Positions 1 through 64,000 of a DNA stretch of 64,000 nucleotides are shown one piece after another. This DNA is from Thermoanaerobaculia bacterium. GTDB taxonomy: Bacteria; Acidobacteriota; Thermoanaerobaculia; Multivoradales; JAIOJS01. Made by a program: the position numbers and the translations under genes. The notes beneath the pieces are model-generated. The model saw nothing but the letters and a program-made list of their open reading frames with translations. It was not told the DNA's origin and made no database searches. Where the stretch lies: contig JAUIDB010000006.1 in NCBI GenBank assembly GCA_030429235.1, positions 124,001 to 188,000 of the forward strand, given 5' to 3'. The first letter of the stretch is position 1; every line of letters starts with the position of its first letter.

Positions 1-83
1 GCCGACCGGCGGTGCCATCGTTGAAGTGAGGGTCATCGTCGTCTCCACAATAGGTCCCTACGGACCGGGAAGGAGGATATTCC

Positions 84-143
84 ATGGAGACGCGTTCGAG
101 GCGGCGAAGCGTTGGACATCCGGGCTCGGGCACGGGAGACTAA
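84..143 (+). CDS. possible 19-residue leader peptide upstream of GT2 gene
   Basis: A consensus AGGAGG lies 7 bases before this ATG, the best ribosome-binding site in the first kilobase, yet the frame encodes only 19 residues (METRSRRRSVGHPGSGTGD) and stops 4 bases before the ATG of the glycosyltransferase. It is Arg-rich and matches no family I recognise. It could be a leader peptide that couples translation to the downstream gene, or a chance reading frame. The DNA before it (1-83) probably belongs to the end of an upstream gene, but which frame cannot be decided here. Confidence 0.25.
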   Translation: METRSRRRSVGHPGSGTGD

Positions 144-147
144 CGCT

Positions 148-1062
148 ATGGATCCGACCTTCTCGATCGTCATACCCACTTGGAATCGAATGGATACCCT
201 ACCCGAGGTGATGGCGGCAGTGGAGGATCAGATCGCCGATCGGGCCGCGGAGCTGATCGTGGTCGACGATGGATCGACGGACGAAACCGCGGGGTTTCTG
301 CAGCGTCGTCCGCAGACCGATCGGTTTCGGTGGGTGAGGCAGGAAAACCAGGGGCCGGCGGCGGCGCGCAACGCTGGCGTAGCTCTAGCCCGAGGACAGC
401 GGGTGGCCTTTCTCGGGGACGACACCGTACCGGAGCCGGGATGGCTCGAGGCGCATGGTCGCGCCGCCGAAAGCCACGGCGTAAGGGACGAGGTCGCGGT
501 TCTTGGGTACACCGCCTGGCACCCGCGGGTACGGCTGACCCGATTCCTGAAGTACATCAACGACTACGGCCTGCAATTCGGCTATGCGCTGATCGATGAT
601 CCCGAGCAGGTGCCGTTCAACTTCTTCTACACCTCGAACATCTCGCTGCCGCGCGCGCTGTTGATCGAGGAGCCCATGGATACGGGGTTTCCCTATGCCG
701 CTTGGGAAGACACCGAGCTCTCGTATCGCTTGCAGCGGCGAGGTCTGCGGATGGTCTACGAACCGCAGGCTCGGGTTCTGCACGACCACCCGACCGACTT
801 CGACCGCTTTACTCAGCGTCAGGAAAAGGCGGGCTATTGCGCGGTGGTGTTCTTTCGTCGGCACCCCGAACTGGGAGGGTTCCTCGGCCTCTCCGCCGAG
901 GGTCCTCCGGACCTCCCACCCAGGGGCCGGCAGCGGGTGCGGGAATGGTTGGTCCGAACCTTGCAGAGACTTCCATTGACAACGCCGACGCTGTGGGAAG
1001 ACGCCCTGCGGTACCATTACATACGAGGTCTTCGGCGCGGCTGGAAGGAGATGACACCATGA
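148..1062 (+). CDS. family 2 glycosyltransferase
   Basis: About 304 residues with a GT-A fold start, FSIVIPTWNR, followed by VDDGSTDET and QGPAAARNAG, the signatures of the GT2 family. GDDT replaces the usual DXD-type metal site. A WEDTELSYRL segment in the C-terminal half matches the ED acceptor/catalytic region of GT2 enzymes. It is predicted to transfer a sugar from a nucleotide-sugar donor onto an envelope glycan or lipid at the cytoplasmic face. The track start is a TTG at 112; ATG 148 is preferred because the GT-A strand begins three residues later and a GGGAG lies at good distance. The stop overlaps the next gene by ATGA, so the two are translationally coupled. Acceptor and donor cannot be told from sequence. 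Confidence 0.85.
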   Translation: MDPTFSIVIPTWNRMDTLPEVMAAVEDQIADRAAELIVVDDGSTDETAGFLQRRPQTDRFRWVRQENQGPAAARNAGVALARGQRVAFLGDDTVPEPGWLEAHGRAAESHGVRDEVAVLGYTAWHPRVRLTRFLKYINDYGLQFGYALIDDPEQVPFNFFYTSNISLPRALLIEEPMDTGFPYAAWEDTELSYRLQRRGLRMVYEPQARVLHDHPTDFDRFTQRQEKAGYCAVVFFRRHPELGGFLGLSAEGPPDLPPRGRQRVREWLVRTLQRLPLTTPTLWEDALRYHYIRGLRRGWKEMTP

Positions 1063-2342
1063 AGAAGTTCGTGACCCAAACCAGGCCTCAGAGCCTACTG
1101 ATCGCGGGAGCCGCGGCCTTACTGCTGTTCGCGACTCCGCTGCCTACCTCTGCCAAGGAGCGGCGTAGTGCGGAGGCGAAGCGGCCGTCGCACGGTGCTT
1201 CGGCTACCCGCCCCGCCACTACCTCCAGCTCCTCGGGGTCTGCCTCCAGCGGCCGAACCCGCGTCGGCAGCTCAACCAGTGGTCGGAGTGCAACTCCGCA
1301 GCGACGTGGTAGCGGACAGGCCGCGACGAGTTCGAGTTCCCGCCGCAGCCATGCCAGCTCGTCGAGTGGCGCGCGGACCCGGGTCCATGACTCGGTGGGA
1401 CGCCACCGCCATCCCCACCGGGGACCGCATAGCTACCGCTACTCCCCGTATCGCTATCGAGGTCACTACGGCTATCGGTACGTCCCCTACTACGGCTGGG
1501 TGTACGGTTCCGACTGGGCCTACGATAGCTACTGGGGCCGCTACTACCGTCCGTTCTGGGGCGGCTGGTGGGGTAGCTACTGGGATTGGTTCTTCTACAC
1601 CGGCTACACGCCGCGGGCGACCCGAGTCGCTGCGCGGTCGGGAGGTTACGTCTCCCGCTCGGGTGCACTGGACCTCGATGTTTCGCCCGAGGAGGCCGAG
1701 ATCTGGATCGACGGGGAGTACCTCGGGCAGGCCGACGACTACGACGGCTTCCCTGAGTATCTGTGGCTGCCCGCGGGAGATGTCACCGTAACCTACTACC
1801 TGGATGGCTACGAAACCCTGACCCGTGACTACACCCTGCGTCCGGGGGACGTCCGGCGGGTGCGGGACAAGCTGCGCCCAGGGAACTCGGTCCATCCCCG
1901 CGACCTGTACCAGGACCCAGAGCCAACCCGCAATCAGCCCCGACCCTACTCGGGAGCTTCGACCTATCGCGAAGACCGAGAGATCCGGAACTCCGAGCGA
2001 CGGGGAGAAGCTGAGCGTCGGCGCGCCGCCGAGGAAGGCTGGAGAGAGCGCGAGGCGCGGACCGAGTCCGGCGAAGGAACTCGCCCGGCGATGAGCTACG
2101 AGGAACTCGACGGTGTGGGCCGGCTCCATCTGACCGTGGACCCCGACGACGCATCGGTGTACCTGGACGGGGTCTTCCTCGGCCTGGCCCGAGAGTTGAG
2201 TCAGCTGTCGGCGGGACTGGTCGTCGCGCCGGGCGATCACGTGCTGCAGATCGTCCGCCCGGGGTACGAAGACGAGAGCGAGGACTTCTCGGTCGAGAGC
2301 GAAGAGTCGATCGAGATCGAGATCGCGCTCGATCGCGACTAG
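1059..2342 (+). CDS. secreted PEGA-domain protein with Tyr/Trp/Gly-rich segment
   Basis: About 427 residues. An N-terminal signal peptide (hydrophobic LLIAGAAALLLFATPLPTSA) is followed by a Ser/Thr/Arg-rich low-complexity stretch, then an unusual Tyr/Trp/Gly/Arg-rich block (YRYSPYRYRGHYGYRY), a PEGA-like domain (DVSPEEAEIWIDGEYLG), a charged Arg/Glu linker and a second PEGA-like domain near the C terminus (VDPDDASVYLDGVFLG). PEGA domains are small beta modules found in bacterial surface proteins. The start ATG overlaps the glycosyltransferase stop, so this is probably one operon. A periplasmic or surface structural role is inferred; no catalytic motif is visible. A strong GC hairpin follows the stop. 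Confidence 0.8.
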   Translation: MKKFVTQTRPQSLLIAGAAALLLFATPLPTSAKERRSAEAKRPSHGASATRPATTSSSSGSASSGRTRVGSSTSGRSATPQRRGSGQAATSSSSRRSHASSSSGARTRVHDSVGRHRHPHRGPHSYRYSPYRYRGHYGYRYVPYYGWVYGSDWAYDSYWGRYYRPFWGGWWGSYWDWFFYTGYTPRATRVAARSGGYVSRSGALDLDVSPEEAEIWIDGEYLGQADDYDGFPEYLWLPAGDVTVTYYLDGYETLTRDYTLRPGDVRRVRDKLRPGNSVHPRDLYQDPEPTRNQPRPYSGASTYREDREIRNSERRGEAERRRAAEEGWREREARTESGEGTRPAMSYEELDGVGRLHLTVDPDDASVYLDGVFLGLARELSQLSAGLVVAPGDHVLQIVRPGYEDESEDFSVESEESIEIEIALDRD

Positions 2343-2360
2343 ACCTGAGTCGCGTGGGGT

Positions 2361-2389
2361 GGGCCACTCTCGCGTCGAGAGAGTGGCCC
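2361..2389. terminator. GC-rich hairpin between convergent genes
   Basis: A perfect 11-bp inverted repeat (GGGCCACTCTC / GAGAGTGGCCC, loop GCGTCGA) lies between the convergent PEGA and DUF3891 genes. No T-tract follows on either side, so it may stop transcription poorly by itself or act with Rho; position and symmetry suggest a bidirectional terminator or mRNA-end stabiliser. Confidence 0.55.
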
Positions 2390-2403
2390 CGCCCCGCCGT
2401 CCC

Positions 2404-3120
2404 TCAGTTCTCGAGGGGAAGCAATCGAAACTCGGTGTGTGCCCAGCGGCTGGTGGCGAGTTCCACCGCAAGGTCGGTGGCGTCCGGGTAGTGGCGGTTC
2501 GCGATGCGTCGGCTCGCCACCGAGAAGCGAGTCGCTCCGGCCAGGGGAAACGGTTCGAGGTAGAGTTCCTGGTCGCGCCAGAGGCCGTGCCAGCGGTCGA
2601 CGGAGCAGGGACCCGGCTCGCCGATACAGAGAAGGAGAGAGAGCTGATCGGCCAACTGCAACCAGCGGTAGTCGGATTCGAGGACCTCGCGTTCCTCGAA
2701 CCTCGGCTCGAGTCTCTCCGTCATCTCCTCTTCCAGCGCCTCACCGAGGGCCGAGGCGACCGGACTCGGGTTGTGCGTCGTCAGCTCGAAGGAGTGCCGG
2801 AGCACGAGGAGTCGGGCCCAGGGATCATCGGCCACGGCTCCGCTCGAGGGCTGAGCACTGCGCTGCCACGCTTCCACCCTCAGCTCGAGAGGAAGCGAGA
2901 CGAAGTCCAGGGGTTCTCCCGAGGCGCCGACCCTCGGCGCGGCGTCCAGTCCCTGCCATCCGTCGTCGTGGTGTCGGGTCGCCGTCAGGAGGGCGGATCT
3001 CCGGGGATGCTGCACGAGTTCGGGAACCCGCCACAGGCTCAACAGGTCGGCGGCAAGTTTGGCGTGGTCTCCTTGGGTGACGACCCGTAGTGTGGCATCA
3101 TCTACTTTCTTCACTAGCAT
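2404..3120 (-). CDS. DUF3891 family protein
   Basis: 238 residues that open MLVKKVDDATLRVVTQGDHA, contain HHDDGW near residue 50 and match the overall layout of DUF3891, a family of unknown function annotated across many bacteria. The His/Asp-rich TRHHDDGW motif looks like a possible metal or substrate site and recalls HD-type hydrolases, but that is only an impression. There is no signal peptide, so it is cytoplasmic. It is divergent from the CsgG-like gene with an 84-bp gap and convergent with the PEGA gene, so it is probably monocistronic. Confidence 0.75.
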   Translation of the reverse strand: MLVKKVDDATLRVVTQGDHAKLAADLLSLWRVPELVQHPRRSALLTATRHHDDGWQGLDAAPRVGASGEPLDFVSLPLELRVEAWQRSAQPSSGAVADDPWARLLVLRHSFELTTHNPSPVASALGEALEEEMTERLEPRFEEREVLESDYRWLQLADQLSLLLCIGEPGPCSVDRWHGLWRDQELYLEPFPLAGATRFSVASRRIANRHYPDATDLAVELATSRWAHTEFRLLPLEN

Positions 3121-3204
3121 TGCGTGTCCCTCGGAGGGTCTGTCCCGTCGTGGGGCATAGTAGGATACTTTCTGATCACCACAACCGCTCTTTAGGAGAA
3201 TCCC

Positions 3205-3807
3205 ATGAAGCGAAGTCTAGTTCTCTCCCTGTCGCTAGCCCTGGGTGTCGCCGCCCTGGCGCCGTCCCTGGCTTCCGCCGAGAAGCCGCGTATCGCCGTG
3301 CTCGAGTTCAAGAGCAAAGCCGACAATACCTGGTGGTACAACAACGGTGCGGCAGCAGCTCAGGATGTTTTCGTCACCGAGTTGGTCAAGAGCGGCAAGT
3401 TCCGCGTCATCGAGCGGGAACAGCTAGCGGCCCTCTTGCGCGAGAAGAACCTGTCGATCTCTGGAGACGTCGATCCGTCGACTGCAGTACGAGCCGGCCG
3501 CTTGCTCGGTGTTGACTATCTGCTCACCGGAGCCCTGACCGAATACGGCTCCTCGACCAACGAGGTCAGCGGAGGCTGGCGCTTCCAGGCCAAGAAGAAG
3601 AACTTCTCGGCGGCCATGAACGCTCGTCTCATCCACACCGAAACCGGAGAGATCGTGTGGGCGGACGAGGGCTCGGCGGAAGAGGGTTCGTTCAAGCTGA
3701 AGGTCCACGGCGTCGGCGGTGGCGTCGATGACAACAAGATGTTCGACAAGGTTCTCAAGCCGATCATCCAAGAGTTGGCCGCGAGCCTCAAGGCCGCTGA
3801 TATCTGA
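3205..3807 (+). CDS. CsgG/HfaB-family secreted protein
   Basis: 200 residues with a Sec signal peptide (LSLSLALGVAALAPSLASA) and a CsgG-like core: KPRIAVLEFKSKA, FVTELVKSGKFRVIEREQL, then AVRAGRLLGVDYLLTGALTEYG. CsgG proteins form curli export pores in the outer membrane, but many shorter relatives such as this one are of unknown role. The signal peptide has no lipobox cysteine, unlike classical CsgG. TTTAGGAGAATCCC places a good ribosome-binding site before the ATG. A strong intrinsic terminator about 55 bp after the stop suggests a single-gene transcript. Assignment to the fold is firm; a role in curli secretion is not supported by neighbours. Confidence 0.8.
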   Translation: MKRSLVLSLSLALGVAALAPSLASAEKPRIAVLEFKSKADNTWWYNNGAAAAQDVFVTELVKSGKFRVIEREQLAALLREKNLSISGDVDPSTAVRAGRLLGVDYLLTGALTEYGSSTNEVSGGWRFQAKKKNFSAAMNARLIHTETGEIVWADEGSAEEGSFKLKVHGVGGGVDDNKMFDKVLKPIIQELAASLKAADI

Positions 3808-3860
3808 TTCGGGGCGAGGCGGTCCACGACCGGGTCGCCTCCTCCGCATGCACTGAGAGA

Positions 3861-3888
3861 AGGGCACCCTGGATCGGGGTGCCCTTTT
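3861..3888 (+). terminator. intrinsic terminator after CsgG-like gene
   Basis: AGGGCACCC and GGGTGCCCT form a perfect 9-bp stem with a 7-base loop, followed by TTTT. This is a classical Rho-independent terminator on the plus strand and closes the CsgG-like transcript. Confidence 0.85.
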
Positions 3889-3920
3889 CGTTCGCCCAGT
3901 GGACGCACCACGGAGATTCC

Positions 3921-4256
3921 ATGGCCTACTTCAATCAAGCGCTCGGGCTGAGACCCGGTGAGGACGATCACTCGGTGGTGCTGGACACCAAACCGGAACA
4001 TCAGGTGGCGCCCGATGTCATCCACTTTGCCGTGTTGACCACTGTCGCCGAGGTCTCGGCGGCCCAGACGGTCGGTGCCTCGGTGGTTCCGGCCAACTTG
4101 ACGATCCACCTGCTCGATCGGGCGCGACCCGGCCGACTGGTGGGCCGCGGTCGGCTCGTACGCAAAGGAGGGCGGCTGGCTGTGGCCGAAGGCGACGTGC
4201 GGCAGGATGGCCGACTCGTGGCCAAGGCGACGATTACCTTCGCCATCTTGGGTTAG
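3921..4256 (+). CDS. hotdog-fold thioesterase (PaaI/DUF4442-like)
   Basis: About 111 residues: MAYFNQALGL, DVIHFAVLTTVAEVSAAQT, PANLTIHLLDRARPGRLVGRGRLVRKGGR and a closing strand TFAILG. This is the length and strand pattern of the hotdog fold, and it is most like PaaI-type acyl-CoA thioesterases. The central helix H-F-A-V-L-T lacks the clear catalytic Asp/Gly motif of classical PaaI, so substrate is open. ATG 3921 is used rather than the track's GTG 3879, because that GTG sits inside the terminator stem and GGAG lies 6-9 bases before 3921. Confidence 0.7.
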   Translation: MAYFNQALGLRPGEDDHSVVLDTKPEHQVAPDVIHFAVLTTVAEVSAAQTVGASVVPANLTIHLLDRARPGRLVGRGRLVRKGGRLAVAEGDVRQDGRLVAKATITFAILG

Positions 4257-4299
4257 CCTCCACGGGAACCTTTGCGCCGCTGGTTCGTTACAGTGAGTG

Positions 4300-4938
4300 A
4301 TGGTGATCGCCGCTCTCGAATCCGACTCGACCGCCGACGCGATTTCGCTCTCGGCCACCCGGGAAACTCCGCCGCCTCCAGCCGAGCAGGAGGATCGGTG
4401 GATGGTCGCCCTGCAGCAGGGAGACTGCCAGGCGTTCTCGAAGATCGTGGAGCGCCATCAGGGGCGCCTCGTGGGATACCTGACGCGCCTCACGGGAGAC
4501 CTGGATCGGGCCGAGGACCTGGCGCAGGAGGCCTTCCTCCGGCTATTCCGCTCGGTCGACAGCTATCGTCCCCAGGGGCAACTCTCGGCCTACCTGTTTC
4601 GGATCGCTACCAACCTTCTGCGCTCGGAGGAGCGCCGTCGCACGCGCTGGCGACATCTCGAGCCGATCTTCCGGTCGGGCCAACGGCTTCAAGCATCTCC
4701 TACCGCCCCTGACGAACTGCTGGGAAGTGAGATCCAGCGACGCCTGCGACGCGCCATCGCCGCGCTACCGCTGACCTATCGTTTGCCGCTGGTTCTCTAC
4801 GAGATGGAGGACTGGAGCTGCCAGGAGATTTCCCAGCTTTTGAATTGTCGCGAAGGCACCATCAAGTCGCGGTTGTTTCGAGCCCGTCAGAAGCTGAAAG
4901 AGACCATGACCCCCTACTGGAAGGGAGGTACTGAATGA
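4300..4938 (+). CDS. ECF RNA polymerase sigma factor
   Basis: About 212 residues. Region 2 contains FSKIVERHQGRLVGYLTRLTGD and DLAQEAFLRLFRSV; region 4 contains RRAIAALPLTYRLPLVLYEMEDWSCQEISQLL and GTIKSRLFRARQKLK. The roughly 30-residue N-terminal extension is low-complexity and not part of the fold. It recruits RNA polymerase to a dedicated set of promoters. The stop overlaps the start of a membrane protein that fits as its anti-sigma factor. Starts GTG 4297 and ATG 4300 are equally possible. Confidence 0.9.
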   Translation: MVIAALESDSTADAISLSATRETPPPPAEQEDRWMVALQQGDCQAFSKIVERHQGRLVGYLTRLTGDLDRAEDLAQEAFLRLFRSVDSYRPQGQLSAYLFRIATNLLRSEERRRTRWRHLEPIFRSGQRLQASPTAPDELLGSEIQRRLRRAIAALPLTYRLPLVLYEMEDWSCQEISQLLNCREGTIKSRLFRARQKLKETMTPYWKGGTE

Positions 4939-5354
4939 ACGACCCACGACGAAGTCTCGACGATCGAGAACTACGGAGGCTCTTGCGAGGGCTTCCGACC
5001 GTCGCCCCTCGCGCCGAATTCAGGGAGCGGGTCGAACGAGCCGCAACCAACCGCACGGTGACTCCGGCTCGGCATCCTCGCTCCTGGTCGTGGCTCGCGG
5101 CCGCGGCCCTGGCACTGATGTTGGTCGGAGCCGCGAGCTGGCGCTGGTCCGAGGTGCAGCAGGATCGAGAACAGCAAGCCGAGATCGAGGCGTTGCGCCA
5201 GGAATCCGATCGCCTGGCGCGCGAGATCCACCGGCTCCGTCAGAGTGCGGACGCCGCTCCTGTGGTCTATCTGGGCGGTACCGAGGATGTCGACTACGTG
5301 ATCGACCTGGCGCGCCTACCGGCTTCGGGGCAGATCCGGACCGCGGGACTATGA
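4935..5354 (+). CDS. probable anti-sigma factor, single-pass membrane protein
   Basis: 139 residues: a cytoplasmic segment of about 47 residues (DDRELRRLLRGLPTVAPRAEFRERV), one membrane helix (WSWLAAAALALMLVGAASW), then a periplasmic coiled coil (EVQQDREQQAEIEALRQESDRLAREIHRLRQ). ATGA overlap with the sigma gene and the small-cytoplasmic-domain/one-helix layout are typical of anti-sigma factors. No zinc-binding HxxxCxxC motif is visible, so it would be a non-ZAS type. Function is inferred from context. Confidence 0.65.
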   Translation: MNDPRRSLDDRELRRLLRGLPTVAPRAEFRERVERAATNRTVTPARHPRSWSWLAAAALALMLVGAASWRWSEVQQDREQQAEIEALRQESDRLAREIHRLRQSADAAPVVYLGGTEDVDYVIDLARLPASGQIRTAGL

Positions 5355-6235
5355 GCACGCCCGTGCGCATCGGCATCCGCTGGGGGATTGCGATCGCGAT
5401 GGCGCTCGGACTCGGCGCGGTGGCGTACGCGGCGCAAGATCAGGCGAAGCCGCCGGCAACGATCGAAGAACAGAACCGAGACGCGACGCGCAACTCCTTC
5501 GTCTGGCGTTTCGATGCCTCGGACGAGGGGACCCTGAAGGACGTCGTCCGCCATCGCGGTAACGGCATGGTGGTTCTCGAGGGGGCCGAGGGGAAGCCAC
5601 TGATGCTGCCCCTGGGTCATCGCGGCTACCTCGGAGTGCACGTCGCAGCGCTGACGCCGGAGCTGAGGGTCCACCTCGGTGGAGTCGGCGACCGGGGGGT
5701 CCTGGTGGCTCGGGTGATGGCGGAGAGCCCCGCCGAGCGAGCGGGGCTGGCGGTGGGAGACCTGCTGCTCGAGGTCGACGACGAACCGGTCGAGATCGAC
5801 TGGGACCTGAAGCGCCTGATCGCTCCGAAACAGGGGGGTGACCCCGTTCGGCTGACGATCGTTCGCGACGGAGCTCGATGGGTCTTGGAGGCTCAACTGG
5901 AGAGTCGCCGTTCCCGGACCCTCGATCTGGCACCCTTGCTCCGCACCGACGAGCAAGGACGTACACTGTTGGTGACCCCACATCGGCCGCTCGAGTTCCG
6001 TGGACCGACGCAGATCCGGGTCGATGTCGACCCCGGTGCACGCGAGGACACGACGATCCACTTCGAGCGGGCTTTCGGGGGCGCTCTCGAAGCCCTCAAG
6101 GACGAAGATCTGAACGAGTTGGTCGGGGAACAGGCGGAAACTCGGCGGGCACTCGAAGCGCGCATCGAGTACCTGGAGCGACGACTGCAAGAGATCGAGG
6201 CTCAGCTCGAAGCGCAAGAGTCCGAGCAGCCCTGA
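5351..6235 (+). CDS. secreted PDZ-domain protein
   Basis: About 294 residues. A membrane or signal helix (GIRWGIAIAMALGLGAVAYAA) precedes a PDZ domain: GHRGYLGVHV, MAESPAERAGLAVGDLLLEVDDEPV, GGDPVRLTIVRDG. The C-terminal 50 residues (ETRRALEARIEYLERRLQEIEAQLEAQ) form a coiled coil. There is no protease domain, so it is not HtrA or RseP itself; it may bind exposed C termini and feed a stress signal to the anti-sigma factor. It overlaps the upstream gene by ATGA, giving a sigma/anti-sigma/PDZ operon. The track start at 5090 lies inside the upstream gene and is rejected. Confidence 0.8.
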   Translation: MSTPVRIGIRWGIAIAMALGLGAVAYAAQDQAKPPATIEEQNRDATRNSFVWRFDASDEGTLKDVVRHRGNGMVVLEGAEGKPLMLPLGHRGYLGVHVAALTPELRVHLGGVGDRGVLVARVMAESPAERAGLAVGDLLLEVDDEPVEIDWDLKRLIAPKQGGDPVRLTIVRDGARWVLEAQLESRRSRTLDLAPLLRTDEQGRTLLVTPHRPLEFRGPTQIRVDVDPGAREDTTIHFERAFGGALEALKDEDLNELVGEQAETRRALEARIEYLERRLQEIEAQLEAQESEQP

Positions 6236-6363
6236 TCCCTCGGCGGCCCCCGGCTTCGCACCGAGCCGGCGTCGCGTCCAGGCACCAGCACGGCGCGTGC
6301 TAGCATCCCGCAGCCGGTCGTCCTCTCGGAGCCGGGCCCCATCACCACTCAACGAGGGATCGC

Positions 6364-8145
6364 ATGCAGCGTAGATTCACCGCCGTGGCGGCCACTGTGG
6401 CCGCGCTCCTCTTTCTCGCCGCAGGATCGTGGGCCACAGACACGGCCGCACCGGAAGCCAAGGTCCCGGTCGAGAGCTTCACGCTCGACAACGGCATGCG
6501 GTTCCTGGTCGTCGAGCGACCCGATCAGACCACGGTTTCGGCCGGTTGGGTGGCCCATGTGGGCTCGGCCAACGAGCGACCTGGGATCACCGGACTCGCA
6601 CATCTCTTCGAACACATGCTGTTCAAGGGTACGCGGACGATCGGTACCACCGACATCGAGCGGGATCTCGAGGTGATCGCCGAGCAGGAGGCGATCCAGG
6701 AGGAGCTGCGGAAACACTACCGGCGCCAGCGTGAGCGGGCCCGGCGGGGAGAGATCGAGGATCCCTTCGATCCCGCCAGTCGAACCCCCGAGATGATCGA
6801 ACTGCAGAGCCAGTTCGATGCCCTGGTCGAAGAGCAGCGCTCCCTCATGATCAAGGACGAGTTCGACCAGCTCTACACCGAAGCCGGAGCCTCGGGCATG
6901 AACGCGTTCACCACCGAGGATCTGACCGGCTACTTCGTTACCGTGCCCGCCAACAAGCTGGAACTCTGGTTCTGGATGGAATCCGATCGCCTCTACGAAC
7001 CGGTGTTTCGTGAGTTCTACTCCGAGCGCGACGTCGTGCACGAGGAACGTCGGATGCGCACCGAGTCCACGCCGACTGGAGAGTTCGACGAGCTGCTGTC
7101 GGCGATGTTCTGGCAGTCCCATCCGTACAGCTGGCCGGTCGTCGGCTGGCCCTCCGACCTGCGAGTGATCAGCCAACAGCAGGCTCAGGAGTTCTTCGAC
7201 ACGTACTACGCCCCCAACAACCTCACCGCCGTGTTGGTCGGGAACTTCGATCGTGAGAAGGTCGAGGTCCTGGCCAAGCGCTACTTTGGTCGCCTCGAGC
7301 GAGGGGCGATCGAGCCGCCAGATGTCGTGACCCTGGAGATGACTCAGGTGGCCGAGAAGCGGATGAACGCCGAGTGCGACTGTCAGCCCCAGGTTTCGGT
7401 GCAGTACCACACGGTCCCCTTCCATCACGTCGACTCCTATGCTCTGGACGTGCTCGCAGGGGTGCTGAACGGGCGCACGGGAAGGCTCTACAAGTCGCTG
7501 GTGCTCGACCAGCAGATCGCGACGTCCGCTTCGGCGTCTCAGGAGTCCAACAAGTACGCGGGTTCCTTTGGGGTGGGGATCGAAGCCAAGGGCGATCATC
7601 AACCCGAGGCCCTCGAACTGGCGTGGTATCGGGAGCTCGAGCGGCTTCAGAACGAGCTGGTCCCCGACCGGGAGCTGCAGAAGGTCAAGAACCAGATCGA
7701 GGCCGATGCCTTCCGTGGCCTCCAGAGTCCCTTCTTCCTCCTCGTGCAGCTAATCTTCTACGACGGGTTGGGACACTGGGAGTATCTGAACGAGTGGTCC
7801 GACCTGACCAGGGCGGTTACGGCCGAGGATATTCAGCGGGTGGCCCAGACCTACTTCGCGGCGGAGAACCGCGTGGTCGGGCTCTACGACCGCAAGGCCG
7901 GAACGGTGGAGATGGAGATGCCGGACGGTTTCGATGACCTGCCGCCGGAGGTCCACGAGATGGTGCGCACGCAGGCGCGTCAGATTCGTCAGATGGACGA
8001 CGTCGAAGCGCTGGCGGCGATGGTGTCGGCGGCGGGAGAACAACTCGAGGCGATGGAGAGTCCGAGGAAAGAGATCATGGGGGTGCTGGTCGAGGTGGCA
8101 CAGCAACGACTCGCCGAACTGACCGACTCCGGGGAGGAGAACTGA
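6364..8145 (+). CDS. M16 family zinc metallopeptidase, catalytic subunit
   Basis: 593 residues with a signal peptide (AAVATVAALLFLAAGSWA) and a complete inverted zinc motif HLFEH (HxxEH) in the N-terminal M16 domain. The downstream zinc-ligand glutamate is in YTEAGASGMNAFT. The helical insert between them (EELRKHYRRQRERARRGEIEDP) is longer than in most family members. The protein is predicted to degrade peptides in the periplasm. Its stop overlaps the next gene, an inactive paralogue, as in known heterodimeric M16 pairs. Confidence 0.9.
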   Translation: MQRRFTAVAATVAALLFLAAGSWATDTAAPEAKVPVESFTLDNGMRFLVVERPDQTTVSAGWVAHVGSANERPGITGLAHLFEHMLFKGTRTIGTTDIERDLEVIAEQEAIQEELRKHYRRQRERARRGEIEDPFDPASRTPEMIELQSQFDALVEEQRSLMIKDEFDQLYTEAGASGMNAFTTEDLTGYFVTVPANKLELWFWMESDRLYEPVFREFYSERDVVHEERRMRTESTPTGEFDELLSAMFWQSHPYSWPVVGWPSDLRVISQQQAQEFFDTYYAPNNLTAVLVGNFDREKVEVLAKRYFGRLERGAIEPPDVVTLEMTQVAEKRMNAECDCQPQVSVQYHTVPFHHVDSYALDVLAGVLNGRTGRLYKSLVLDQQIATSASASQESNKYAGSFGVGIEAKGDHQPEALELAWYRELERLQNELVPDRELQKVKNQIEADAFRGLQSPFFLLVQLIFYDGLGHWEYLNEWSDLTRAVTAEDIQRVAQTYFAAENRVVGLYDRKAGTVEMEMPDGFDDLPPEVHEMVRTQARQIRQMDDVEALAAMVSAAGEQLEAMESPRKEIMGVLVEVAQQRLAELTDSGEEN

Positions 8146-9656
8146 TGAGCCTGCACCGACGACTCACCCAACTGACGCTGGCCGCCAGTGTAGGTCTCCT
8201 GTCGACTGCCGCACTTGCGGCTGGCGAGATCCCTGGTCATCCGCGGGATCTCTCCTACGGCGAGCTGCGCTTCGAGGTGCCGAACGCGGACTCGCTGCGC
8301 CACGAACTCTCGAACGGGATTCCCGTGTACGTAGTCGAGGATCACTCCCTGCCCCTGGTGGATCTTTCGATCACCTTGCGGACCGGAGAGTTCCTCGAGA
8401 CCGAGGAGTCTCGGGGCGTCGCCGGTCTCACCGGGTCGATGATCCGCCAGGGCGGAACAGAGCGTCTGTCGGCCGAAGAGTTCGACGAGCAGGTCGATTT
8501 CCTCGCCGCACGCATGAGCACCAGCGGCGGGTCCACCAGCAGTGGTGCTTCGCTGAATTGCCTGTCGAACGCGCTCGACGACTCGTTGGACCTGTTCTTC
8601 GAGATGCTGAAGACGCCTGGTTTCCAGGCCGACCGTCTCGGCGTGGTCAAGGGCAACTTGCTGGAGGGGATGAAGCAGCGCAACGACGACCCGCGGACCA
8701 TCGCGGCTCGGGAGTGGAGTTGGCTCCTGAGGGGGCGGGATCACTTCAGCGCGAGTCAGCTGACCGCGGCCGAACTCGAGCAGATCGACGGCGAGGCACT
8801 TGCGGACTTCCATCGTCGCTACTGGCGACCAGAACAGATGATCGTGGCGGTGTCCGGTGCCGTCGACACTACCGCCATCCTGGCCGACCTCGAGCGGCGG
8901 TTGAACGAGTGGCCAGCGGCCCCGTCCGGTACGACCGAGGTGACCTGGCCGCCCACTGCACCAGAGTTCGAACCGGCCCCGGGCATCTACCACGTCGAGA
9001 AGGACATACCGCAGGGGCGCGTCTCGATTGGCCATCTGACCACGGTGTGGGAGGACTGGTCCGATCCAGAGGCTTACGCCGCCATGGTGATGAACGAGAT
9101 CCTCGGTGGAGGTGGTTTCATCTCGAGAATCACCAAGCGGATCCGGTCCGATGAGGGACTGGCGTACAGCGCTGGCTCGGGCTACAACCAGGGTACGTTC
9201 TGGCCCGGGACCTTCACGGTGGGCTACCAGTCGAAAAACCCGACGGTGGCGTTGGCGGCGAAGATCGCTCTCGAAGAGATCACTCGAATCCAGGACGAAC
9301 CGGTGAGCGACGAGGAGCTGGCCACGGCCAAGGCATCGTTTATCGATACCTTCCCTCGGCGCTTCGAGTCGGCGGCGGCCGTGGCCCGCACCTTCGCCCG
9401 GGACGAGTACATCGGGCGGTCACACGACTACTGGTACCACTATCGCGATCGTTTCGCCGCGGTCGACAAGGCGGCAGTACAGAAAGCGGCCCAGGAGCGG
9501 CTGCGCCCGGAGGACCTGGTGATGCTGATCGTGGGACCCTGGGAAGAGATCGGCCCGGGTGACGCGGATCAGCGCGCAGACATGAGTCAGATCCTGGGCG
9601 GCGAGGTGAATCACCTACCACTTCGCGATCCTCTCACCCTCGAAGCGATGCCCTAG
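8145..9656 (+). CDS. M16 family peptidase homologue, non-catalytic subunit
   Basis: 503 residues with a signal peptide. The position of the HxxEH motif reads GVAGLTGSMIRQGGT, so no zinc ligands remain. The C-terminal substrate-binding region is preserved (ILGGGGFISRITKRIRSDEGLAYSAGSGY), including the Arg/Tyr pair typical of this half. In known M16B heterodimers one partner supplies the zinc site and the other this R/Y pair, so a complex with the upstream protein is expected. TGATG overlap supports co-translation. Confidence 0.88.
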   Translation: MSLHRRLTQLTLAASVGLLSTAALAAGEIPGHPRDLSYGELRFEVPNADSLRHELSNGIPVYVVEDHSLPLVDLSITLRTGEFLETEESRGVAGLTGSMIRQGGTERLSAEEFDEQVDFLAARMSTSGGSTSSGASLNCLSNALDDSLDLFFEMLKTPGFQADRLGVVKGNLLEGMKQRNDDPRTIAAREWSWLLRGRDHFSASQLTAAELEQIDGEALADFHRRYWRPEQMIVAVSGAVDTTAILADLERRLNEWPAAPSGTTEVTWPPTAPEFEPAPGIYHVEKDIPQGRVSIGHLTTVWEDWSDPEAYAAMVMNEILGGGGFISRITKRIRSDEGLAYSAGSGYNQGTFWPGTFTVGYQSKNPTVALAAKIALEEITRIQDEPVSDEELATAKASFIDTFPRRFESAAAVARTFARDEYIGRSHDYWYHYRDRFAAVDKAAVQKAAQERLRPEDLVMLIVGPWEEIGPGDADQRADMSQILGGEVNHLPLRDPLTLEAMP

Positions 9657-9686
9657 GGAGCCGGCCGGGGTCCGGCGAGGTTTGGT

Positions 9687-11069
9687 GTGGGTTCTCGGCG
9701 TCAGTTCTGGAAGCGCGACTGGCTGTTCTGGACCGTGGCTGGCCTGCTCGTCGGGTTGGCCTCCGGCGTGGCCTGGCTCAGCCGCAATCCTCACACGCTG
9801 TGGGTCGACCGGGCCGCCACCTGGCCGGCGATCGGCTCCCTGGCGCAACAGTTTCGAGCTCGCTATCCGCAACCTCCGGTCGCACCCGATCGGCGGCAGG
9901 AGGCGGAGTCGGCGACAGAGCCCGGCGATCGGACACCGGAGGCTGAGTTCGGGGCGAGGCCAAGCGTCTGGATCAGCTCGTCGACTCCCCTCTACGCCAC
10001 GCCGCGGCTCGATAGCGAGATCCTGGCCACCCTCGAACCCGTGACGCGCCTGGTACAACGGGAGCGTCGGCAGGACTGGTACGGGGTGGCCTGGGGGGAC
10101 GAAACGGCGTGGGTCTACCTGCCGGACTACTCCGAGACCGCTGATCCGCCGCTCGGTATGGGCGTCGAACCGCCGGGTCCCGTCCCCGATCTTGCGCCCG
10201 AGCCCGAGCGCCTCGCCGAGGCGCGGCGACTCCTCGTAGACGAGGCGGTCACGCGTGTTGGTGCTTACCACCTGTACACCGACGTCGTAGATGCGACCAT
10301 GGTCTCCTCTTTGTCGATCGCCGTGCCGAGTCTCGAAGTCGTGTACCACGAACGGACGGGGCTTCGACCGATCGATCAGCCGCGAGCGGCGATCGTCCTT
10401 TTCGAGAGCCGGTTGTCCTACGAGCGCTTCAAAGCGAAGGAGCGTTCCCTGGCCGGTCGACCCTCCAGCGGTCACGTCGGGCGCGGGGTCGTCGCTCTCT
10501 ACCGGCAGGGTCGGGAGCAGTCTGAAGTCCACTCGACGCTACTTCACGAGCTGGTGCATCTCCTGAACCGACGGGCGATCGGTCCGGCCCTGCCACCCTG
10601 GCTGGATGAAGGACTGGCCGAAGACTTCTCCGGGGCGGCCGTGTCGGACGCCGGTCGATTGCAGCCCGGCACCCTGGCTCCGACCCTGTCTCGGGACCAA
10701 GACCGATGGCGGGCGACCGGCTCCCAGGCCGCCTTGATTGGACTGCAGCGCCAGTTGGCGGCCCACGGTTCACTCCCGGCAATCCGGGACGTCGTTGGTT
10801 TCGATGAAGAGGAGTTCCACGCTTCGGGAGAGCGGGCACAACACTACGCGCTGGCCGGCTTCTTGATTCGGTATCTGTTCGCCGAGCACGGGGACGCGTT
10901 TCGGGGATTCCTGGCGTCGGTCGCTGACGGAGGGAGCGCTCGCGCCGAGGCTCTGCTGCAGTGGCTCGGACAGAGTTGGTCCGATCTCGACACTGGATTC
11001 ACGACCTGGATCGAAGGGTGGCCGTCTCCTCTGGAAGGCGTGGTGGCGATCGAGAGCAGGGCCGAATGA
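9687..11069 (+). CDS. membrane-anchored SH3-domain gluzincin peptidase (peptidase MA-like)
   Basis: About 460 residues. One N-terminal membrane helix (WLFWTVAGLLVGLASGVAWL) anchors the protein. A bacterial SH3-like segment (TPLYATPRLDSEILATLEPVTRL) follows, then a metallopeptidase domain with HELVH and, 17 residues on, LDEGLAEDF, the gluzincin pattern HExxH plus a glutamate ligand. It is predicted to act outside the membrane on cell-wall-associated protein. The start is GTG with GAGG six bases upstream. It lies 30 bp after the M16 pair and may be in the same operon. Substrate is unknown. Confidence 0.75.
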   Translation: MGSRRQFWKRDWLFWTVAGLLVGLASGVAWLSRNPHTLWVDRAATWPAIGSLAQQFRARYPQPPVAPDRRQEAESATEPGDRTPEAEFGARPSVWISSSTPLYATPRLDSEILATLEPVTRLVQRERRQDWYGVAWGDETAWVYLPDYSETADPPLGMGVEPPGPVPDLAPEPERLAEARRLLVDEAVTRVGAYHLYTDVVDATMVSSLSIAVPSLEVVYHERTGLRPIDQPRAAIVLFESRLSYERFKAKERSLAGRPSSGHVGRGVVALYRQGREQSEVHSTLLHELVHLLNRRAIGPALPPWLDEGLAEDFSGAAVSDAGRLQPGTLAPTLSRDQDRWRATGSQAALIGLQRQLAAHGSLPAIRDVVGFDEEEFHASGERAQHYALAGFLIRYLFAEHGDAFRGFLASVADGGSARAEALLQWLGQSWSDLDTGFTTWIEGWPSPLEGVVAIESRAE

Positions 11070-11153
11070 GGTCGGAGTCTGGGGAGACCTCTGCCTCCCG
11101 GTGGTAGCAGTCCACCCGCTGGTCCGCAACCTCGATTCTTTCCTCTTCCCCCC

Positions 11154-11183
11154 AAAAAAAAGATGGGCGCTCTAGGCGCCCAT
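11154..11183 (-). terminator. intrinsic terminator on minus strand
   Basis: On the minus strand ATGGGCGC and GCGCCCAT make a perfect 8-bp stem with a 5-base loop, followed directly by CTTTTTTTT. Only the minus strand has the T-tract. It ends either the moaD-moaE mRNA, 232 bp upstream, or a separate RNA in this gap. Confidence 0.85.
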
Positions 11184-11400
11184 GGAGAAAAGGGTGAGGC
11201 GCAAAGTTTAGGGCCTGGCGGCGAGAAAATCAAGGGTCGTTTCACCGGAGACCGCCACGAAACCTCATCGGACGCTATTTGGGGTGGCTCGCCGGGGCGA
11301 TCTTCGCTATTTGTGTCCACGAGGGGGCAACTTTGGGGCCGCTTGGGCGCCAGAGCGGAGAACGTTTGGACTCGGCGGAGACTGCAGACACCGAGTCAGG
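11154..11400 (-). ncRNA. candidate structured RNA or long 3' UTR
   Basis: The gap 11070-11414 has no convincing gene. Read on the minus strand it contains, in order: a hairpin GACTCGG/CCGAGTC (11369-11397); a hairpin CCGCTCTGG/CCAAGCGG; long-range pairings CAAAGTT/AACTTTG and GGCGAG/CTCGCC that would enclose about 100 nt; two copies of AAATAGCG 28 bases apart; and a strong intrinsic terminator. This density of pairing suggests a non-coding RNA of roughly 200-250 nt (6S-like size) or an elaborate 3' UTR of moaD-moaE. I do not recognise signatures of tmRNA, RNase P RNA or SRP RNA. The remaining piece, 11070-11153, shows nothing. Confidence 0.4.
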
Positions 11401-11414
11401 GCCCGCTCTCGACC

Positions 11415-12101
11415 TCAGGACCGATCCGCCGGCTCGAGAGGCTCTTCTTCGCGCCAGGCGTGGGCTCCGTTGCCGTAGTGCTCCTGCTTCCAGACTGGAA
11501 CTTCCCGCTTGAGCCGCTCGAGAGCCAGCCGACTCGCTTCGTAGGCGGCGTCCCGATGGGGCGAGGCGGCGGCGATTCCGACGCTGGCGACTCCCGGGGC
11601 GAGACGACCCGTGCGGTGATGGATGGCCAGGCGGAGATCGTCGGCATCGGCTTCCAATTCGGTGACGATGCGGTCGAGCCGGTCGAGTGCCATGCGATGG
11701 TAGGCGTGGTAGGTGATGCCAGCCACGGTTTGGTCGGCATGGTGGTCCCGCACGACTCCCAGGAAGAGGGTCACCGCCCCGCGGCTCGGTGCCTCGACGG
11801 CGGCGAGCAGGCTCGCGGCGTCGATCGGCTGCTCGTCGACCCTGACGGCGCTCGGGGCACCGCCGGAGACGGGAGGGAGCAGCGCCACCTCGCAACCCGG
11901 TCGCAGTTCGCTGTCGGGGCCAGAGATGACACCGTCGATGGCTAGTGCCAGGCGTGGCCAGAGGGGAGCCAGGTCCGGATACTGCTCCTCCAACTGGCGC
12001 CGTAGGCCTGCGAGGTCGGCGCCCGGGGCGAGTTCGACTTCCATCTCGCTCGTACCAAGGGCTTCGCTGGCGGAGGCAAAAGCCACGAGACGAATCTTCA
12101 T
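11415..12101 (-). CDS. molybdopterin synthase, MoaD-MoaE fusion
   Basis: 228 residues. Residues 1-81 are MoaD-like and end in LLPPVSGG, the Gly-Gly tail that carries the thiocarboxylate in molybdopterin synthase. MoaE follows directly (VDEQPIDAASLLAAV, AVTLFLGVVRDHH, EVPVWKQEHYGNGAHAW with the catalytic-lysine region). The enzyme converts cyclic pyranopterin monophosphate to molybdopterin. Fusions of this kind (MoaX of mycobacteria) are known and need the Gly-Gly end to be freed by cleavage, so a cut after SGG is expected here. It is divergent from the carboxylase operon. No other moa gene is in the window. Confidence 0.9.
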   Translation of the reverse strand: MKIRLVAFASASEALGTSEMEVELAPGADLAGLRRQLEEQYPDLAPLWPRLALAIDGVISGPDSELRPGCEVALLPPVSGGAPSAVRVDEQPIDAASLLAAVEAPSRGAVTLFLGVVRDHHADQTVAGITYHAYHRMALDRLDRIVTELEADADDLRLAIHHRTGRLAPGVASVGIAAASPHRDAAYEASRLALERLKREVPVWKQEHYGNGAHAWREEEPLEPADRS

Positions 12102-12117
12102 AGCGAGGATGATAGCC

Positions 12118-12164
12118 GAGCCCGGCTGCTGGGCGGCACGTATAATCGCCGCGACCTAGGAGGG
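12118..12164 (+). promoter_or_regulatory. candidate -10 box and ribosome-binding site of carboxylase operon
   Basis: A perfect TATAAT sits at 12141-12146 in the gap between moaD-moaE and the carboxylase gene, followed by AGGAGG at 12159-12164. No good -35 lies 17 bases upstream (GAGCCC), so the promoter may depend on an activator. The AGGAGG is eight bases before a TTG codon, which decides the start of the next gene. Confidence 0.5.
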
Positions 12165-12172
12165 TGGACTCT

Positions 12173-13831
12173 TTGTCGATACTAGAAAGTCAGATCACCG
12201 CCGACGAGCGGTTCGAGAAGAGGTTTCAGCATTGGAACTCCCTGTGGCGAGAGATCGCCCAGCAGGAGGCAACGCTTCGACTGGGTGGTGGTGAGAAGCG
12301 TCTCGAGCGACAGCGGGCCAAGGGGAAGATGACGGCTCGCGAGCGGATCGCGGCCCTGTGTGACGAAGGGGCGCCGTTCCTCGAACTCGGTCTGTGGGCC
12401 GCTCACGGGATGTATGCGGAGTTTGGCGGTGCGCCGGCGGCCGGCGTCGTCATCGGGGTGGGCAGGATCCAGGGACGGGAAGCCATGGTGGTGGCCAACG
12501 ACGCCACCGTGAAGGCGGGAGCCTGGTTCCCGATGACCTGCAAGAAGGTACTCCGGGCCCAAGAGATCGCGGCCGAGAACCGGCTGCCGGTGGTCTATCT
12601 GGTCGATTCGGCGGGGGTGTTCCTGCCTCTGCAGGACGAGATCTTCCCTGACCGCGACCACTTCGGTCGCGCCTTCTACAACAACGCCCGCCTGTCGGCG
12701 GCGGGGATACCTCAGATCGCGGCGATCCTCGGACCTTGCGTGGCCGGTGGCGCGTATCTGCCCATCATGAGCGACGAGTCGCACATCGTCGAGGGCACCG
12801 GCTCGATCTTCCTCGCGGGTCCTCACCTGGTGAAGGCGGCGATCGGAGAGTCGATCGAGGCCGAAGATCTCGGCGGTGCGTTCGTCCAGTGCGACATCTC
12901 CGGGGTGGTCGATCATCGACATCCCGACGATGCGAGTTGCCTGGCCAAGATCCGATCGCAGTTCGCCCAGATGGCGCCACCGCCCGCCGCCCCGTTCGCT
13001 CGTCGCGAGGCCCGAGACCCGCAGTACCCCGCCTCCCAGCTGACCGGGATGCTACCGGTGGATCGCAGTCGACCGTACGATGCTCGGGAGATGATTGCGC
13101 GACTGGTCGATGGCAGCGAGTTCGATGAGTTCAAGGAGACCTACGGACAGACCCTGCTCTGCGGGACCGGCTGGATCGACGGCTGGGCGGTGGGAATCGT
13201 CGCCAACCAGCGGTCGATCGTGACTCAGCGGACCGGGGTCGAGGAGCGCGATCGCGAGCTTCAGATTGGTGGCGTCGTGTACTCGGAAGCGGCCGACAAG
13301 GGGGCCAGGTTCGTCCAGCTCTGCAACCAGAAGGGGATCCCTCTTCTCTTTCTCCAGGACGTGACCGGCTTCATGGTGGGCAGTCGGGCGGAGCGCGGGG
13401 GCATCATCAAGGACGGCGCGAAGATGGTCAACGCGGTGGCCAACACCGTGGTCCCCAAGATCACGATCTTCGTCGGCAACTCCTACGGTGCGGGCAACTA
13501 CGCGATGTGCGGCAAGGCCTACGGTGCGCGCTTCGTCTACGCCTGGCCGTCGGCGTCGATCGCGGTAATGGGTGGTGCCCAGGCCTCCAAGACCTTGCTT
13601 TCGATCCAGCTCAAGAATCGCGAGGTCTCCGACGAGGAGCGCGAGTCTCTGCTCTCCAAGATCCAACGACGATACGACGAAGCGATGGATCCGCGGTACG
13701 CTGCAGCTCGGCTCTGGGTCGATGCCATCATCGATCCCGGTCAGACGCGGGAGGTCGTGTCGCGCTCTCTGGCCGCCGCGGCCTGTAACCCAGTGATCGA
13801 CGAGTTCAAGACCGGCGTGTTGCAGACCTAG
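12173..13831 (+). CDS. acyl-CoA carboxylase, carboxyltransferase (beta) subunit
   Basis: About 552 residues spanning both crotonase-like halves of the carboxyltransferase: KMTARERIAALCDEGAPFLELG at the start, GPCVAGGAYLPIMSDESHIVEGTGSIFLAGP for acyl-CoA binding, then QDVTGFMVG and NSYGAGNYAMCGKAY in the carboxybiotin half. It most resembles methylcrotonyl-CoA / geranyl-CoA carboxylase beta subunits. It moves CO2 from biotin to a branched acyl-CoA. The biotin carboxylase/carrier subunit is absent from the window. The track starts at GTG 12164, but that GTG is part of the AGGAGGGTG ribosome site; TTG 12173 (SILESQ) is preferred. It is first gene of a four-gene operon with AtuA-like and hydratase genes. 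Confidence 0.9.
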   Translation: MSILESQITADERFEKRFQHWNSLWREIAQQEATLRLGGGEKRLERQRAKGKMTARERIAALCDEGAPFLELGLWAAHGMYAEFGGAPAAGVVIGVGRIQGREAMVVANDATVKAGAWFPMTCKKVLRAQEIAAENRLPVVYLVDSAGVFLPLQDEIFPDRDHFGRAFYNNARLSAAGIPQIAAILGPCVAGGAYLPIMSDESHIVEGTGSIFLAGPHLVKAAIGESIEAEDLGGAFVQCDISGVVDHRHPDDASCLAKIRSQFAQMAPPPAAPFARREARDPQYPASQLTGMLPVDRSRPYDAREMIARLVDGSEFDEFKETYGQTLLCGTGWIDGWAVGIVANQRSIVTQRTGVEERDRELQIGGVVYSEAADKGARFVQLCNQKGIPLLFLQDVTGFMVGSRAERGGIIKDGAKMVNAVANTVVPKITIFVGNSYGAGNYAMCGKAYGARFVYAWPSASIAVMGGAQASKTLLSIQLKNREVSDEERESLLSKIQRRYDEAMDPRYAAARLWVDAIIDPGQTREVVSRSLAAAACNPVIDEFKTGVLQT

Positions 13832-13860
13832 GGTCGGCTCGCTGGGATTCGAGGAAACGA

Positions 13861-15228
13861 ATGAAGACGATACGAATAGGAAACGGTCAGGGCTTCTGGG
13901 GCGACAGTGTCGATGCCCCGGTGGATCTCCTACGGGGTGGCCCCATCGACTACATCGGCATGGACTACCTCGCCGAGGTGACGCTGTCGATCATGATGCG
14001 GCAGAAGTTGAAGGATCCGAGTCGGGGCTACGCCACCGATTTCATCGGGTTCATCCGCCGGGTGCTGCCGGAACTCCGCGAACGTGGCGTCCGTGTGATC
14101 ACCAACGCCGGCGGGTTGAACCCGAAGGCGTGTCGTGAACAGATCTTCGAGGTGGCTCGGGAGTTCGGAATCTCCGGTTTGCGGGTTGGAGTGGTCGAAG
14201 GCGACGACATCCTGCCCGACCTGAAGGAGCTGGTGGACTCGGGACACGCCTTGCGGCACATGGAGACCGGCGACGAGATCGCGGGCGTTCTCGATCAGGT
14301 GACCAGCGCCAACGCCTACCTCGGCGCCTGGCCGGTGGTGGATGCCCTGAATCAGGGTGCGGACATCGTACTCTGTGGGCGGGTGACCGATACCGCGTTG
14401 GCCCTGGCACCGATGGCACATGAGTTCGGGTGGTCGCCCGACAACTGGGACTTGATGGCCGCGGGCACCGTGGCCGGGCACATTCTGGAGTGCGGAGCCC
14501 AATGCACCGGCGGCAACTTCTCTCGATGGTGGGAAGTCCCCGACCTGTGGAACGTCGGTTTCCCCATCGTCGAGGCGTCGGCCGACGGCAGCTTCGTCGT
14601 CACCAAGCACGACGGCACCGGGGGGATGGTCACCGAAGAGACGGTGGCCGAGCAGCTGGTTTACGAGATGGGAAACCCCGGTGAATACCTGACCCCTGAC
14701 GTCACGGCGGACTTCACCTCCATTCAACTGAAAGCCGCGGGCGCCAACCGAGTTCGCGTCTCGGGAATCGGTGGAGGGCCGCGGACGCCATTCCTCAAGA
14801 TCTCGGCTTCCTATCTAGCTGGATTCAAGACCAGTGGCCAGCTCACGGTCTCCGGGCCGCAGGCGATCGACAAAGCACGTCTCTGCGCCGACGTGGTCTG
14901 GAAACGATTGGAGAAAGCCGGCGTAACCTTCGACCCCGCCGATCGTCTCGAGGAGCTCGTCGGCCACTCAGCTTGTCTACCCGGCGTCTTGAGTGCGCCG
15001 TCCGATCCCCCCGAGGTCGTGCTGCGACTCGGGGTGCGCGATGCCGACCGCGAGAAGGTCGCTCGATTCGGCAAGGAACTCGCCCCTCTGGTGACCTCGG
15101 GCCCACCCGGAGTGACCGGCTTTGCCGGAGGGCGGCCCAAGCCACAGGAGATCGTCGCCTATTGGCCGGCGTTGATCGAACGCGAGGTCGTGGAGTCCAG
15201 CGTTCACGTGACGGTGGAGGAGGTCTGA
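13861..15228 (+). CDS. AtuA-family protein (acyclic terpene utilization, DUF1446)
   Basis: 455 residues: IRIGNGQGFWGDS at the start, GPIDYIGMDYLAEVTLSIM, GVRVITNAGGLNP, CGRVTDTALALAPM and CTGGNFSRWW, all characteristic of AtuA/DUF1446. AtuA is required for growth on citronellol-type terpenes in Pseudomonas, but its reaction is not settled. Here it sits between a carboxylase beta subunit and an enoyl-CoA hydratase, so a role in degrading isoprenoid or leucine-derived acyl-CoAs is inferred. The small C-terminal AtuA domain is encoded as a separate overlapping gene. Confidence 0.85.
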   Translation: MKTIRIGNGQGFWGDSVDAPVDLLRGGPIDYIGMDYLAEVTLSIMMRQKLKDPSRGYATDFIGFIRRVLPELRERGVRVITNAGGLNPKACREQIFEVAREFGISGLRVGVVEGDDILPDLKELVDSGHALRHMETGDEIAGVLDQVTSANAYLGAWPVVDALNQGADIVLCGRVTDTALALAPMAHEFGWSPDNWDLMAAGTVAGHILECGAQCTGGNFSRWWEVPDLWNVGFPIVEASADGSFVVTKHDGTGGMVTEETVAEQLVYEMGNPGEYLTPDVTADFTSIQLKAAGANRVRVSGIGGGPRTPFLKISASYLAGFKTSGQLTVSGPQAIDKARLCADVVWKRLEKAGVTFDPADRLEELVGHSACLPGVLSAPSDPPEVVLRLGVRDADREKVARFGKELAPLVTSGPPGVTGFAGGRPKPQEIVAYWPALIEREVVESSVHVTVEEV

Positions 15229-15575
15229 TGGCACGGGTTCCACTATCCCGCATCGCCCACGCGCGCTCTGGCGACAAAGGGGACGGTAGCAACGTCGGCC
15301 TGATCGCCGATACGGCAGCCCTCTACGAGATCATCCGCGAACAGGTTACGCCGGAGCGGGTGAAGGAACACTTCGCCGAGGTCTGCCACGGAGCGGTCGA
15401 GCGCTTCGAGGTGCCCAATCTACGGGCTCTGAATTTCATCCTGCACGACTCGCTGGGTGGCGGCGGCACCCTCAGTCTGAAGACCGACGCCCAGGGCAAG
15501 ACCCATGGTCAGGGCATTCTGGCTCTGGAGGTCGAGGTCCCCTCCGAGCTCTTGCCCGCCGAGGTGCACCGATGA
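15228..15575 (+). CDS. AtuA C-terminal-like small protein
   Basis: 115 residues beginning MARVPLSRIAHARSGDKGD, with SNVGLIADT and LRALNFILHDSLGGGGTLSLKTDAQGK. This matches the C-terminal domain found fused to longer AtuA proteins. TGATG overlap with the AtuA gene and ATGA overlap with the hydratase show tight co-translation, so it probably forms a complex with the upstream protein. No catalytic residues are recognised; ARSGDKGD may bind a nucleotide or phosphate, a guess. The track's 14973 start is inside the AtuA gene and is rejected. Confidence 0.8.
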   Translation: MARVPLSRIAHARSGDKGDGSNVGLIADTAALYEIIREQVTPERVKEHFAEVCHGAVERFEVPNLRALNFILHDSLGGGGTLSLKTDAQGKTHGQGILALEVEVPSELLPAEVHR

Positions 15576-16354
15576 CCGAGTGGTTGGTCGAACGGCGAGA
15601 GGGCGATCTGCTGTGGGTGACGTTGAACGATCCCGATCGAGCCAACGCTCTGGCCCCGGGTTTGATCGAGGCCCTGACCGACCTCTATCGGCGCCCGCTG
15701 CTCGAGTCTGGAGTTCGGGCCCTGCTGCTATCGGGAGCCGGCCGCCACTTCTCGGCCGGAGCCGATCTCGCGCACCTGCGGTCTCTGAAGGACGCGACCT
15801 TGGAGGACAACCGGGCGGATTCGAAACGTCTGCGCGACCTGTTCCAGGCGGTCTTGACGCAGGAGGTCCTGACCATTGCCCTGGTGCAGGGGGCCTGTAT
15901 CGCGGGAGGCTGCGGCCTGGCCACGGCGCATGACTTCGTGATCGCATCCGAGCGGGCCAAGTTCATGTACAGCGAGGTGAAGATCGGATTCGTCGCAGCG
16001 TTGGTCGCCACCTTTCTGCCGTTGCGCGTCAGCGGCCGTGATGCCCGTGAGATGCTACTGAACCCGAGCCTGCTACCGGCGGAGGAGGCTCTGAGACTTG
16101 GTTTGATCAACCGCGTGGTCGGCGAGGGCGAGCTAACGACGGCAGGCGAGGCTCTGGCGGAGGAGATCCTGAGCAATGCGAGTTCCCAGTCGCTGGCTCG
16201 CACCAAGCGCCTCCTCCTGTCGTTGCCCGGTCGTTCGCTCAACGACGCGCTCGACCACGCGGCCGAGCAGAACGCCCAGGCGCGTCGGACCGAGGACTGT
16301 CAGCGCGGCATTGCGCACTTTCTCGAGCACAAGTCGGCTCCGACCTGGCGTTAG
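15572..16354 (+). CDS. enoyl-CoA hydratase/isomerase (crotonase) family protein
   Basis: 260 residues of the crotonase fold: LLLSGAGRHFSAGADLAHL supplies the first oxyanion-hole loop, GACIAGGCGLATAHDFVIAS the second. The order carboxylase, AtuA, hydratase suggests 3-methylglutaconyl-CoA or isohexenyl-glutaconyl-CoA as substrate, as in the leucine (Liu) and terpene (Atu) pathways. The usual paired glutamates of true hydratases are not obvious: the position after GGC is G-L-A rather than G-x-E, so another crotonase reaction is possible. It is the last gene of the operon. Confidence 0.85.
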   Translation: MTEWLVERREGDLLWVTLNDPDRANALAPGLIEALTDLYRRPLLESGVRALLLSGAGRHFSAGADLAHLRSLKDATLEDNRADSKRLRDLFQAVLTQEVLTIALVQGACIAGGCGLATAHDFVIASERAKFMYSEVKIGFVAALVATFLPLRVSGRDAREMLLNPSLLPAEEALRLGLINRVVGEGELTTAGEALAEEILSNASSQSLARTKRLLLSLPGRSLNDALDHAAEQNAQARRTEDCQRGIAHFLEHKSAPTWR

Positions 16355-16487
16355 GATCTCGAACCGACTCGACCTTCTGGAAACCCCGCTCTCCGGGGAC
16401 GCGGCGCCTGGGGGAGCCCAACGGTGCCTTGCGCGACCTCGCCGGGAGCCGACGGCATGCGCGGAATGCGCTCCCTTCCGCCTTGGG

Positions 16488-17330
16488 TCAGCGGCGGAGG
16501 TTGCGATCCAGCCACCTCAGGGTGGCATTCATGGCATCGATCAGGTGGGGCGTCGGCCCCTGGAAGGGGTGTTTGGCCCCCAGGGTGTGGCCGGCACCGG
16601 CAATCCGGTGGAGCAACACGGGGGGAGCTGCGGCCGCGGCCAGGTCGTCACCTTCAGCCGGGTCCACGGTCTCGTCTTCGCTCCCGTGCACGATCAGCCA
16701 CGGGGCGGAGCGGCGAGCGGCCGCCGCCATCAGGTCGAGAGCCTCGGCGTTCTCTTCGATATCGTCGAGCAGGTCGGTGGAGATCGGGAGGGTCTGTCCG
16801 GTGCGTCCATTGTGGATCGGGAGCTCTCCATCGCGCCGCCACTGCTCCTCGAGCCCGCGGAAGCGGTGGACCTCGCCGATTGCGTTCCAGGTCACCAGGG
16901 CTTTGAGCGCGGGACGATCGCTAAGGCCAGCGGCCGCGAGGATCGCAGCTCCCCCACCCCGGCTGTGTCCGAAGAGGCCAACCCGATCGGCGTCGATGCG
17001 CTCGGGGTCGAGTTGGGCCACTTCGGAGAAGATCGACCGCAGGTCTTCGACGTCGCGGGAGTAGGTCGCGTCGCGAAACGCCTGGGGATCGCTGACGACG
17101 TCCTCCCCGGGGGCCACGCCGCTGCCGCTGAAGTTGAAGCGCAGAACGGCGAATCCCTTCTCGCACAGCAGATCTGCCAGCGGTGGGTGGAAACCCCAGT
17201 CCATGAACCCCTTGAACCCGTGGCACTGCAGGACTAGAGGGCGGGGCTGGCGAGCCGCTGGCAGATGCAGCACGGCGTCGAGAGGACGGGGTCCGGCGGT
17301 GAGTCGTAGGTGGCGTGTCGTCGTAGGCAT
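16488..17330 (-). CDS. alpha/beta hydrolase (dienelactone hydrolase/acyl esterase-like)
   Basis: 280 residues: LVLQCHGFKGFMDWGF (oxyanion HG), nucleophile elbow GHSRGGGAA, LIVHGSEDETVDPAEG (acid) and AGHTLG with the catalytic His near the C terminus. There is no signal peptide, so it is a cytoplasmic serine hydrolase. It closely follows the ygfZ-like gene on the same strand (14-bp gap), hence a likely two-gene transcript. Substrate unknown. Confidence 0.85.
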   Translation of the reverse strand: MPTTTRHLRLTAGPRPLDAVLHLPAARQPRPLVLQCHGFKGFMDWGFHPPLADLLCEKGFAVLRFNFSGSGVAPGEDVVSDPQAFRDATYSRDVEDLRSIFSEVAQLDPERIDADRVGLFGHSRGGGAAILAAAGLSDRPALKALVTWNAIGEVHRFRGLEEQWRRDGELPIHNGRTGQTLPISTDLLDDIEENAEALDLMAAAARRSAPWLIVHGSEDETVDPAEGDDLAAAAAPPVLLHRIAGAGHTLGAKHPFQGPTPHLIDAMNATLRWLDRNLRR

Positions 17331-17344
17331 CTTCGGTTCCTCGG

Positions 17345-18307
17345 TCAGCCGTCGGAAGCAGTAAAGGGAAGAGCGACCACCTCGGCGGAGGAGCCGTTGT
17401 CGAGTTGCACCACCGTGCCTGGCTCGCCGGCCCGATGATGGACGATGGCGAGTGCGATGGGGCCGTGGAGGGGAGATTCGGTCGAGGCTCCCAACCGTCC
17501 CACCGCGCGCCCGTCGAGAAGCAGTTCACCGCCCGGACTGGGAGTTGGGAGTTCGAGGCCTCTGAGGCCCCGGGGCGAACGCTGAACTCCACCCCGGTAG
17601 TGGATGCGGGCGATGACTTCCTGTCCCAGGTAGCATCCCTTGTCGTAGCTGACGGCGCGTTCTTCGTGGCCGGTCTCCTGGGGGAAGCAATCGTCGGCGA
17701 AGTCGATGCCGTAGCGCAACCAACCCGATTCGACGTGCAGACAGTTCCAGGCCAGAGAATCGAGGGGGGTGGCCGACGCAGCCAGTGCCTCGGCCCAGTT
17801 CGCGGCCTGCTGATCGACGTAGACCACGAACCAGTCGATGCCGGCCAGGGTCCTCGGGACGGCCAACGCTTCGCCCGGCGGGCCCTGTACGACCTCTGCC
17901 CGGCCGGCCGGCAGCGCCGGGAGGCCGAGAGCCACGGCCGCCCGGGCATTGAGGTAGAAGCACCGAACATCGCGGGTGGTGAAATCGACCCGATCGGCGA
18001 TCCGGTATTTGGTCAGATGCTCGACCATCGGCTCACCTCGGCCCTGTGGCCATTCCACCCAGAGCGACGCTCCTCGATCCATGGCCCAGAGGTCACTCAA
18101 GATGCGTCCCTTGACCTGGGTACAGAACCCGTAGGTCGCCCCTCCTTCGCCGAGACGAGCGACATCGCAGGTCACCAGGCCGTTCAAGAAGCGCCGATGA
18201 TCCGCCCCCGTCAGTTCGACGAGGTCGAGGCCGGTTTCGAAGAAGGCGGCTCCGTGGCGAGCCGCCGTGAGTGCGTCGTGCAGTGACATCGGTCCATCGT
18301 CGGTCAT
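17345..18307 (-). CDS. ygfZ: YgfZ/GcvT-family folate-binding Fe-S cluster protein
   Basis: About 320 residues with the family signature KGCYLGQEV (K-G-C-Y-x-G-Q-E) and an N-terminal aminomethyltransferase-like fold (FLNGLVTCDV). YgfZ/IBA57 proteins use folate in maturing or repairing certain Fe-S enzymes. The gene is divergent from an ErpA/IscA-type carrier 173 bp away, fitting a joint role in Fe-S biogenesis. The start could be ATG 18307 or the second ATG at 18289 (MSLHDAL). Confidence 0.85.
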   Translation of the reverse strand: MTDDGPMSLHDALTAARHGAAFFETGLDLVELTGADHRRFLNGLVTCDVARLGEGGATYGFCTQVKGRILSDLWAMDRGASLWVEWPQGRGEPMVEHLTKYRIADRVDFTTRDVRCFYLNARAAVALGLPALPAGRAEVVQGPPGEALAVPRTLAGIDWFVVYVDQQAANWAEALAASATPLDSLAWNCLHVESGWLRYGIDFADDCFPQETGHEERAVSYDKGCYLGQEVIARIHYRGGVQRSPRGLRGLELPTPSPGGELLLDGRAVGRLGASTESPLHGPIALAIVHHRAGEPGTVVQLDNGSSAEVVALPFTASDG

Positions 18308-18480
18308 GCGCGAAGTGTAGTGGATGCCCTCTCTGGCGGCGCCGCGACTCCTGCCTCGTCGCCGACCTGCTGGACCATCCGCGACCTTGCCCCGCCCGCG
18401 GTATTCAGGAGACTGCTACAATCGCGGGGGAATACGAGCCACCTCGCTCCTGGTTATTGTGGCTCACGAGGAGATTCCAG

Positions 18481-18873
18481 ATGGCCGAAACCGACACCGC
18501 TACCAACTCCCAGACCACCGCCGCGCAACCCGTTGCGGTTCACCATCCTGTCGATCTGACCGCCAAAGCGGCACAGATGATCCGCCTGACGCGGCAGGAA
18601 GAAAAGCTCCCCGAGACCCACGGACTGCGCGTTGCGGTCGTCGGCGGCGGGTGCAGCGGCTTCCAATATGCGCTCGACTTCACCGACGAGGCCCGTGACA
18701 ACGACCACGTCTATCAGGTCGAGGATGTCACCCTGTACGTCGATGCGGTGAGTGCTCGCTACCTTCAGGGCACCACGATCGACTATGTGATGGGAATGTC
18801 GGGAGCCGGCTTCAAATTCAACAACCCCAAGGCGGTCGGTTCCTGCGGCTGCGGCAGTTCGTTCAGCGTCTGA
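18481..18873 (+). CDS. A-type iron-sulfur cluster carrier (ErpA/IscA family)
   Basis: 130 residues: DLTAKAAQMIRLTRQEE, then LRVAVVGGGCSGFQYALDF and SCGCGSSFS, giving the three conserved cysteines C, C-x-C of A-type carriers. It receives Fe-S clusters from the scaffold and passes them to apo-enzymes. The N-terminal 20 residues are Thr/Ala/Gln-rich and disordered. GAGGAGA 6-12 bases upstream sets ATG 18481 as start; the longer track ORF is rejected. ErpA versus IscA cannot be separated by eye. Confidence 0.88.
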   Translation: MAETDTATNSQTTAAQPVAVHHPVDLTAKAAQMIRLTRQEEKLPETHGLRVAVVGGGCSGFQYALDFTDEARDNDHVYQVEDVTLYVDAVSARYLQGTTIDYVMGMSGAGFKFNNPKAVGSCGCGSSFSV

Positions 18874-18919
18874 ACCGTCCTCCGCGATCTCGCGGTCACG
18901 ACGTTCGCTTCTCCGATCG

Positions 18920-19615
18920 ATGCTGCGGGCCATCCTCTTCGACTTCAACGGGATCCTCGTCGACGACGAGCCTCTGCACTGTGAACTCTTTCAGAGGGTT
19001 CTGGCGGAAGAGGGCATCGCCCTGTCGCGGGAAGACTACTGGGCGCACTACCTCGGCTACGACGACGAGGGTTGCTTTGCCGCGGTGTACCGGACGGCGG
19101 GTCGTGACCTCGATCCGACGAATCTGGTTCGCCTGATCGCGCGCAAGGCTACCTACTATCGAGAGCGGATCCGCCAGGATGGATATCCCTTCTTCGCTGG
19201 GGGTTTCGAACTCGTGCGCGAAGCAGCCCAGGCCGGGGTCACCCTGGGGGTCGTGAGTGGCGCGCTTCGCGAGGAGATCGAAGGAGCGCTCGAACAAGCG
19301 GCGGCGCGGTCGCTCTTCAAGTTGATCGTGGCGGCCGAGGATGTCCAGCGCAGCAAGCCCGATCCCGAGGGCTATCGTCGCGGAGTCATGCTCCTCAACA
19401 GTGAGCCTCCCCTTCCCGATCGTCTCTTCCATCCGCACGAGGTGCTGGCCATCGAAGACAGTCCTGCCGGCTTGAACTCGGCGCGCGAGGCGGGCCTGGC
19501 GACCGTGGGCGTTGCCCAGACCTATCGGTCCGAGGAACTCGAGATGGCCGATGCCGTGGTCGAGTCGATGGCGCAGCTAAACCTCGATCGCCTGTTGGAC
19601 TTGATCGGCGGCTGA
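18920..19615 (+). CDS. HAD-superfamily hydrolase with DFNG motif
   Basis: 231 residues: motif I LFDFNGILVDDEPLH, motif II VVSGA, motif III KPDPEGY and motif IV IEDSPAGLNSA. This is the beta-phosphoglucomutase/phosphatase group of HAD enzymes. Motif I has DFN in place of DxD; the first Asp (nucleophile) is kept while the acid/base Asp is Asn, which could lower activity or shift chemistry. There are 46 bp between this gene and the Fe-S carrier. Substrate is unknown. Confidence 0.85.
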   Translation: MLRAILFDFNGILVDDEPLHCELFQRVLAEEGIALSREDYWAHYLGYDDEGCFAAVYRTAGRDLDPTNLVRLIARKATYYRERIRQDGYPFFAGGFELVREAAQAGVTLGVVSGALREEIEGALEQAAARSLFKLIVAAEDVQRSKPDPEGYRRGVMLLNSEPPLPDRLFHPHEVLAIEDSPAGLNSAREAGLATVGVAQTYRSEELEMADAVVESMAQLNLDRLLDLIGG

Positions 19616-19658
19616 AGCCTCGTCTCGAGGAGACGAGGAGTGATATAAAGACGCCCCC

Positions 19659-20231
19659 ATGGAGCGACGATTCAGACAGGAACACGGCGGCGGGCGGATC
19701 GAGGTCATCTGTGGCGGGATGTTCTCTGGTAAGTCCGAAGAACTGGTCCGCCGGCTGCGCCGAGCCCTCATCGCGCGGCAGACCATACAGGTCTTCAAGC
19801 CGCGAATCGACAATCGCCACGCTCCGGATCGCGTCGTCACCCGGGACCGCCGCGAGGTCGATGCGACTTCGGTCGAGAACACGGCGGAGCTTCAGAGGGA
19901 GCTGCTCCCCGACGTCGAGGTGATCGGGATCGACGAGGTGCAGTTCTTCGACTCGGCACTGGTCGAATTGGTCACGCAGCTCGCCGACCGGGGGGTTCGG
20001 GTCATCGTGGCGGGTTTGGACCAGGACTATCGGCGTCGGCCCTTCGGCCCGATGCCCGAGTTGATGGCCCTGGCGGAGCACGTCGACAAGGTGCACGCCG
20101 TCTGCGTGCAGTGTGGGGCGACGGCCCACTACAGCCAACGTTTCGCGGGGGGTGGTGAGCAGGTCCTGGTGGGCGACGGAGAGTCCTACGAAGCCCGCTG
20201 TCGCAGTTGCTACGAGCCCTACCAGCCCTGA
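19659..20231 (+). CDS. tdk: thymidine kinase (type II)
   Basis: 190 residues with P-loop EVICGGMFSGKSEELVRRL, the Asp/Glu motif VIGIDEVQFF, lasso/active-site segment GLDQDYRRRPFGPM, and structural zinc cysteines CVQC...CRSC. It phosphorylates thymidine for salvage. About 40 bp after the HAD gene, same strand. Family assignment is firm. Confidence 0.93.
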   Translation: MERRFRQEHGGGRIEVICGGMFSGKSEELVRRLRRALIARQTIQVFKPRIDNRHAPDRVVTRDRREVDATSVENTAELQRELLPDVEVIGIDEVQFFDSALVELVTQLADRGVRVIVAGLDQDYRRRPFGPMPELMALAEHVDKVHAVCVQCGATAHYSQRFAGGGEQVLVGDGESYEARCRSCYEPYQP

Positions 20232-20337
20232 GGCCAGGCGGCAGGTGATGGAGAGTTCGCGGCCGTCTCCACGCCCCGGAACTGCGCGTCGACCGTGGGG
20301 TCAGGAGCCCTTCGGTTCGCGGTACCGTGGTTCGCTG

Positions 20338-21771
20338 GTGCGGGCTCTTTGGCTGGGACTGCTGCTGGCTGGGTGCCACTCGCCAACTCCCGCCCCGGAT
20401 GTGTTGTTCGTTACGATCGACACCCTGCGGGCGGATCGAGTCGGGGTCTACGGGTCCACGACGGCGCGGACACCGAACATCGATCGCCTGGCCGCCCAGG
20501 GGGCTTGGTTCACCGACGCAGTGGCTCCGCTCCCGGAGACGCGTCCCTCCCACTTCACACTCTTCACCTCGCGGTACCCCCGCGACCACGGCGTGGTCAG
20601 CAACACCCAGCGTTTGGCTGAGGAGTTCCTGACCCTGGCTGAGCTCTACCGTAGTGCGGGATACGCGACCGCTGCGTTCTCCGGCACCATCCTGCTCGAT
20701 CGAGATTCTGGGGCAGGGCAGGGCTTCGATCTGCTCGAGACGGGAGACGAGCCCCAACGGCCGTCGTCGGAGGTGCTGGCGGACGTCCGTAGTTACTTGG
20801 CGCGGGCCTCGACCGACCAGCCGCTCTTCCTGTGGGTGCACCTGTTCGACCCCCACATGCCGTACGAGCCCGACGGCCCAGAACCTCGAGGGGCAACGGC
20901 CGCAGACGAGAGTGAGACGTTGCCCTCGGTCGACGATTCCACGCCGACCGATCCCGCCGATTGGGTTCGACGCCTCCCGACCTTCACCTGGCCCCGACTC
21001 CTGCAGCTGGCGGCGGCCCATGACGGGGACCTCCCGGCGGGCGCGGTAGACCGAGGTCGCGAGCTCTACGCCGGGGAGGTCGAAGTGGTCGACGAGGCCG
21101 TGGGAGCGCTGCGTCGACTGCTCGAAGCACGGGGCAGCTGGGACCGCACGCTCACCCTCTTCACCGCCGACCACGGGGAGTGCTTCGAGCAAGGCATCTA
21201 CTTCGAACACTCGCATTGTCTCGGAGAAGGTGCTCTGGCCGTTCCCCTGATCCTGGCCGGCCCCGGCATCGAGCCGGGCCGGCGAGAGCGGGTCGTCGAG
21301 CACTTGGATGTCGCGCCGACCCTGCTGCGAGCGACCGGCCTGGAAGTCCCCGACACCTACCTCGGCCGCGATTTGCTGCTGGCCGGACCGCAACCGGCTG
21401 AGACGGCGTTCTTCCAGCCGCCGGTGTACCCTCAAGAGCAGATCGAGAATCGGCGGGATGTTCTCCAACGGCTGCGAAGTGCTGGTGGGGACCCCACCCG
21501 CGATCTGCTGGGTGACCGGCTGCAGGTCGGGGCTCGTAGAGGGGCCTTCAAGTACCTGCGGATCGAGGGACAGGAGTGGCTTTGGAACCTCGACCGAGAT
21601 CCCGAGGCCTCTCACGACCTTGCGGCCGAGGAGCCGGAGCTGCTCTTGGACCTACGGAGGGCCACTCGTGAGTGGTTGCGTGATCACCCGATCCGGGCGG
21701 TGGACTCCGAGGAGATCAACCCCGAGCTGCGCAAGAAACTCGAGGCACTAGGGTACCTCGGCGGAGGTTGA
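20338..21771 (+). CDS. sulfatase-fold lipoprotein with Thr at the nucleophile position
   Basis: About 477 residues if started at GTG 20338, giving a short lipoprotein signal VRALWLGLLLAGC with lipobox LAGC. The alkaline-phosphatase/sulfatase fold is clear: FVTIDTLRADRVGVYG, FDPHMPYEP, TADHGECFE and YLGRD. Where sulfatases have C/S-x-P-x-R, this protein reads ETRPSH, so threonine replaces the formylglycine-forming residue; phosphotransferases and phosphonate hydrolases of this fold also use Thr. It is therefore more likely a phospho- than a sulfo-hydrolase, at the periplasmic membrane. ATG 20248 is an alternative start. Confidence 0.8.
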   Translation: MRALWLGLLLAGCHSPTPAPDVLFVTIDTLRADRVGVYGSTTARTPNIDRLAAQGAWFTDAVAPLPETRPSHFTLFTSRYPRDHGVVSNTQRLAEEFLTLAELYRSAGYATAAFSGTILLDRDSGAGQGFDLLETGDEPQRPSSEVLADVRSYLARASTDQPLFLWVHLFDPHMPYEPDGPEPRGATAADESETLPSVDDSTPTDPADWVRRLPTFTWPRLLQLAAAHDGDLPAGAVDRGRELYAGEVEVVDEAVGALRRLLEARGSWDRTLTLFTADHGECFEQGIYFEHSHCLGEGALAVPLILAGPGIEPGRRERVVEHLDVAPTLLRATGLEVPDTYLGRDLLLAGPQPAETAFFQPPVYPQEQIENRRDVLQRLRSAGGDPTRDLLGDRLQVGARRGAFKYLRIEGQEWLWNLDRDPEASHDLAAEEPELLLDLRRATREWLRDHPIRAVDSEEINPELRKKLEALGYLGGG

Positions 21772-21811
21772 GGGCTGCGGGTAGCCGAGACTCGGCGGCA
21801 CTAGCGAGAGC

Positions 21812-22606
21812 TCAGTCGGGGCTCGGAGCGGAGTGTTCCGAGATCAGCCTGGCCACGGCTCCGTCCTCTCGAAGTCGTTGCAGTGCGGCGTCGAAGCGAG
21901 CCAGGATCTCGCGGGCTCCTGGCTGGTCTCGTGGCACGATCAAGTGCTGACTGACCCTCTCCGCGGGACCCTCGAGGGTTCGCAACTGGCGCCTTCGGAT
22001 CCCCATACGCCGGGCCGTGGCCCAGCCCAGGAGGTCGCCGACCAGGAAAAAGTCCGCGCGGCCTTGGAGGATCATCTGGAAGCAGGACTGCATCGTGGGC
22101 GGGTTCACGAATTCATGTCGGGCCACCGCCTCCGTCGGCTGCGGAAACCCCAACGGTAGGCATTCGGTCAGGTCTGGCCGACCGGCGACCTCGGTCGTAC
22201 TCTGTAGGTCGGCATCCGCGCGCACGAAGTAGCGCGACTCGAGGGTGAAGAGGGAGTCTGAGTAGAGAAAGTCGCTTTGCCGCTGTTCGGTGAGCACGTA
22301 AGGGAAGGTGCCGAAGAACTGGCCCTGCTGTGTCGCCTGCAGCCCGCGCTTCCACGGTAGGAACTCGATCTCGGTGGCCACTCCGATCTCGTGGAAGGTC
22401 GCGACGACGATCTCGGTAGCGAGGCCTCCGGCCGGAAGATCAACTCCGCTGAGCGGGGGGTAGGCATCGCCGGTGACCAACCGCAGCGAGGACGGCGGAG
22501 GGGCCTGGCCACTTGCGATAGTCGAGATGCCAGTAAGCAGCGTGATAGCGACAATACGACGTAGCGACACGATCAGAAGCCTAGTCGTTGGCGAAATCCG
22601 AAGCAA
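21812..22606 (-). CDS. periplasmic solute-binding protein, family 3-like
   Basis: About 264 residues. A signal segment (IVAITLLTGISTIASG) precedes a type-3 binding-protein fold: LRLVTGDAYPPLSG, GLATEIVVATFHEIGVATEIEFLPWKRGL, YSDSLFTLESRYFV, LQGRADFFLVGDLLGW. Such proteins bind amino acids for ABC uptake or serve as sensory domains. No permease or ATPase gene is adjacent, so it may be an orphan binding protein. It is divergent from the FAD monooxygenase gene. Confidence 0.75.
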   Translation of the reverse strand: MLRISPTTRLLIVSLRRIVAITLLTGISTIASGQAPPPSSLRLVTGDAYPPLSGVDLPAGGLATEIVVATFHEIGVATEIEFLPWKRGLQATQQGQFFGTFPYVLTEQRQSDFLYSDSLFTLESRYFVRADADLQSTTEVAGRPDLTECLPLGFPQPTEAVARHEFVNPPTMQSCFQMILQGRADFFLVGDLLGWATARRMGIRRRQLRTLEGPAERVSQHLIVPRDQPGAREILARFDAALQRLREDGAVARLISEHSAPSPD

Positions 22607-22700
22607 CCGACTCTGGGAGAGGGGCCGACCACCAAGCGGTCAGGCCTGGCTCGACGCTTGCCTCTCGCACCCGAGGGTGTGGGGAGATAACGTAGGCAGC

Positions 22701-23855
22701 GTGCGAGGCGTGAGGGTCTGTATCGTCGGAGGGGGCATCGGTGGACTGGCCACCGCGATCGCGTTGCAGCAACGGGGAGTCGAGGCTCAGGTCTACGAAG
22801 CGGCGCCCGAGCTGACGGCGGTCGGCAAGGGGATCTGGATGCCGCCGAATGCGTTGGCCGTCCTCGACCAGCTGGGAGTCGGGGAGGACGTGGCGAGCCG
22901 CGGGGTCGAGCTCGACCAGGTAGAGTTGCGGGACCGCGACAGTGGAGTGATTCAGGCCCTTCCGATGCACTGGGTTCGCGACCGGTTCGGTCGCAACACC
23001 GTGTCGATCTTGCGGTCGGAACTGCAAGCCGCGCTGGTTGATCGACTGGCCCCCGGCACACTCCATCTGGGCAAGCGCTATCGTGGGAGCGAGGATGGCG
23101 GAGACCGGGTGGTGGTGGAGTTCGAGGACTCGACGGCCACCGAAGCTGGCTTGCTGATCGGGGCCGATGGCCTTCGCTCCGCCGTGCGCTCCTCGGTGGA
23201 TCCTGGAGCCAGGCTGCGCTCCTCGGGGCAGGTCTGCAGCCTCGCTCTCTGTGACTTCGAACTGCCCCGGGATTCACGAGGCCGGGCCTTCGAGGTCTGG
23301 GGAGGACGCTTCCGCATCGGTTTCTCGGCGGTTTCGGACCGGCGGGTGTACTGGTTCGCTCCGCGGCTCGCAACGGGGGCATCGGGCGCTGTCGTCGAGC
23401 CCCTGACGCCAGCGGAGCGCTGGGAGGGCTACCGTGGCTTTCCGTCGCCGATTCCCGAGCTGCTGCAGGCCACCGATCCTGACGAGATCCTCGACGTGGA
23501 ACTCGTGGAACTCGTCGCGCTGTCTCGCTGGTGGTCAGGACGGCGGGTCTTGGTGGGCGACGCCGCCCACGCCATGACTCCGAACACGGGCCAGGGGGGT
23601 GCCCAGGCGCTGGAGGACGCCGCGTGTCTGGCCCAGTGTCTGGTGGCCCATGACGATCTCCGGGTGGCTCTCACCAGGTACGAGAAACTACGACGTCCGA
23701 AAGCGACGAGACTGTCCAGTAGCGCGCGCCGGTTGGGCCGCCTGGCCCATCTCCAGAACCGGACTTTGCGTCGTCTGCGCAATGCGACGCTGCGGGCGAT
23801 TCCACAAACGTTGGTACGCCATCAGATGGGACAGATCTACTCGTTGCAGTTCTGA
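22701..23855 (+). CDS. FAD-dependent aromatic-type monooxygenase
   Basis: About 384 residues: Rossmann dinucleotide site VCIVGGGIGGLATAIALQQRG, the DG motif GLLIGADGLRSAVRSSV, and GD motif RVLVGDAAHAMTPNTGQGGAQALEDA. These three motifs define the salicylate hydroxylase/UbiH/zeaxanthin epoxidase family. It uses NAD(P)H and O2 to hydroxylate an unsaturated or aromatic substrate. The start is GTG 22701 or 22710, just before the first strand; the longer track ORF overlaps the divergent gene and is rejected. No pathway neighbour is obvious. Confidence 0.87.
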   Translation: MRGVRVCIVGGGIGGLATAIALQQRGVEAQVYEAAPELTAVGKGIWMPPNALAVLDQLGVGEDVASRGVELDQVELRDRDSGVIQALPMHWVRDRFGRNTVSILRSELQAALVDRLAPGTLHLGKRYRGSEDGGDRVVVEFEDSTATEAGLLIGADGLRSAVRSSVDPGARLRSSGQVCSLALCDFELPRDSRGRAFEVWGGRFRIGFSAVSDRRVYWFAPRLATGASGAVVEPLTPAERWEGYRGFPSPIPELLQATDPDEILDVELVELVALSRWWSGRRVLVGDAAHAMTPNTGQGGAQALEDAACLAQCLVAHDDLRVALTRYEKLRRPKATRLSSSARRLGRLAHLQNRTLRRLRNATLRAIPQTLVRHQMGQIYSLQF

Positions 23856-24050
23856 CCCGGGCCAGTCGGTGACCGGACGCTTCCGGGTCTTGGAAGTGGA
23901 GACCCCTTTCGGCGCGAAGAGAACTGCACTATCATCCCCGGCTCGTCGGTGTCGGGGGTGGGGTCGGCCTCCCCGCTGGCGCCGTACGTCTCTTCCGTCG
24001 AATCAGCCGGAGCTTCCCGACGCGGCTCGGCTGGACCATGGAGCGGACCC

Positions 24051-24614
24051 TTGACTCTCTGGACCCTGGTGGGCATCCCACTTCTCATCTTCACGGCGCG
24101 CCTGCTCGACGTGACGCTCAGCACGATTCGCATCGTGTTCATCTCGCGTGGACTCAGGCGCTTGGCACCGCTGATCGGTTTCGTCGAGATTTTGATCTGG
24201 CTGGTAGCAATCGGGCAAGTGATGCAACACCTGGACCGGCCGGTCAACTACGTGGCTTACGCCGGGGGATTTGCGGCGGGAACCTGGATCGGTCTCCTCC
24301 TCGAGAACCGGTTGGCCATCGGCCTGGTGGCGGTGCGCATCATCACTCGCAGCGATGCCACCGAGTTGGTCGAGAGCCTGCAGGATGGAAACTTCGGGGT
24401 CACCAGTTTCGGGGCTCGGGGAATCAAGGGTCGCGTCCGATTGCTCCTGACCGTACTGCCGCGCAAGGACCTGCCACGGGTGCAGCGATTGGTGGAGGAG
24501 AAGAACCCCGGGGCCTTCCTGTCGGTCGAAGATGTGCGTGAAGTCAGTCAAGGCTACTTTCCGGCGACCGATACCGGCTGGTGGGGACGGCTGCGAGGGG
24601 CCGGCAAGGGCTAG
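24051..24614 (+). CDS. UPF0316/DUF2179 membrane protein (YebE-like)
   Basis: About 187 residues: three N-terminal membrane segments (FTARLLDVTLSTIRIVFISRG, FVEILIWLVAIGQVM, YVAYAGGFAAGTWIGLLLE) and a soluble C-terminal DUF2179 domain (GNFGVTSFGARGIKGRVRLLLTVLPRKD). This is the usual layout of UPF0316 proteins, which are of unknown function. TTG 24051 with GGAG upstream gives the family's normal N terminus; the track's GTG 23949 would add 34 residues of Ser/Gly-rich sequence. The stop shares CTAG with the convergent GT2 gene. Confidence 0.78.
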   Translation: MTLWTLVGIPLLIFTARLLDVTLSTIRIVFISRGLRRLAPLIGFVEILIWLVAIGQVMQHLDRPVNYVAYAGGFAAGTWIGLLLENRLAIGLVAVRIITRSDATELVESLQDGNFGVTSFGARGIKGRVRLLLTVLPRKDLPRVQRLVEEKNPGAFLSVEDVREVSQGYFPATDTGWWGRLRGAGKG

Positions 24615-25633
24615 GAAGTGCGGCTTCGGGCCGGTCGGGTCAGAAGGCGCCACGAGCCGATCACGAAACCGAGCCCACAGATCACGAGATACAGCCAGTA
24701 CAGCGGTACCGACCGCAGGGCAAAGCCGAGACCGCGAGAACCGAGTAAGAACCGGAAGAAGCCGCGGTTCAGTCCCACCATCATGAGCAGGCAGACGACG
24801 GCGAAGGCGAAGAGTGGCCATCGTTGGTCGGGGACCAGAAGTGTGCAGACGAGAGTGAGCGGAAGGAGGCCCGCGGCCACGACGCTCAGCCGATCCCGGT
24901 GCTTCACGTTGAGATCGTTCAGTAGCCCCTCGCCACGCAGCATCTGCTCTGTCCAGGGGACGGCTCGTCGGAAGAGGTCGGTGTAGACCAGGTTGCCGAG
25001 AGTCCAGCGCTTCAGGTGGCTGACCTGCAACGTGGGCTCCAGACGGATGGCGTGGCCGGCCCGACGCAGGCGACCGCCGAGTTCGATGTCCTCGATACTC
25101 GGGTCCGCGTAGCTCTCGTCGAAACCCTGCACCTGGTCGAAGGCGTTGCGTCGGACGGCGCCGCAGCCGGACCAGAAAGTCGAGGCCTCGGCTCGGCTGG
25201 TCTGGTGCACCCAGTGGTGGAGTAGATTGCGATACTGTGACAGGAAGTCCGGATCGCCTGGAGCATCGTCGTAGGAGCCGATCACCGCGGCCACGTCTCG
25301 TGGCTGTGCCGCAAACCGCTCCACCAGAGTTGCGATCAGGTCCGGCGGGACCTCGACGTCGGAGTCGAGAAAAAAGAGCAGCTTGCCGGTAGCCAACTCG
25401 GCGCCCCGATTGCGGGCGGCAGCCGGGCCCATCCGACGTTCGAGCGCGAGGACGTCGGCTCCCAACTCCCGGGCCAGGGCTGTCTGCTCGTCGGCGCTGG
25501 CGCTGGGGCCATCGAGGACGACGACGATCTGACCACCGGCGGGCTCCAAGCGCTGCAGGCTACGGACGCAGCGTTTCCAGTGCGGAGCGCCCGGGCCGAC
25601 GGGGATGATGACGCTGACGTCAGCCTCGATCAT
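24611..25633 (-). CDS. family 2 glycosyltransferase with C-terminal membrane helices
   Basis: About 340 residues: VSVIIPVGPG, GPAAARNRGAELATGKLLFFLDSDVEVP with a DSD metal site, then IEDIELGGRLRRAGHAIRLEP. Three hydrophobic segments near the C terminus (LSVVAAGLLPLTLVCTLLV, LFAFAVVCLLMMVGL, VPLYWLYLVICGLGFVIG) suggest membrane anchoring, as in transferases acting on lipid-linked acceptors. ATG 25633 is chosen because the fold begins five residues later; the longer track ORF adds an unrelated stretch. It leads into the same-strand set with the small membrane protein and FAD oxidoreductase. Confidence 0.85.
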   Translation of the reverse strand: MIEADVSVIIPVGPGAPHWKRCVRSLQRLEPAGGQIVVVLDGPSASADEQTALARELGADVLALERRMGPAAARNRGAELATGKLLFFLDSDVEVPPDLIATLVERFAAQPRDVAAVIGSYDDAPGDPDFLSQYRNLLHHWVHQTSRAEASTFWSGCGAVRRNAFDQVQGFDESYADPSIEDIELGGRLRRAGHAIRLEPTLQVSHLKRWTLGNLVYTDLFRRAVPWTEQMLRGEGLLNDLNVKHRDRLSVVAAGLLPLTLVCTLLVPDQRWPLFAFAVVCLLMMVGLNRGFFRFLLGSRGLGFALRSVPLYWLYLVICGLGFVIGSWRLLTRPARSRTS

Positions 25634-25652
25634 ACGGGCAGGGTGGTGCGGC

Positions 25653-25979
25653 TCAGCTGCGGCGCAGGCGTCGATCCGCCAGACGGTTGTAGAGGAACGC
25701 GACACACCAGCCGACGGCGGCTCCGGTCAACGCTCCGTAGAAGAAGCCGACGATCGAACCACCCCAGGTGACCGAGTACCCCGGGTAGTAGACCCGCAGC
25801 AGACCGAGGGTGGGTCCGACTGTCGGACCACCCTTGATCACGAGCCAGAGGGTGGCGACGAAGAGTCCGGTACCGCAGACCATGCCGCCGACGAGGGCGA
25901 CGATGGCGGTCCGGAGACGGGCGACGCTGCGGGCCACCAGAAGTAGGGCCTGTTCGGTATCTCGAGTGGATTGACTCAT
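25653..25979 (-). CDS. small membrane protein, paralogue of FAD-oxidoreductase tail
   Basis: 108 residues with two membrane helices (IVALVGGMVCGTGLFVATLWLVI and SIVGFFYGALTGAAVGWCVAFLY). Its C-terminal 70 residues align by eye with the last part of the upstream FAD oxidoreductase: both read ATL, then a G-P pair, PTL-LL, Y-G-x-x-V-x-W and G-W-x-A-x-L-x-NRL. The two domains are therefore probably paralogous. Function is unknown; a role in anchoring or in a membrane complex with the neighbouring glycosyltransferase is an inference from gene order. Confidence 0.7.
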   Translation of the reverse strand: MSQSTRDTEQALLLVARSVARLRTAIVALVGGMVCGTGLFVATLWLVIKGGPTVGPTLGLLRVYYPGYSVTWGGSIVGFFYGALTGAAVGWCVAFLYNRLADRRLRRS

Positions 25980-26004
25980 GGGCTACTTGGGTTCTCGCAG
26001 AAGT

Positions 26005-27885
26005 TCAGAGCTCGAAGGTGGTGATGGTAGCGAGTCGTCGTTCGAGGTCGCGTTCCGCCGCGGCGACGAGGCGATTCATCAAACGGGCGGTCGACCAGCC
26101 GAGGGCGAATCCGAGCCCCCCGGCCTCGGCCGTGCCGATCAACAGGCCGGGCCAGCTGACCTCGAAACCGAAGAGGTACTGGCCGAGGAGGGAGAGGGTA
26201 GGCAGGAAGTCCGGTTGGCCGCGGAGGACCGGGAACAGGGTGGCGAATGCGAGGCCCAGGGCAGTGGTGACCCCCACTGCAGCTCCGGCTGCGATCTCGT
26301 CGTACTGAGCGAACGCGGACTCGAGAATGTCGTCCAGCCGGTTCTGTACTCGCGCCGGCGTCAGTCGATCCCCGGTCGCCGGCGGCTGGGCGCCGCCGCG
26401 GGACGTTGGACGACTCGACTTCTCTTCGTGGTACTCCTGCTCGACGTTGATCGACCAGAGGTCGAGGGCAGCTCCGGACAAGTTGCGGACGGCATAGAGG
26501 CCAGCCACCATCGAGTGGTCCTGGTTGTTGTAGCGGTGTTGTCCGTTGCGGCCGATGGTCTGCAAGTTTTCGAACCGATTCAGCCAGTCGCGGATCACTC
26601 CGAGATGTCGTTCGTACTCGTCGTCGTAGACCGGGTAGGCCTTGGGCATTCTCACGACGTGACCATCGATCACCTCGGAGCCGAGGAACAGGCCGATCGC
26701 CTCCGCCTCGGCCGCGCCCAGCGACACCAGATCGGCGTCGTCCATCGACCACAGGTCGTCCCCTTCGTCGACGAAGTACTCGAGTCCGACGAAAGAGTGG
26801 CTGGGGTCCGCCACCATCTCCGGACTCCAGTTCTTGAAGTTCTGAACCCGTCCGACCCGGACATCGGGGGAATGTACGTAGATCCAGTTGTCGGGAAAGA
26901 GCGTCTTCCGATCGACCAGGAGGCCGACGATCAGGAAGTCGCGGTAGCGGAGCCCGCGGGCGGCAGCGAGCACCGGCGCCGGTGCGGCGGGTTCCATCGA
27001 TTCGACGAGGTGGCTGATCGGCATCGAGGAGATCAACGCGTCGCAGGCGTGCCGCTGGCGAGATCCGCTCTCCGCAGCGGAGGGTTCCGGGCCTTCTACC
27101 TCGACCGAGACGACACGATCCGCCCGGTGCTGCACCGCGACGACCCGGTGTTGCAGTCGGGTGGCGACCCCGCCCTGCGCCGCCAACTCGGAGCAGCGCT
27201 CCCACATCATTCCGGGGCCCAGACGGGGGTAGAGAAACTGCTCGATCAGGCTGGTCACGACCTCTCCGTCCCGTGTCCCCTGGCCGAGGAATGCGTTCTT
27301 CACCGCGGTTAGGAGGTCGAGATTCTTGATGCGCTGGGCGGCCCAGGCGGCGCTGATCTCGGAACAGGGCATTCCCCAGACCTTCTCGGTGTAGGTCTCG
27401 AAGAAAATCTCGAACAAACGGCGGCCGAAACGATTGCTGACCCAGGCGTCGAAGGTACGCTCGTCGGGGATCGGAAAGAGCTGCGCGTGCAGGTAGCTCA
27501 GCGCGACTCGGCACGATTCGAGGAACCCGAGGCCACGGAGGGCGTTGAGCGGCTTGAGCGGGTAGTCGAAGAAGGTATCGCGATAGAAGATCCGGGAGAG
27601 TCGCTCGCGGACCAGCAACTCGTCGCCGAGGATCTCGTGCCAGAGATCCTCCACCTCGCGGACCTTGGTAAAGAACCGATGGCCCCCGATATCGAGACGA
27701 CAACCTCGAAACTCGACGCTCCGCGAGATCCCGCCCACGATGTCGTCGGCTTCGAACACCACGCCACCGAGCCCCTGCTTGCTCAGCTCCAGGGCCGCGG
27801 TGAGACCGGCGGGTCCGGCACCGACGATGATGGTCTGTCGCGGGCTGGTCTCGCTGGGGTTGGCGGTCAGCGGTGGCGTTTCCAT
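26005..27885 (-). CDS. FAD-dependent oxidoreductase (UDP-galactopyranose mutase-like/amine-oxidase fold) with membrane tail
   Basis: About 626 residues. Residues ~15-460 are an FAD protein: TIIVGAGPAGLTAALELSKQG, EADDIVGGISRS, DIGGHRFFTK, IGRNGQHRYNNQDHSM. It resembles the protoporphyrinogen-oxidase/UDP-galactopyranose-mutase-like proteins common in polysaccharide loci. An extra C-terminal part has two membrane helices and matches the adjacent 108-residue protein. ATG 27885 (METPPLTANP) is chosen; the longer track ORF runs into the divergent gene. The context of glycosyltransferases and a flippase suggests redox modification or ring contraction of a sugar, unproven. Confidence 0.82.
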   Translation of the reverse strand: METPPLTANPSETSPRQTIIVGAGPAGLTAALELSKQGLGGVVFEADDIVGGISRSVEFRGCRLDIGGHRFFTKVREVEDLWHEILGDELLVRERLSRIFYRDTFFDYPLKPLNALRGLGFLESCRVALSYLHAQLFPIPDERTFDAWVSNRFGRRLFEIFFETYTEKVWGMPCSEISAAWAAQRIKNLDLLTAVKNAFLGQGTRDGEVVTSLIEQFLYPRLGPGMMWERCSELAAQGGVATRLQHRVVAVQHRADRVVSVEVEGPEPSAAESGSRQRHACDALISSMPISHLVESMEPAAPAPVLAAARGLRYRDFLIVGLLVDRKTLFPDNWIYVHSPDVRVGRVQNFKNWSPEMVADPSHSFVGLEYFVDEGDDLWSMDDADLVSLGAAEAEAIGLFLGSEVIDGHVVRMPKAYPVYDDEYERHLGVIRDWLNRFENLQTIGRNGQHRYNNQDHSMVAGLYAVRNLSGAALDLWSINVEQEYHEEKSSRPTSRGGAQPPATGDRLTPARVQNRLDDILESAFAQYDEIAAGAAVGVTTALGLAFATLFPVLRGQPDFLPTLSLLGQYLFGFEVSWPGLLIGTAEAGGLGFALGWSTARLMNRLVAAAERDLERRLATITTFEL

Positions 27886-28024
27886 CGTAGGGTCGGTGGG
27901 AGTGGGGGGGCTGGCAGCACGATCCGGCGGGCTAGGTATACCATGGACCCCGCCATGATGCCTCCCTCCGTCCCTCTCGATCGCCCCCTTGGCACCGCAG
28001 CGCGAGAGTGACCCCGAGCTCCAG

Positions 28025-29368
28025 ATGGCGAGAGTTCTCTGCATCAGCGACGGTTTGGTCAGCGTGGTCCTTCCGGCCCTCGAAGTGGGCCGCCGTCTCG
28101 CCGAGGACGGCCACCACGTGGGTTTCCTGGCCGCCGCCCGCTACGCAGAGTCGGCACGAAGACTCGGATTGCGGTTCACCGAGCTGCCCGCGGCCGTATG
28201 CGCCCCGCGCCGACGATCGCAAGAGATCGGTCGGTGGCCGATCGGCGACGAGCTGGCCGAGCGAGTCCTCGATTTCGCCCCCGATCTGCTCCTCATCGAC
28301 GGCGAGTTGCACGAAGTGATCGTGGTGGCCCTCGGACTGCAGCAGCGACACGGTCTGCGGGTGGTGCTTCTGAACAGCTTCGTCTCGATCTGGAGGAGCC
28401 CTGGGGTCCCGCCGCCCCACGTCTTGGCTCAGCCCGGTCTCGGTTGGAGAGGCTCCCGTCTGGTCGTCGCAGCTTACTGGGAGGCACTCTTCTGCCGCAA
28501 GCGTTGGCGTCGGTTCCGAGGTCGTGCTCTCCAGGGAACTACGGACCGTGTGACCCGGCTGCGCCGACTCGCGGCCCGACACGGAGTCGAACTCAAAGCG
28601 GTGGTCGATACCCGTCAGTGGTCGATACCCTTCACCTACCGCAATCTACCGGTGTTGAGCCTGCACGCGCGGGAGTTCGAGTTTCCCCACCGGCTCGATG
28701 TCCGGGCCCACTACGTCGGGCCGATGGTGCTGGCTTCCGACCACCGTCCAGCGCCTGACCAGCCCGACACCGGCCGGGAAGTTCGACGCCTCGAAGCGTT
28801 GCTCGAGGCTCTGCCCCCTAGCGAGACCCTGGTCCTGGCCGTGTTCGGGTCCGCAGCCACGGTCGGTGACCAACTCCCGAGGCGGTTGGTGGACGCCTGT
28901 CAGGTCGAGGGCTGGACCCTCGTGCTGGGGCTCGGTGCCCGTGGCCTCGACCAGCTCGGTGCCCTCCCTGCGAACGTCCACGCCTTTCCCTGGATTCCCC
29001 AGCTGGACGTCTTGGCACGGGCCGACGTCCTGGTGACCCACGGGGGCATCAACTCTCTCGACGAGAGTATTCTGGCCGGGGTGCCGGTGTTGATCTACTG
29101 CGGTCATGCCACGGACATGGCGGGCAATACCTCTCGCGTGCTCTGGCACGGCCTGGGGGCAATGGGCTCTCCGCGAGACACGGCCGGCGGGATTCGCGAG
29201 CGTCTGCAAGGGCTGCTGGCGGATCGGGATTGCCAGCAGCGTGTCCGCACGATGGCCAGGGTGTATCAGGAGTATGCGACGTCACGGCGATTGGAGGAGA
29301 CCGTCCGCCACCTGCTCGAAGAGGATGGAGGGGAATTGGCGGACACAGCGTCGGGGCAGCGACGATGA
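28025..29368 (+). CDS. UGT-like glycosyltransferase (GT1 family)
   Basis: About 447 residues with the GT-B plan: N-terminal domain VLCISDGLVSVVLPALEVGRRLAEDGHHVGFLA, then ETLVLAVFGSAATV and the donor-binding end VLVTHGGINSLDESILAGVPVLIYCGHATDM, equivalent to the HGG...Q/DQ region of UGT/macrolide glycosyltransferases. Such enzymes glycosylate small hydrophobic acceptors such as lipids or peptide natural products, which fits the neighbouring NRPS genes. ATG 28025 starts at the first strand; TTG 27989 is an alternative. The stop overlaps the flippase start. Confidence 0.83.
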   Translation: MARVLCISDGLVSVVLPALEVGRRLAEDGHHVGFLAAARYAESARRLGLRFTELPAAVCAPRRRSQEIGRWPIGDELAERVLDFAPDLLLIDGELHEVIVVALGLQQRHGLRVVLLNSFVSIWRSPGVPPPHVLAQPGLGWRGSRLVVAAYWEALFCRKRWRRFRGRALQGTTDRVTRLRRLAARHGVELKAVVDTRQWSIPFTYRNLPVLSLHAREFEFPHRLDVRAHYVGPMVLASDHRPAPDQPDTGREVRRLEALLEALPPSETLVLAVFGSAATVGDQLPRRLVDACQVEGWTLVLGLGARGLDQLGALPANVHAFPWIPQLDVLARADVLVTHGGINSLDESILAGVPVLIYCGHATDMAGNTSRVLWHGLGAMGSPRDTAGGIRERLQGLLADRDCQQRVRTMARVYQEYATSRRLEETVRHLLEEDGGELADTASGQRR

Positions 29369-30828
29369 ACGATCGGCCGGTGGACTCCTCGATCGGTCGT
29401 GTGGCGGCCGGCGCCGGGTGGTTGTACGGCTACCGCTGGGTCGAACGATTGCTCGATTTCGTTGCGGTGGTCGTGCTGGCACGCTTGCTGTCACCCGACG
29501 ACTTCGGGTTGGTCGCCATCGCCGCGTCGATCGTGGCCATCATCGACGGACTGGCGGCCTTCGACGTGCACAAGGCACTGATCCGACGCCCTGACGCCGA
29601 TCAGGCCCTCTACGATAGTGCCTGGACCCTGGCGCTGGCTCGCGGCGTTCTTTCGGCCCTGATCATGGTGTCGATGGCTCCCTTCTTCAGCGATCCTCGC
29701 CTGTCGACGGTCCTCTGCGTCCTGGCTCTCAGTCCGCTGTTGCTGGGGCTCTCCAACCCCCGTTTCGCTCGCTTCGAGACCGAGCTGGTCTACTCCAGGA
29801 TCGGGATCCAGACCCTCACCGCCAAGGTCGGTTCCTTCGTGGTGACCCTGGCCGTGGCCTGGGTCACCCGCTCCTACTGGGCCCTGGTCGCGGGCACGTT
29901 GGTCAGCTCCCTGCTCCTCACCGTCCTGAGCTACGCGCTACGACCCTATCGACCCCGCCCTTCCCTGCGACGCTGGCGTGACATCTTTGGTTTCAGTGGC
30001 TGGCTGTCGCTGACCACGGCCGTCACGACGCTGTCGATGGAGACCGACAAGCTGATCGTAGGCAAGCTCCTAGGTGTCACCGACACCGGGAGGTACTACA
30101 TGACGCAGCGGGTCGGGGTGCTGCCGACTCGGGAGCTGATCAGTCCCCTGCAGCGGATTCTCTTCCCGTCGTTCAGTGCGCTGCTCTCCGATCCGGCTCG
30201 GTTGCGGCGCGTGGCTCTGGAGTCGGTCAACGTACTGGGTAGTCTGAGCCTTCCCGCCGCCGTCGGGTTCGCCCTGGTGGCGCCGGATTTCGTCCCCCTG
30301 GTCCTGGGGGACCAGTGGCTCGCCATCGTCCCGTTGCTGGTGATCCTGGTGCCCTACCTGGGAGTCCGAGCGACGCTGGCGATGACTCTGCCCTGCGTGC
30401 TGGCTTTGGGGCGCACGCGCCTTCTGTTCGGGGTCAGTCTCGCCTACGCGCTGGTGCACGTGCCTCTCTTCGTGGCGGGCACGGCCGTGTACGGCCTGGT
30501 CGGGGCCATCTGGAGTCTCGTTCTGGCGGGGGTGGTCTACTCGGGACTCAACGTCTGGATGTTGCACCGCACCCTAGCGATTCGACTGCGCGAGATCCTC
30601 GGTCAACTCGTCCGTCCCACGCTCGCGAGCGCGATCCTGGTCGTCGGCCTCCTGCTGTTCGACGGCACGGTCGGGGCGAGCCTTTCGGGATGGCTGTCGC
30701 TGGGGGTGCGGGTGCCCCTCGGCGCCCTCCTCTACGGAGTCGCCCTGTGGGCACAGTGGGCCGCAGCGGGCAAACCCGCGGGACTCGAAACTCGGCTGCA
30801 ACAGCTGTGGGATCGCCCGAGGAGCTAG
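29365..30828 (+). CDS. Wzx-like polysaccharide/lipid flippase (MOP superfamily)
   Basis: About 487 residues and some 12 hydrophobic segments. The start RVAAGAGWLYGYRWVERLLDFVAVVVLARLLSPDDFGLVAIA is typical of the lipopolysaccharide biosynthesis/Wzx group, and FSGWLSLTTAVTTLSMETDKLIVGKLLG is its mid-protein repeat. It is predicted to flip a lipid-linked glycan or glycolipid across the inner membrane. ATGA overlap couples it to the GT1 gene. The stop shares CTAG with the convergent GT4 gene. Confidence 0.88.
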   Translation: MNDRPVDSSIGRVAAGAGWLYGYRWVERLLDFVAVVVLARLLSPDDFGLVAIAASIVAIIDGLAAFDVHKALIRRPDADQALYDSAWTLALARGVLSALIMVSMAPFFSDPRLSTVLCVLALSPLLLGLSNPRFARFETELVYSRIGIQTLTAKVGSFVVTLAVAWVTRSYWALVAGTLVSSLLLTVLSYALRPYRPRPSLRRWRDIFGFSGWLSLTTAVTTLSMETDKLIVGKLLGVTDTGRYYMTQRVGVLPTRELISPLQRILFPSFSALLSDPARLRRVALESVNVLGSLSLPAAVGFALVAPDFVPLVLGDQWLAIVPLLVILVPYLGVRATLAMTLPCVLALGRTRLLFGVSLAYALVHVPLFVAGTAVYGLVGAIWSLVLAGVVYSGLNVWMLHRTLAIRLREILGQLVRPTLASAILVVGLLLFDGTVGASLSGWLSLGVRVPLGALLYGVALWAQWAAAGKPAGLETRLQQLWDRPRS

Positions 30829-32060
30829 GAGCTCTTCCCCTCGGTTCCGCCGCCGCCCTGGCGAGAAAGGTCGTGGAAGGATTGCGCGGTCCGGGTCGCG
30901 ATCGTGGTCCACGAGTGAGCGGCCGACACCTGCCGGCCCCCTGCGGCCAACTGGGTGCGGAGGATGGGGTCGGACAGGACCCGCGCCACCGCCTCGGCCA
31001 GGGCCTCGGGATCCTCGGGCGGCACGAGTAGAGCGTCGGCACCGTCGCTGAGCATCTCGGGCAAGGCTCCAACCCGCGTGGCTACCACCGGTACTCCGAG
31101 GGCCAGGGCGAGGAAGAGCACCCCCGATTGGCTGATACTGCGGTACGGCATCACCAACACGTCCGCGGCGGCGAAGAGGGCCGCCACTTCGGAGAACGGG
31201 AGGTACTCGAAGCGACAAACGGCTCCCAGTGCCGACGCCTCGTCCTCGAGGTCGCGGCGATCCGAAGGGGACAGGCGGTCCGGGTTCCCGGCGATCAAGA
31301 GGCGGGCCGAGGGTCGCCTGGCTTGCACCGCCGGCCAGGATTCGAGCAGCAGATCGAGCCCCTTGTAGTGCCGAATGTAACCGAAGAAGAGCGCGACTTC
31401 GTCGGATTCACCCAGGCCCAGCGCTTGGCGGGCCTGCGGCGGGCTCGGTGGCGGCTGGGCCGTTTCTTCGAAGAAGCCGTACTCTCCATGGGGGATGACC
31501 TCGATCCGCCGGGAGTCCACGCCGAGCTCTCGCTCGAGGCGGCGCCGATCCACTTCGGAATGGGCGACGACGATGTGGGGCAGTCGGTGGATGGCGCCGT
31601 AGATCCAGCGGGCGAAGCGCAGCGGCTCGTGGGGAGTGACCACATGCGCGGTGGAGACCACCCGGAGGCCCAGGAGGCGGAGCAGCCAGAGGTAGAGCAG
31701 AGCACTGGTGTTGGTGCTGTGGAGATGGACCACATCCGGGGCGACGCGACGAGCGTAGCGGGCGGTGGTCCAGGCGTCGAACACGGCCTCCAGGCTGCGC
31801 CACCAGCGGAAGGAGCGCCGATGGGGTTGGCCTTGGGTCCAACGCGCGATGCGCCGCTCGACGGAAAACCCAGGATTGGGAGCCGCGTCGGCGGTGAGAT
31901 CGTGCAACTCGAATCCGACGGTGGTGAGCAGTGTCACCTGGTGACCGGCGTCGGCGAGGGCGCACGACAGGTTGTACGCGTAGTGCAACAGCCCTCCCCG
32001 GCCGAAGGTCTCGACCTCGAGAATACGCAGCGGAGGAGGACCGTCGGCGGCTTCGGGCAT
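30825..32060 (-). CDS. family 4 glycosyltransferase
   Basis: About 411 residues in the GT-B fold: LRILEVETFGRGGLLHYAYNLSCALADAGHQVTLLT at the start, VVHLHSTN, HIVVAHSEVDRR, then GYIRHYKGLDLLLESW and SISQSGVLFLALALGVPVVATRVGALPEML, the Glu-bearing donor site of GT4. ATG 32060 is used; the longer track ORF is antisense to the NRPS. Only 20 bp separate it from the divergent NRPS start, and an ATAATA (32067-32072) in that gap gives a TATTAT box for this gene. Confidence 0.87.
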   Translation of the reverse strand: MPEAADGPPPLRILEVETFGRGGLLHYAYNLSCALADAGHQVTLLTTVGFELHDLTADAAPNPGFSVERRIARWTQGQPHRRSFRWWRSLEAVFDAWTTARYARRVAPDVVHLHSTNTSALLYLWLLRLLGLRVVSTAHVVTPHEPLRFARWIYGAIHRLPHIVVAHSEVDRRRLERELGVDSRRIEVIPHGEYGFFEETAQPPPSPPQARQALGLGESDEVALFFGYIRHYKGLDLLLESWPAVQARRPSARLLIAGNPDRLSPSDRRDLEDEASALGAVCRFEYLPFSEVAALFAAADVLVMPYRSISQSGVLFLALALGVPVVATRVGALPEMLSDGADALLVPPEDPEALAEAVARVLSDPILRTQLAAGGRQVSAAHSWTTIATRTAQSFHDLSRQGGGGTEGKSS

Positions 32061-32080
32061 GCGGTCATAATAAACGCCGA

Positions 32081-35000
32081 ATGATGAGTACCGACGACGG
32101 ACCCGGGGTGCAGAGTCGGGCCGCGCGACTGGAGGAGGCGATTCGCCGGAAACGCGCCGGCAGTCGTCGCAGCCGGGAGTTGCCGACGCGCGATCGGGCC
32201 CTGCCGGCTCTCCTCGGGCCCCTGCAGAAGAGTCTGTGGTTGGCGCACCGGCTCGATCCCGACGGGGCCACGTACCACCTCGTCGACGCCTTTCGGGTGG
32301 CGGCGCCGCTCGATTTCGGGCGGCTGGATACGGCGTTCCGCGAGGTCGTGGCGCGGCACCGACTCCTCCGCTCCACATTCCAGAAGACCGAAATCGGCGT
32401 GGAGCAAGTGGTCGATGCGGTACCGCTGTCCCTCTTCGTCGTCGAGGCGACGGAAGTCGAAGTCGAAGGCTCGGCGAGGGAGGCAGCGGTGTTGCAGGCA
32501 CGGCGCCCGTTTTCGCTGGAGCGAGGCCCGCTGGTTCGCCTACTCCTGGTCGGCGACTTGCTGGTCCTGACCTTGCACCACATCCTGGCGGACGAGCTGT
32601 CGCTGGGCCTCTTGTGGCGGGATCTGGTCGCCGCCTACGAGGGACGCCCGTTGCCACCCGCGCACCTCCAGTACGACGACTACGTCGCCTGGTCGCTCGA
32701 CCGTGGCGAACGACGCCGCACCGAGATCGAGTTCTGGCGAGCTCGACTGACCCCCGTGCCCGAGCCGTTGCAGCTTCCCCTGGTGCGCCGCCAGGTCGAA
32801 CCGGGTGAGGGACGGTGGATCGAGCGTCAGCTGGCAGAGACCGCCAGCCGGGATCTCCGGCAGTTCGTGGCGGCCGTCGGCGCGACGCCCTTCCTGCTGG
32901 CTGCGTTTGCCTACCGGGTGCTCCTCGGCCGTCTGAGCGACGGACCGGGTCCCGCGATCGGCACTCCGGTGTCGACCCGAAATCACCCGGCCGTGGCCGA
33001 AATGGTGGGGTACTTCACGAACCCCTTAGTCCTTCCCGGTGCGGTGGACGAGGACTCGACGGTGGAAGACGCTCTGCGCGCGTTTGTCGCCGAGACTCGG
33101 GAACGTCTGGCGCACAGCCAGACGCCCTTCACTGACCTCGTGGAGACCTTGCAGCTTCCGAGGTCGAGCGATCGATCTCCGCTGTTTCAGACCCTGTTCG
33201 TCTACCAGCAGCCCGAGGCCGCGATCCGGTTGGAGGGCGAGCCATTGCGACCCGTCGTGCTCGACCTCGGCGTCTCGAAGTTCGACCTCACCCTGTTCGT
33301 GGCGGAGCGAGAGGGCCGGTTCGACCTCGCGGTGGAGTACCGCACCGCGCTCTACGACGTTGTAGGGATGCAGCGGTTGTTGGCGCTGTACGAGACGCTG
33401 CTGATCGATCTGGTTTCGGGCGATCGTCGCAGGCCCGTCGCTGCGCTCTCCCTCGTCCCGCCCGAAGAGTCGGCACGGCTGCGGGGTCTCGAGCGCGGCC
33501 ACGAGCTCGCTCCGGGTCCGACCACGGTGCTCGCGCAGTTCCTGCGGCAGGTCGCAACCGGCGGAGGGCGGGAGGCGGTTCGGAGCAGAAGCCAAAGCCT
33601 CGACTACCGCGAGCTGCTCGTCGCGGCCGACGAGGTCGCCGCGGCCCTCGAAGGGGTCAGTGTCGAGGTGGGGGATCGGGTGGGCCTCTATCTCGACCGC
33701 TCAGCGGCTGCGATCGCGGCGGTCCTGGGCTGCCACCTGGCGGCGACCGCTTACGTCCCGCTGGATCCGCGGTATCCGATGAGCCGCAACCACCGGATCC
33801 TGGAGGACGCTGGAGTCGTGGTGGTTCTGACCTCGGGGGCCTTGGCCGGAGAGCTTCCGGACGGCGACTGGAAGGTCCTCGCATTCGACGAGAGGCTTTC
33901 GCTCGGATTGCCGGACCGCGAGCCTGTGGCGGCGGTTCGCTCCCGTGAACCGGCTCCTGCGGACCTCGCCTACCTCCTCTACACGTCGGGTTCTTCCGGG
34001 CGGCCGAAAGGGGTCGCGGTGAGCCACGAGAACCTCGAGCGGTCGAACGCCGCCCGGCTTGCCTACTACGGCACCCGCGGGGTAGCCCCGGCGCGGTTTC
34101 TCTTGATTCCCAGCCTGGCCTTCGATAGCTCGGTGGCTGGTCTTTTCTGGATGCTCGCCAGCGGCGGAACCCTGGTCTTGCCGACGGCGGAGGAGGCCCG
34201 CGATCCTCGGGCCCTGCTCGAACTCATCGCTCGAGAGGGAGTCGATTCTCTGCTCTGCGTTCCCTCGCTCTACTCCCAGATGCTCCGTGGCTCGAGAACC
34301 GAGGCGAAGGCTACGTTGTCGACGCTGCGCACCGTGATCGTGGCTGGCGAAGCCTGCCCCTGGAGCCTGGTCGCCGAGCATCAGAACCGCTGCCCAGGGG
34401 TCCGGCTCTTCGATGAATACGGTCCGACGGAGGCCACGGTCTGGGCGTCGGTGAGCGAGCTGACGGCGATCGATCGGTCGGACTTCGGGTCCCAGGAGCC
34501 GGTGCCGATCGGAGGACCGATTCCCGGGGTGACGATCGAGTTGGTCGACAACCGGAGCCGGATCGTGCCGATCGGAGTTCCGGGGCGAGCCCTGATCGGC
34601 GGGACTACGGTGGCTCGAGGTTACTGGAATCGCCCGGATCTGACCGCGGGGAGCTTCTTGGGCCGCGACGCCGATCGGCGCTACGACACCGGGGACCGAA
34701 TGGCCTGGACCGAAGACGGTCAGCTCCTGTTTCTGGGGCGAGTCGACGAGCAGATCAAACTGCGGGGAGTTCGGATCGAGCCCGGGGAGATCGAGGCCAA
34801 CGCCCTGGAGTGGCCTGAGGTTCGGGCCGCGGCGGCGGTGGTCGCGGGTCCGGCGGGGGGAGCCGAAAGGTTGACGCTTTTCGTCGCGGGTCCGGTGCCA
34901 GAGGACTGGCGTCGCCGGATGGGCGAGCGCCTGCCGCAGGAGATGCGTCCGCACGCGGCGACCAGCCTGAGCAGCCTTCCCTTGCTGCCGAACGGCAAGA

Positions 35001-36172
35001 TCGACCGGAGCGCACTGAGGGAGCTCGCGCGCCTGGCGAGGGACGAGCGTCCCGAGCGTCCGGGAGCCCCCCGTGAGGTTCCCAACGACGAACAGCTGAG
35101 CCTCAGATCGTTGTGGCAGGGCTTGCTCGGACTCGAAACGGTCGGGTTGGACGACAACTTCTTCGAACTCGGAGGCCATTCGTTGCTGGTGGCCGAGATG
35201 ACGATGGCGATCGAAGAGGACTTCGGCGTGCGGCTCGCGGCCCAGCAGGTCTTCCAGAACCCGACGGTTCGGCAGTTGGCGGAGTTCCTCGCCGGGCGCG
35301 GTGAGCGGCGGGGCTACGAGCACCTCTTTCCGCTCCAACCGATCGGATCCGAGGCGCCCTTCATCGTCGCCATTCCCCACTTCTTCGCCGATCTCTTCGC
35401 CGACCTGTTCCGAGGGCAGCGGCCGGTCTACGGGCTGCGGGGAGTCAGCCTGCGGGTCGAGGGGAACCTAAGCCGCTGGCCGACCCTCGGCGATCTCGCC
35501 GAAGAGGTCGCCGATGAGATCTGCGATCGATTCGAGGTGGACACCCGCCCCCGGTCGGGGCGTGGCGTCTACCTGGCGGGGTACTCCTTCGGGGCCTCCA
35601 TGGCCGCGGAGACGGCCCACGTACTGGAGCGGCGCGGGGTCGTGGTGCGCGGTGTGTACCTCGTCACCCCGATGGCGCTCGACCACCTGAGCTGGGGACC
35701 GTTACGGCTCAAGATTCGCGGGTTGAAGCAACCGCTCGAGTCCCTCGGTCGGGCCGAACTGGTTCGTCGTTTCCTGGTCGATCACAACCCGCTCACGTTG
35801 CGTCCCTACCGCTACGCTTGGCGTTGGCTCAAGACCCAACCCCGGCGTCGTCTCCTCGGTCGACTGGGCCGGCTTCGGCGGAGACTCGGTCTTCCCCTGA
35901 CGCCCTCGATCCTGCACGCCGACGTGCGTGCCGACCGGTTTCGCATGCATCAGAGGTTCCGGCCGCGCCACGTAGAGGCACCGACCGTGATCTTCAACGC
36001 CGAGTTCAATGCGCTGGAGCCGGGGACCGATGCGGCCGCCACCTGGCGCTCCTGCTTCCAGGGGGATCTGGAGGTGGTAACGATCCCTGATCCTCACCTC
36101 GACGAGGGTTCGGTAGTCCGGGCGCGCGAGCTATTGCGCGAGTATCTGACGCGGCTGGAGGCCTCGGCGTGA
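32081..36172 (+). CDS. non-ribosomal peptide synthetase, C-A-PCP-TE (NRPS-A)
   Basis: About 1363 residues. Condensation domain: second-His motif LHHILADELS near residue 166 (HHxxxDG with Glu for Gly). Adenylation domain ~500-980: A3 LLYTSGSSGRPKG, A5 EYGPTEATVW, A7 YDTGDR, A8 RVDEQIKLRGVRIEPGEIEA, A10 NGKIDR. Carrier domain ~990-1060 with phosphopantetheine Ser in FFELGGHSL. Thioesterase ~1090-1360 with GYSFGAS (GxSxG). The TE makes this the last module, releasing the product. By-eye specificity positions read D-S-A-C-I-A-E-V-W-K, which I cannot assign. It heads a coupled run with the methyltransferase, sulfotransferase and GT2 genes. Confidence 0.93.
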   Translation: MMSTDDGPGVQSRAARLEEAIRRKRAGSRRSRELPTRDRALPALLGPLQKSLWLAHRLDPDGATYHLVDAFRVAAPLDFGRLDTAFREVVARHRLLRSTFQKTEIGVEQVVDAVPLSLFVVEATEVEVEGSAREAAVLQARRPFSLERGPLVRLLLVGDLLVLTLHHILADELSLGLLWRDLVAAYEGRPLPPAHLQYDDYVAWSLDRGERRRTEIEFWRARLTPVPEPLQLPLVRRQVEPGEGRWIERQLAETASRDLRQFVAAVGATPFLLAAFAYRVLLGRLSDGPGPAIGTPVSTRNHPAVAEMVGYFTNPLVLPGAVDEDSTVEDALRAFVAETRERLAHSQTPFTDLVETLQLPRSSDRSPLFQTLFVYQQPEAAIRLEGEPLRPVVLDLGVSKFDLTLFVAEREGRFDLAVEYRTALYDVVGMQRLLALYETLLIDLVSGDRRRPVAALSLVPPEESARLRGLERGHELAPGPTTVLAQFLRQVATGGGREAVRSRSQSLDYRELLVAADEVAAALEGVSVEVGDRVGLYLDRSAAAIAAVLGCHLAATAYVPLDPRYPMSRNHRILEDAGVVVVLTSGALAGELPDGDWKVLAFDERLSLGLPDREPVAAVRSREPAPADLAYLLYTSGSSGRPKGVAVSHENLERSNAARLAYYGTRGVAPARFLLIPSLAFDSSVAGLFWMLASGGTLVLPTAEEARDPRALLELIAREGVDSLLCVPSLYSQMLRGSRTEAKATLSTLRTVIVAGEACPWSLVAEHQNRCPGVRLFDEYGPTEATVWASVSELTAIDRSDFGSQEPVPIGGPIPGVTIELVDNRSRIVPIGVPGRALIGGTTVARGYWNRPDLTAGSFLGRDADRRYDTGDRMAWTEDGQLLFLGRVDEQIKLRGVRIEPGEIEANALEWPEVRAAAAVVAGPAGGAERLTLFVAGPVPEDWRRRMGERLPQEMRPHAATSLSSLPLLPNGKIDRSALRELARLARDERPERPGAPREVPNDEQLSLRSLWQGLLGLETVGLDDNFFELGGHSLLVAEMTMAIEEDFGVRLAAQQVFQNPTVRQLAEFLAGRGERRGYEHLFPLQPIGSEAPFIVAIPHFFADLFADLFRGQRPVYGLRGVSLRVEGNLSRWPTLGDLAEEVADEICDRFEVDTRPRSGRGVYLAGYSFGASMAAETAHVLERRGVVVRGVYLVTPMALDHLSWGPLRLKIRGLKQPLESLGRAELVRRFLVDHNPLTLRPYRYAWRWLKTQPRRRLLGRLGRLRRRLGLPLTPSILHADVRADRFRMHQRFRPRHVEAPTVIFNAEFNALEPGTDAAATWRSCFQGDLEVVTIPDPHLDEGSVVRARELLREYLTRLEASA

Positions 36173-36978
36173 GTTGGAGGTCGATTCCGATCGAGGGAGA
36201 ACCGCGCTGGCCAGCCGGCCGGCACCTCGAACAACTGGATGCCGCGGGTGGAGTCGTGCGACCGGAGAGCGAGGAACTGGTCGAGTGGTTCGAGACCTAT
36301 CGCGGTCAGCACCGCGAACGGCTGGCCCGGGACCTGGGACTGGTGGAGCGATTCGCGACTCCGGCCGCGCGTCTTCTCGAGGTCGGAGCGTCTCCCTTTC
36401 TGCTGACCGCTGCCCTGGTTTCGGGCGACTACGAGGTGTGTGCCATCGATTTGGCTCCAGAGCGGTTTGCCTCCACGGTGGCCGAACTCGAACTCGACGT
36501 CCGGCGCTGCGACATCGAGAGGGAACCCCTTCCCGTGGCCGATGGTTCGTGCGATCTCGTACTGTTCAACGAACTCTTCGAGCATCTGCACCAGGATCCC
36601 ATCTTCGCACTGCGAGAGGTCCTTCGGGTGCTCGACTCCCAGGGTTGTCTTCTACTCTCGACGCCCAATCTACGGTCGTTTCGCGGTCTCAAGAACCTCT
36701 GGTTGCACCACCAGGCCCATGCCGTGTCAGGGGGAGTGTTCGAACAGTGGGACAAGCGGCGACGCCTCGGGCACATGGGACACGTGCGGGAGTACACCGG
36801 GTTCGAGGTCCTCGACTTTCTCGAGAGGATCGGTTTCGCGATCGATCGTTTGATCTATCGAGGGGGACACGGTCGCGGAGTCGTCGGGTGGGCGGAGAGG
36901 CTGGTACCTTCGATGCGGCCGTTCCTGACCGTGGTGGCTCGCCCTGCGGCGCGGGCGGTAGTGGAGCCAGGCTCATGA
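36169..36978 (+). CDS. class I SAM-dependent methyltransferase
   Basis: 269 residues: motif I ARLLEVGASPFLLTAALV, motif II IDLAPERF, motif IV SCDLVLFNELFEHL, then VLRVLDSQGCLLLSTPN. This is the methyltransferase-11/23 type. GTG start overlaps the NRPS stop (GTGA) and the stop overlaps the sulfotransferase start, so the three genes are co-translated. It probably tailors the peptide or its glycan; O- versus N-methylation is not predictable. Confidence 0.88.
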   Translation: MSWRSIPIEGEPRWPAGRHLEQLDAAGGVVRPESEELVEWFETYRGQHRERLARDLGLVERFATPAARLLEVGASPFLLTAALVSGDYEVCAIDLAPERFASTVAELELDVRRCDIEREPLPVADGSCDLVLFNELFEHLHQDPIFALREVLRVLDSQGCLLLSTPNLRSFRGLKNLWLHHQAHAVSGGVFEQWDKRRRLGHMGHVREYTGFEVLDFLERIGFAIDRLIYRGGHGRGVVGWAERLVPSMRPFLTVVARPAARAVVEPGS

Positions 36979-37877
36979 CGGGGGGTGCACGACGCGTCTT
37001 CGTGGTTGGAGTGCCGAGGTCCGGGACCACCCTGGTGCAGAGCATCCTGGCGGCGGTGCCCGGGGTGGCCTCCTGGACCGAGAGCCACTTCTTCTCCCGC
37101 CACTATCGGTGCCTTCCGGGGGCAGCATCGCGAGCCATCCTGGTACGCAATCCGGAGGAGGCACTGCGTCGCTTCCTGGCGGAGAACGGCCTGGAGCAGA
37201 CGCTGGAGGACGTGGTCTCCTCACTGGGCGATCAGGCCTTGCTGGGTCCGCCCGGTTGGCGCCAGGCCCTACTCTCGTCGAGAGTGGCGCGCGACTTCGT
37301 GCGACTCCTCGACCTCCTGGCCGAACGGCAGGGCTGTGCCGCTTGGGTCGAGAAAACTCCGGCTCACCTTCGCTTCTTGCCCTGGTTGCAGCGCGTGCTC
37401 GAACCCGGCTCGGTGTGTTTCGTGCACGTGGTGCGAGACGGTCTCGCCACGGTGGGTTCGCTCCATCGCACGTCGGCGCACTGGGAGCGCCGCTACTCGC
37501 TCGCCGAGTGCATCGAGCGCTGGAACCGCGATGTGGCTCGCTCGCTGACCCGCGCGAACGAGGACCACCCGACCGATCGTTTCCTCTTCTATGACGACCT
37601 CGTACGATCCCCGGAGGCGACCGCACGGACCCTGGTCGAGGGGCTCGGGTGGCCCTGGGAGGAGGGCATCCTGGCGCGACGTAACGGCGTCTCGGCTCGG
37701 CTCACCGCGCCGGGGGAGGAGTTCTGGAAGGCTCGAGCGGGCGAGGCGATCGCCGAAGACACCGGGGAATCCGTCCCCTTGACACCCGAGCTACGAGAAC
37801 GAGTCCTGGCGGGTCTCGACCACGAACTGCTCCCTCGCCTGCGCGCGGTGGTGGCGCGCCGGGGCCGGAACCGATGA
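36975..37877 (+). CDS. sulfotransferase family protein
   Basis: 300 residues with the 5'-phosphosulfate loop RVFVVGVPRSGTTLVQSIL and the 3'-phosphate-binding segment FVHVVRDGLATVGSLHR; WVEKTPAHLRFLPWL is also typical. It transfers sulfate from PAPS to a hydroxyl or amine. Located between the methyltransferase and a GT2 with ATGA overlaps on both sides, it most likely sulfates the NRPS or glycan product. No PAPS-synthesis gene is in the window. Confidence 0.88.
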   Translation: MTGGARRVFVVGVPRSGTTLVQSILAAVPGVASWTESHFFSRHYRCLPGAASRAILVRNPEEALRRFLAENGLEQTLEDVVSSLGDQALLGPPGWRQALLSSRVARDFVRLLDLLAERQGCAAWVEKTPAHLRFLPWLQRVLEPGSVCFVHVVRDGLATVGSLHRTSAHWERRYSLAECIERWNRDVARSLTRANEDHPTDRFLFYDDLVRSPEATARTLVEGLGWPWEEGILARRNGVSARLTAPGEEFWKARAGEAIAEDTGESVPLTPELRERVLAGLDHELLPRLRAVVARRGRNR

Positions 37878-38653
37878 CGCTCGCCGCGGCGGCTCCCGCG
37901 GTCTCGGTGGTGGTCCCCTTCTTCGCCAGTTCCGCCACGTTGGCCTCCTGTATCGAGTCTCTGTTGAGCCAAGGGTCGCGGGGCGTTCCGGTCGAGTTCC
38001 TGTTCATCGACAACGGTGCTCCCGACGACTCGGCGGAGATCGTCCGGGAGTACCCCGACGTGGTCCTGCTCCGCGAATCGACCCCCGGGGCCTATGCGGC
38101 GCGCAATGCCGGGTTGCGTCGAGCTCGGGCTCCGATCATCGCCTTCACCGATGCCGATTGTGTGGTGGACCAGGACTGGCTGGAGCAGATCGTCCGCGCC
38201 CTCGAGGTTCCGACCGTCGGCGTCGTGCTCGGCGCCTGCCGGTATCCCCAGCGGGCCTCCTGGGCCCTGAAGTTCCTGGCGGCGTACGAGAACGCCAAGA
38301 TCCAGTACGTTCTGGACCACTGCCCGCCGGCGTGTTTCTTCGGTTACGCGAACAACATGGCGGTTCGGGCTTCGTTGTTCGACGAGTTGGGGCCCTTTCG
38401 CGAATGGCGCCGCGCGGGAGACACCGAATTCGTGCACCGGGTGGCGGCAGAACGCCCCGATCTTCGGGTTCACTTCGATCCGGCGGTCCGGGTCACCCAC
38501 CACGAGTTTCTCTCCTTTCGAGCGCGGGCTCGAAGGCTGAACCTGTACACCGAGACCAACGCCAAGATCGATACGTTTCGCGAATTGACCTTCGGACAGC
38601 GGTTGCGGGTGCTGTCGCGATGTCGCTTGGACGGTCAGGGGAGCGGTCGCTAG
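37874..38653 (+). CDS. family 2 glycosyltransferase
   Basis: 259 residues: VSVVVPFFASSATLASCIESLLSQ, FLFIDNGAPDDS, GAYAARNAGLRRARAPIIAFTDADCVVDQDWL with a DAD metal site and GDTEFVHRV. Relatively short and without membrane helices. It overlaps the sulfotransferase by ATGA, so belongs to the NRPS-A operon. The stop shares the palindrome CTAG with the convergent NRPS-B gene, leaving no room for a terminator. Confidence 0.87.
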   Translation: MTLAAAAPAVSVVVPFFASSATLASCIESLLSQGSRGVPVEFLFIDNGAPDDSAEIVREYPDVVLLRESTPGAYAARNAGLRRARAPIIAFTDADCVVDQDWLEQIVRALEVPTVGVVLGACRYPQRASWALKFLAAYENAKIQYVLDHCPPACFFGYANNMAVRASLFDELGPFREWRRAGDTEFVHRVAAERPDLRVHFDPAVRVTHHEFLSFRARARRLNLYTETNAKIDTFRELTFGQRLRVLSRCRLDGQGSGR

Positions 38654-41600
38654 TCGAGTTCGGAGTCGAGTTCGGCGAGGAGAGCATCTTCGGCGATCCG
38701 GGCCAGCCCGGCGAGACTGGGTTGGGCGAAGACGGTTTCCAGGGGGAGATCGAGGTCGAACTCGTCGCAGAGTCGGAGGATCATCCGCATGGCGGTGAGG
38801 GAGGTGCCGCCCAGCTCGAAGAAATCGTCGCCCCTTCCCACCTCGTCGAGAGCCAGCTCGTCGCGCCACAATCCGGCCAGGAACTCCTCGACCGGTCCCC
38901 GAGGGGGCTCGACGGGGGGGCGAGTGTGCCGTGCGGTCGGCAAGGACCAGCGACGGAGGGCCTCGAGGTCGAGCTTGCCATTGGGAGTCAGCGGTAGATC
39001 GCTCAGTTGGTGAAACTGCGCCGGGACCAGGGGGGCGGGCAGGCGTCGGCCGAGATGGCGGGCCAGCGCTGAGGTATCCACCGAGGCGTCGGCGGTGGGG
39101 ACGAGAAAAGCCTGGAGGGACTCTGGTGCCGGCCCGGACTGCGGCGCGTAGCCGACCTCCTGCAGGATGGACCGCACCCGCTCTTCGTCGATCGCGTCGT
39201 CGAGTTCCTCGAGGGCTTCGTCGCGCTTCTTGTGTCCGAGCCGCACATCCCAGCTGTACGGCAGCGCGTAGTTGTGGAACCCCCGTTCGCGCTGGTGGAC
39301 GAAGATGCCAGCGTCGTTGATCAGACAGTTGGTCGAGCGGCCGGTGTCTTCGGGGCGTACCCAGGGAACCCGCTGCTTCAGATAGGAGTAGAGCTCTTCC
39401 ATGTCGACATCGCAGTAGCGGTAGAAGTCGACGAACCGAACCCGCTCGAAGATCTCGTCGGTCGCGAACAAGCTGACGTCCAGCGTGCGGCTGACGGCAT
39501 CGGGGGTGCGGTGGTAGGCCTTGCGAGAGGCGAGTACAGCCTGGTCTACCTCCTCCGGACTCACCCGTCCGTGGCGGAACATCTCCTCGGTCAGGCGGGT
39601 TTCGAACATCTGACCGCGCGACAGGCCGGTGACGATGGCGGGGATCCCGAGTTCGTGGGCGCGACGGGTGGCGAGGGTGTAGATCGTCTTGAAACAGCCA
39701 TTGCAGACGTTCGAGAAGCGTTGCAAGCTGTCGCGGAAGATCTCGTTCATCGCGGGGGTGGTGGCGAACTCGACGTCGACTCCCAGCTGGTCGGTGACGC
39801 GCCGTATGTTCTCCTTGGCACCCTCCGAGATGAAGCCGTTGTCCAGCGTGAAGGCGTAGATCGAGTAGCCCAGATCGGCGAGTCGACAGAGAGCGTAGGT
39901 ACTGTCCTTGCCGCCGCTGTACAACATCAGACAATCCCAGGGGCCCCGGCGCTGCGCCCGGGCCTCGTCGAGATTGCTCCGCAGGTCATCCAGGGTGCGA
40001 AAGTAACCCGCCGCGTGCTCTCGGATCGACTCGTAGGAGTGGCAGAGCGAGCAGGTCCCCTCGGCGTCGAAGGTGGCACCAGGGTAGTTGGCGGGCAGTC
40101 CGCACCGCCGACAGCCCGCTCCCGGGTTCGGAGTCGGGACGCCGAGGTCGGCATCCGCCGGGCCTGGAGTGCCCACCACCAGAACCGCGCACCGCTCGAC
40201 GCCGGGGAAGGTCTCGATCAGGGTCTCGACCTCGCCCGGTTCGAGCCGAAAGCCCGCGACCTTGACCTGTCGATCGGTGCGACCGAGGTACTCGAGTTTC
40301 GTCGGGTCGACGAACCGCACCAGATCGCCAGAGCGATACCGTACCGCCGCTCCAGGCTCGGGGCCGGGAACGAACCGAGCCGCGGTCTCCTCGGGGAGCT
40401 GATGGTAGCCGCGGGCGAGTCCGTGGCGCGCGATCCACAGTTCTCCAGGAACTCCCGTCGGCACGGCCTGCCCGGCTGGGTTCAGCACCTCGATCTGGAC
40501 ATGGTCAGCCGGCCGACCGATCGGTACGGAGCCGACTCGATCGCTCGCAGGGTCGAATCGATGGACGAGACATCCGACCACTGCTTCGGTGGGTCCGTAC
40601 TCGTTGTAGATCTCGGCCGAAGGTGCGAGGCGCTCGGCGACCGCTGCCGCCAGTTCCGCGGAGAACGACTCGCCACCGACGATGAGCCGACGGACACCGG
40701 TCGCTTCGAAGCGGCCGCTCCGGAGCACGGAGAGGTGGGAGGGAGTGAGTTTCAGGAAGTCGATCTGGTTGCGTTCGACGGCGTGCAGGAACGCCTCGTC
40801 GAGCGCGCCCGCGGCGCGCGGATAGAGCTCGAGCGTTCCCCCGGTGATCAGGGGGAGGAAGAGACTCGTGACGGTGAGGTCGAAGGCCAGTGAGGTCACC
40901 AGTCCGTAGCGCAGGGCCTCGCCTCGCACGTAGGTTCGTTCGGCGAACTCGAGGTAGTCGGCCAGTCCCCGGTGTTCGATCAGCACCCCCTTGGCCCGGC
41001 CAGTCGATCCAGAGGTGTAGAGCAGATAGGCGAGATCGGTCAGGCTTGGGGGTTCCGGGGGCCGCGAGTCGTGGCCGTGGTCGAGGGCCTGACGGACGGT
41101 GGGGGGATCGAGGAGCAGCGTCGCCCCCGAGTCTTCGACCAGCTGTTTCTGGCGCTCCTCTGGATGGGCGGGGTCGATCGGCACGTAGGCGCCGCGGGCA
41201 CTGAGCACGGCCAGGATGGCAACCACGCTCTCCAAGGAACGATCCCCCAGGACGGCGACCCGGTCCCCGGGTTGGAGGTGGTGCACTCGGAGCAGGTGGT
41301 TGGCCAGGATCGCTACCTGGTCCCGGACCTGAGCGTAGTCGACGGACTGATCGACCGTGCCGTCGACCACCAGTTCCAGAGCGACGCGAGTCGGGTGTCG
41401 GTTGGCCGTGTCGAAGAAGGCGTCGACCACCGTCCGCTCGGGCGTAGGGCAACGATCGCTCTGGTTGAAACTATCGAGCTGCTGACGCTCGTCATCGGTG
41501 CGCAGGTCGATGCTGTCGATTCTCTGGTCCGGGTCGCGAAGGAGTGCCTCCACCAAGGTCTCGAAATGGTGCGGGATGCGCTCTCTCGCGGCGGCCGAAA

Positions 41601-42828
41601 GGTGCGTCCGGTTCAGGTCGAAGTCGAACTGGAAACGGCCCGAGCCCGAGAAGTCGTGGATCTGCAAGCGAAGAGCATGCAGATGATCGGCATGACCGGG
41701 ATGGAGCCAGGTCACGGCCGTAGCCGCGTCTCCGAAGCGGCCGAAACGGACGGGCAGGTAGTTCAAGACGGCTCGGCTCATCGAGTGCTCCGGAGTCGGA
41801 GCGGTCCCGGCGGCATCGCTTCGTAGGAGGTCCATTGCGCGGGCCAGGGTCTCCGCACCCAGCCGTCGGAAGGTCGTGCCTTCGGGTACCCTGGCGGCGA
41901 AGGGGAACATCTCGATAAAGAGGCCGATGGTGTCTTTGGCCTCCGGGGTAGAGCGGCCCAGGAGCGGCGTGTCGAACGAGGTCTCCGGCTCTGCACTGAT
42001 CTGGCTCAGGAAGGCGTGGAACAGGGTCGAGAAGAGGGCGAACAGGGAGAGGTGGGGAAGCACCGAGGCGAAGGGGGCCTCGGCCGCCCGCGCGCGCAGC
42101 GCCGAGGAGCGTTCCGCATCCAACTGCAGGCTCGAGCGGACGCTGGCCGTACCGCGGTGGACCGGGGACGGCCGTTCTCCGTAGAGGGTGAGCCCACCCG
42201 GGGCAGTGGTTCGGTCCGGGGTGGTGGAAGACCTGTCACTGGCCCTCGGCCCTGGCGCCAGCGCGTAGTAGCGGTCGGCCGTCACCGGCCGCGGCGCGAA
42301 CTCCGGTTGGCTCTCCAGGGCGAGGTAGCTCGCGGCCAATCGGTCGTAGAGCAGCCGAGTCGACCAGGCATCGGTGATCAGGTGGTGTTGGTTGAGGTAC
42401 CAGCCGGTCTGTCGGTTCGGAAGCCGTACCAGGACGCTGTCGACCAGCGGTCCGTCGAGGGGAAGCGGTCGAGCACAGCGCGCGCGGCCCCAGTCGAGAA
42501 AGCGCGCGACCGCATCCTCTTGGCCACTGAAGTCGGCCACGGTCAGTGCGAGTTCGGAACTCGAGAACCGCTGCAGTCGGCCTCCCGGGCCGGATCGGAA
42601 TCGAGTCTGGAGCGCTTCGCTGGAGGCGGTGACCTGGCGCCAGGCGGCTCGGAATCGCTCCGGCTCCAGCTCGTCCTCGATCACGAAGGCGAAGGCCATG
42701 TTGTAGAGCGGCGACTCGGCGTGGAGCTGCTGTCCGATGGCGATCGGAAGCTGGGCCCGCGTCAACCCGCCGGTGTCCAGTGGGCGGTCGACGGGCTCGG
42801 TCCCTGCGTCCTGCTCGCTGCGCGTCAC
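38650..42828 (-). CDS. non-ribosomal peptide synthetase, C-A(PP-loop)-PCP with interrupted A domain (NRPS-B)
   Basis: 1392 residues. Condensation domain with NQHHLITDAWS (~148). Adenylation core with A3 LLYTSGSTGRAKG (~604), A5 NEYGPTEAVVG (~742) and A8 RTDRQVKVAGFRLEPGEVE (~848). At about residue 890, before A9/A10 (LPAPLVP, TPNGKLDLEAL ~1281), some 340 extra residues are inserted: zinc-type cysteines CRRC...CSLC (~905-926), PP-loop YSGGKDSTYALCRL (~970), CNGC (~1039) and SWDVRLGHKKRDEALEEL. This insert resembles WbpG/PseA-type N-acetyl sugar amidotransferases. Carrier Ser in FFELGGTSL (~1338); no TE. By-eye code D-L-T-K-I-G-E-V-G-K is near the Asn code. It follows the ACP and A genes on the same strand. 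Confidence 0.93.
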   Translation of the reverse strand: MTRSEQDAGTEPVDRPLDTGGLTRAQLPIAIGQQLHAESPLYNMAFAFVIEDELEPERFRAAWRQVTASSEALQTRFRSGPGGRLQRFSSSELALTVADFSGQEDAVARFLDWGRARCARPLPLDGPLVDSVLVRLPNRQTGWYLNQHHLITDAWSTRLLYDRLAASYLALESQPEFAPRPVTADRYYALAPGPRASDRSSTTPDRTTAPGGLTLYGERPSPVHRGTASVRSSLQLDAERSSALRARAAEAPFASVLPHLSLFALFSTLFHAFLSQISAEPETSFDTPLLGRSTPEAKDTIGLFIEMFPFAARVPEGTTFRRLGAETLARAMDLLRSDAAGTAPTPEHSMSRAVLNYLPVRFGRFGDAATAVTWLHPGHADHLHALRLQIHDFSGSGRFQFDFDLNRTHLSAAARERIPHHFETLVEALLRDPDQRIDSIDLRTDDERQQLDSFNQSDRCPTPERTVVDAFFDTANRHPTRVALELVVDGTVDQSVDYAQVRDQVAILANHLLRVHHLQPGDRVAVLGDRSLESVVAILAVLSARGAYVPIDPAHPEERQKQLVEDSGATLLLDPPTVRQALDHGHDSRPPEPPSLTDLAYLLYTSGSTGRAKGVLIEHRGLADYLEFAERTYVRGEALRYGLVTSLAFDLTVTSLFLPLITGGTLELYPRAAGALDEAFLHAVERNQIDFLKLTPSHLSVLRSGRFEATGVRRLIVGGESFSAELAAAVAERLAPSAEIYNEYGPTEAVVGCLVHRFDPASDRVGSVPIGRPADHVQIEVLNPAGQAVPTGVPGELWIARHGLARGYHQLPEETAARFVPGPEPGAAVRYRSGDLVRFVDPTKLEYLGRTDRQVKVAGFRLEPGEVETLIETFPGVERCAVLVVGTPGPADADLGVPTPNPGAGCRRCGLPANYPGATFDAEGTCSLCHSYESIREHAAGYFRTLDDLRSNLDEARAQRRGPWDCLMLYSGGKDSTYALCRLADLGYSIYAFTLDNGFISEGAKENIRRVTDQLGVDVEFATTPAMNEIFRDSLQRFSNVCNGCFKTIYTLATRRAHELGIPAIVTGLSRGQMFETRLTEEMFRHGRVSPEEVDQAVLASRKAYHRTPDAVSRTLDVSLFATDEIFERVRFVDFYRYCDVDMEELYSYLKQRVPWVRPEDTGRSTNCLINDAGIFVHQRERGFHNYALPYSWDVRLGHKKRDEALEELDDAIDEERVRSILQEVGYAPQSGPAPESLQAFLVPTADASVDTSALARHLGRRLPAPLVPAQFHQLSDLPLTPNGKLDLEALRRWSLPTARHTRPPVEPPRGPVEEFLAGLWRDELALDEVGRGDDFFELGGTSLTAMRMILRLCDEFDLDLPLETVFAQPSLAGLARIAEDALLAELDSELD

Positions 42829-42847
42829 GTCGTTCGGCCGTTTTCCG

Positions 42848-43108
42848 TCAGCGAGTCGAGGCGCGCGTTCGGGCCACGTATTGCGCCAGGCTGGCGGTGG
42901 TCTGGAAGTTCTCGACCACGAAGTCTCGGGGGCCGGTGGTGATGCCGAACGTCTCGTCGACGAACCCTGCCAGGCGGAGTACCGCCACCGAGTCGAGCAG
43001 ATCGGACAGCAGGTCGTCGTCGCGATCGATGGTGACTTCGGCGGGGAGGAGCTCCTGATGTACGAAGGTGAGGATCGTCGCTTCGAGTTCTCGATTCGGC
43101 TGCGTCAT
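42848..43108 (-). CDS. standalone acyl/peptidyl carrier protein
   Basis: 86 residues; helix II start DDDLLSDLLDSVAVLRLAGFVDE carries the attachment Ser (residue 40) in DSV. The size and acidic helix are those of a free ACP/PCP. ATGA overlap with the standalone adenylation gene shows the two work as a pair: the A enzyme loads an acyl group on this carrier, which then feeds the condensation domain of NRPS-B 19 bp downstream. It needs the phosphopantetheinyl transferase encoded at 49.3 kb. Confidence 0.85.
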   Translation of the reverse strand: MTQPNRELEATILTFVHQELLPAEVTIDRDDDLLSDLLDSVAVLRLAGFVDETFGITTGPRDFVVENFQTTASLAQYVARTRASTR

Positions 43109-44694
43109 GGTTCGGCTACCTTCTGTTCTCGAGTCTCGATCTGGCCCGAGGCCGAGAGGCTCTGGCGGTCGACCTTGCCGGTGGGGGTGCGCGGCAGCCG
43201 GTCCAGGATCTCGAGGCTCTCGGGGACGGCATAGGCCGGAAGCAGGTCCCGCAGCCGGTCGCGCAGGGCGTCCGCCGAGGTGGCTCCGCGCGAGACCACG
43301 GCGGCTCGCAAGGACAGACTCGCTTCACCGTCGGAGACGGAGTAGGCGACCGCCTCCTCCACCTCGTCGAGGTCGAGCAACGCGGCTTCGACCTCACCCA
43401 GCTCGACGCGGTGACCACGGATCTTGATCTGCAGGTCGGTCCTGGCGACGAAGGCCAGGTCGCCATTCGCCAGGGTCTGGACCTGATCCCCCGTACGAAA
43501 GTAGGTTTCTTCGAAACCTCCGCCGCTCGGCCGGCGATAGAAGGCGGTGTGGTTGCGGTCTGGGTCGTTCCAGTATCCACTCATCACCGTCGACCCACGA
43601 ATCAGGAGCTCGCCTGATGCACCTGCCGCCACCGGTTCCAGGTCGCCGTCCACCACCTCGGCGGCGGTGTGCTCGCAGGGGCGACCGATCGGCAGAGGGT
43701 CCGGGAACTCGCCGTCCGGGAGGTGGTAGTAGGTGCAGACATTGACCTCGGTCGAACCGTAGACATGGCTGAATCGCGCTTTCGGTAGGCGGCGCCGCAG
43801 TCGCTCGAGGTGCTTCCGGGGAAAGGTCTCCCCGGCGAACAGAATCCATCGGAGCGAAGCCAGATCCCTCTCCTCGAGAGCTCCCCGCAGCAACAGTTGC
43901 ACCAGAGCGGTGGGGACCGAGTACCAGACCGAGATCGCTTCGCGCTCGATCGTGAGAGACAGGCTACCCGGCAGCTTGAGCGTGGCGGGAGAGAAGAGGA
44001 CCGTCGAGGCGCCGGCGCGGGCGGCGGCGTAGTAGTCGAAGGTAGCAAAGCAGGTGTGGTGCGAAGAGTGCTGACTCAGCCGGTCCTCGGACCCCAGGTC
44101 GTAGGCCGCTACCGCCCACTCGACGAAGGCCATGGCGCTGGCATGGGTGTGGCGGATCAGTTTGGGAGTTCCGGTGGATCCGGAGGTGTGCAGGATGTAC
44201 GCCGTGTCGAGTTCGAGAACCGGGACGTCGGGTAGGCCGTCGTTCGTCTCCGCCGCTTCGACCTCCGTCCACGACGCGATCGATCGGTCGCCGATCGGGT
44301 CCACGACTCCGATGACGTGGCGCAAGGTGTGGCAACGGGCTGCGATCTCCCCGAGTCCGGCGGCCCGCTTTGGTTCGGTGACCAGGTGGGTAGCGCCCGT
44401 TGCCTCGAGGATTCTCTCGATCTGCGCCGCCGGAGACCTAGGGTCGATCGGGACCAGAGCACCCCCGGCGGCAAGCACGCCGTAGAAACTCTCGGGGACC
44501 CGCGGCCCGCGGTCGAGCAGTACGGCGACCCGTGCTTGCCGTTGCAGTCCACGCTCGAGCAGCGTGCGGGCCAGGGCACCACTTCGTCGGACGAGCTGTT
44601 GGTAGCTTCGATCACCGCCCAGGCCACGCGTGGCGATGGCGTCGGGCTGCCGGTGCGCCGCGTCCTGGATCGTCCGATGCAGTAGCCGGGTCAC
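43105..44694 (-). CDS. standalone adenylation enzyme (acyl-ACP ligase)
   Basis: 529 residues: A3 ILHTSGSTGTPKLIRHTH, A5 HVYGSTEVNVC, A7 YFRTGDQ, A8 RTDLQIKIRGHRVELGEVEAALL, A10 TPTGKVDR, so a complete ANL enzyme. At the position of Asp235 in amino-acid-activating domains it reads S-H-H-T-C-F-A-T-F-D-Y-Y, i.e. Cys (residue 215) rather than Asp, so the substrate may lack a free alpha-amine. It adenylates the starter acid and loads the overlapping ACP. A-ACP plus acyl-CoA dehydrogenase cassettes are known from pyrrolyl (PltF/L/E-type) starters, but the missing Asp argues against plain proline. Confidence 0.87.
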   Translation of the reverse strand: MTRLLHRTIQDAAHRQPDAIATRGLGGDRSYQQLVRRSGALARTLLERGLQRQARVAVLLDRGPRVPESFYGVLAAGGALVPIDPRSPAAQIERILEATGATHLVTEPKRAAGLGEIAARCHTLRHVIGVVDPIGDRSIASWTEVEAAETNDGLPDVPVLELDTAYILHTSGSTGTPKLIRHTHASAMAFVEWAVAAYDLGSEDRLSQHSSHHTCFATFDYYAAARAGASTVLFSPATLKLPGSLSLTIEREAISVWYSVPTALVQLLLRGALEERDLASLRWILFAGETFPRKHLERLRRRLPKARFSHVYGSTEVNVCTYYHLPDGEFPDPLPIGRPCEHTAAEVVDGDLEPVAAGASGELLIRGSTVMSGYWNDPDRNHTAFYRRPSGGGFEETYFRTGDQVQTLANGDLAFVARTDLQIKIRGHRVELGEVEAALLDLDEVEEAVAYSVSDGEASLSLRAAVVSRGATSADALRDRLRDLLPAYAVPESLEILDRLPRTPTGKVDRQSLSASGQIETREQKVAEP

Positions 44695-44701
44695 GGGGTT
44701 C

Positions 44702-45910
44702 TCAGGGCAGGATCTTCTGCAGGGCGGGCGGAAGCGACTCGTACATCGGCACGTCGATCTCGAAGGCCCTCTCGGCGGCCCAGACCGAGGCGACCAGGAT
44801 CATGCCGGCGGCTGCGACCCGCAGGCCCCACCCTCGATAGACCGGCCAGCGCCGCACGAGGTAGAGCAGGGGTACCAGCCCGGCCACGATCACGATCTGG
44901 CCGATCTCGACCCCCAGGTTGAAGGCGAGCAGGGAGAGTCCCACGTGTTCGCTGAGAACTCCCATCTCCGAGAGCGCTCCCGCGAAACCGAAGCCGTGGA
45001 ACAGTCCGAAGCCGACCACCACCAGCCAGAGGCGTCCCCGGAAGATCGGAACGATCAGATCGGCGGCCGCGATCGCGATCGAAACGGCGATGATCACCTC
45101 CACGAGCTTGCCGGGAAGCTCGACCACCCCCAGCGAGGCCAGACTCAAGGTGAGGCTGTGGGCGACAGTAAATGCAGTGACGATCTTGACCACGTTGAGG
45201 AGAGCGGGGCCGAAGGCTTCTACCGGTTGCCAAACGCCGTCGACCCGCCGAAGCACCGCCGGAAGCAACAGCGCCGTCAGGAAGAGGATGTGGTCGATCC
45301 CCTCCCAGATGTGCTCGATGCCCAGTCCGAGGACCGCCATGAATCCCTGGAGACGGCCGTCGGTGGTGAGTTCGAACTCCTGGCGACGGTCGTCGGGGCT
45401 GAAGACCAGAGAGACTCGATTCTCGTTGGCGAAGGTCCCCGTGGCCCAGTTGTACTCGACGAGAAGAAAACCGCGGTGGTCGGGATCCTCGTCGAACAGA
45501 ACCGAGTAGTCGAAGGTCAAGGTGTCCGGGACCGAGTCGAGGCCTTCCAGGGAGAACGAGAGCAGCGCGAATCCCTCCGAGACCGCCAGGACTTCGCTGT
45601 CGGTGAACCGCATCGGCAGCCGAGTTCCCTGGTGCTCGATACGGACCTTCTGTCGGTAGTACTCCTGCAGGAAGCCGACGTGCTGCGGGAAGTTCTCTGC
45701 CGTGATCTCGTCCTCGGTGCCGCTGAGTCCCAGGGCAGGGTTGAGGTTCTCGAGAGCGATCTCGAACCGTCCCGTCACGGAGTCCTGCTGGATCTGCAGG
45801 TAGAGATAACTCTCTCCCACGTTGTGCGCTTGCAGCGAGGTCGAGGTCAGGAAGACGAGAAGAGCCGAGCAGATCCAGGCAGCGAGGCGGCGGTCGTACA
45901 GTCGTGTCAT
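44702..45910 (-). CDS. HupE/UreJ-family membrane protein
   Basis: About 402 residues. A signal peptide (ICSALLVFLTSTSLQAHN) and a ~190-residue extracytoplasmic domain (DSVTGRFEIALENLNPALGL) precede some six to seven membrane helices with GIEHIWEGIDHILFLTALLL, AFTVAHSLTLSLA and FGLFHGFGFAGAL. The His motifs H-x-W-x-G-x-D-H and H-S are those of HupE/UreJ-2 proteins, presumed Ni/Co transporters. It lies 7 bp after the adenylation gene in the strand order ACAD-HupE-A-ACP-NRPS, so is transcribed with them; its link to the product is unclear. Confidence 0.85.
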   Translation of the reverse strand: MTRLYDRRLAAWICSALLVFLTSTSLQAHNVGESYLYLQIQQDSVTGRFEIALENLNPALGLSGTEDEITAENFPQHVGFLQEYYRQKVRIEHQGTRLPMRFTDSEVLAVSEGFALLSFSLEGLDSVPDTLTFDYSVLFDEDPDHRGFLLVEYNWATGTFANENRVSLVFSPDDRRQEFELTTDGRLQGFMAVLGLGIEHIWEGIDHILFLTALLLPAVLRRVDGVWQPVEAFGPALLNVVKIVTAFTVAHSLTLSLASLGVVELPGKLVEVIIAVSIAIAAADLIVPIFRGRLWLVVVGFGLFHGFGFAGALSEMGVLSEHVGLSLLAFNLGVEIGQIVIVAGLVPLLYLVRRWPVYRGWGLRVAAAGMILVASVWAAERAFEIDVPMYESLPPALQKILP

Positions 45911-45994
45911 GGGATTCCTATCTTGTTCTGTCCCGGGGTGGGTGCGAAAGGCCGGGTCGGCGCGGAGCGAGTCCTAGAGTCGGGAGGGGGTCGT

Positions 45995-47137
45995 TCAGCC
46001 GAGTCCGCGGAGGCCAGCGATCAGGTTGCGTTGGATCTCCGAGGTGCCGACGTAAAGAGTCGTGGCCAACGCGTCCCGGAGTTCGCGCTCGATCTCGTAG
46101 TCGACCATATAACCGTACCCCCCGAAGAGTTGGATTGCATCTCGACAGGTGGCGACGTAGGCCTCGCTGACGGCGAGTTTGGCCAGCGCCGATTCGCGGG
46201 TCACCGAGCCCTTCGATCCCTGGGCCCAGGCGGCCCGATAGAGCAGGAGACGGGCGGCCTCGAGACGGAGCTCCATGTCGGCCACACGATGCGACACTCC
46301 CTGGTACCGACCGATCGGCCCCTTTCCGGTATCGCGGGAGCGCGCGTGCCGGACGCAGCGCTCGAGGAGTCGCTCCATGACCCCGACCGCGGGAGCCATC
46401 ACCAGGAGCCGCTCGACATCCATGGTGTGGGTGAACAACATCGCACCGGAACCCACCTCCCCGAGAAGGGCATCGGCCGGGAGACGGCAGCGGTCGAGGA
46501 AAACTTGCGCCACCGGACTCGTGCGGAGCCCCATCTTGGCCATCGACGGTCCGACCGACAGTCCCTGGGTGTCGGCGGGGACGAGAAAGGCGGACAGACC
46601 GGTGAAGCCCTCGCCCGTCCGGGCGTAAACCACGAACAGGTCGGCGATCGGTGCGTTGGTCACGAAGGTCTTGGAGCCATCGAGCTCCCAGCAGTCTCCC
46701 TCTCTCTTCGCCACCATGGAGAGTCCGAGGGCGTTCGATCCGCTGTCCGGCTCGGTAACGGCGGTGGCTCCGATCACCACCCCGTCGACCATTCCGGACA
46801 ACCACTGGGCTCTCTGGGCCTCGGTTCCCGCCTCGATGAGGGGAACGGTGCAGGAAGCGACGTGCGCCGCCACCGAGAAGACGAGTCCGTTGTCGGCCGC
46901 ACCGTAACCGAGGCCTTCGAAGACAGCCACGGCGGTTAACAGGTCCTGGCCAGCACCATGCCAGGTCTCGGGGGTCAGAAGTCCTTGCAGTCCGAACTGG
47001 GCACAGGCGTTCCACAGTTCGCGCGAGAACTGTTGGTCTCGGTCGCGCTCGATCACTCCGTCCGCCAGGCGCTCGGCGGCGAAGTCGGCTGCGCCCTGCT
47101 TGAGCGCTCGCTGTTCGTCGGTCCAATCGAAGTGCAC
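45995..47137 (-). CDS. acyl-CoA (acyl-ACP) dehydrogenase
   Basis: 380 residues: TEPDSGSNALGLSMVAKREG, GSKTFVTNA, QLFGGYGYMVDYEIERELRDA and GTSEIQRNLIAGL are standard flavin acyl-CoA dehydrogenase motifs. The usual catalytic Glu before G-T is Val (LYVGTSEIQR), but Glu242 in THTMDVERLLV matches the alternative catalytic site of isovaleryl-CoA and long-chain dehydrogenases, so it should be active. In this locus it probably oxidises the starter acyl group while bound to the ACP, giving an alpha,beta-unsaturated unit. 84-85 bp gaps separate it from both neighbours. Confidence 0.88.
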   Translation of the reverse strand: MHFDWTDEQRALKQGAADFAAERLADGVIERDRDQQFSRELWNACAQFGLQGLLTPETWHGAGQDLLTAVAVFEGLGYGAADNGLVFSVAAHVASCTVPLIEAGTEAQRAQWLSGMVDGVVIGATAVTEPDSGSNALGLSMVAKREGDCWELDGSKTFVTNAPIADLFVVYARTGEGFTGLSAFLVPADTQGLSVGPSMAKMGLRTSPVAQVFLDRCRLPADALLGEVGSGAMLFTHTMDVERLLVMAPAVGVMERLLERCVRHARSRDTGKGPIGRYQGVSHRVADMELRLEAARLLLYRAAWAQGSKGSVTRESALAKLAVSEAYVATCRDAIQLFGGYGYMVDYEIERELRDALATTLYVGTSEIQRNLIAGLRGLG

Positions 47138-47222
47138 GGTGGGGGTTCGCTTCTGTCGGGATGGTGTCGAGGCGGTCGGGCGATCTTATCGGACGGTGGT
47201 TGGCGGTAGGGAGAGTCGAAAC

Positions 47223-49256
47223 TCAAGGTGCGTCGGGACGGGGAGGCTCTCCCTCGACCAGAAGGACGCGGTCGAAGGCGACGGCGAGAGTCCGCTCGTC
47301 CTCCGCGGCCGGATCCAGGTCGCGCGGAGACTGGACCCAGTCGAAGGTGAACTCGAGGTGGTCGATCTCCTCGTCGCTTCGGTAGGGACCGAGGGTGAGC
47401 TGGTTCCAGCCCGGTTCCAGGGTGACGCTGCCGACCGGTTGCCCGTGGACCGAGAGGTGCAGGCGTTGAGGTGGTCGGTGGTCGGTGGGAAAGGGTCTCA
47501 ACCAGAGTCTCAGGTGCCGCGTCGGGTTGGGCCCCGTGGCGACCAGCGCGAGTTCAGCTCGAGAGTCGGCGGCCCAACGAAAGGTGCGACCCTCGGGTTC
47601 TCGTTCTGCGACCGACCACCCCGGGCCGAGCCACGATGCGTCTTCGGAGAAGTCCTGGACTCCGGGGACGTATCCGAGCTGCGCGAGCATCGGAGCGAGG
47701 GGGGACTGAGTCGATCGCGGCGAGACGAGGGTGGCAAAGTCGGGCCAGTAGTAGAGGCGTAGATTGGCGCGCTCACGACGTAGGACCGGGTGCAGCGTCG
47801 CTGTCCACTCGTCGAGCCAAGGCGCGTGGTGGTAGCCCGCACTGAGGAAAAATCCACCGCGGTGGCTCTGGAGGGCGGAGCGAGCACTGGCCTCGGAGAA
47901 GTTGGTCGCCACCAACTCCACTTCGTGTCCGAGCTCGTCGAGGTAGTAGCCGAGGCAGTCGAAGGACCACTCCTCTCGGGTCACGACCACCTCGTCGGGA
48001 CCCGTCCAGGTTCCCACCAGGTCGGCAACCTCGCGCCACGGCGGTTTGTTCCACGGTTCCTTGCGAGCGGCGGTCCAGCCAGGAACGAGGAGGAGTCCGA
48101 GTACGGCCAGTGAGAACACGGTGCTGACCCAGGCCGGGGGGAGGGGAGTTGGCTCGCCCCGGACCTGCCGCCGTCGTACCCAGGATGCCGCCCACGGCCC
48201 GGCCTGACAGGCTCCCACCGCGACCAGGATCAGAAAGGCCGGTAGACCGCTGGAGGTGTAGCGGACGTTGTACCAGTGGTCGAACCGATGGAGGGCGGCC
48301 AGCCAGCCGCAGACCGGCAGGAGCCAGAGCCCGAGCAGCCAGAGCGCGGCCCGGGGCTGCGTTCGCAGCAAGAATCCTGCGCCGGAGACGGCGAACAGGA
48401 GTGCGATCCAGCTCACATAGTTGGTGGTGCCAGAGTCCAGGCCCGACACGGTGAAGCTGGCAGCCAGTCGGTCGAGAGCTTCCGGCGACAGGGGACGCGT
48501 GATCTCGAGACCGGCACTGTGTTCCCTGCGTTCCGTGGAGTCGCCGCTGACTCGGTCGATTCCTTGGACGGTCGGAAAGAGCATCGGGAGCACGCAGAGC
48601 GCCAGACCGGCGGCCAGGACGAGGGAACCTCGACCCACCAGACCTCCCTGGAATCTTGACCAGTACCAGTCACAGATCGCGAGCAGGAGAAAAGCGATCA
48701 GTAGCGGAGCCCCGATCGCACCGCAGTAGACGATGGCCAGGCAAGCCGGAAAGACGAAGATCCGGGCCCACCGCCGCTCCGCCAGCAGGGCGAGGAGGAT
48801 CAGGACGGCGGCCCCCAGCATCACGGCGGAGTAGGGCCTACCCTCTCGCGAGTAGTACACGTGGAGGGGCGAGACCGCGATCAACAGGGCGGCGGCGAGT
48901 CCGATCCAGCGGTTGCGGGTTGTCGCCGTCGCGGCCAACCCGAGCCCGAGGACACCGAACAGGCCGGCGATGGCCGGGGCGAGCCGTACTCCGAACTCCC
49001 CCTCGGCGAAGTGCAGCGACAGGACCTGCAGAGCGTAGTACAGAGGACCGTTCTCGCGATCGACCGGGAGGCCGGTGAACCATCCCCACCAGGACGTGGC
49101 CCCAGACATGGCTTCGCGGGCACGATTGACGTGCAGGACCTCGTCGTACCAAAGCGATGGTTCGGCGAGACCATCGAAGCGTAGGAACAGGGCTACCCCA
49201 CCAACTCCGACGAGCCCTACCAGCCAAAGGAGGTCCACCCTCTTGCGCCACGGCAC
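47223..49256 (-). CDS. GT39-like polytopic glycosyltransferase (PMT_2 family)
   Basis: 677 residues. About ten membrane helices in the first 400, with the acidic first-loop motif LWYDEVLHVNRA (D-E) used by ArnT/PMT-type lipid-phosphate-sugar transferases, and YSREGRPYSAVMLGAAVLILL later. The last ~280 residues are soluble and periplasmic and end in a beta-rich module (RLHLSVHGQPVGSVTLEPGWNQLTLGPY). It would transfer a sugar from a polyprenyl-phosphate donor to a periplasmic acceptor, consistent with the flippase. It is upstream on the same strand as the ACAD/NRPS-B set and may be the promoter-proximal gene. Confidence 0.82.
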   Translation of the reverse strand: MPWRKRVDLLWLVGLVGVGGVALFLRFDGLAEPSLWYDEVLHVNRAREAMSGATSWWGWFTGLPVDRENGPLYYALQVLSLHFAEGEFGVRLAPAIAGLFGVLGLGLAATATTRNRWIGLAAALLIAVSPLHVYYSREGRPYSAVMLGAAVLILLALLAERRWARIFVFPACLAIVYCGAIGAPLLIAFLLLAICDWYWSRFQGGLVGRGSLVLAAGLALCVLPMLFPTVQGIDRVSGDSTERREHSAGLEITRPLSPEALDRLAASFTVSGLDSGTTNYVSWIALLFAVSGAGFLLRTQPRAALWLLGLWLLPVCGWLAALHRFDHWYNVRYTSSGLPAFLILVAVGACQAGPWAASWVRRRQVRGEPTPLPPAWVSTVFSLAVLGLLLVPGWTAARKEPWNKPPWREVADLVGTWTGPDEVVVTREEWSFDCLGYYLDELGHEVELVATNFSEASARSALQSHRGGFFLSAGYHHAPWLDEWTATLHPVLRRERANLRLYYWPDFATLVSPRSTQSPLAPMLAQLGYVPGVQDFSEDASWLGPGWSVAEREPEGRTFRWAADSRAELALVATGPNPTRHLRLWLRPFPTDHRPPQRLHLSVHGQPVGSVTLEPGWNQLTLGPYRSDEEIDHLEFTFDWVQSPRDLDPAAEDERTLAVAFDRVLLVEGEPPRPDAP

Positions 49257-49309
49257 GTCGTGAGCTTACACGGACCCGTAGGCCCCTCGCCTCGAGGCAC
49301 AATAGGCCG

Positions 49310-50050
49310 ATGGAGGTCGAAGTCTGGCGCATCGGTCTAGGGGCGGAAGTCGCCGTCGACAGGGCGACGGTTGCCGTACCCTCGGCAACGGACGTCGAGT
49401 TCGTTCCGATCGACCTCGACGATTGGTCCGAGCGCGTGCTCTCCGGCCACGAGCAGGCTCGGGCTCGTCGTCTGAGAACGGCCGACCTGCGACGCCGTTT
49501 CGTTCGCGTGCACGGGAGTCTCCGCGCAATTCTGGCTCGCTACTTGCGTCTTGCGCCGGAGGCAGTCGAGCTGGTGGCGGATCAGGGTTCGAAACCTCGG
49601 CTGTCGGAGTCACACCCTCCACTTCGCTTCAATCTCAGTCACTCGCGCGATCTGGCCCTGCTGGCGGTGCATCGCCACCTAGAGGTAGGTGTCGATGTCG
49701 AGTGGCACGATCCCACGACGGAAACCGGCCGGTTGGCAGCACGTTTTTTTGGGGCCGAGGAGCAGGGGTACGCGGCGCAGGCGGCCGAGGGCCTGAACGC
49801 CATCGCGGCGACGGAGGCGCGCCGGGCCGAGTTCTTTCGCCTCTGGACGCTGCGTGAGGCCTATCTGAAGGGGTTGGGGCTGGGTCTCAGCGTTCCGTTG
49901 ACCGGGTTTGCCGTGTCGGGCCCAAATGTCGTGCCTCCCCGCCTACTGCGGAGCGACTACGGCGATCCCGGCGCCTGGAATCTGGCGAGCTTCGTTCCCC
50001 GCGTGGGATACAGCGCAGGGTTGGCGGTTGCGCAGCCGGCCGCGATCTAG
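49310..50050 (+). CDS. 4'-phosphopantetheinyl transferase, Sfp type
   Basis: About 246 residues: PPLRFNLSHSRDLALLAV, LEVGVDVEWHD (metal Asp/Glu) and EFFRLWTLREAYLKGLGLGL (W-x-x-KEA-like, here LREAYLK). It activates carrier domains by adding the CoA arm, so is needed for the ACP and both NRPS carriers. ATG 49310 is chosen; the track ORF extends into the divergent GT39 gene. Placed at the edge of the cluster, it marks a likely right boundary. Confidence 0.9.
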   Translation: MEVEVWRIGLGAEVAVDRATVAVPSATDVEFVPIDLDDWSERVLSGHEQARARRLRTADLRRRFVRVHGSLRAILARYLRLAPEAVELVADQGSKPRLSESHPPLRFNLSHSRDLALLAVHRHLEVGVDVEWHDPTTETGRLAARFFGAEEQGYAAQAAEGLNAIAATEARRAEFFRLWTLREAYLKGLGLGLSVPLTGFAVSGPNVVPPRLLRSDYGDPGAWNLASFVPRVGYSAGLAVAQPAAI

Positions 50051-50086
50051 CGGACGGCATCGGAACTCGTGTCGCGCGAGTCGACC

Positions 50087-50764
50087 CTAGAGTTGGGCGC
50101 GACTGAGTCCGTCGGAGAGCGAGTCCGCGACCCAGGTCGCTCCGGCCGCGGCGAGCTCGGGGGCGGAGGTCCAGCCCGTGGTGACGGCGAGCACCGGAAC
50201 CTCGTGCGCCGTGCCGCAGGCCACATCATGGATGCTGTCCCCGATGATCAGGGTGTCCGCCAGTGCGAAGTCTCGACCGGTCGACCGTCGGGCCCGTTCG
50301 ATGGCCACCGGCAGGAGCTGGGACCGTCGCACGCCGTCACCCCCGAAGGCGCCCGTGGCGAAGTAGGAATCGAGGCCCAGACGGGCCAGCTTGGTGTAGG
50401 CCCCGCGGCGCCAGTTTCCGGTGAGAAGATTGAGGGTGAATCGATCGTCGCAGGCCAGGCGATCGAGTTCCTCGAGGACTCCAGGCAGCAACTGCATCTG
50501 CTCCGCGTCGAGTTCGGCCTCGAGTCGACGCACATAACGTTCCTGCATGACGTCGAGTCCTCGATGGATCTCGTCGGGAGCCAAACCGGAGGGCTCCAGG
50601 AGTTCCCGCACGATCTGCGGATCGATCTTGCCCGAGAAGTCGTATCCGTCGAGGTCCCCGGCCGTCCCGTAGACCTCTTCCAGTGCCAGCGAGAAGATCC
50701 GCCGTACCTGGGTTCCACACTGCAGCAAGGTACCGTCGATGTCGAAGAGCAGGAGTCGGTGCAT
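50087..50764 (-). CDS. HAD-family phosphatase (phosphoglycolate phosphatase-like)
   Basis: 225 residues: motif I LLLFDIDGTLLQCG, motif II NLLTGNW and motif IV IIGDSIHDVACG, with a helical cap (KIDPQIVRELLEPSGL). These match Gph/PGPase-like HAD hydrolases. It dephosphorylates a small metabolite, possibly 2-phosphoglycolate. The gene stands alone: convergent with the PPTase (36-bp gap) and followed upstream by a 203-bp gap with no recognisable feature. Confidence 0.85.
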   Translation of the reverse strand: MHRLLLFDIDGTLLQCGTQVRRIFSLALEEVYGTAGDLDGYDFSGKIDPQIVRELLEPSGLAPDEIHRGLDVMQERYVRRLEAELDAEQMQLLPGVLEELDRLACDDRFTLNLLTGNWRRGAYTKLARLGLDSYFATGAFGGDGVRRSQLLPVAIERARRSTGRDFALADTLIIGDSIHDVACGTAHEVPVLAVTTGWTSAPELAAAGATWVADSLSDGLSRAQL

Positions 50765-50967
50765 GCGGTCAGGTGGGGTGAAGGAGGGCGTGGAGTCCTA
50801 CCGAATGCTGGGGTCGGCCGTGGGGCGTGGACGGAGGGTCGCAGGCCGCTCCCGCGGCAAACTGGTGTCGTTCCATGAGGCTCCTGGCCGAGGCTGGCCG
50901 GTTTGGCGTCGTGGCGTGGTTGGCAGGTGTCGTGGCGGGATTGTAACCGCAGGTGAGCCGCGCTGGG

Positions 50968-51711
50968 TCACTCGCTCGACGCCGCCTCTGCCAACAGGTC
51001 CGCGGTCTCCTGGTAGCCCTTCTGCCGAGCGTACTCTTCGGCGGTACTGCCGCGCCGGTCGCGCGCGGTTGGATCGGCGCCCGCCGCCAGCAGGAGCTCG
51101 ACGATCTCTCGGTAGTCGCGGAGCGCAGCGATCATCAGCGGAGTCAGGCCCACGAGATTGCCGCGGTTGGCGTCGGCTCCGGATTCGAGCAGGAGCCGGG
51201 CGGAGTCGAGGGACCCCAGCTTGGCGGCGAGGAGGAGTGGGGTGGAGCGGGCCAGATTCTCCGCGTCGACCTCGGCACCGGCGACCAGTAGGGCTCGCAC
51301 CTGCTCGGTCCGGTTCAACTCGGCGGCCCAGTGGAGGGGGGATTGCCCATCGCCCCGTTTCGGCGTCTGGATGTCCGCCCCCTGTTCGATCAGCCACTGT
51401 AGGGCGTCCGGCTTCGAGTTTGTGATGGCCAGGAACACAGGACGCAGACCGAGGGAATCGACCGCGTCGAGTCGCTCTGGACTGACCAACAGGTTCCAGA
51501 ACTCGGGGTGGGGTCTGAGGATCGAGCGATGGAACGGGGTGCGCCCACTCGAGTCCTCGGCGGTCAAGAGTGAAGGATCGGCGGTCACCAGGGTTCGGAC
51601 TCGCTCGACATCGCCCGCGGCGATTGCCTCGAAGATCGGTCCGTCGTCGGCGGCAAGGGCGCCGCACGACAGAATGCAGACGAGGAGTAGCACGGTCGGA
51701 GATCGGTTCAT
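50968..51711 (-). CDS. secreted ankyrin-repeat protein
   Basis: About 247 residues. Signal peptide MNRSPTVLLLVCILSCGALA precedes roughly five to six ankyrin repeats: DSSGRTPFHRSIL, DGQSPLHWAAELNRTEQVRALLVAGAEVDAEN, STPLLLAAKLGSLDSARLLLESGADANRGN, LTPLMIAALRDYREIVELLLAAGADP, RGSTAEEYARQKGYQETADLL. Ankyrin repeats bind proteins; a periplasmic location is inferred from the signal. Partner unknown. Confidence 0.85.
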   Translation of the reverse strand: MNRSPTVLLLVCILSCGALAADDGPIFEAIAAGDVERVRTLVTADPSLLTAEDSSGRTPFHRSILRPHPEFWNLLVSPERLDAVDSLGLRPVFLAITNSKPDALQWLIEQGADIQTPKRGDGQSPLHWAAELNRTEQVRALLVAGAEVDAENLARSTPLLLAAKLGSLDSARLLLESGADANRGNLVGLTPLMIAALRDYREIVELLLAAGADPTARDRRGSTAEEYARQKGYQETADLLAEAASSE

Positions 51712-51827
51712 CGCAGTCCTCCTGGAAGCGGAAGGGTCGGTTCCCGGAGTCTAGTCGAGCCGACGATGTCGTCCGGGACTCCCCCGGTTCCTCCGCGACG
51801 CCCCAACCAGGGCCGCCGGCAGGTCCC

Positions 51828-52415
51828 TCAGATCGCGGAAGCGCCGCCGGATGTCGGTTCGAGCAGGGCGATCAGCGCTTCCACCACCTGGCGCCGGGAA
51901 CGTCCGCGAAGATCGACTCGACGGTCGATGACGGAGAAGCTCTGCCGTCGGATCGCGAAGAACGAACGCACTTGGTCGATACTGACCAGCGGCTCTGGAT
52001 GGAGAGGATGCCAGGCCCCGGGGCGGTTCGGAGAACGCTGCTGGAACTTCCAGTAGCACTGCCCCAGGTCGCGGTCGAGCAGCGCGAGGTCGGCCTGCGA
52101 GGTGGCCAGGCGACGATTCTCGGGTGAGAGGAGCGTGCCGTCACCGAGCGAGATGATCGAGGAAGGTCGACCTCGGAGCAGTCGAGCCAGAACCTCGCTC
52201 TCGAGCTCGCGGTACGCCATCTCTCCGTCCGTGGCCACGAACTCCCACAGCGACGTACTCGCATGGTGTTCGACCGTACGGTCCACGTCGCTGACCCCGA
52301 GACCGGTCCGCGCCGCGAGCTCGAATCCGAGCCGCCGGGTTTCGTCTGCCACGTAACCCGCCAATAGGAAGTGGCGCTCCAGGCGCGCCAGTGGCTGATA
52401 GTCGTAGTAGCCCAT
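51828..52415 (-). CDS. shikimate-kinase-like protein lacking Walker A motif
   Basis: About 195 residues. The overall plan follows shikimate kinase: LERHFLLAGYVADETRRLGFELAARTGLGVSDVDRTVEHHA, then EMAYRELESEVLARLL and IISLGDGTLLSPENR at the GGG position. However the P-loop GxxxxGKS/T is replaced by GYVADETRR with no lysine, and the GGG motif is LGDGT. DVDRTVE and the YRELE (FRxxE) motif are kept. It is thus probably a pseudo-kinase that may bind a ligand but not ATP normally. ATG 52415 is preferred; the track start adds an unrelated tail. Confidence 0.65.
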   Translation of the reverse strand: MGYYDYQPLARLERHFLLAGYVADETRRLGFELAARTGLGVSDVDRTVEHHASTSLWEFVATDGEMAYRELESEVLARLLRGRPSSIISLGDGTLLSPENRRLATSQADLALLDRDLGQCYWKFQQRSPNRPGAWHPLHPEPLVSIDQVRSFFAIRRQSFSVIDRRVDLRGRSRRQVVEALIALLEPTSGGASAI

Positions 52416-52584
52416 GGCGAACCATCGTACCGGAGGGCCCATCTGACCTGGCAATCCTGAGTTCGCGGCTCGGGTCGATGCCACCCGGACGGGTTGAATG
52501 AACTTTTCTCGAGTTCGCGGCGTCCTGGTTCTAGATGCCTCCAATCAGGGGCGCACTCACTGAACGTTACGAAGGAGGATTGCG

Positions 52585-54141
52585 ATGTCTGGAGAAGAAT
52601 CGATGCTGTGGCGGGATCGTCGCCGTGGGCCGGGGAAGGGGGCCTGCACCTGGAGGGGAGCGGTGTGTGGGGCTCTTCTGGTGGCCTCCGGACCTGCGGT
52701 TGGATTCGAGGTAGACCCGGTGCGCCCCCAGGGGAGCGCGGGGGATCTGCGGGTCGAAACCAGGACCATCGAGATCGAGGATGGTCGGAGTCAGGTGGTC
52801 GAGGCGGGGACCCTTCTGGTGCCCGAGAATCGCCGCCAGCCCGAGAGTGCGCTGATCTCGATTCCCTTCTACCGATTGCGATCGACCGCGGAGGTCCCCG
52901 CCCGTCCGATCTTTCTGCTCGCGGGTGGTCCCGGGTCCTCTTGGATCGATCGATTCGAGAATCCCGAGAACTACGACGAGGTGCTCTTCTACCGAGGGAT
53001 CGCCGATGTCGTCCTGTTCGACCAGCGGGGAGCCGGACACGCCGAGCCAACGTTGCACTGTGACGGCCTCCGCCGGCAGTACCCCCTCGATCGAGCGCTC
53101 GAACCGACGGCCATCGCCGACGAGCTTCGGGAGATGGCACTAGAGTGTCGCCAAGCCTGGGTGGCCGCCGGGGTCGATCTGGCGGGCTACAACACGGTGG
53201 AGAACGCGAGCGACGTTCTCGAACTTCGCCAGGCCCTCGGGTACGAGAAGATGACGCTGGTCGGTGGGAGTTACGGTTCTCATTTGGCCCTGGCTCTTCT
53301 TCGGATGGCGCCGGACGCGATCGACCGAGTGGTCCTCTACGGGGTGGAGGGGTTGGATCGGACCTGGGACGATCCGCGCGGCCGGTTGGCGGTTTTGGAG
53401 CGGATTGCCGGCTCGGCGGAAACCAGCGCGACTCTCGGCCCGCAGGTTCCCGCTGGAGGGCTCATCGGGGTGCTCGAGGACGTGATCGAGCGACTCGAAG
53501 AGGGTCCGGCGATCGCTTCTCTGGGAGAGGGGGAGGAGCAGGTCGACGTGGTGATCGACGCCGAGTTGTTGCGTCGGGTGGCGGGATTCCAGGCAGGACG
53601 GCGCAGCCGCCCCAACGTCTGGCCGGAGTTTCTTCTGGATCTGGCCGCGGCAGACTACTCGGTCCTGGCTCGAGGGGCCTACGCGTTGCGGCAGCTGCGC
53701 CTCGACGATCCCATGCACTACATGATGGACTGCGCGTCGGGAATCAGCCCTGCCCGGCGCCAACTGCTGCTGGCTCGATCCGAGCGGCACTTGCTCGGGG
53801 ACTTGAATTCCGAGTACGCCACGCTCTGTCCGGTGTGGCAGGCACCGGACCTCGGTGAGGAGTTTCGAGCGCCACTCCGCTCCTCGGTGCCGGCCCTGGT
53901 GGTCCACGGAACCTGGGATACCTCGACCCCGATCGAGAATGCGCGGGAGGTGATCGCGGGGCTGGAGCGAGGACAGTTGGTCGAGGTCATCGGGGGGCAC
54001 CACGGTGCTCTCTACAATCTGTATGCGCACTGGCCACCGGCTCACGACCAGATCGGGGCGTTCTTGAGAGGCGAGGAGGTGCGGTTTCCGACCTCGGTGA
54101 CGTTGCCTCCGGTCCAGTATGCACCGCGCGGGGGAAACTAG
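52585..54141 (+). CDS. secreted alpha/beta hydrolase (TAP/proline iminopeptidase-like)
   Basis: About 518 residues. A predicted signal region (WRGAVCGALLVASGPAVG) after a basic N terminus, then FLLAGGPGSSW (oxyanion), DVVLFDQRGAGHAEP, nucleophile elbow LVGGSYGSHLAL, VHGTWDTSTPIENA (acid) and GGHHGALY (His). This is the layout of the tripeptidyl aminopeptidase/prolyl iminopeptidase branch. GAAGGAGG before the ATG is a strong ribosome site. It is followed 3 bp later by an ECF sigma gene, an unusual operon partner. Confidence 0.85.
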   Translation: MSGEESMLWRDRRRGPGKGACTWRGAVCGALLVASGPAVGFEVDPVRPQGSAGDLRVETRTIEIEDGRSQVVEAGTLLVPENRRQPESALISIPFYRLRSTAEVPARPIFLLAGGPGSSWIDRFENPENYDEVLFYRGIADVVLFDQRGAGHAEPTLHCDGLRRQYPLDRALEPTAIADELREMALECRQAWVAAGVDLAGYNTVENASDVLELRQALGYEKMTLVGGSYGSHLALALLRMAPDAIDRVVLYGVEGLDRTWDDPRGRLAVLERIAGSAETSATLGPQVPAGGLIGVLEDVIERLEEGPAIASLGEGEEQVDVVIDAELLRRVAGFQAGRRSRPNVWPEFLLDLAAADYSVLARGAYALRQLRLDDPMHYMMDCASGISPARRQLLLARSERHLLGDLNSEYATLCPVWQAPDLGEEFRAPLRSSVPALVVHGTWDTSTPIENAREVIAGLERGQLVEVIGGHHGALYNLYAHWPPAHDQIGAFLRGEEVRFPTSVTLPPVQYAPRGGN

Positions 54142-54144
54142 CGG

Positions 54145-54723
54145 ATGGCAGAGACGGTCGAACCGAGGGAGAGAGTTGCCGAGCACTTCGCGGTGTTGCG
54201 GGCTCAGCTCGGCGACCGCGACGCCTACGGGGAGCTGTTCCGACAGTACAACGCTCGACTCCTCTACTACCTGCGGCGACTGTTGCCGGTTGCCACCGAG
54301 GCGGAGGACACCCTGCAAGAGGTCTGGGTCACGGTGGTCCGCAAGCTCCCGTCACTGGAGCAGCCCGAGGCCTTCAAGGGTTGGATCTATCGAGTGGCTC
54401 GAAACCGAGCCCTGTCGAGGTTGCGCCGTTCCCGACGCGAAATCGCGATCGATCAGGTCGAGGCGGAGGTCGACGGGAACCTCGATTCCGCGGCCACCGA
54501 CGAGCGCGCCCTGTTGCGGCTCTTCGAGGCTCAACTGGTTCATCGGGGCCTCGAGGAACTGTCGCCTTCCCATCGGGAGGTTCTCACCCTGCGTTTTGTC
54601 GATGAACTGACCTACGACGAGATCGCCGAGATCGTCGGACGATCGATCGGGACCGTGCGATCCCGTCTCTACTACGCCAAGAAAACACTGAGCCGATACC
54701 TAGAGGAGAAACAAGATGAATGA
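54145..54723 (+). CDS. ECF RNA polymerase sigma factor
   Basis: 192 residues: region 2 AYGELFRQYNARLLYYLRRLL and EDTLQEVWVTVVRKLPSLEQPEAFKGWIYRVARNRAL; region 4 LVHRGLEELSPSHREVLTLRFVDELTYDEIAEIVGRSIGTVRSRLYYAKKTL. It lies 3 bp after the hydrolase gene and overlaps a membrane-protein gene that may regulate it. It is a second, distinct ECF system from the one at 4.3 kb. Confidence 0.9.
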   Translation: MAETVEPRERVAEHFAVLRAQLGDRDAYGELFRQYNARLLYYLRRLLPVATEAEDTLQEVWVTVVRKLPSLEQPEAFKGWIYRVARNRALSRLRRSRREIAIDQVEAEVDGNLDSAATDERALLRLFEAQLVHRGLEELSPSHREVLTLRFVDELTYDEIAEIVGRSIGTVRSRLYYAKKTLSRYLEEKQDE

Positions 54724-55129
54724 ACGATCGAACCAAGAGCTCGCCGAGGGATTGATTGCCGCTGACCAGGGGAACTCCTCCCCAGGGAGCGAATCGTCCG
54801 ACTCGATGCTCGAGATTCTGTTGGAGCAGGAGCGGCAGTTCGAGGAGCGGGTTCGTCGGCTGGCGATCTGGTCCTGGACCACGACCTTCGTATGTCTGGT
54901 CGTGGGGGCGGTGGCCGTGACGGTGGTGCGCGAAGGCGGGGGGGCGATCGTCGAGTTCCTCCGGGGTCTTCTGATCATCCTCATGGGCACTGGCACCATC
55001 GGTCTGATCGCTGCCTCTGTCCTCTCGCTCACCTGGCTCTTCCGTTCTCGCACGCCGACCCTGCGGGCGATCGAGAGGCGTCTGGCGGCGTTGGAACGAC
55101 GCCTGGTCCGCGGCGATGCGCCGAGGTGA
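54716..55129 (+). CDS. two-helix membrane protein, possible sigma regulator
   Basis: 137 residues. An acidic N terminus (LLEQERQFEERVRRLA), two membrane helices (SWTTTFVCLVVGAVAVTVV and LLIILMGTGTIGLIAASVLSLTWLF) and a basic coiled C-terminal tail (TLRAIERRLAALERRLV). It overlaps the sigma gene by 8 bases. The sequence resembles no anti-sigma family I recognise and has no zinc motif; the role is inferred only from the overlap. Confidence 0.65.
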   Translation: MNERSNQELAEGLIAADQGNSSPGSESSDSMLEILLEQERQFEERVRRLAIWSWTTTFVCLVVGAVAVTVVREGGGAIVEFLRGLLIILMGTGTIGLIAASVLSLTWLFRSRTPTLRAIERRLAALERRLVRGDAPR

Positions 55130-55189
55130 GGAGGGAGTTCGGTGGTGTGGTGGCGGCGAGGGCCGCTGCGATCTGAAGGCTCGGGTCCT

Positions 55190-55358
55190 GAGCTTAGTGT
55201 CCCGTGCGGGGATTCCTGCTGACCTCGAACGGTCCTCTTCGCGGCTGTCGCGGTAGTCCTTCTCTGACCGCTCGGTATGCCTCGTCGTGGGGCTTGGCCA
55301 GCGGCGAACTGGACCGTTTCCAGAGTGGCAAAGAACTCGTCCCACGGGACACTAGCTC
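55190..55358. mobile_element. MITE-like element bounded by 12-bp inverted repeats
   Basis: A perfect 12-bp inverted repeat TAGTGTCCCGTG / CACGGGACACTA lies at 55195-55206 and 55343-55354; the match extends to GAGC/GCTC outside with one extra base on the left. The ~135 bp between has no gene. TA at both tips and the size are those of a miniature inverted-repeat element. The right tip provides the TAG stop of tspO, so an insertion there could have set the end of that gene. It might instead fold as a long-range 3' structure. No second copy was seen in the window. Confidence 0.4.
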
Positions 55359-55858
55359 GGGTTCAGCCACCAGAGGGTGCCATTGAGTGCAGTAGCGAAC
55401 AGGCACCAGGCCAGGTAGGGCAGGAGGAGTCGACCGGCGAATCGGTCCAGTTTCGAGAATCGAGCTGCGGTGACGACGATCAGTAGATCGAGGAGGACGA
55501 TGACGGCGAAGGCCCAGCCGGGAGAACGGGCCCCAAAGAAGATTGGGGTCCACGCCGCGTTGAGGAGCAGCTGAGCAGCGAACGCGACTAAGGCTGCGCG
55601 TCGGGCCGAAGATGACGGCTGCCGCGCGATGCGGTACAGGGCGAAGCCCATGGCGAGATAAAGAGCCGTCCACACCGGTCCGAAGAGCCAGTTGGGCGGA
55701 TTCCAGGAAGGCTTGCGGAGGGCCTGGTACCAGGCGTCAGGAGGAAAGGCCCAGCCCGCGAGGGCGGGGGTGAAGCAGAGTGCGATACAGGAGATGAGGA
55801 GAGCGGTTTGCCCGGATCGGCTGGCGAGGCTGCGGGTCGAGGTGGCGAGACCGTTCAT
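55352..55858 (-). CDS. tspO: TspO/MBR tryptophan-rich sensory protein
   Basis: 168 residues with five membrane helices and conserved Trp/Pro segments WYQALRKPSWNPPNWLFGPVWTALYLAMGFALY and LLNAAWTPIFFGARSPGWAFAV. TspO binds porphyrins and is linked to light and oxygen control in photosynthetic bacteria. It follows cbiX with ATGA overlap, in an apparent fasciclin-cbiX-tspO strand order beside a CarH photoreceptor gene. The stop codon lies in the inverted repeat of the neighbouring element. Confidence 0.9.
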   Translation of the reverse strand: MNGLATSTRSLASRSGQTALLISCIALCFTPALAGWAFPPDAWYQALRKPSWNPPNWLFGPVWTALYLAMGFALYRIARQPSSSARRAALVAFAAQLLLNAAWTPIFFGARSPGWAFAVIVLLDLLIVVTAARFSKLDRFAGRLLLPYLAWCLFATALNGTLWWLNPS

Positions 55859-56256
55859 TGGAGTGCCTCTCGGCTGAGTTGGGTGACGAGGGCGAAGAAG
55901 CGTGGGTCCTCGCCGACCGGCGGTAGGACTTCGAACTCGACGGTTGGGTGGTCATGCCGGGCGTCGGCGACGGCATCGGGAACGTCCTTGGCCACGTGCC
56001 CACCCTGCGAGAAGAAGATGGGGAGCACGGACACTCGGGTCACTCCCGCTTCGGCGAGTTGACCCATGGCGTCCGGCAGCGCGGGACCGGACATCTGTAG
56101 GTACGCGAGAGCGACCGAAGCGTCGCCGAGGGTCTCGGTCACGATCTGGCGCAGGCGTTCGGCGGTCCGTTGCCAGATGGGATCGCGACTGCCGTGGGCC
56201 AGTAGGATCAGGCCGTTGCGAGCGGTCGATGCGCGGCCGAAGGTGTTCGTGTTCAA
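55855..56256 (-). CDS. cbiX: sirohydrochlorin cobalt/ferrochelatase-like protein (CbiX)
   Basis: 133 residues, the size of a single-domain CbiX. LILLAHGSRDPIWQRTAERL carries the first active-site His and VSVLPIFFSQGGHVAKDVP the second. The enzyme inserts Co2+ (or Fe2+) in sirohydrochlorin. Beside a B12-dependent photoreceptor it could link cofactor supply to light signalling. It is downstream of the fasciclin gene with a hairpin terminator between, so transcription past that terminator or a separate promoter is needed. Confidence 0.87.
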   Translation of the reverse strand: MNTNTFGRASTARNGLILLAHGSRDPIWQRTAERLRQIVTETLGDASVALAYLQMSGPALPDAMGQLAEAGVTRVSVLPIFFSQGGHVAKDVPDAVADARHDHPTVEFEVLPPVGEDPRFFALVTQLSREALQ

Positions 56257-56281
56257 AGTGCTCTCCCGGAGATCGGGGGTG

Positions 56282-56318
56282 AAAAGAAGGACCAGACTCG
56301 CGGCACGCGAGCCTGGTC
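56282..56318 (-). terminator. intrinsic terminator after fasciclin gene
   Basis: On the minus strand GACCAGGCTCGCG and CGCGAGTCTGGTC pair over 13 positions (one G-T wobble) with loop TGC, then CCTTCTTTTC. A second small hairpin (GGAGAC/GTCTCC, 56335-56352) lies just before it. Together they should end or attenuate the fasciclin transcript before cbiX. Confidence 0.75.
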
Positions 56319-56360
56319 GAAGAAGTTCGGTTCAGGAGACTTTGGTGTCTCCGAGTCCGT

Positions 56361-56864
56361 CTACTTGCTCGGAGCCGTAGCGGCTGGGATCAGGACGGCG
56401 TCGATGACGTGGATGACGCCGTTGCTGGTCTCGATATCCGTCTGTACGACGTTGGCACCGTCGACCATGACTCCGTTCGAAGTGTCGATGGTGAGCAGGG
56501 TTCCTTCGACGGACTTGGCCTCGGTCAGGTTGACGACATCCGCGGCCAGAACCTTGCCGGCAACTACGTGGTACGTGAGGATCGCCTGCAACTTCTCCTT
56601 GTCAGCGAGCAGGGCTTCGATCGTCCCCGCCGGGAGCTTGGCAAAGGCCTCGTCGGTGGGAGCGAAGACGGTGAACGGGCCCTCGCTCTTCAGGGTGTCG
56701 ACCAGGTCCGCGGCCTGCACGGCAGCCACCAGGGTCTCGAACGAGCCCGCCGCGATCGCGGTGTCGACGACATCCTTGGTTTCTTTGGCCGTCTTTCCGG
56801 CCCATGCCGGCGACGTCAGGGCTGCGATCGTGGTGAGGACGGTCAGCGTTTTGAGGATCTTCAT
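56361..56864 (-). CDS. secreted fasciclin (FAS1) domain protein
   Basis: 167 residues. Signal peptide [17 protein letters not shown], then a single FAS1 domain: [46 protein letters not shown] and [17 protein letters not shown], ending [16 protein letters not shown]1 domains mediate adhesion or bind small hydrophobic ligands. The gene is divergent from carH with a sigma-70 type promoter that overlaps a TTGACA/TGTCAA repeat, so it is a probable CarH target. Confidence 0.92.
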
Positions 56865-56935
56865 GGTGGGTTCCTTTCGCTCGGTGCTCCCTAGGAAGCG
56901 TGATTGGTTCAGCCTGTTTTGGCTGTCTGTCTAGG

Positions 56936-56964
56936 ACAATACATTGACAGCTTCCGTTTGTCAA
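56936..56964 (-). promoter_or_regulatory. fasciclin promoter overlapping inverted repeat operator
   Basis: On the minus strand TTGACA (56964-56959), a 17-base spacer and TATTGT (56941-56936) form a good sigma-70 promoter for the fasciclin gene. The same -35 is one arm of the inverted repeat TTGACA-N9-TGTCAA (56944-56964). An operator over the -35 box is how CarH/LitR repressors block transcription in the dark. Confidence 0.65.
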
Positions 56965-57018
56965 GACTTTGTTCAGGCAAGGCGCTCTGAAATTGCCTGG
57001 CCTGGGGAGCTTGGGCAC

Positions 57019-57055
57019 TGTCAGTGTTGACAACATCTGGACAAGATGGTTCAAT
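57019..57055 (+). promoter_or_regulatory. carH promoter with TGTCA-N4-TGACA operator
   Basis: TTGACA (57027-57032), 17 bases, then TTCAAT (57050-57055). The -35 overlaps TGTCA-N4-TGACA (57019-57032) and the odd palindrome TGTTGACAACA (57025-57035). The predicted transcription start falls at or within a base or two of the carH ATG (57062), so the mRNA may be leaderless and self-regulated. Confidence 0.6.
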
Positions 57056-57061
57056 GCAGTC

Positions 57062-58030
57062 ATGACTAAGCTAGATCCGTCGCAGCCGATCCACAGTATT
57101 GGAGTGGTCGAGCGCCGCACCGGAATCAAGGCCGACCTCGTGCGGGCCTGGGAGCGGCGGTATGGTGCCGTGGTTCCGACACGGACCGAAACCGATCGCC
57201 GCCTCTACTCCGAAGCGGATGTGGAGCGACTGACGCTGTTGCACGAAGCCACCCGCTTGGGGCATCGGATCAGTCACATCGCACGGCTCTCGGACGAGGA
57301 GCTCGGGACGCTGCTCGAGGCCTCGACGGCTCTCGCGCCTCGAGTGGGTACCCGAGTCCTGTCCCCTGACCTCGAGGCGAGACTGGCCGTGTGTTTGCGC
57401 GCCATCGAGGATCTCGACGCCGCTGGACTCCAGGGGGAGCTCACGCGGGCTTCTTTTACGCTCAGCCGCGTAGCTTTGGTCGAAGAGCTCTTGGTGCCGT
57501 TGATGGAGCAGGTCGGGGCGCGGTGGCGGCACGGCACCATGGATCCGGCCCAGGAGCACCTGGCCACGGCTGCGGTGCGCGGATTCGTCGGCGGATTCGT
57601 GGGCTTCCCGACTCCGGCCAGCGGGCCGGTCCTGGTGGTGACGACTCCCGCCGGGCAGCACCACGAACTCGGGGCTTTGCTCGCCGCGGCGATGGCAGCC
57701 GCGGAAGGATGGCGGGTGGTGTACCTGGGACCCAACCTGCCGATCGCCTCGATCGCGCGAGCGGCAACGCGCGCCGAGGCGAGGGCGGTAGCGCTGGGAA
57801 TCACGTATCCGGAAGCGTCTCCCAATCTCGTCGCCGAACTGCGGGCACTGCTCGAGGCACTCGCCGGGATTCACCTCATCCTCGGAGGGCGCGGGGCCAC
57901 CGTCGCCGATTCGCTGCCGGCTTCCCCGTACTGGACCCGGGTCCAGGACATGGGCGCCTTTCAGCGCGCCCTGGCTCGCCTGGGTGACGTCACGAGCACA
58001 GGAGGGCCGTCGGATGGCATCGAAGGCTGA
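57062..58030 (+). CDS. carH: CarH/LitR-type B12-dependent photoreceptor repressor
   Basis: 322 residues. N-terminal MerR helix-turn-helix (HSIGVVERRTGIKADLVRAWERRYG, DRRLYSEADVERLTLL). Then a four-helix B12-cap domain with Trp155 and Glu165-His166 (ARWRHGTMDPAQEHLATA), and a B12-binding Rossmann domain with His201 (GQHHELGALLAAAM). The spacings Trp-to-Glu 10 and His-to-His 35 equal those of Thermus CarH, whose adenosylcobalamin senses light and dissolves the DNA-bound tetramer. Q-H-H-E-L-G replaces the usual E/DxHxxG, keeping the ligand His. It should repress light-induced genes around it in the dark. Confidence 0.9.
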   Translation: MTKLDPSQPIHSIGVVERRTGIKADLVRAWERRYGAVVPTRTETDRRLYSEADVERLTLLHEATRLGHRISHIARLSDEELGTLLEASTALAPRVGTRVLSPDLEARLAVCLRAIEDLDAAGLQGELTRASFTLSRVALVEELLVPLMEQVGARWRHGTMDPAQEHLATAAVRGFVGGFVGFPTPASGPVLVVTTPAGQHHELGALLAAAMAAAEGWRVVYLGPNLPIASIARAATRAEARAVALGITYPEASPNLVAELRALLEALAGIHLILGGRGATVADSLPASPYWTRVQDMGAFQRALARLGDVTSTGGPSDGIEG

Positions 58031-59012
58031 TCGTCACGAAGTGGTCAAGGACTCTCTGGGGCCAGATGATCCCCTGCGACTTGGAGTGAGCGCCTGCCTC
58101 ATGGGGCAGGAGGTCCGATTCAACGGTGGGCACACCCGGGACAACTTCCTGGTGCATACCCTGAGCCAGTGGGTCGAGTGGGTCACCGTGTGTCCTGAGT
58201 TCGAGATGGGCCTGGGGGTTCCGAGGGAGAGCCTCCGGCTGATCGGCGACCCGGAGGCTCCACTCCTGATCGCGCCCAAGTCGGGTTCGGACCACACCGA
58301 GGCCATGAAGGCCTGGTCTGCGCAACGGCTGACCGAACTCGCGCGGCTCGATCTGCATGGCTTCGTACTCAAGCGGGCCTCGCCGAGCTGTGGTCTGTTT
58401 CGCGTCAAGGTCTACGATGACCACAACATGCCCAATCCCGTGGGACGGGGCCTCTTCGCTGCGGACCTCGCTCGAGCGCTGCCGCTCCTGCCGCTGGAGG
58501 AGGAGGGGCGCCTGAACGATCCCCGGCTGCGGGAGAACTTCATCGAGCGGATGTTCGCCTACCGTCGCTGGCGGGAGCTGCTCGAGGATCCGAGTCCGGC
58601 GGGACTCGTGGCCTTCCATTCCGCCCACAAGCTGGCCCTGATGGCCCACTCTCCGGAGCAGCAAGTTCAACTGGGCCGACTGGTCTCCGAAGCCGGGGCC
58701 CGCGATCTCTCGGAGCTCCTCGACGACTACGGTGCGTTGTTCATGGACGTGATGGCCAAGGTCGCCACCAGCAAGCGACACACCAACGTCCTCCAGCACG
58801 TGCAGGGGTACCTCAAGGGCCGATTGGATCGAGGTGACACCCAGGAGCTGGGAGAGGTGATCGAAGAGTACCGCCTGGGTAGAGTGCCCCTGGTGGTGCC
58901 GCTCACCCTACTCCGGCACCACCTCCGTCGACACGAGACGCACGAGTGGCTGGGCGCGCAGACCTACCTGAATCCCTACCCCTCGGAGCTCATGCTCCGC
59001 AATCACGTCTAG
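58014..59012 (+). CDS. DUF523-DUF1722 fusion protein (YbgA-like)
   Basis: About 332 residues. The N-terminal DUF523 domain has conserved cysteines in LGVSACLMGQEVRFNGGH, VTVCPEFEMGLGVPRE and KRASPSCGLFRVK, a pattern shared with the TudS thiouracil desulfidase family that binds a 4Fe-4S cluster. The C-terminal DUF1722 (YbgA) domain holds AFHSAHKLALMAHSP and YHRRHETHEWLGAQTYLNPYP-like sequence. Such fusions often sit beside photolyase genes. GGAGG before ATG 58014 sets the start, overlapping carH. It is convergent with the photolyase, sharing CTAG. Confidence 0.85.
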   Translation: MASKADRHEVVKDSLGPDDPLRLGVSACLMGQEVRFNGGHTRDNFLVHTLSQWVEWVTVCPEFEMGLGVPRESLRLIGDPEAPLLIAPKSGSDHTEAMKAWSAQRLTELARLDLHGFVLKRASPSCGLFRVKVYDDHNMPNPVGRGLFAADLARALPLLPLEEEGRLNDPRLRENFIERMFAYRRWRELLEDPSPAGLVAFHSAHKLALMAHSPEQQVQLGRLVSEAGARDLSELLDDYGALFMDVMAKVATSKRHTNVLQHVQGYLKGRLDRGDTQELGEVIEEYRLGRVPLVVPLTLLRHHLRRHETHEWLGAQTYLNPYPSELMLRNHV

Positions 59013-60415
59013 CGGTCTCGGAACGCGGCGATCGCGCGTCGTCGGGCCGCCTGGTGGTCGACCAGGGGTGCGGGATAGGTGGCCGGGCGGTCTGTGGCGA
59101 GGTGCTTGGGGTCGTGGTGGGCACCGTTCGGGAGCTCGTCGAGTTCGGGAACGAAGCGCCTGATGAACTGCGCTTTGGGGTCGAACCGCTTCGACTGGGT
59201 CCACGGGTTGAAGACCCGGAAGTAGGGAACCGCATCGGTGCCAGTCGAGGCGGCCCACTGCCATCCACCGTTGTTGTTGGCCAGGTCCGCGTCGACCAGG
59301 CTCCGCATGAAGTGTTCCTCGCCCTGGCGCCAGTCGAGGAGGAGGTCCTTGGTCAGGAAGCTCGCGGCGATCATGCGGAGTCGGTTGTGCAACCAGCCGG
59401 TTTCCGCCAGGCAGCGCATACTGGCGTCGACGATTGGGAAGCCGGTTCGTCCCGACTTCCAGGCCTCGAGGGCCTCCGGGTCGTCGTTCCACTCGATGGT
59501 TTCGGTCTCCTCTCGAAAGGCCCGGTACTTGGAGACCCTGGGAAACCCGACGAGTACGTGTCGGTAGAAGTCACGCCAGGCGAGCTGGCGCAGCCAGAGA
59601 GTGATTCCGGGCTGGCCCTGGATCAACTCGCCACCGTTGGCCCGGACGGCCTGCCAGAGAACGCTGCGGGCCGAGATGGCCCCGACCGCGAGGTAGGGAG
59701 AGAGGGTACTGGTCGCGGCGCGGTGGGGCAGGTCGCGGTCCTCGTGGTAGCGGCGGGCGGCATCGTCGAGGAAGCTCTCGAGTCGACGCGTCGCCTCGTG
59801 GGGGCCGGCCGGCCAGAGCCGGTGAGCCGGCCAGTCCCTCGAATCGGGCCAGTTCTCCATCGGCGGGACTTCGACGGCGTCGCCAGCCTCAGGGGCTGGC
59901 AGCGGGAGGTCGAGGCCGCTGTCTTCGAGTCGTCGACTCCAGTTGCGAAAGAAGGGAGTGAACACAGAGTAGGGTTTGCCGGTGGAGGTCTCGATCTCCC
60001 CCGGCGGAATCAGCGTCTGGTCGTCAAACGCCGCCGACTCGATCTCCATGCGGTCGAGCTTGCGGACGACCGCTGCGTCGCGCTGTCGTTCGTTCCACTC
60101 CAGTTCGCGGTTGAAGTAGACCGCTCGGGAATCCGTCTGCCGGGCGATCTCGACCAGGGTTTCGGGCACCTGCGCGAAGGTCGGGCAAACCTCGACTCTG
60201 AGAGTGATCCCACGCCCGGCGAGTTCGTCGGCGAGAGCAGCCACGGACCGGCGAACGAAGTCTCGCTTCGGCTCTCCCCAATCGTGCCGTTCCCACTGAC
60301 GCGGCGTGGCGATGAAGAGACCCGTAACCCGGCCCGGCGAGCGCTGAGAGGCCGCATGCAGGGCGGGGTTGTCCTCCACCCGGAGGTCCGAACGAAACCA
60401 CACCAGGGTTCCCAC
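59009..60415 (-). CDS. phrB: deoxyribodipyrimidine photolyase
   Basis: 468 residues. N-terminal antenna-binding domain (TLVWFRSDLRVEDNPALHAA) and C-terminal FAD domain: STLSPYLAVGAISARSV, LAWRDFYRHVLVGFP, GFPIVDASMRCLAETGWLHNRLRM and NNNGGWQWAASTGTD. This is a class I CPD photolyase that uses blue light to split pyrimidine dimers. It is last of a minus-strand group with the SDR and B12-XRE regulator (2-bp gap), so is likely under the control of the B12 regulators. Confidence 0.94.
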   Translation of the reverse strand: MGTLVWFRSDLRVEDNPALHAASQRSPGRVTGLFIATPRQWERHDWGEPKRDFVRRSVAALADELAGRGITLRVEVCPTFAQVPETLVEIARQTDSRAVYFNRELEWNERQRDAAVVRKLDRMEIESAAFDDQTLIPPGEIETSTGKPYSVFTPFFRNWSRRLEDSGLDLPLPAPEAGDAVEVPPMENWPDSRDWPAHRLWPAGPHEATRRLESFLDDAARRYHEDRDLPHRAATSTLSPYLAVGAISARSVLWQAVRANGGELIQGQPGITLWLRQLAWRDFYRHVLVGFPRVSKYRAFREETETIEWNDDPEALEAWKSGRTGFPIVDASMRCLAETGWLHNRLRMIAASFLTKDLLLDWRQGEEHFMRSLVDADLANNNGGWQWAASTGTDAVPYFRVFNPWTQSKRFDPKAQFIRRFVPELDELPNGAHHDPKHLATDRPATYPAPLVDHQAARRRAIAAFRDR

Positions 60416-60417
60416 GT

Positions 60418-61887
60418 TCAGTTCTCCTCTCTCTCGGTAGTGCGTTCCTTTCCCTCGGCCGAGCGGGCGATTCCGGCGAGCATGCCCGAGAAAACGAAGC
60501 CGTGGAACGGCCAGACCGCGTACCAGTAGATCAGCCCGAACAGGCCTCGAGCGTGGAAGGTGGCGCGTTGCGTCACGGTGGTCGTGGAGTCGGTTCCGCT
60601 GACTTCGAAGTCGAGAAAGGCGATTCCGGGCAGCTTCATCTCGGCTCGCAGTCGGAGCTTCTGATTCGCTTCGACCTCGACGACCCGCCAGAAGTCCAGG
60701 GCGTCACCATGCCGAAGCTCTTCGGGGTTGCGTCGACCGCGGCGCAGCCCCGGGCCCCCGACGAGTCGGTCGAGAAAGCCGCGCAGTCGCCAGAGGAGAT
60801 CGGCGGCGTACCAGCCATTGCCACCACCGATTCTCTGCACGGCGCGGAAGGTCTGCGCCGGACTGGCCTCGACCTGTGTGGTTCTCTCGTCCCTAAAGAT
60901 GGTTCCACCGGCCCAGGCCGGATCGCCCGGCAGGATGCCGGCGTCACTCCACGAGGTGTCGACGCTGCCTTCGAGCGAGGCGGCGATGGCTCGACGAATC
61001 GCCAGTCGGGCGGTGAGTCGCGGTGCTGGCATCCACTGCGCAGCCTCCTCGTTCCGACAGACCACCCGATTGCGTAGGCCCTCGGTCAGTGGCCGAGCGA
61101 TGCGGTGGGAGAGGGGAGTGACGAGATGGATCCACAGAGAACTCAGCCAAGGAGTGAGCACCGGTACCGGTAGGACCCAGCGCCGGGGCAGCCCGAGTTC
61201 CTCTGCGGTCAGGTCCATCAGCTCGCGATAGGTGACGACGTCGGGTCCTCCGATATCGAGAGTGCGGCCGATGGTCTCCGAGACTTCGAGACTGGCGACC
61301 AGATAGTGCAGGGCGTCTCGAATCGAGATCGGCTGGCATTCGGTCTCGACCCAGCGAGGGGTCACCATCAGGGGCAGTCTCTCGACCAGGTAGCGGAGCA
61401 TCTCGAACGAGGCGCTGCCTGATCCGATGACCATAGCGGCGCGCAACACGGTCACCGGCACCGTGGTCGCTGCGAGGGCTGATTCCACTTCGCGGCGCGA
61501 CGCGAGATGCTCGCTCAGGTCGTCCCCGGTTTCGCCGAGGCCACCGAGGTAGATGATTCGCTGGACGCCGGAGCGCTCCGCGACGCGAGCGAAACGCTCA
61601 GCCATGGTGCGATCCTCGCGCGCGTACCCGCCACCGGCGTGGATCATCGAGTGCAGCAGGTAGTACGCCGCATCGCAGCTGGCGAGGGCTCGATGGAGAT
61701 CCTCCTCCACGGTGGCGTCACCCTCCACGACTTCGAGCCGGGGATGGCTCGACCAGCCACGGTGGTCGAGCTTCTTGGCGGAGCGTGCCAGACATCGCAC
61801 GATGTAACCGCGCTCTAGCAACAGAGGGACCAGGCGGCCGCCGATGTAGCCGGTCGCACCGGTGACGAGGATTCGCTGGTTCTTCAT
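60418..61887 (-). CDS. NAD(P)-binding SDR protein with DUF2867 domain
   Basis: 489 residues. An atypical SDR part (RILVTGATGYIGGRLVPLLLERGY, YYLLHSM, RIIYLGGLGE) is followed by a ~160-residue DUF2867 domain (TTQVEASPAQTFRAVQRIGGGNGWYAADLLWRLRGFLDRLVGGPG, LFGLIYWYAVWPFHGFVFSGML). These fusions recur in photolyase/LitR clusters with unknown substrate. ATGA overlap with the upstream regulator and a 2-bp gap to phrB make a three-gene operon. Confidence 0.85.
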   Translation of the reverse strand: MKNQRILVTGATGYIGGRLVPLLLERGYIVRCLARSAKKLDHRGWSSHPRLEVVEGDATVEEDLHRALASCDAAYYLLHSMIHAGGGYAREDRTMAERFARVAERSGVQRIIYLGGLGETGDDLSEHLASRREVESALAATTVPVTVLRAAMVIGSGSASFEMLRYLVERLPLMVTPRWVETECQPISIRDALHYLVASLEVSETIGRTLDIGGPDVVTYRELMDLTAEELGLPRRWVLPVPVLTPWLSSLWIHLVTPLSHRIARPLTEGLRNRVVCRNEEAAQWMPAPRLTARLAIRRAIAASLEGSVDTSWSDAGILPGDPAWAGGTIFRDERTTQVEASPAQTFRAVQRIGGGNGWYAADLLWRLRGFLDRLVGGPGLRRGRRNPEELRHGDALDFWRVVEVEANQKLRLRAEMKLPGIAFLDFEVSGTDSTTTVTQRATFHARGLFGLIYWYAVWPFHGFVFSGMLAGIARSAEGKERTTEREEN

Positions 61888-62777
61888 GTTGGACTTTCGC
61901 TGAGAAGGTCGGCCATCGAGACCTCCAGGGCGCCGGCGATCTTCAGGCTCGCCTCGAGCGTAATGTTCTGTTTGCCGCGCTCCACGGCGGACAGGTAGGG
62001 GCGGGTCAGCCCCGATCGCTGTGACAGCTCGGCCTGGCTCAGGCCGAGGGCCGTGCGGAGTCTCGTGATTCTCTGGCCGACCACGCTGAGATAGTCCCGG
62101 GGGTCGCGGACACTGCTGAGGCCCACCAACCGCGCCGCGGCCTGGAGACCTTCGAGCGCATCGCTCACGATGGCATCCGCCGTCAGCTGGCCGGGCTCGA
62201 GGTCGCGCGTGCCGGAGCCACCCAGTAGCACGGGGATTCCCGCCCGCGAGAGGGCGAGAGTCAGCTTCTGCGCCTCAACTCCGGGGCGTAACGTCACCGA
62301 AAGTGCCACGAGGTCCGGCCCGGAGTGTCCGACATAGTCGACGAAGTCGCGTCGGGGGGGAGCGAGGCCGAGGTGGTCGACTCGCCATCCCTGCCAGTCG
62401 AAGAGGGCCGCGACGATTCGGGCCGGCAGCGTGTGGTTGTCTCCAGGGGCCGCGGCCACGAGCACCGTTTTGTCCAGCGGTCGGGAGGGCCGAAAGGCTA
62501 GGGTGACTCTCTCGATCTCCCGACGAGTGGCCTCGCTGGCCCAGTGTTCTTGGGCGATGGTGATCTCTCCGCGATGCCACAACTCCCCGATTTCCCATTG
62601 GGCGGGGGCCAGTACTTGGAGGAGAAGAGTCGGCAAGTCGAGACCCCCGGCCAGCCCCTGCTCGATCGCTCGGGTGGCGGCCGGGCGGTCGCAGGCGACG
62701 AGGGCGGAGAGGTACTGGACGCGCAGCTCGGCGGACAGAGAGGGTGAAGTTGGGAGGCTAGGGAGGGGGTCGCTCAT
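61884..62777 (-). CDS. B12-binding regulator with C-terminal XRE helix-turn-helix
   Basis: 297 residues. The N-terminal ~215 residues are CarH-like: Trp67 and Glu77-His78 in LWHRGEITIAQEHWASEA match the B12 cap (10-residue spacing kept), and GDNHTLPARIVAALFDWQGW is the DxHxxG site with His115 (Gly becomes Pro). Instead of a MerR head, the C terminus is a Cro/C1 type HTH (LRTALGLSQAELSQRSGLTRPYLSAVERGK). It is predicted to sense adenosylcobalamin and light and to regulate itself, the SDR and phrB genes. It is divergent from the SRPBCC gene across a TTGACA motif. Confidence 0.85.
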   Translation of the reverse strand: MSDPLPSLPTSPSLSAELRVQYLSALVACDRPAATRAIEQGLAGGLDLPTLLLQVLAPAQWEIGELWHRGEITIAQEHWASEATRREIERVTLAFRPSRPLDKTVLVAAAPGDNHTLPARIVAALFDWQGWRVDHLGLAPPRRDFVDYVGHSGPDLVALSVTLRPGVEAQKLTLALSRAGIPVLLGGSGTRDLEPGQLTADAIVSDALEGLQAAARLVGLSSVRDPRDYLSVVGQRITRLRTALGLSQAELSQRSGLTRPYLSAVERGKQNITLEASLKIAGALEVSMADLLSESPT

Positions 62778-62785
62778 GCGGTGAA

Positions 62786-62827
62786 GTATAGCATAGTTGA
62801 CAGATCGGTGTAAGGTGGTTTACGATG
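62786..62827. promoter_or_regulatory. divergent promoters with shared TTGACA/TGTCAA motif
   Basis: Plus strand: TTGACA (62798-62803), 18 bases, TACGAT (62822-62827), reading to the SRPBCC gene. Minus strand: TATACT (-10, plus 62786-62791) reading to the B12-XRE gene with start only ~9 bases away, so nearly leaderless. The plus -35 TTGACA lies in the minus spacer, so one bound regulator could cover both promoters. The motif is the one seen at carH and the fasciclin gene. Confidence 0.55.
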
Positions 62828-62850
62828 GTGAACATCGAAGGCGATCCACC

Positions 62851-63318
62851 ATGACCCACCAGCTATCCCGCACGACCTCCATCCCCCTTCCCTCCGAGGA
62901 TGTTTTCGCGTTCTTCTCGGACGCGACCAACCTACAGTCACTCACTCCTCCGTGGGTCGGCTTCGAGATCCTCTCCCCAACTCCGGTCGAGATGCGGCCT
63001 GGAACGCTGATCGACTACCGAATTCGGCTGCGGGGCATCCCAGTGCGCTGGCGCAGCGAGATCACGGTCTGGGACCCTCCTCACCGTTTCGTCGACGAGC
63101 AGCGTCTGGGACCCTATCGTTCCTGGCGCCACGAGCATCGTTTTCGGCCCACGCCGGGTGGTACCGAGGTGCTGGACGAGGTGACCTACCGGGTCTGGGG
63201 TGGCGGGCTCGTCAATCGTCTTCTCGTAGCTCCCGACCTCGATCGGATTTTCGACTACCGCCAGCGCCGGATGGCCGAACTCCTCCAGTCGAAGCCGCCG
63301 AAGGACGGCCCGACGTGA
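62851..63318 (+). CDS. SRPBCC (START-like) ligand-binding protein
   Basis: 155 residues of the helix-grip fold: TTSIPLPSEDVFAFFSDATNLQSLTPPWVGFEIL, IPVRWRSEITVWDPPHRFVDEQRLGPYRSWRHEHRF. These are cyclase/dehydrase or CDP-binding-like SRPBCC proteins, frequent in photolyase/LitR islands. ATG 62851 begins the domain; the track start overlaps the promoter. The stop overlaps the next gene (GTGA). Confidence 0.85.
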   Translation: MTHQLSRTTSIPLPSEDVFAFFSDATNLQSLTPPWVGFEILSPTPVEMRPGTLIDYRIRLRGIPVRWRSEITVWDPPHRFVDEQRLGPYRSWRHEHRFRPTPGGTEVLDEVTYRVWGGGLVNRLLVAPDLDRIFDYRQRRMAELLQSKPPKDGPT

Positions 63319-64000
63319 CCGCCCTGCTGTACGCCGGTGGCGGCTGCCTCGTAGCGAGCTGTCTTCTCTGGGGGTGGAGCCTCTGGCGTCGAGATGCCAG
63401 CGTGGTCGACATCTGGTGGGGCCTGGGTTTCGTTGGAGTCACCTGGTACTACTACCAGAGGTCGGGAATCGGCGCGTCCTGGCAGCTCCTTCACCTGCTC
63501 CTGGTGTCACTCTGGGGAGTACGGCTGGCGATGCACATCGCCTGGCGCGGTCGGGGAGAGGGGGAAGATCGTCGCTACGCCGCGATGAGGAAGCGCGGCG
63601 GCAAGGAGTTCTGGAGGAAGAGCCTGATCACCGTCTTCTGGCTGCAGGCGGGACTCGTCGTGGTGCTTTCCTTCCCGCTGTACGTCGTACAGACCACCGC
63701 CAGCTGGTCCTATCCGAGTCTGTTCTATCTGGGCTGTCTGCTGTGGATCGTTGGTTTCCTCTTCGAAGCCGTCGCGGACTGGCAGCTCCTGCGATTCAAG
63801 AGCGTTCCGGCCAACGCCGGGCAGGTCCTGGATCGGGGTCTATGGCGCTATAGCCGACACCCCAACTACTTTGGCGAGTCTCTGCTGTGGTGGGGCTACG
63901 GCTCGATGGCTCTGGCCGCCGGGAGTTTCTGGTCGCTCCTGAGTCCGTTGATGATGACGTTGCTCCTCCTTCGGGTGTCGGGAGTGACGTTGCTCGAGAA
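63315..64000 (+). CDS. DUF1295 membrane protein, steroid 5-alpha-reductase-like (partial, runs off window)
   Basis: At least 228 residues, absent from the ORF track because no stop lies inside the window. GTG start overlaps the SRPBCC stop. Several membrane helices (YAGGGCLVASCLLWGWSLW, VVDIWWGLGFVGVTWYYY, TVFWLQAGLVVVLSFPLYVV) and the family motif GLWRYSRHPNYFGESLLWWG identify DUF1295, related to steroid 5-alpha-reductases and isoprenylcysteine methyltransferases. It belongs to the light/B12 gene group. Reaction and substrate unknown. Confidence 0.87.
   Translation, partial: MTALLYAGGGCLVASCLLWGWSLWRRDASVVDIWWGLGFVGVTWYYYQRSGIGASWQLLHLLLVSLWGVRLAMHIAWRGRGEGEDRRYAAMRKRGGKEFWRKSLITVFWLQAGLVVVLSFPLYVVQTTASWSYPSLFYLGCLLWIVGFLFEAVADWQLLRFKSVPANAGQVLDRGLWRYSRHPNYFGESLLWWGYGSMALAAGSFWSLLSPLMMTLLLLRVSGVTLLE

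What the first reader, a model, noticed from the sequence alone, without database searches (positions are those of the whole stretch)
40500..40960. Interrupted A domain carries a near-asparagine specificity code
Aligning by eye with GrsA gives D-L-T-K-I-G-E-V-G-K; the published Asn code is DLTKLGEVGK, one conservative change. A side-chain amide in the selected residue gives the embedded PP-loop domain an obvious substrate (amide to amidine or thioamide).
Basis: partly seen in the sequence, partly recalled or inferred. Interest (0 to 1): 0.75.

Follow-up and report, generated by a model that had tools for sequence, protein, structure and literature searches.

The report
Asparagine module with embedded amide-dehydratase domain
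A bacterial peptide-making enzyme selects asparagine and carries, inside its asparagine-selecting domain, a second enzyme of a known type that most likely turns the asparagine side chain into a nitrile; the same unit turns up in about ten bacterial phyla, often in a similar and apparently unstudied gene cluster.

Summary
The nine pocket residues plus the A10 lysine beyond the insert give DLTKIGEVGK. This is not a near-match: it is a published code, the one reported for the albicidin AlbIV domain, which also carries a ~342-aa PP-loop insert. In 59 complete relatives the code is always DLTK[IV]GEVGK; 76 of 76 scored interrupted A domains carry it (one with EIG) and no uninterrupted A domain in the same loci does. 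The insert fits a described kind: the AMDH (aminomutase/amide-dehydratase) domain of cystobactamid CysH, shown in the literature to turn T-bound Asn into beta-cyanoalanine or isoasparagine. So 'Asn, acted on at its side-chain amide' is supported; 'amidine or thioamide' is not the best reading, nitrile is. No glutaminase, sulfur donor or beta-hydroxylase was found near the gene. CysH and AlbIV could not be aligned directly. New here: (1) NASAT fold plus an invariant CxxC...C triad like that of [4Fe-4S] LarE/TtuA, absent from the two WbuX proteins compared, which may explain the brown colour reported for CysH; (2) the module recurs across phyla beside a proline-type starter cassette and often a His module. 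New member of a known kind; moderate interest.

The parts
38650..42828 (-). NRPS module C-A-[AMDH-like PP-loop insert]-A(sub)-T, 1392 aa
   Evidence: Pfam/NCBIfam domains; translation; HHLITDA in C, GGTSL in T, A10 PLTPNGK intact
40573..40881 (-). nine Stachelhaus pocket positions D-L-T-K-I-G-E-V-G of the A core
   Evidence: motif positions; alignment with GrsA; column conservation
38974..38994 (-). A10 motif PLTPNGK with catalytic Lys (tenth code residue), beyond the insert
   Evidence: invariant in 59 of 59
39133..40134 (-). embedded AMDH-like PP-loop domain between A8 and A9: tetracysteine (CRRC..CSLC), PP-loop SGGKDS (39901-39918), NVCNGCF (39691-39711), DTGRSTNC (39325-39348)
   Evidence: TIGR03573 3e-31, 109 bits; conservation; AlphaFold pLDDT 90.7 and Foldseek 8wex
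42848..43108 (-). stand-alone acyl/peptidyl carrier protein
   Evidence: PF00550; DSVAVL serine motif
43105..44694 (-). stand-alone adenylation enzyme; best single-domain solved match PltF (L-Pro:PCP ligase), but D235 position is Cys
44702..45910 (-). HupE/UreJ_2-family membrane protein, recurrent in the neighbourhood across phyla
   Evidence: PF13795 6e-43; 39 of 80 loci
45995..47137 (-). acyl-CoA-dehydrogenase-like, probable prolyl-carrier-protein dehydrogenase
   Evidence: PigA/RedW models 1e-110 though below their cut-offs; AnaB 4irn 325 bits
31931..36172 (+). C-A-T-TE terminal module, A code DSALIAEVW(K) = His
   Evidence: domains; code; His assignment of DSALIAEVWK from PMC12283262
36169..36978 (+). 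methyltransferase, conserved in related acidobacterial loci
36975..37877 (+). sulfotransferase, conserved in related acidobacterial loci
   Evidence: PF13469
37874..38653 (+). GT2 glycosyltransferase, conserved in related acidobacterial loci
27989..29368 (+). UGT-type glycosyltransferase with relatives near the module in 14 of 80 loci
49157..50050 (+). 4'-phosphopantetheinyl transferase
   Evidence: PF01648 2e-13

Best explanation
The module activates L-asparagine and loads it on its own carrier domain. The embedded PP-loop domain then uses ATP to activate the side-chain amide oxygen and removes it as water, giving beta-cyano-L-alanine on the enzyme (amide dehydratase, AMDH type). The module's C domain joins this residue to a starter acyl group, most likely proline-derived (pyrroline- or pyrrole-2-carbonyl) and supplied by the adjacent A + carrier + dehydrogenase cassette. 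The C-A-T-TE gene probably adds histidine and releases the peptide. Shown by sequence here: domain order, Asn code, insert position, conserved motifs and neighbours. Shown by experiment elsewhere: the dehydratase/aminomutase activity of the CysH domain. Inferred: the reaction here, the starter, the order of assembly, the product.
For: Exact published code, invariant in all interrupted relatives aligned and absent from uninterrupted A domains in the same loci. Described AMDH features met: PP-loop/AANH insert of about 340 aa in an Asn A domain, SGGKD motif (PMC7966384, PMC12283262). CysH experiment: Asn loading followed by -18 Da, lost when AMDH is deleted; without the hydroxylase CysJ, Asn, isoAsn and cyanoAla forms appear. 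No CysJ/SyrP-type hydroxylase, glutaminase or sulfur donor in the window genes scanned. NASAT/PP-loop fold. Starter: A closest to PltF, DH closest to AnaB, ornithine-cyclodeaminase family in 27 of 80 loci.
Against: CysH and AlbIV are stand-alone A-T modules working in trans; this is C-A-T. By sequence the nearest named family is the NASAT/WbuX amidotransferases, which make amidines. The window's starter A enzyme has Cys where D235 of alpha-amino-acid A domains sits.
Confidence: 0.68

Rival explanations
1. The embedded domain is an aminomutase: it isomerises carrier-bound Asn (or beta-hydroxy-Asn) to isoasparagine.
For: The same CysH domain does this in vivo (PMC7966384); isoAsn is seen even when the hydroxylase CysJ is deleted.
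Against: In the literature hydroxylation steers CysH towards isomerisation; no hydroxylase was found among the window genes scanned. PhyH-type dioxygenases were seen in only 4 of 80 loci. In vitro CysH dehydrates Asn when CysJ is absent.
Confidence: 0.13
2. One reading: amidotransfer, turning the Asn side-chain amide into an amidine.
For: Nearest named family is the NASAT/WbuX amidotransferases, over nearly the whole insert; best fold match is 8wex; tetracysteine and PP-loop shared.
Against: Score 109 bits against a cut-off of 203. The two WbuX sequences compared lack the CxxC...C triad and the TGLSRGQ and DTGRSTNC motifs invariant here. No HisH/HisF-type ammonia source near the window gene or among recurrent neighbours. 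The characterised AMDH domain makes nitrile, not amidine.
Confidence: 0.1
3. Thioamide formation: the CxxC...C triad holds a cluster that delivers sulfur, as in LarE/TtuA.
For: CxxC-C plus PP-loop is the LarE/TtuA layout (alignment of insert to mmLarE).
Against: No sulfur-carrier or desulfurase family among the recurrent neighbours; no thioamide reported for CysH or AlbIV products in the papers read.
Confidence: 0.05
4. The insert is catalytically dead and only structural or regulatory; Asn is incorporated unchanged.
For: In cystobactamid the domain is also needed for O-methylation, perhaps by protein contact.
Against: PP-loop, seven cysteines and many polar residues are invariant in 59 proteins, and the insert is more conserved (60% mean identity) than the A core (44%).
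Confidence: 0.04

Closest known systems
AMDH domain of cystobactamid synthetase CysH (Gross et al. 2021, PMC7966384)
   Same: PP-loop domain with SGGKD embedded in an Asn-specific A domain; the authors report many homologues, all in Asn-code A domains
   Different: CysH is a stand-alone A-T module with hydroxylase CysJ and shuttle CysB; here C-A-T in line, no hydroxylase or shuttle seen, proline-type starter instead of PABA units.
AlbIV of albicidin biosynthesis (Cociancich et al. 2015, as cited in PMC7966384, PMC8949500, PMC12283262)
   Same: identical code DLTKIGEVGK and a ~342-aa AANH-superfamily insert; product beta-cyanoalanine
   Different: stand-alone module loaded in trans; different peptide; sequence not fetched
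N-acetyl sugar amidotransferases WbpG/WbuX/LpNASAT (TIGR03573, PDB 8WEX)
   Same: tetracysteine, PP-loop, overall fold
   Different: free-standing, act on sugars; 109 bits versus 203 cut-off; the two members compared lack the CxxC...C triad
[4Fe-4S] PP-loop sulfur transferases LarE (T. maritima, M. maripaludis) and TtuA
   Same: SGGXDS plus CXXC-C layout; local alignment of NVCNGCFK to mmLarE NRCYNCKK
   Different: transfer sulfur; not in NRPSs; their [4Fe-4S] cluster is shown, here it is only inferred
Proline-derived starter cassettes (PltF/PltE, AnaB, PigA/RedW)
   Same: adjacent A, carrier and dehydrogenase genes; best single-domain solved matches PltF and AnaB
   Different: window A has Cys at the D235 position; DH scores below the NCBIfam cut-offs
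Methyltransferase-interrupted A domains (e.g. TioS, PDB 5WMM)
   Same: tailoring domain nested between A8 and A9
   Different: different inserted enzyme and reaction

Membership tests
AMDH-interrupted Asn A domain | A domain with Asn code | tested here: met
   DLTKIGEVGK
AMDH-interrupted Asn A domain | AANH/PP-loop domain of about 340 aa inserted in the A domain, SGGKD motif | tested here: met
   insert between A8 (aa 849-859) and A10 (aa 1279-1285), SGGKDS at aa 971; published 342 aa for AlbIV
AMDH-interrupted Asn A domain | sequence homology to CysH AMDH | not tested
   no search here returned a record recognisable as CysH; AlbIV deliberately not fetched
AMDH-interrupted Asn A domain | converts T-bound Asn to beta-cyanoAla and/or isoAsn | not testable with these tools
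   needs protein MS
CysH/AlbIV-type stand-alone module (sub-type, not taken as defining for AMDH) | A-T without C domain, loaded in trans | tested here: not met
   window is C-A-T; four scan loci (L086, L109, L112, L113) have a ~1000-aa gene without room for a full C domain
NASAT/WbuX (TIGR03573) | score over curated cut-off 203.2 | tested here: not met
   109-113 bits
NASAT/WbuX (TIGR03573) | tetracysteine + SGGXDS | tested here: met
[4Fe-4S] PP-loop enzymes (LarE/TtuA type) | CXXC-C motif with SGGXDS | tested here: met
   C588, C591, C714 of A2 invariant in 59 of 59; motif as described in PMC9283937
[4Fe-4S] PP-loop enzymes (LarE/TtuA type) | the three Cys converge and bind a cluster | not testable with these tools
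Prolyl starter cassette | A enzyme of L-Pro:PCP ligase type with D235 | tested here: inconclusive
   PltF is best single-domain match but the window subclade has Cys at 235; the mainstream code in other phyla is D[MI][FL]YLGV
Prolyl starter cassette | prolyl-PCP dehydrogenase | tested here: inconclusive
   371 and 369 bits against cut-offs 500 and 650; AnaB best solved relative

The most novel reading that the evidence does not exclude
The embedded domain is an iron-sulfur PP-loop enzyme: a [4Fe-4S] cluster on the invariant CxxC...C triad helps turn an activated amide into a nitrile, a chemistry I found no description of for NRPS domains. The module is the core of a widespread pathway making a short Pro-derived-acyl - cyanoalanine - His peptide. 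The X-X-His pattern, a HupE-like membrane protein and, in some phyla, TonB receptors would fit a copper- or nickel-binding metallophore.
Probability: 0.2. Interest if true: 0.8.

Novelty: new member of a known kind. Interest (0 to 1): 0.48.

Why it matters
Nitriles are useful and uncommon in natural products, and how the AMDH domain makes one is stated in the literature to be unknown (PMC7966384). The comparison here gives a fold (NASAT), a clean set of invariant residues and a specific, cheap test: is the brown colour of such proteins an iron-sulfur cluster on CxxC...C? It also suggests that this kind of module is not confined to two antibiotics: it lies beside a proline-type starter in many loci of about ten phyla, and often beside a His module, which points to a shared product that I did not find described in the papers searched.

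Tried and rejected
Literature searches for 'interrupted adenylation domain'/'PP-loop' and for amidotransferase/amidine gave nothing on this fusion; searching the ten-letter code itself led to AlbIV and CysH. Viral contigs: no relative. Plasmid collection: only two close relatives and a divergent free-standing AMDH-like protein fused to a condensation domain in Streptomyces. An early idea that this Streptomyces gene was an A domain split at the insertion point was dropped: the gene before it is a complete A-T with an unrelated code (DARHASLMT). Foldseek with the whole A-AMDH-T model was dominated by A domains, so the insert was modelled alone. My first reading of the starter as plainly proline was softened by the D235 to Cys change in the window's subclade. 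Papers on HupE/NRPS or pyrrole/cyanoalanine combinations gave nothing relevant. Conserved-neighbour counts use mechanical ORFs and fixed flanks, so absences are weak evidence.

Full report
What is there. The minus-strand gene 38650-42828 encodes a 1392-aa C-A-T module whose A domain is interrupted between motifs A8 and A9 by a PP-loop domain. The pocket residues read D-L-T-K-I-G-E-V-G, with the A10 lysine about 530 residues further on, beyond the insert. The ten-letter code DLTKIGEVGK is not one change away from a known code: PMC12283262 lists it as such and links it to the AlbIV domain for beta-cyanoalanine, which carries a 342-aa insert of the adenosine-nucleotide alpha-hydrolase superfamily.

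Is it more than chance. A search of 59 related genomes found the insert at 60-74% identity in 13 other loci of the order, 12 of them in frames of 1440-2573 aa and one in a truncated contig. A scan of one genome per species for 84,980 species gave 314 relatives; the 80 kept lie in frames carrying A-domain motifs, some cut by contig ends. In the 59 complete proteins aligned the code is DLTKIGEVGK (35) or DLTKVGEVGK (24); nine of ten code columns are invariant while 40 of 429 A-core columns are, at 44% mean pairwise identity. Scoring the A domains in the loci, 76 of 76 interrupted ones carry the code (one with EIG), and no uninterrupted one does. The window's nearest relatives are Thermoanaerobaculia (Acidobacteriota). 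By submitters' titles the 80 loci span eleven phylum-level groups; one of these (a 'Deltaproteobacteria' title, L043) is the same contig region as G004 of the window's own order, so about ten is the fair count.

What the insert is. Its best named family is the N-acetyl sugar amidotransferases (TIGR03573, 3e-31) but at 109 bits against a cut-off of 203. Modelled alone (pLDDT 90.7, pTM 0.90), its best solved match is LpNASAT 8WEX (E 1.7e-10, TM about 0.6), followed by asparagine synthetase, TtuA and LarE. It shares the tetracysteine and PP-loop with NASAT. It differs from the two WbuX proteins aligned by an invariant or near-invariant NVC[NQ]GCFK, TGLSRGQ and DTGRSTNC. CxxC plus a distant Cys with SGGXDS is the layout described for [4Fe-4S] LarE (PMC9283937), and phmmer aligned the insert's CxxC with that of mmLarE. 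Gross et al. report that purified CysH is dark brown and that they found no CxxCxxxC motif. That the triad binds a cluster here is an inference; I could not measure distances in the model.

What it does. Gross et al. (PMC7966384) showed that CysH loads Asn (not Asp) and that its embedded AMDH domain dehydrates it to beta-cyanoalanine in vitro and is needed for isoasparagine in vivo. They state that homologues all sit in Asn-code A domains, and that SGGKD is shared with AlbIV. The window's module meets the described features. I could not align it with CysH or AlbIV themselves, so membership rests on features, not on direct homology. Among the window genes scanned there is no hydroxylase like CysJ, no glutaminase and no sulfur donor. 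Nitrile formation, needing only ATP, is therefore the simplest reading.

The setting. Next to the module lie a carrier protein, a stand-alone A enzyme closest to PltF, a HupE/UreJ_2 membrane protein and a dehydrogenase closest to AnaB. On the other strand is a C-A-T-TE with the His code DSALIAEVW. Among 54 scan loci with more than 6 kb upstream of the module gene, 46 have the A enzyme, 46 the dehydrogenase and 42 both. Of 49 with more than 4.5 kb downstream, 25 have a His-code A domain. Ornithine-cyclodeaminase-family genes occur in 27 of 80 loci, TonB receptors in 12 (Bacteroidota and one Verrucomicrobium). So a Pro-derived acyl - Asn* - His backbone is a reasonable guess for a good part of these clusters, including the window. 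In the window's subclade the starter A enzyme has Cys at the D235 position, so its substrate is less sure. A metal-binding role (X-X-His, HupE, TonB) is speculation.

Verdict. Observation confirmed and sharpened; interpretation right about Asn and the amide, probably wrong about the product. The thing is a new member of a described kind. The parts that go beyond the literature read here are the fold assignment, the CxxC...C triad, the C-A-T in-line form and the cross-phylum company of the module.

Noticed in passing
window 43105-44694 and loci L035, L037-L039, L041-L043: In the window's subclade the stand-alone starter A enzyme has Cys in place of D235 (code CFFYLAVVC), while close relatives L036, L044, L048 with the same GT2/ST/MT genes have a different A/DH pair (about 40% identity); starter cassettes look exchanged.
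   Followed up: partly
window 31931-36172 and many loci: Uninterrupted A domains near the module repeatedly carry the His code DS[AV]L[IVM]AEVW, in several phyla.
   Followed up: partly
L067, L071, L074, L081, L083, L091, L092, L094, L104, L107, L114, L050: TonB-dependent receptor genes lie near the module in Bacteroidota loci and one Verrucomicrobium.
   Followed up: partly
L086, L109, L113: Rhizobial mini-cluster: PPTase, a ~345-aa protein beginning like a docking domain, a ~1000-aa A(AMDH)-T without room for a full C domain, and an acyl-CoA dehydrogenase about 30% identical to the window's.
   Followed up: no
L124 14932-17112: Streptomyces sp. NBC_01216 plasmid encodes a free-standing AMDH-like domain (46% identical) fused to a condensation-like domain, beside asnB and near a tyrosine-aminomutase gene.
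   Followed up: partly
L117 (G010:C68) and G029:C15: 682-692-aa frames match only the N-terminal part of the insert/WbuX well; nature not examined.
   Followed up: no
L125: Roseovarius pelagicus plasmid carries the same core (A, DH, carrier, HupE, NRPS) amid polysaccharide-export genes.
   Followed up: partly

Follow-up and report, generated by a model that had tools for sequence, protein, structure and literature searches.

Does the regulator encoded at the head of a photolyase operon, and divergent from a lipid-type operon, sense light through cobalamin, and is it a CarH protein with its DNA-binding head at the other end? The locus belongs to a Thermoanaerobaculia bacterium (GCA_030429235.1; contig JAUIDB010000006.1 of a 4.85-Mb genome), and the window, i.e., the whole stretch of DNA analysed, comprises 64,000 nucleotides of this contig. 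A sequence-only reading had proposed a CarH-like B12 sensor with swapped domains that controls a phrB operon by light-dependent repression. The features concerned are as follows.

57056–58030 (+): MerR-type CarH/LitR paralogue with the full GxxW/EH/GxxH/GxxxP signature; its cobalamin-binding domain (CBD) nests with the TtCarH clade
57984–59012 (+): DUF523 (2-thiouracil desulfurase)-DUF1722 protein, adjoining the MerR paralogue
59009–60415 (−): phrB, deoxyribodipyrimidine photolyase, third gene of the xre operon (NCBIfam NF007955, 516.5 bits, cut-off 506); kept in the same-genus genome G001
60418–61887 (−): SDR/NmrA and DUF2867 protein, second gene of the xre operon (4-bp overlap); order kept in G001
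61884–62777 (−): XRE-CBD regulator, 297 residues, ATG start, with four-helix bundle, Rossmann cobalamin module and C-terminal Cro/C1 HTH
61887–62090 (−): XRE/HTH_3 domain, residues 230–297 (HTH_3 E 4.4e-14; C.AhdI and SinR matches)
62115–62735 (−): cobalamin-binding module, residues 15–221 (Pfam; model residues 13–222 match 8J2W/CarH)
62785–62826: two divergent sigma-70-like promoters, TTGACA-18-TACGAT on the plus strand (62797–62826) and CTTACA-18-TATACT on the minus strand (62814–62785)
62823–62837 (+): candidate operator CGATG-N5-CATCG, whose 5+5 inverted repeat is perfect and overlies the −10/start region of the plus-strand promoter
62851–63318 (+): SRPBCC protein, first gene of the divergent operon (start codon inferred; Pfam, scanned from 62797); orthologues in G001 and G004
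63315–63998 (+): DUF1295 protein (Pfam), running past the window end

The domain architecture of the regulator is confirmed by Pfam matches over their cut-offs: (i) B12-binding_2 at residues 21–89 (50.3 bits, cut-off 23), (ii) B12-binding at residues 104–196 (48.3 bits, cut-off 32.1), and (iii) HTH_3 at residues 239–291 (52.7 bits, cut-off 23). The last match bears out that the head is a Cro/C1 HTH at the C terminus, not an N-terminal MerR; a Pfam scan of the 297 residues yields no MerR domain, and the NCBIfam CarH model reaches 63.5 bits, below its cut-off of 400. The HTH assignment is supported at sequence level by the matches to HTH_3 and C.AhdI (E 2e-10 for the latter), while PADLOC matches are limited to the HTH domain and concern mostly control proteins of restriction systems. 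Beyond the CBD, Pfam returns HTH families only and the AlphaFold model contains no extra domain; a biliverdin-binding globin-like domain is not found. A full-length orthologue in G004 (locus L023), about 50 % identical, has the same Pfam domains. Since the two share this architecture, the gene is neither a chance ORF nor a product of misassembly.

W67, E77-H78 and H115 stand in the translation where the sequence-only reading had placed them, and the light-responsive signature is complete (G64xxW67, E77H78, G112xxH115, G137xxxP141). The elements GxxW, EH, GxxH and GxxxP constitute the experimentally derived signature of light-responsive CBDs according to the accessible text of the SignatureFinder paper (PMC11796333), and all four are also present in the L023 orthologue. 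Across a 36-row alignment, W67 and E77 are invariant and H68, H78 and H115 nearly so. H68 directly follows W67 and aligns with His132 of the TtCarH W-H dipeptide, the upper ligand described as required for light-driven tetramer breakdown (PMC10442372); it is retained in G004 (L005) and in the G001 fragment. The reported Pro for Gly in the DxHxxG motif is likewise present (D113-N-H115-T-L-P118, Pro118 replacing Gly) and is no defect: the ligand His of the solved photocobilin 8J2X is followed by this Pro as well, within a matching H-x-L-P-A-R-I-V-A stretch, which rules out Pro118 as a mark of lost cobalamin binding.

The AlphaFold model, built from 36 sequences (mean pLDDT 87.7, pTM 0.74), displays a four-helix bundle, a Rossmann fold and five C-terminal helices. 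Compared with PDB structures, model residues 13–220 match photocobilin 8J2W with Z 26.6 (1.6 Å over 204 residues, 34 % identity), and the model scores Z 21.3 with CtMerR (8JBS), 20.6 with TtCarH (5C8E), 20.0 with methionine synthase (1BMT) and 19.2 with AerR. By these values CarH and methionine synthase are level in fold, and the photocobilins stand out. A G038 protein (L007:4-2076) has a weak Phycobilisome match upstream of its cobalamin module and may be a photocobilin whose N-terminal domain is of bilin type.

Phylogenetic analysis of the CBD was based on 55 rows chosen by the author from 101, near-copies and long branches having been dropped. Domain labels stem from home-made HMMs, that for XRE having been built from the two XRE-CBD proteins themselves; 29 proteins were left unlabelled by these HMMs, 12 of which were checked with Pfam. 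The two XRE-CBDs pair at 99/97, and 27 MerR-CBDs together with TtCarH (28 rows) split off at 100/100 with the XRE pair outside; a quick 101-row tree agrees in placing the pair outside the MerR-CBD/TtCarH group. Forcing the pair into the group of TtCarH and the window's MerR paralogue is rejected by the AU test (p 0.0006), whereas neither a position as sister to all MerR rows (p 0.44) nor a clade with the photocobilins (p 0.49) is rejected, these p-values being indicative since the groups were named after the tree was seen. Both trees and the AU test thus rule out a CarH whose head was moved to the other end, and the notion of a CarH-like, domain-swapped protein is not supported: the CBD falls outside the group of TtCarH and the window's MerR-CarH, and is structurally nearest to the photocobilins. 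Because the CBD lies outside the 100/100 group of all sampled MerR-type domains, its fusion to Cro/C1 looks separate.

Within the xre operon, the SDR-DUF2867 gene and phrB are 2 bp apart. On the divergent side, the DUF1295 gene is followed outside the window by genes for a UfaD-like amine-oxidase-type FAD protein, a DUF1365 protein (UfaO-like) and a CMAS methyltransferase (UfaM-like). As given in the accessible text of PMC7380195, furan fatty acid synthesis involves the DUF1365 protein UfaO, the desaturase UfaD with its NAD/FAD domain, and the SAM methylase UfaM; from this gene content we infer that the SRPBCC-DUF1295-ufa-like operon makes furan or methylated fatty acids. For Pseudomonas, a light-inducible region adjoining pmlR1 is described that comprises phrB, a short-chain dehydrogenase, an FAD oxidoreductase and ufaM (PMC9758184, in part), and the operon contents at the present locus are homologous to this LitR regulon, the two being likened by gene content rather than by direct alignment. 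The proposed control of the phrB operon agrees with the regulator gene heading xre-SDR-phrB; the target list was too narrow in that it omitted the divergent furan-fatty-acid-type operon.

The MerR-CarH paralogue is located at the opposite end of the cluster. Its gene is adjoined by those for an ECF sigma factor (54145–54723, +), a TspO/MBR protein (55352–55858, −) and a fasciclin-domain protein (56361–56864, −); in G001 (L121), too, a fasciclin gene neighbours that for MerR-CarH, and L109 and L120 have one in the vicinity of ufa genes. Elsewhere in the window (38650–42828, −), an NRPS (Condensation, AMP-binding, PP-binding) contains an SGGKDS PP-loop insert between its adenylation and carrier domains, with a weak QueC match at residues 966–1037.

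The gap between the divergent xre and SRPBCC genes measures 73 bp and contains the two sigma-70-like promoters, which overlap (2 found, 0.1 expected); the DNA-binding site suggested earlier (62786–62827) nearly coincides with them. A TTGACA-anchored alignment of the control regions of the window and G001 gives 41/72 identities, a value reached in none of 500 shuffles. The best 14-mer common to the control regions of the window, G001 and G004 reads ATGGTGAACATCGA in the window, and mononucleotide shuffles produced shared motifs as good in 0/100 cases for 14-mers, 2/100 for 12-mers and 9/100 for 10-mers. An ATG-N5-CAT core recurs in all three regions, and the evidence for CGATG-N5-CATCG as a candidate operator, resting on three short sequences, is suggestive. 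Allowing up to one mismatch, the window contains 3 copies of this repeat where 3.76 are expected, which is no enrichment; the exact copy occurs only at 62823. The sequence GTGTAAN4GTTTAC occurs once in the genome.

Among the genomes searched, full-length XRE-CBD was seen in this one and in G004 only; in G001 the two ends of the gene lie on separate contigs, one carrying xre-SDR-phrB and the other the xre start with SRPBCC-DUF1295. In G004, xre is divergent from SRPBCC-DUF1295-UfaD-UfaO-UfaM-like genes, and SDR and phrB are absent from the 20 kb covered. The divergent SRPBCC-DUF1295 link is thus kept in both relatives despite cobalamin modules of only 43–54 % identity. A class-wide search was positive in 3 of 148 genomes, counting the C-terminal piece of G001, and a sample of the phylum gave full-length matches in 2 of 396. 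A contig scan, which relied on only two peptide patterns, returned 70 loci, with the XRE-CBD type recognised only in L023 (G004) and L024 (the G001 fragment). At a cut-off of 1e-32, no fused form was detected in 377 genomes from the phylum of a Myxococcota locus or in 396 from that of an Actinomycetota locus; the result for the phylum of a Gammaproteobacteria locus (0/398) carries little weight, as there was no positive whatever. These whole-genome samples were without Chloroflexota. Among plasmids (49 records matched) and phages (3 records matched), no match covered 80 % of the query and no fused form was found. The Myxococcota-locus sample also contains a cobalamin protein with a 444-aa frame (region L128:1465-2783, G650), which has the best non-orthologous score (142.8 bits). 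A PduO-type adenosyltransferase is encoded in this genome, G001 and G004 alike. This genome also encodes a MetH-like protein with B12-binding_2; in G004, XRE-CBD is the only B12-binding_2 protein besides a MetH-like one (1181-aa frame).

DUF1365 genes are present in 17 of 59 genomes, and the operons concerned differ in their regulators. XRE-CBD accounts for two of the 17 (G000, G004), and an HTH_17-CBD regulator lies beside the operon in five (G002, G018, G010, G007, G015), in every case with Tyr at the position of the ligand His; HTH_17 was confirmed with Pfam for G007 and assigned by a home-made HMM in the other four. Seven genomes (G012, G027, G021, G029, G024, G022, G014) have no CBD match in the stretch fetched, and in three (G056, G040, G038) the contigs end too early. 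Since XRE-CBD occurs in two genomes and Tyr-bearing HTH_17-CBD in five, the DNA-binding head, and probably the chromophore too, differs between relatives at one homologous operon. The Tyr (GD[PR]Y) is seen in L106:5587-6471, L107:3964-4929, L109:5038-5919, L111:12287-13300 and L117:12187-13056 (minus strands), and a sixth HTH_17-type CBD regulator with Tyr for the ligand His occurs in L020. Judged from their sequences, the Tyr-bearing regulators possibly form a B12-free or differently ligated class.

On balance, we lean towards XRE-CBD being a one-component AdoCbl-dependent photoreceptor that would repress both operons in the dark and be released by light. In the dark, AdoCbl would be enclosed by the four-helix bundle on one side and the Rossmann fold on the other; H115 would supply the lower ligand, and W67, E77 and P141 would surround the adenosyl group. 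This bound state would bring the C-terminal Cro/C1 domains together on the 73-bp divergent promoter region and thereby repress the xre-SDR-phrB operon, to which the regulator gene belongs, as well as the SRPBCC-DUF1295-ufaD-ufaO-ufaM-like operon. On illumination, the Co-C bond would be cleaved, H68, the counterpart of TtCarH His132, would take the cobalt, and the ensuing change of assembly would induce both operons. What the analysis shows directly is the domain make-up, the ligand residues, the predicted fold, the gene order with its retention in relatives, and the promoter-like sequences. Dark repression and light release are suggested by analogy with CarH, which covers ligands and setting, and we infer that the protein binds AdoCbl, responds to light and changes its oligomer, as well as its DNA site and the sign of regulation. 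In favour of a photoreceptor-repressor, the closest solved structures are AdoCbl photoreceptors (8J2W, CtMerR, TtCarH). Further points for it are the complete signature in both full-length proteins, the retained H68, the stretch matching 8J2X, the PduO-type adenosyltransferase of all three genomes, the likeness of the operon contents to the LitR regulon, the conserved divergent link, the lack of any B12-binding_2 protein other than this and MetH in G004, and the overlapping promoters. Against it, CtMerR and the photocobilins lie on the XRE-CBD side of the tree, and the accessible text of PMC11796333 states that they may use photochemistry other than CarH's; the photocobilin-like module of XRE-CBD may also not form CarH-type tetramers.

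The MerR-CarH protein (57056–58030), a second full-signature regulator in the same cluster, speaks against this assignment as well and would fit a relay, in which XRE-CBD acts as a light-released activator or anti-repressor and MerR-CarH is the true repressor of one operon. Such an opposite sign or relay is quite improbable, however, given that in G004 the XRE protein and the divergent ufa-type operon occur without any MerR-type CBD protein, and that the promoter-like sites agree well with the sigma-70 consensus, leaving little need for an activator. Sensing of the adenosylcobalamin or corrinoid level instead of light, with AdoCbl binding alone toggling DNA binding, would suit the cobalamin module and its ligand residues as such, and the genome does hold a MetH-like B12-binding_2 protein and an adenosyltransferase. 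Yet the neighbours are photolyase and furan-fatty-acid-type genes rather than genes for B12 synthesis, transport or B12-dependent enzymes, and the adenosyl-contacting W, E and GxxxP, tied to the light response in the accessible text of PMC11796333, are retained; a level sensor is therefore considered unlikely. The Tyr in place of the ligand His at five homologous operons also speaks against the favoured assignment, as it implies that cobalamin binding is not obligatory for a CBD in this position. XRE-CBD could be devoid of a chromophore in practice, its cobalamin fold serving as a protein-protein platform in the manner of class II LitR with its LOV protein; these CBD regulators at five same-order operons, and class II LitR running a homologous regulon without B12 (PMC9758184, in part), would agree with such a role. 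We regard it as very doubtful, because XRE-CBD and its full-length orthologue retain H115 and every signature element.

Beyond the dark repressor favoured here, a wider proposal is more tentative, and we doubt it slightly more than we believe it: XRE-CBD might represent a separately evolved class of B12-photoreceptor transcription factor, in which a non-CarH AdoCbl module with a C-terminal Cro/C1 head acts as dark repressor of photolyase and furan-fatty-acid genes and has replaced, in two genera of one acidobacterial order, the HTH_17-CBD regulators without the cobalt-ligand His that other members have kept. XRE-CBD looks like a rare, separately evolved means of light-induced gene switching. 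The characterised B12-photoreceptor transcription factors in the literature consulted have MerR-type heads and form AdoCbl-driven tetramers on the operator; if the proposal is true, a Cro/C1 head at the opposite terminus would mean that the B12 module is able to drive an unrelated repressor geometry. Engineering would also gain a green-light repressor that evolved in nature, and furan-fatty-acid-type synthesis, so far tied to singlet-oxygen ECF sigma factors and LitR/LOV, would have a B12-light input open to testing. G004, with XRE-CBD as sole CBD regulator besides MetH, offers a clean system.

A literature search of titles and abstract openings, with most subscription papers outside its scope, retrieved no B12 or cobalamin photoreceptor with XRE. 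In the part of P2TF available, 35 of 37 proteobacterial B12-domain transcription factors are MerR, the other two being unnamed there. The accessible text of PMC11796333 reports light-responsive CBDs fused, among others, to HTH domains at N- and C-terminal regions, and the word XRE is absent from this paper. Thus, the broad idea of a light-responsive CBD with an HTH at either end is already in print.

Compared with known systems, XRE-CBD shares with CarH/class I LitR (TtCarH 5C8D/5C8E) the two-part cobalamin module, the lower His, Trp, Glu-His and upper His (H132/H68) as well as the placement at photoprotection genes, but it has a C-terminal Cro/C1 instead of an N-terminal MerR and a CBD outside the MerR-CBD group. 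Class II LitR of Pseudomonas (PmlR/PplR) governs a homologous light-inducible regulon (phrB, SDR, FAD-oxidoreductase, ufaM), yet is described as having a MerR head and one of the two B12 domains, and as receiving light via a LOV protein (PMC9758184, in part). CtMerR (8JBS) and the HTH_17-CBD regulators are likewise DNA-binding proteins with a CBD off the CarH branch; in contrast to XRE-CBD, their MerR/HTH_17-type head is N-terminal, and those at the five ufa operons have Tyr for the ligand His. Nearest in CBD sequence and structure are the photocobilins (SasPcob 8J2W/8J2X, AbDPcob 8J2Y), with the HxLPARIVA stretch shared with SasPcob; where these carry a biliverdin-binding domain, and SasPcob a W-Q, XRE-CBD has its XRE domain and the upper His.
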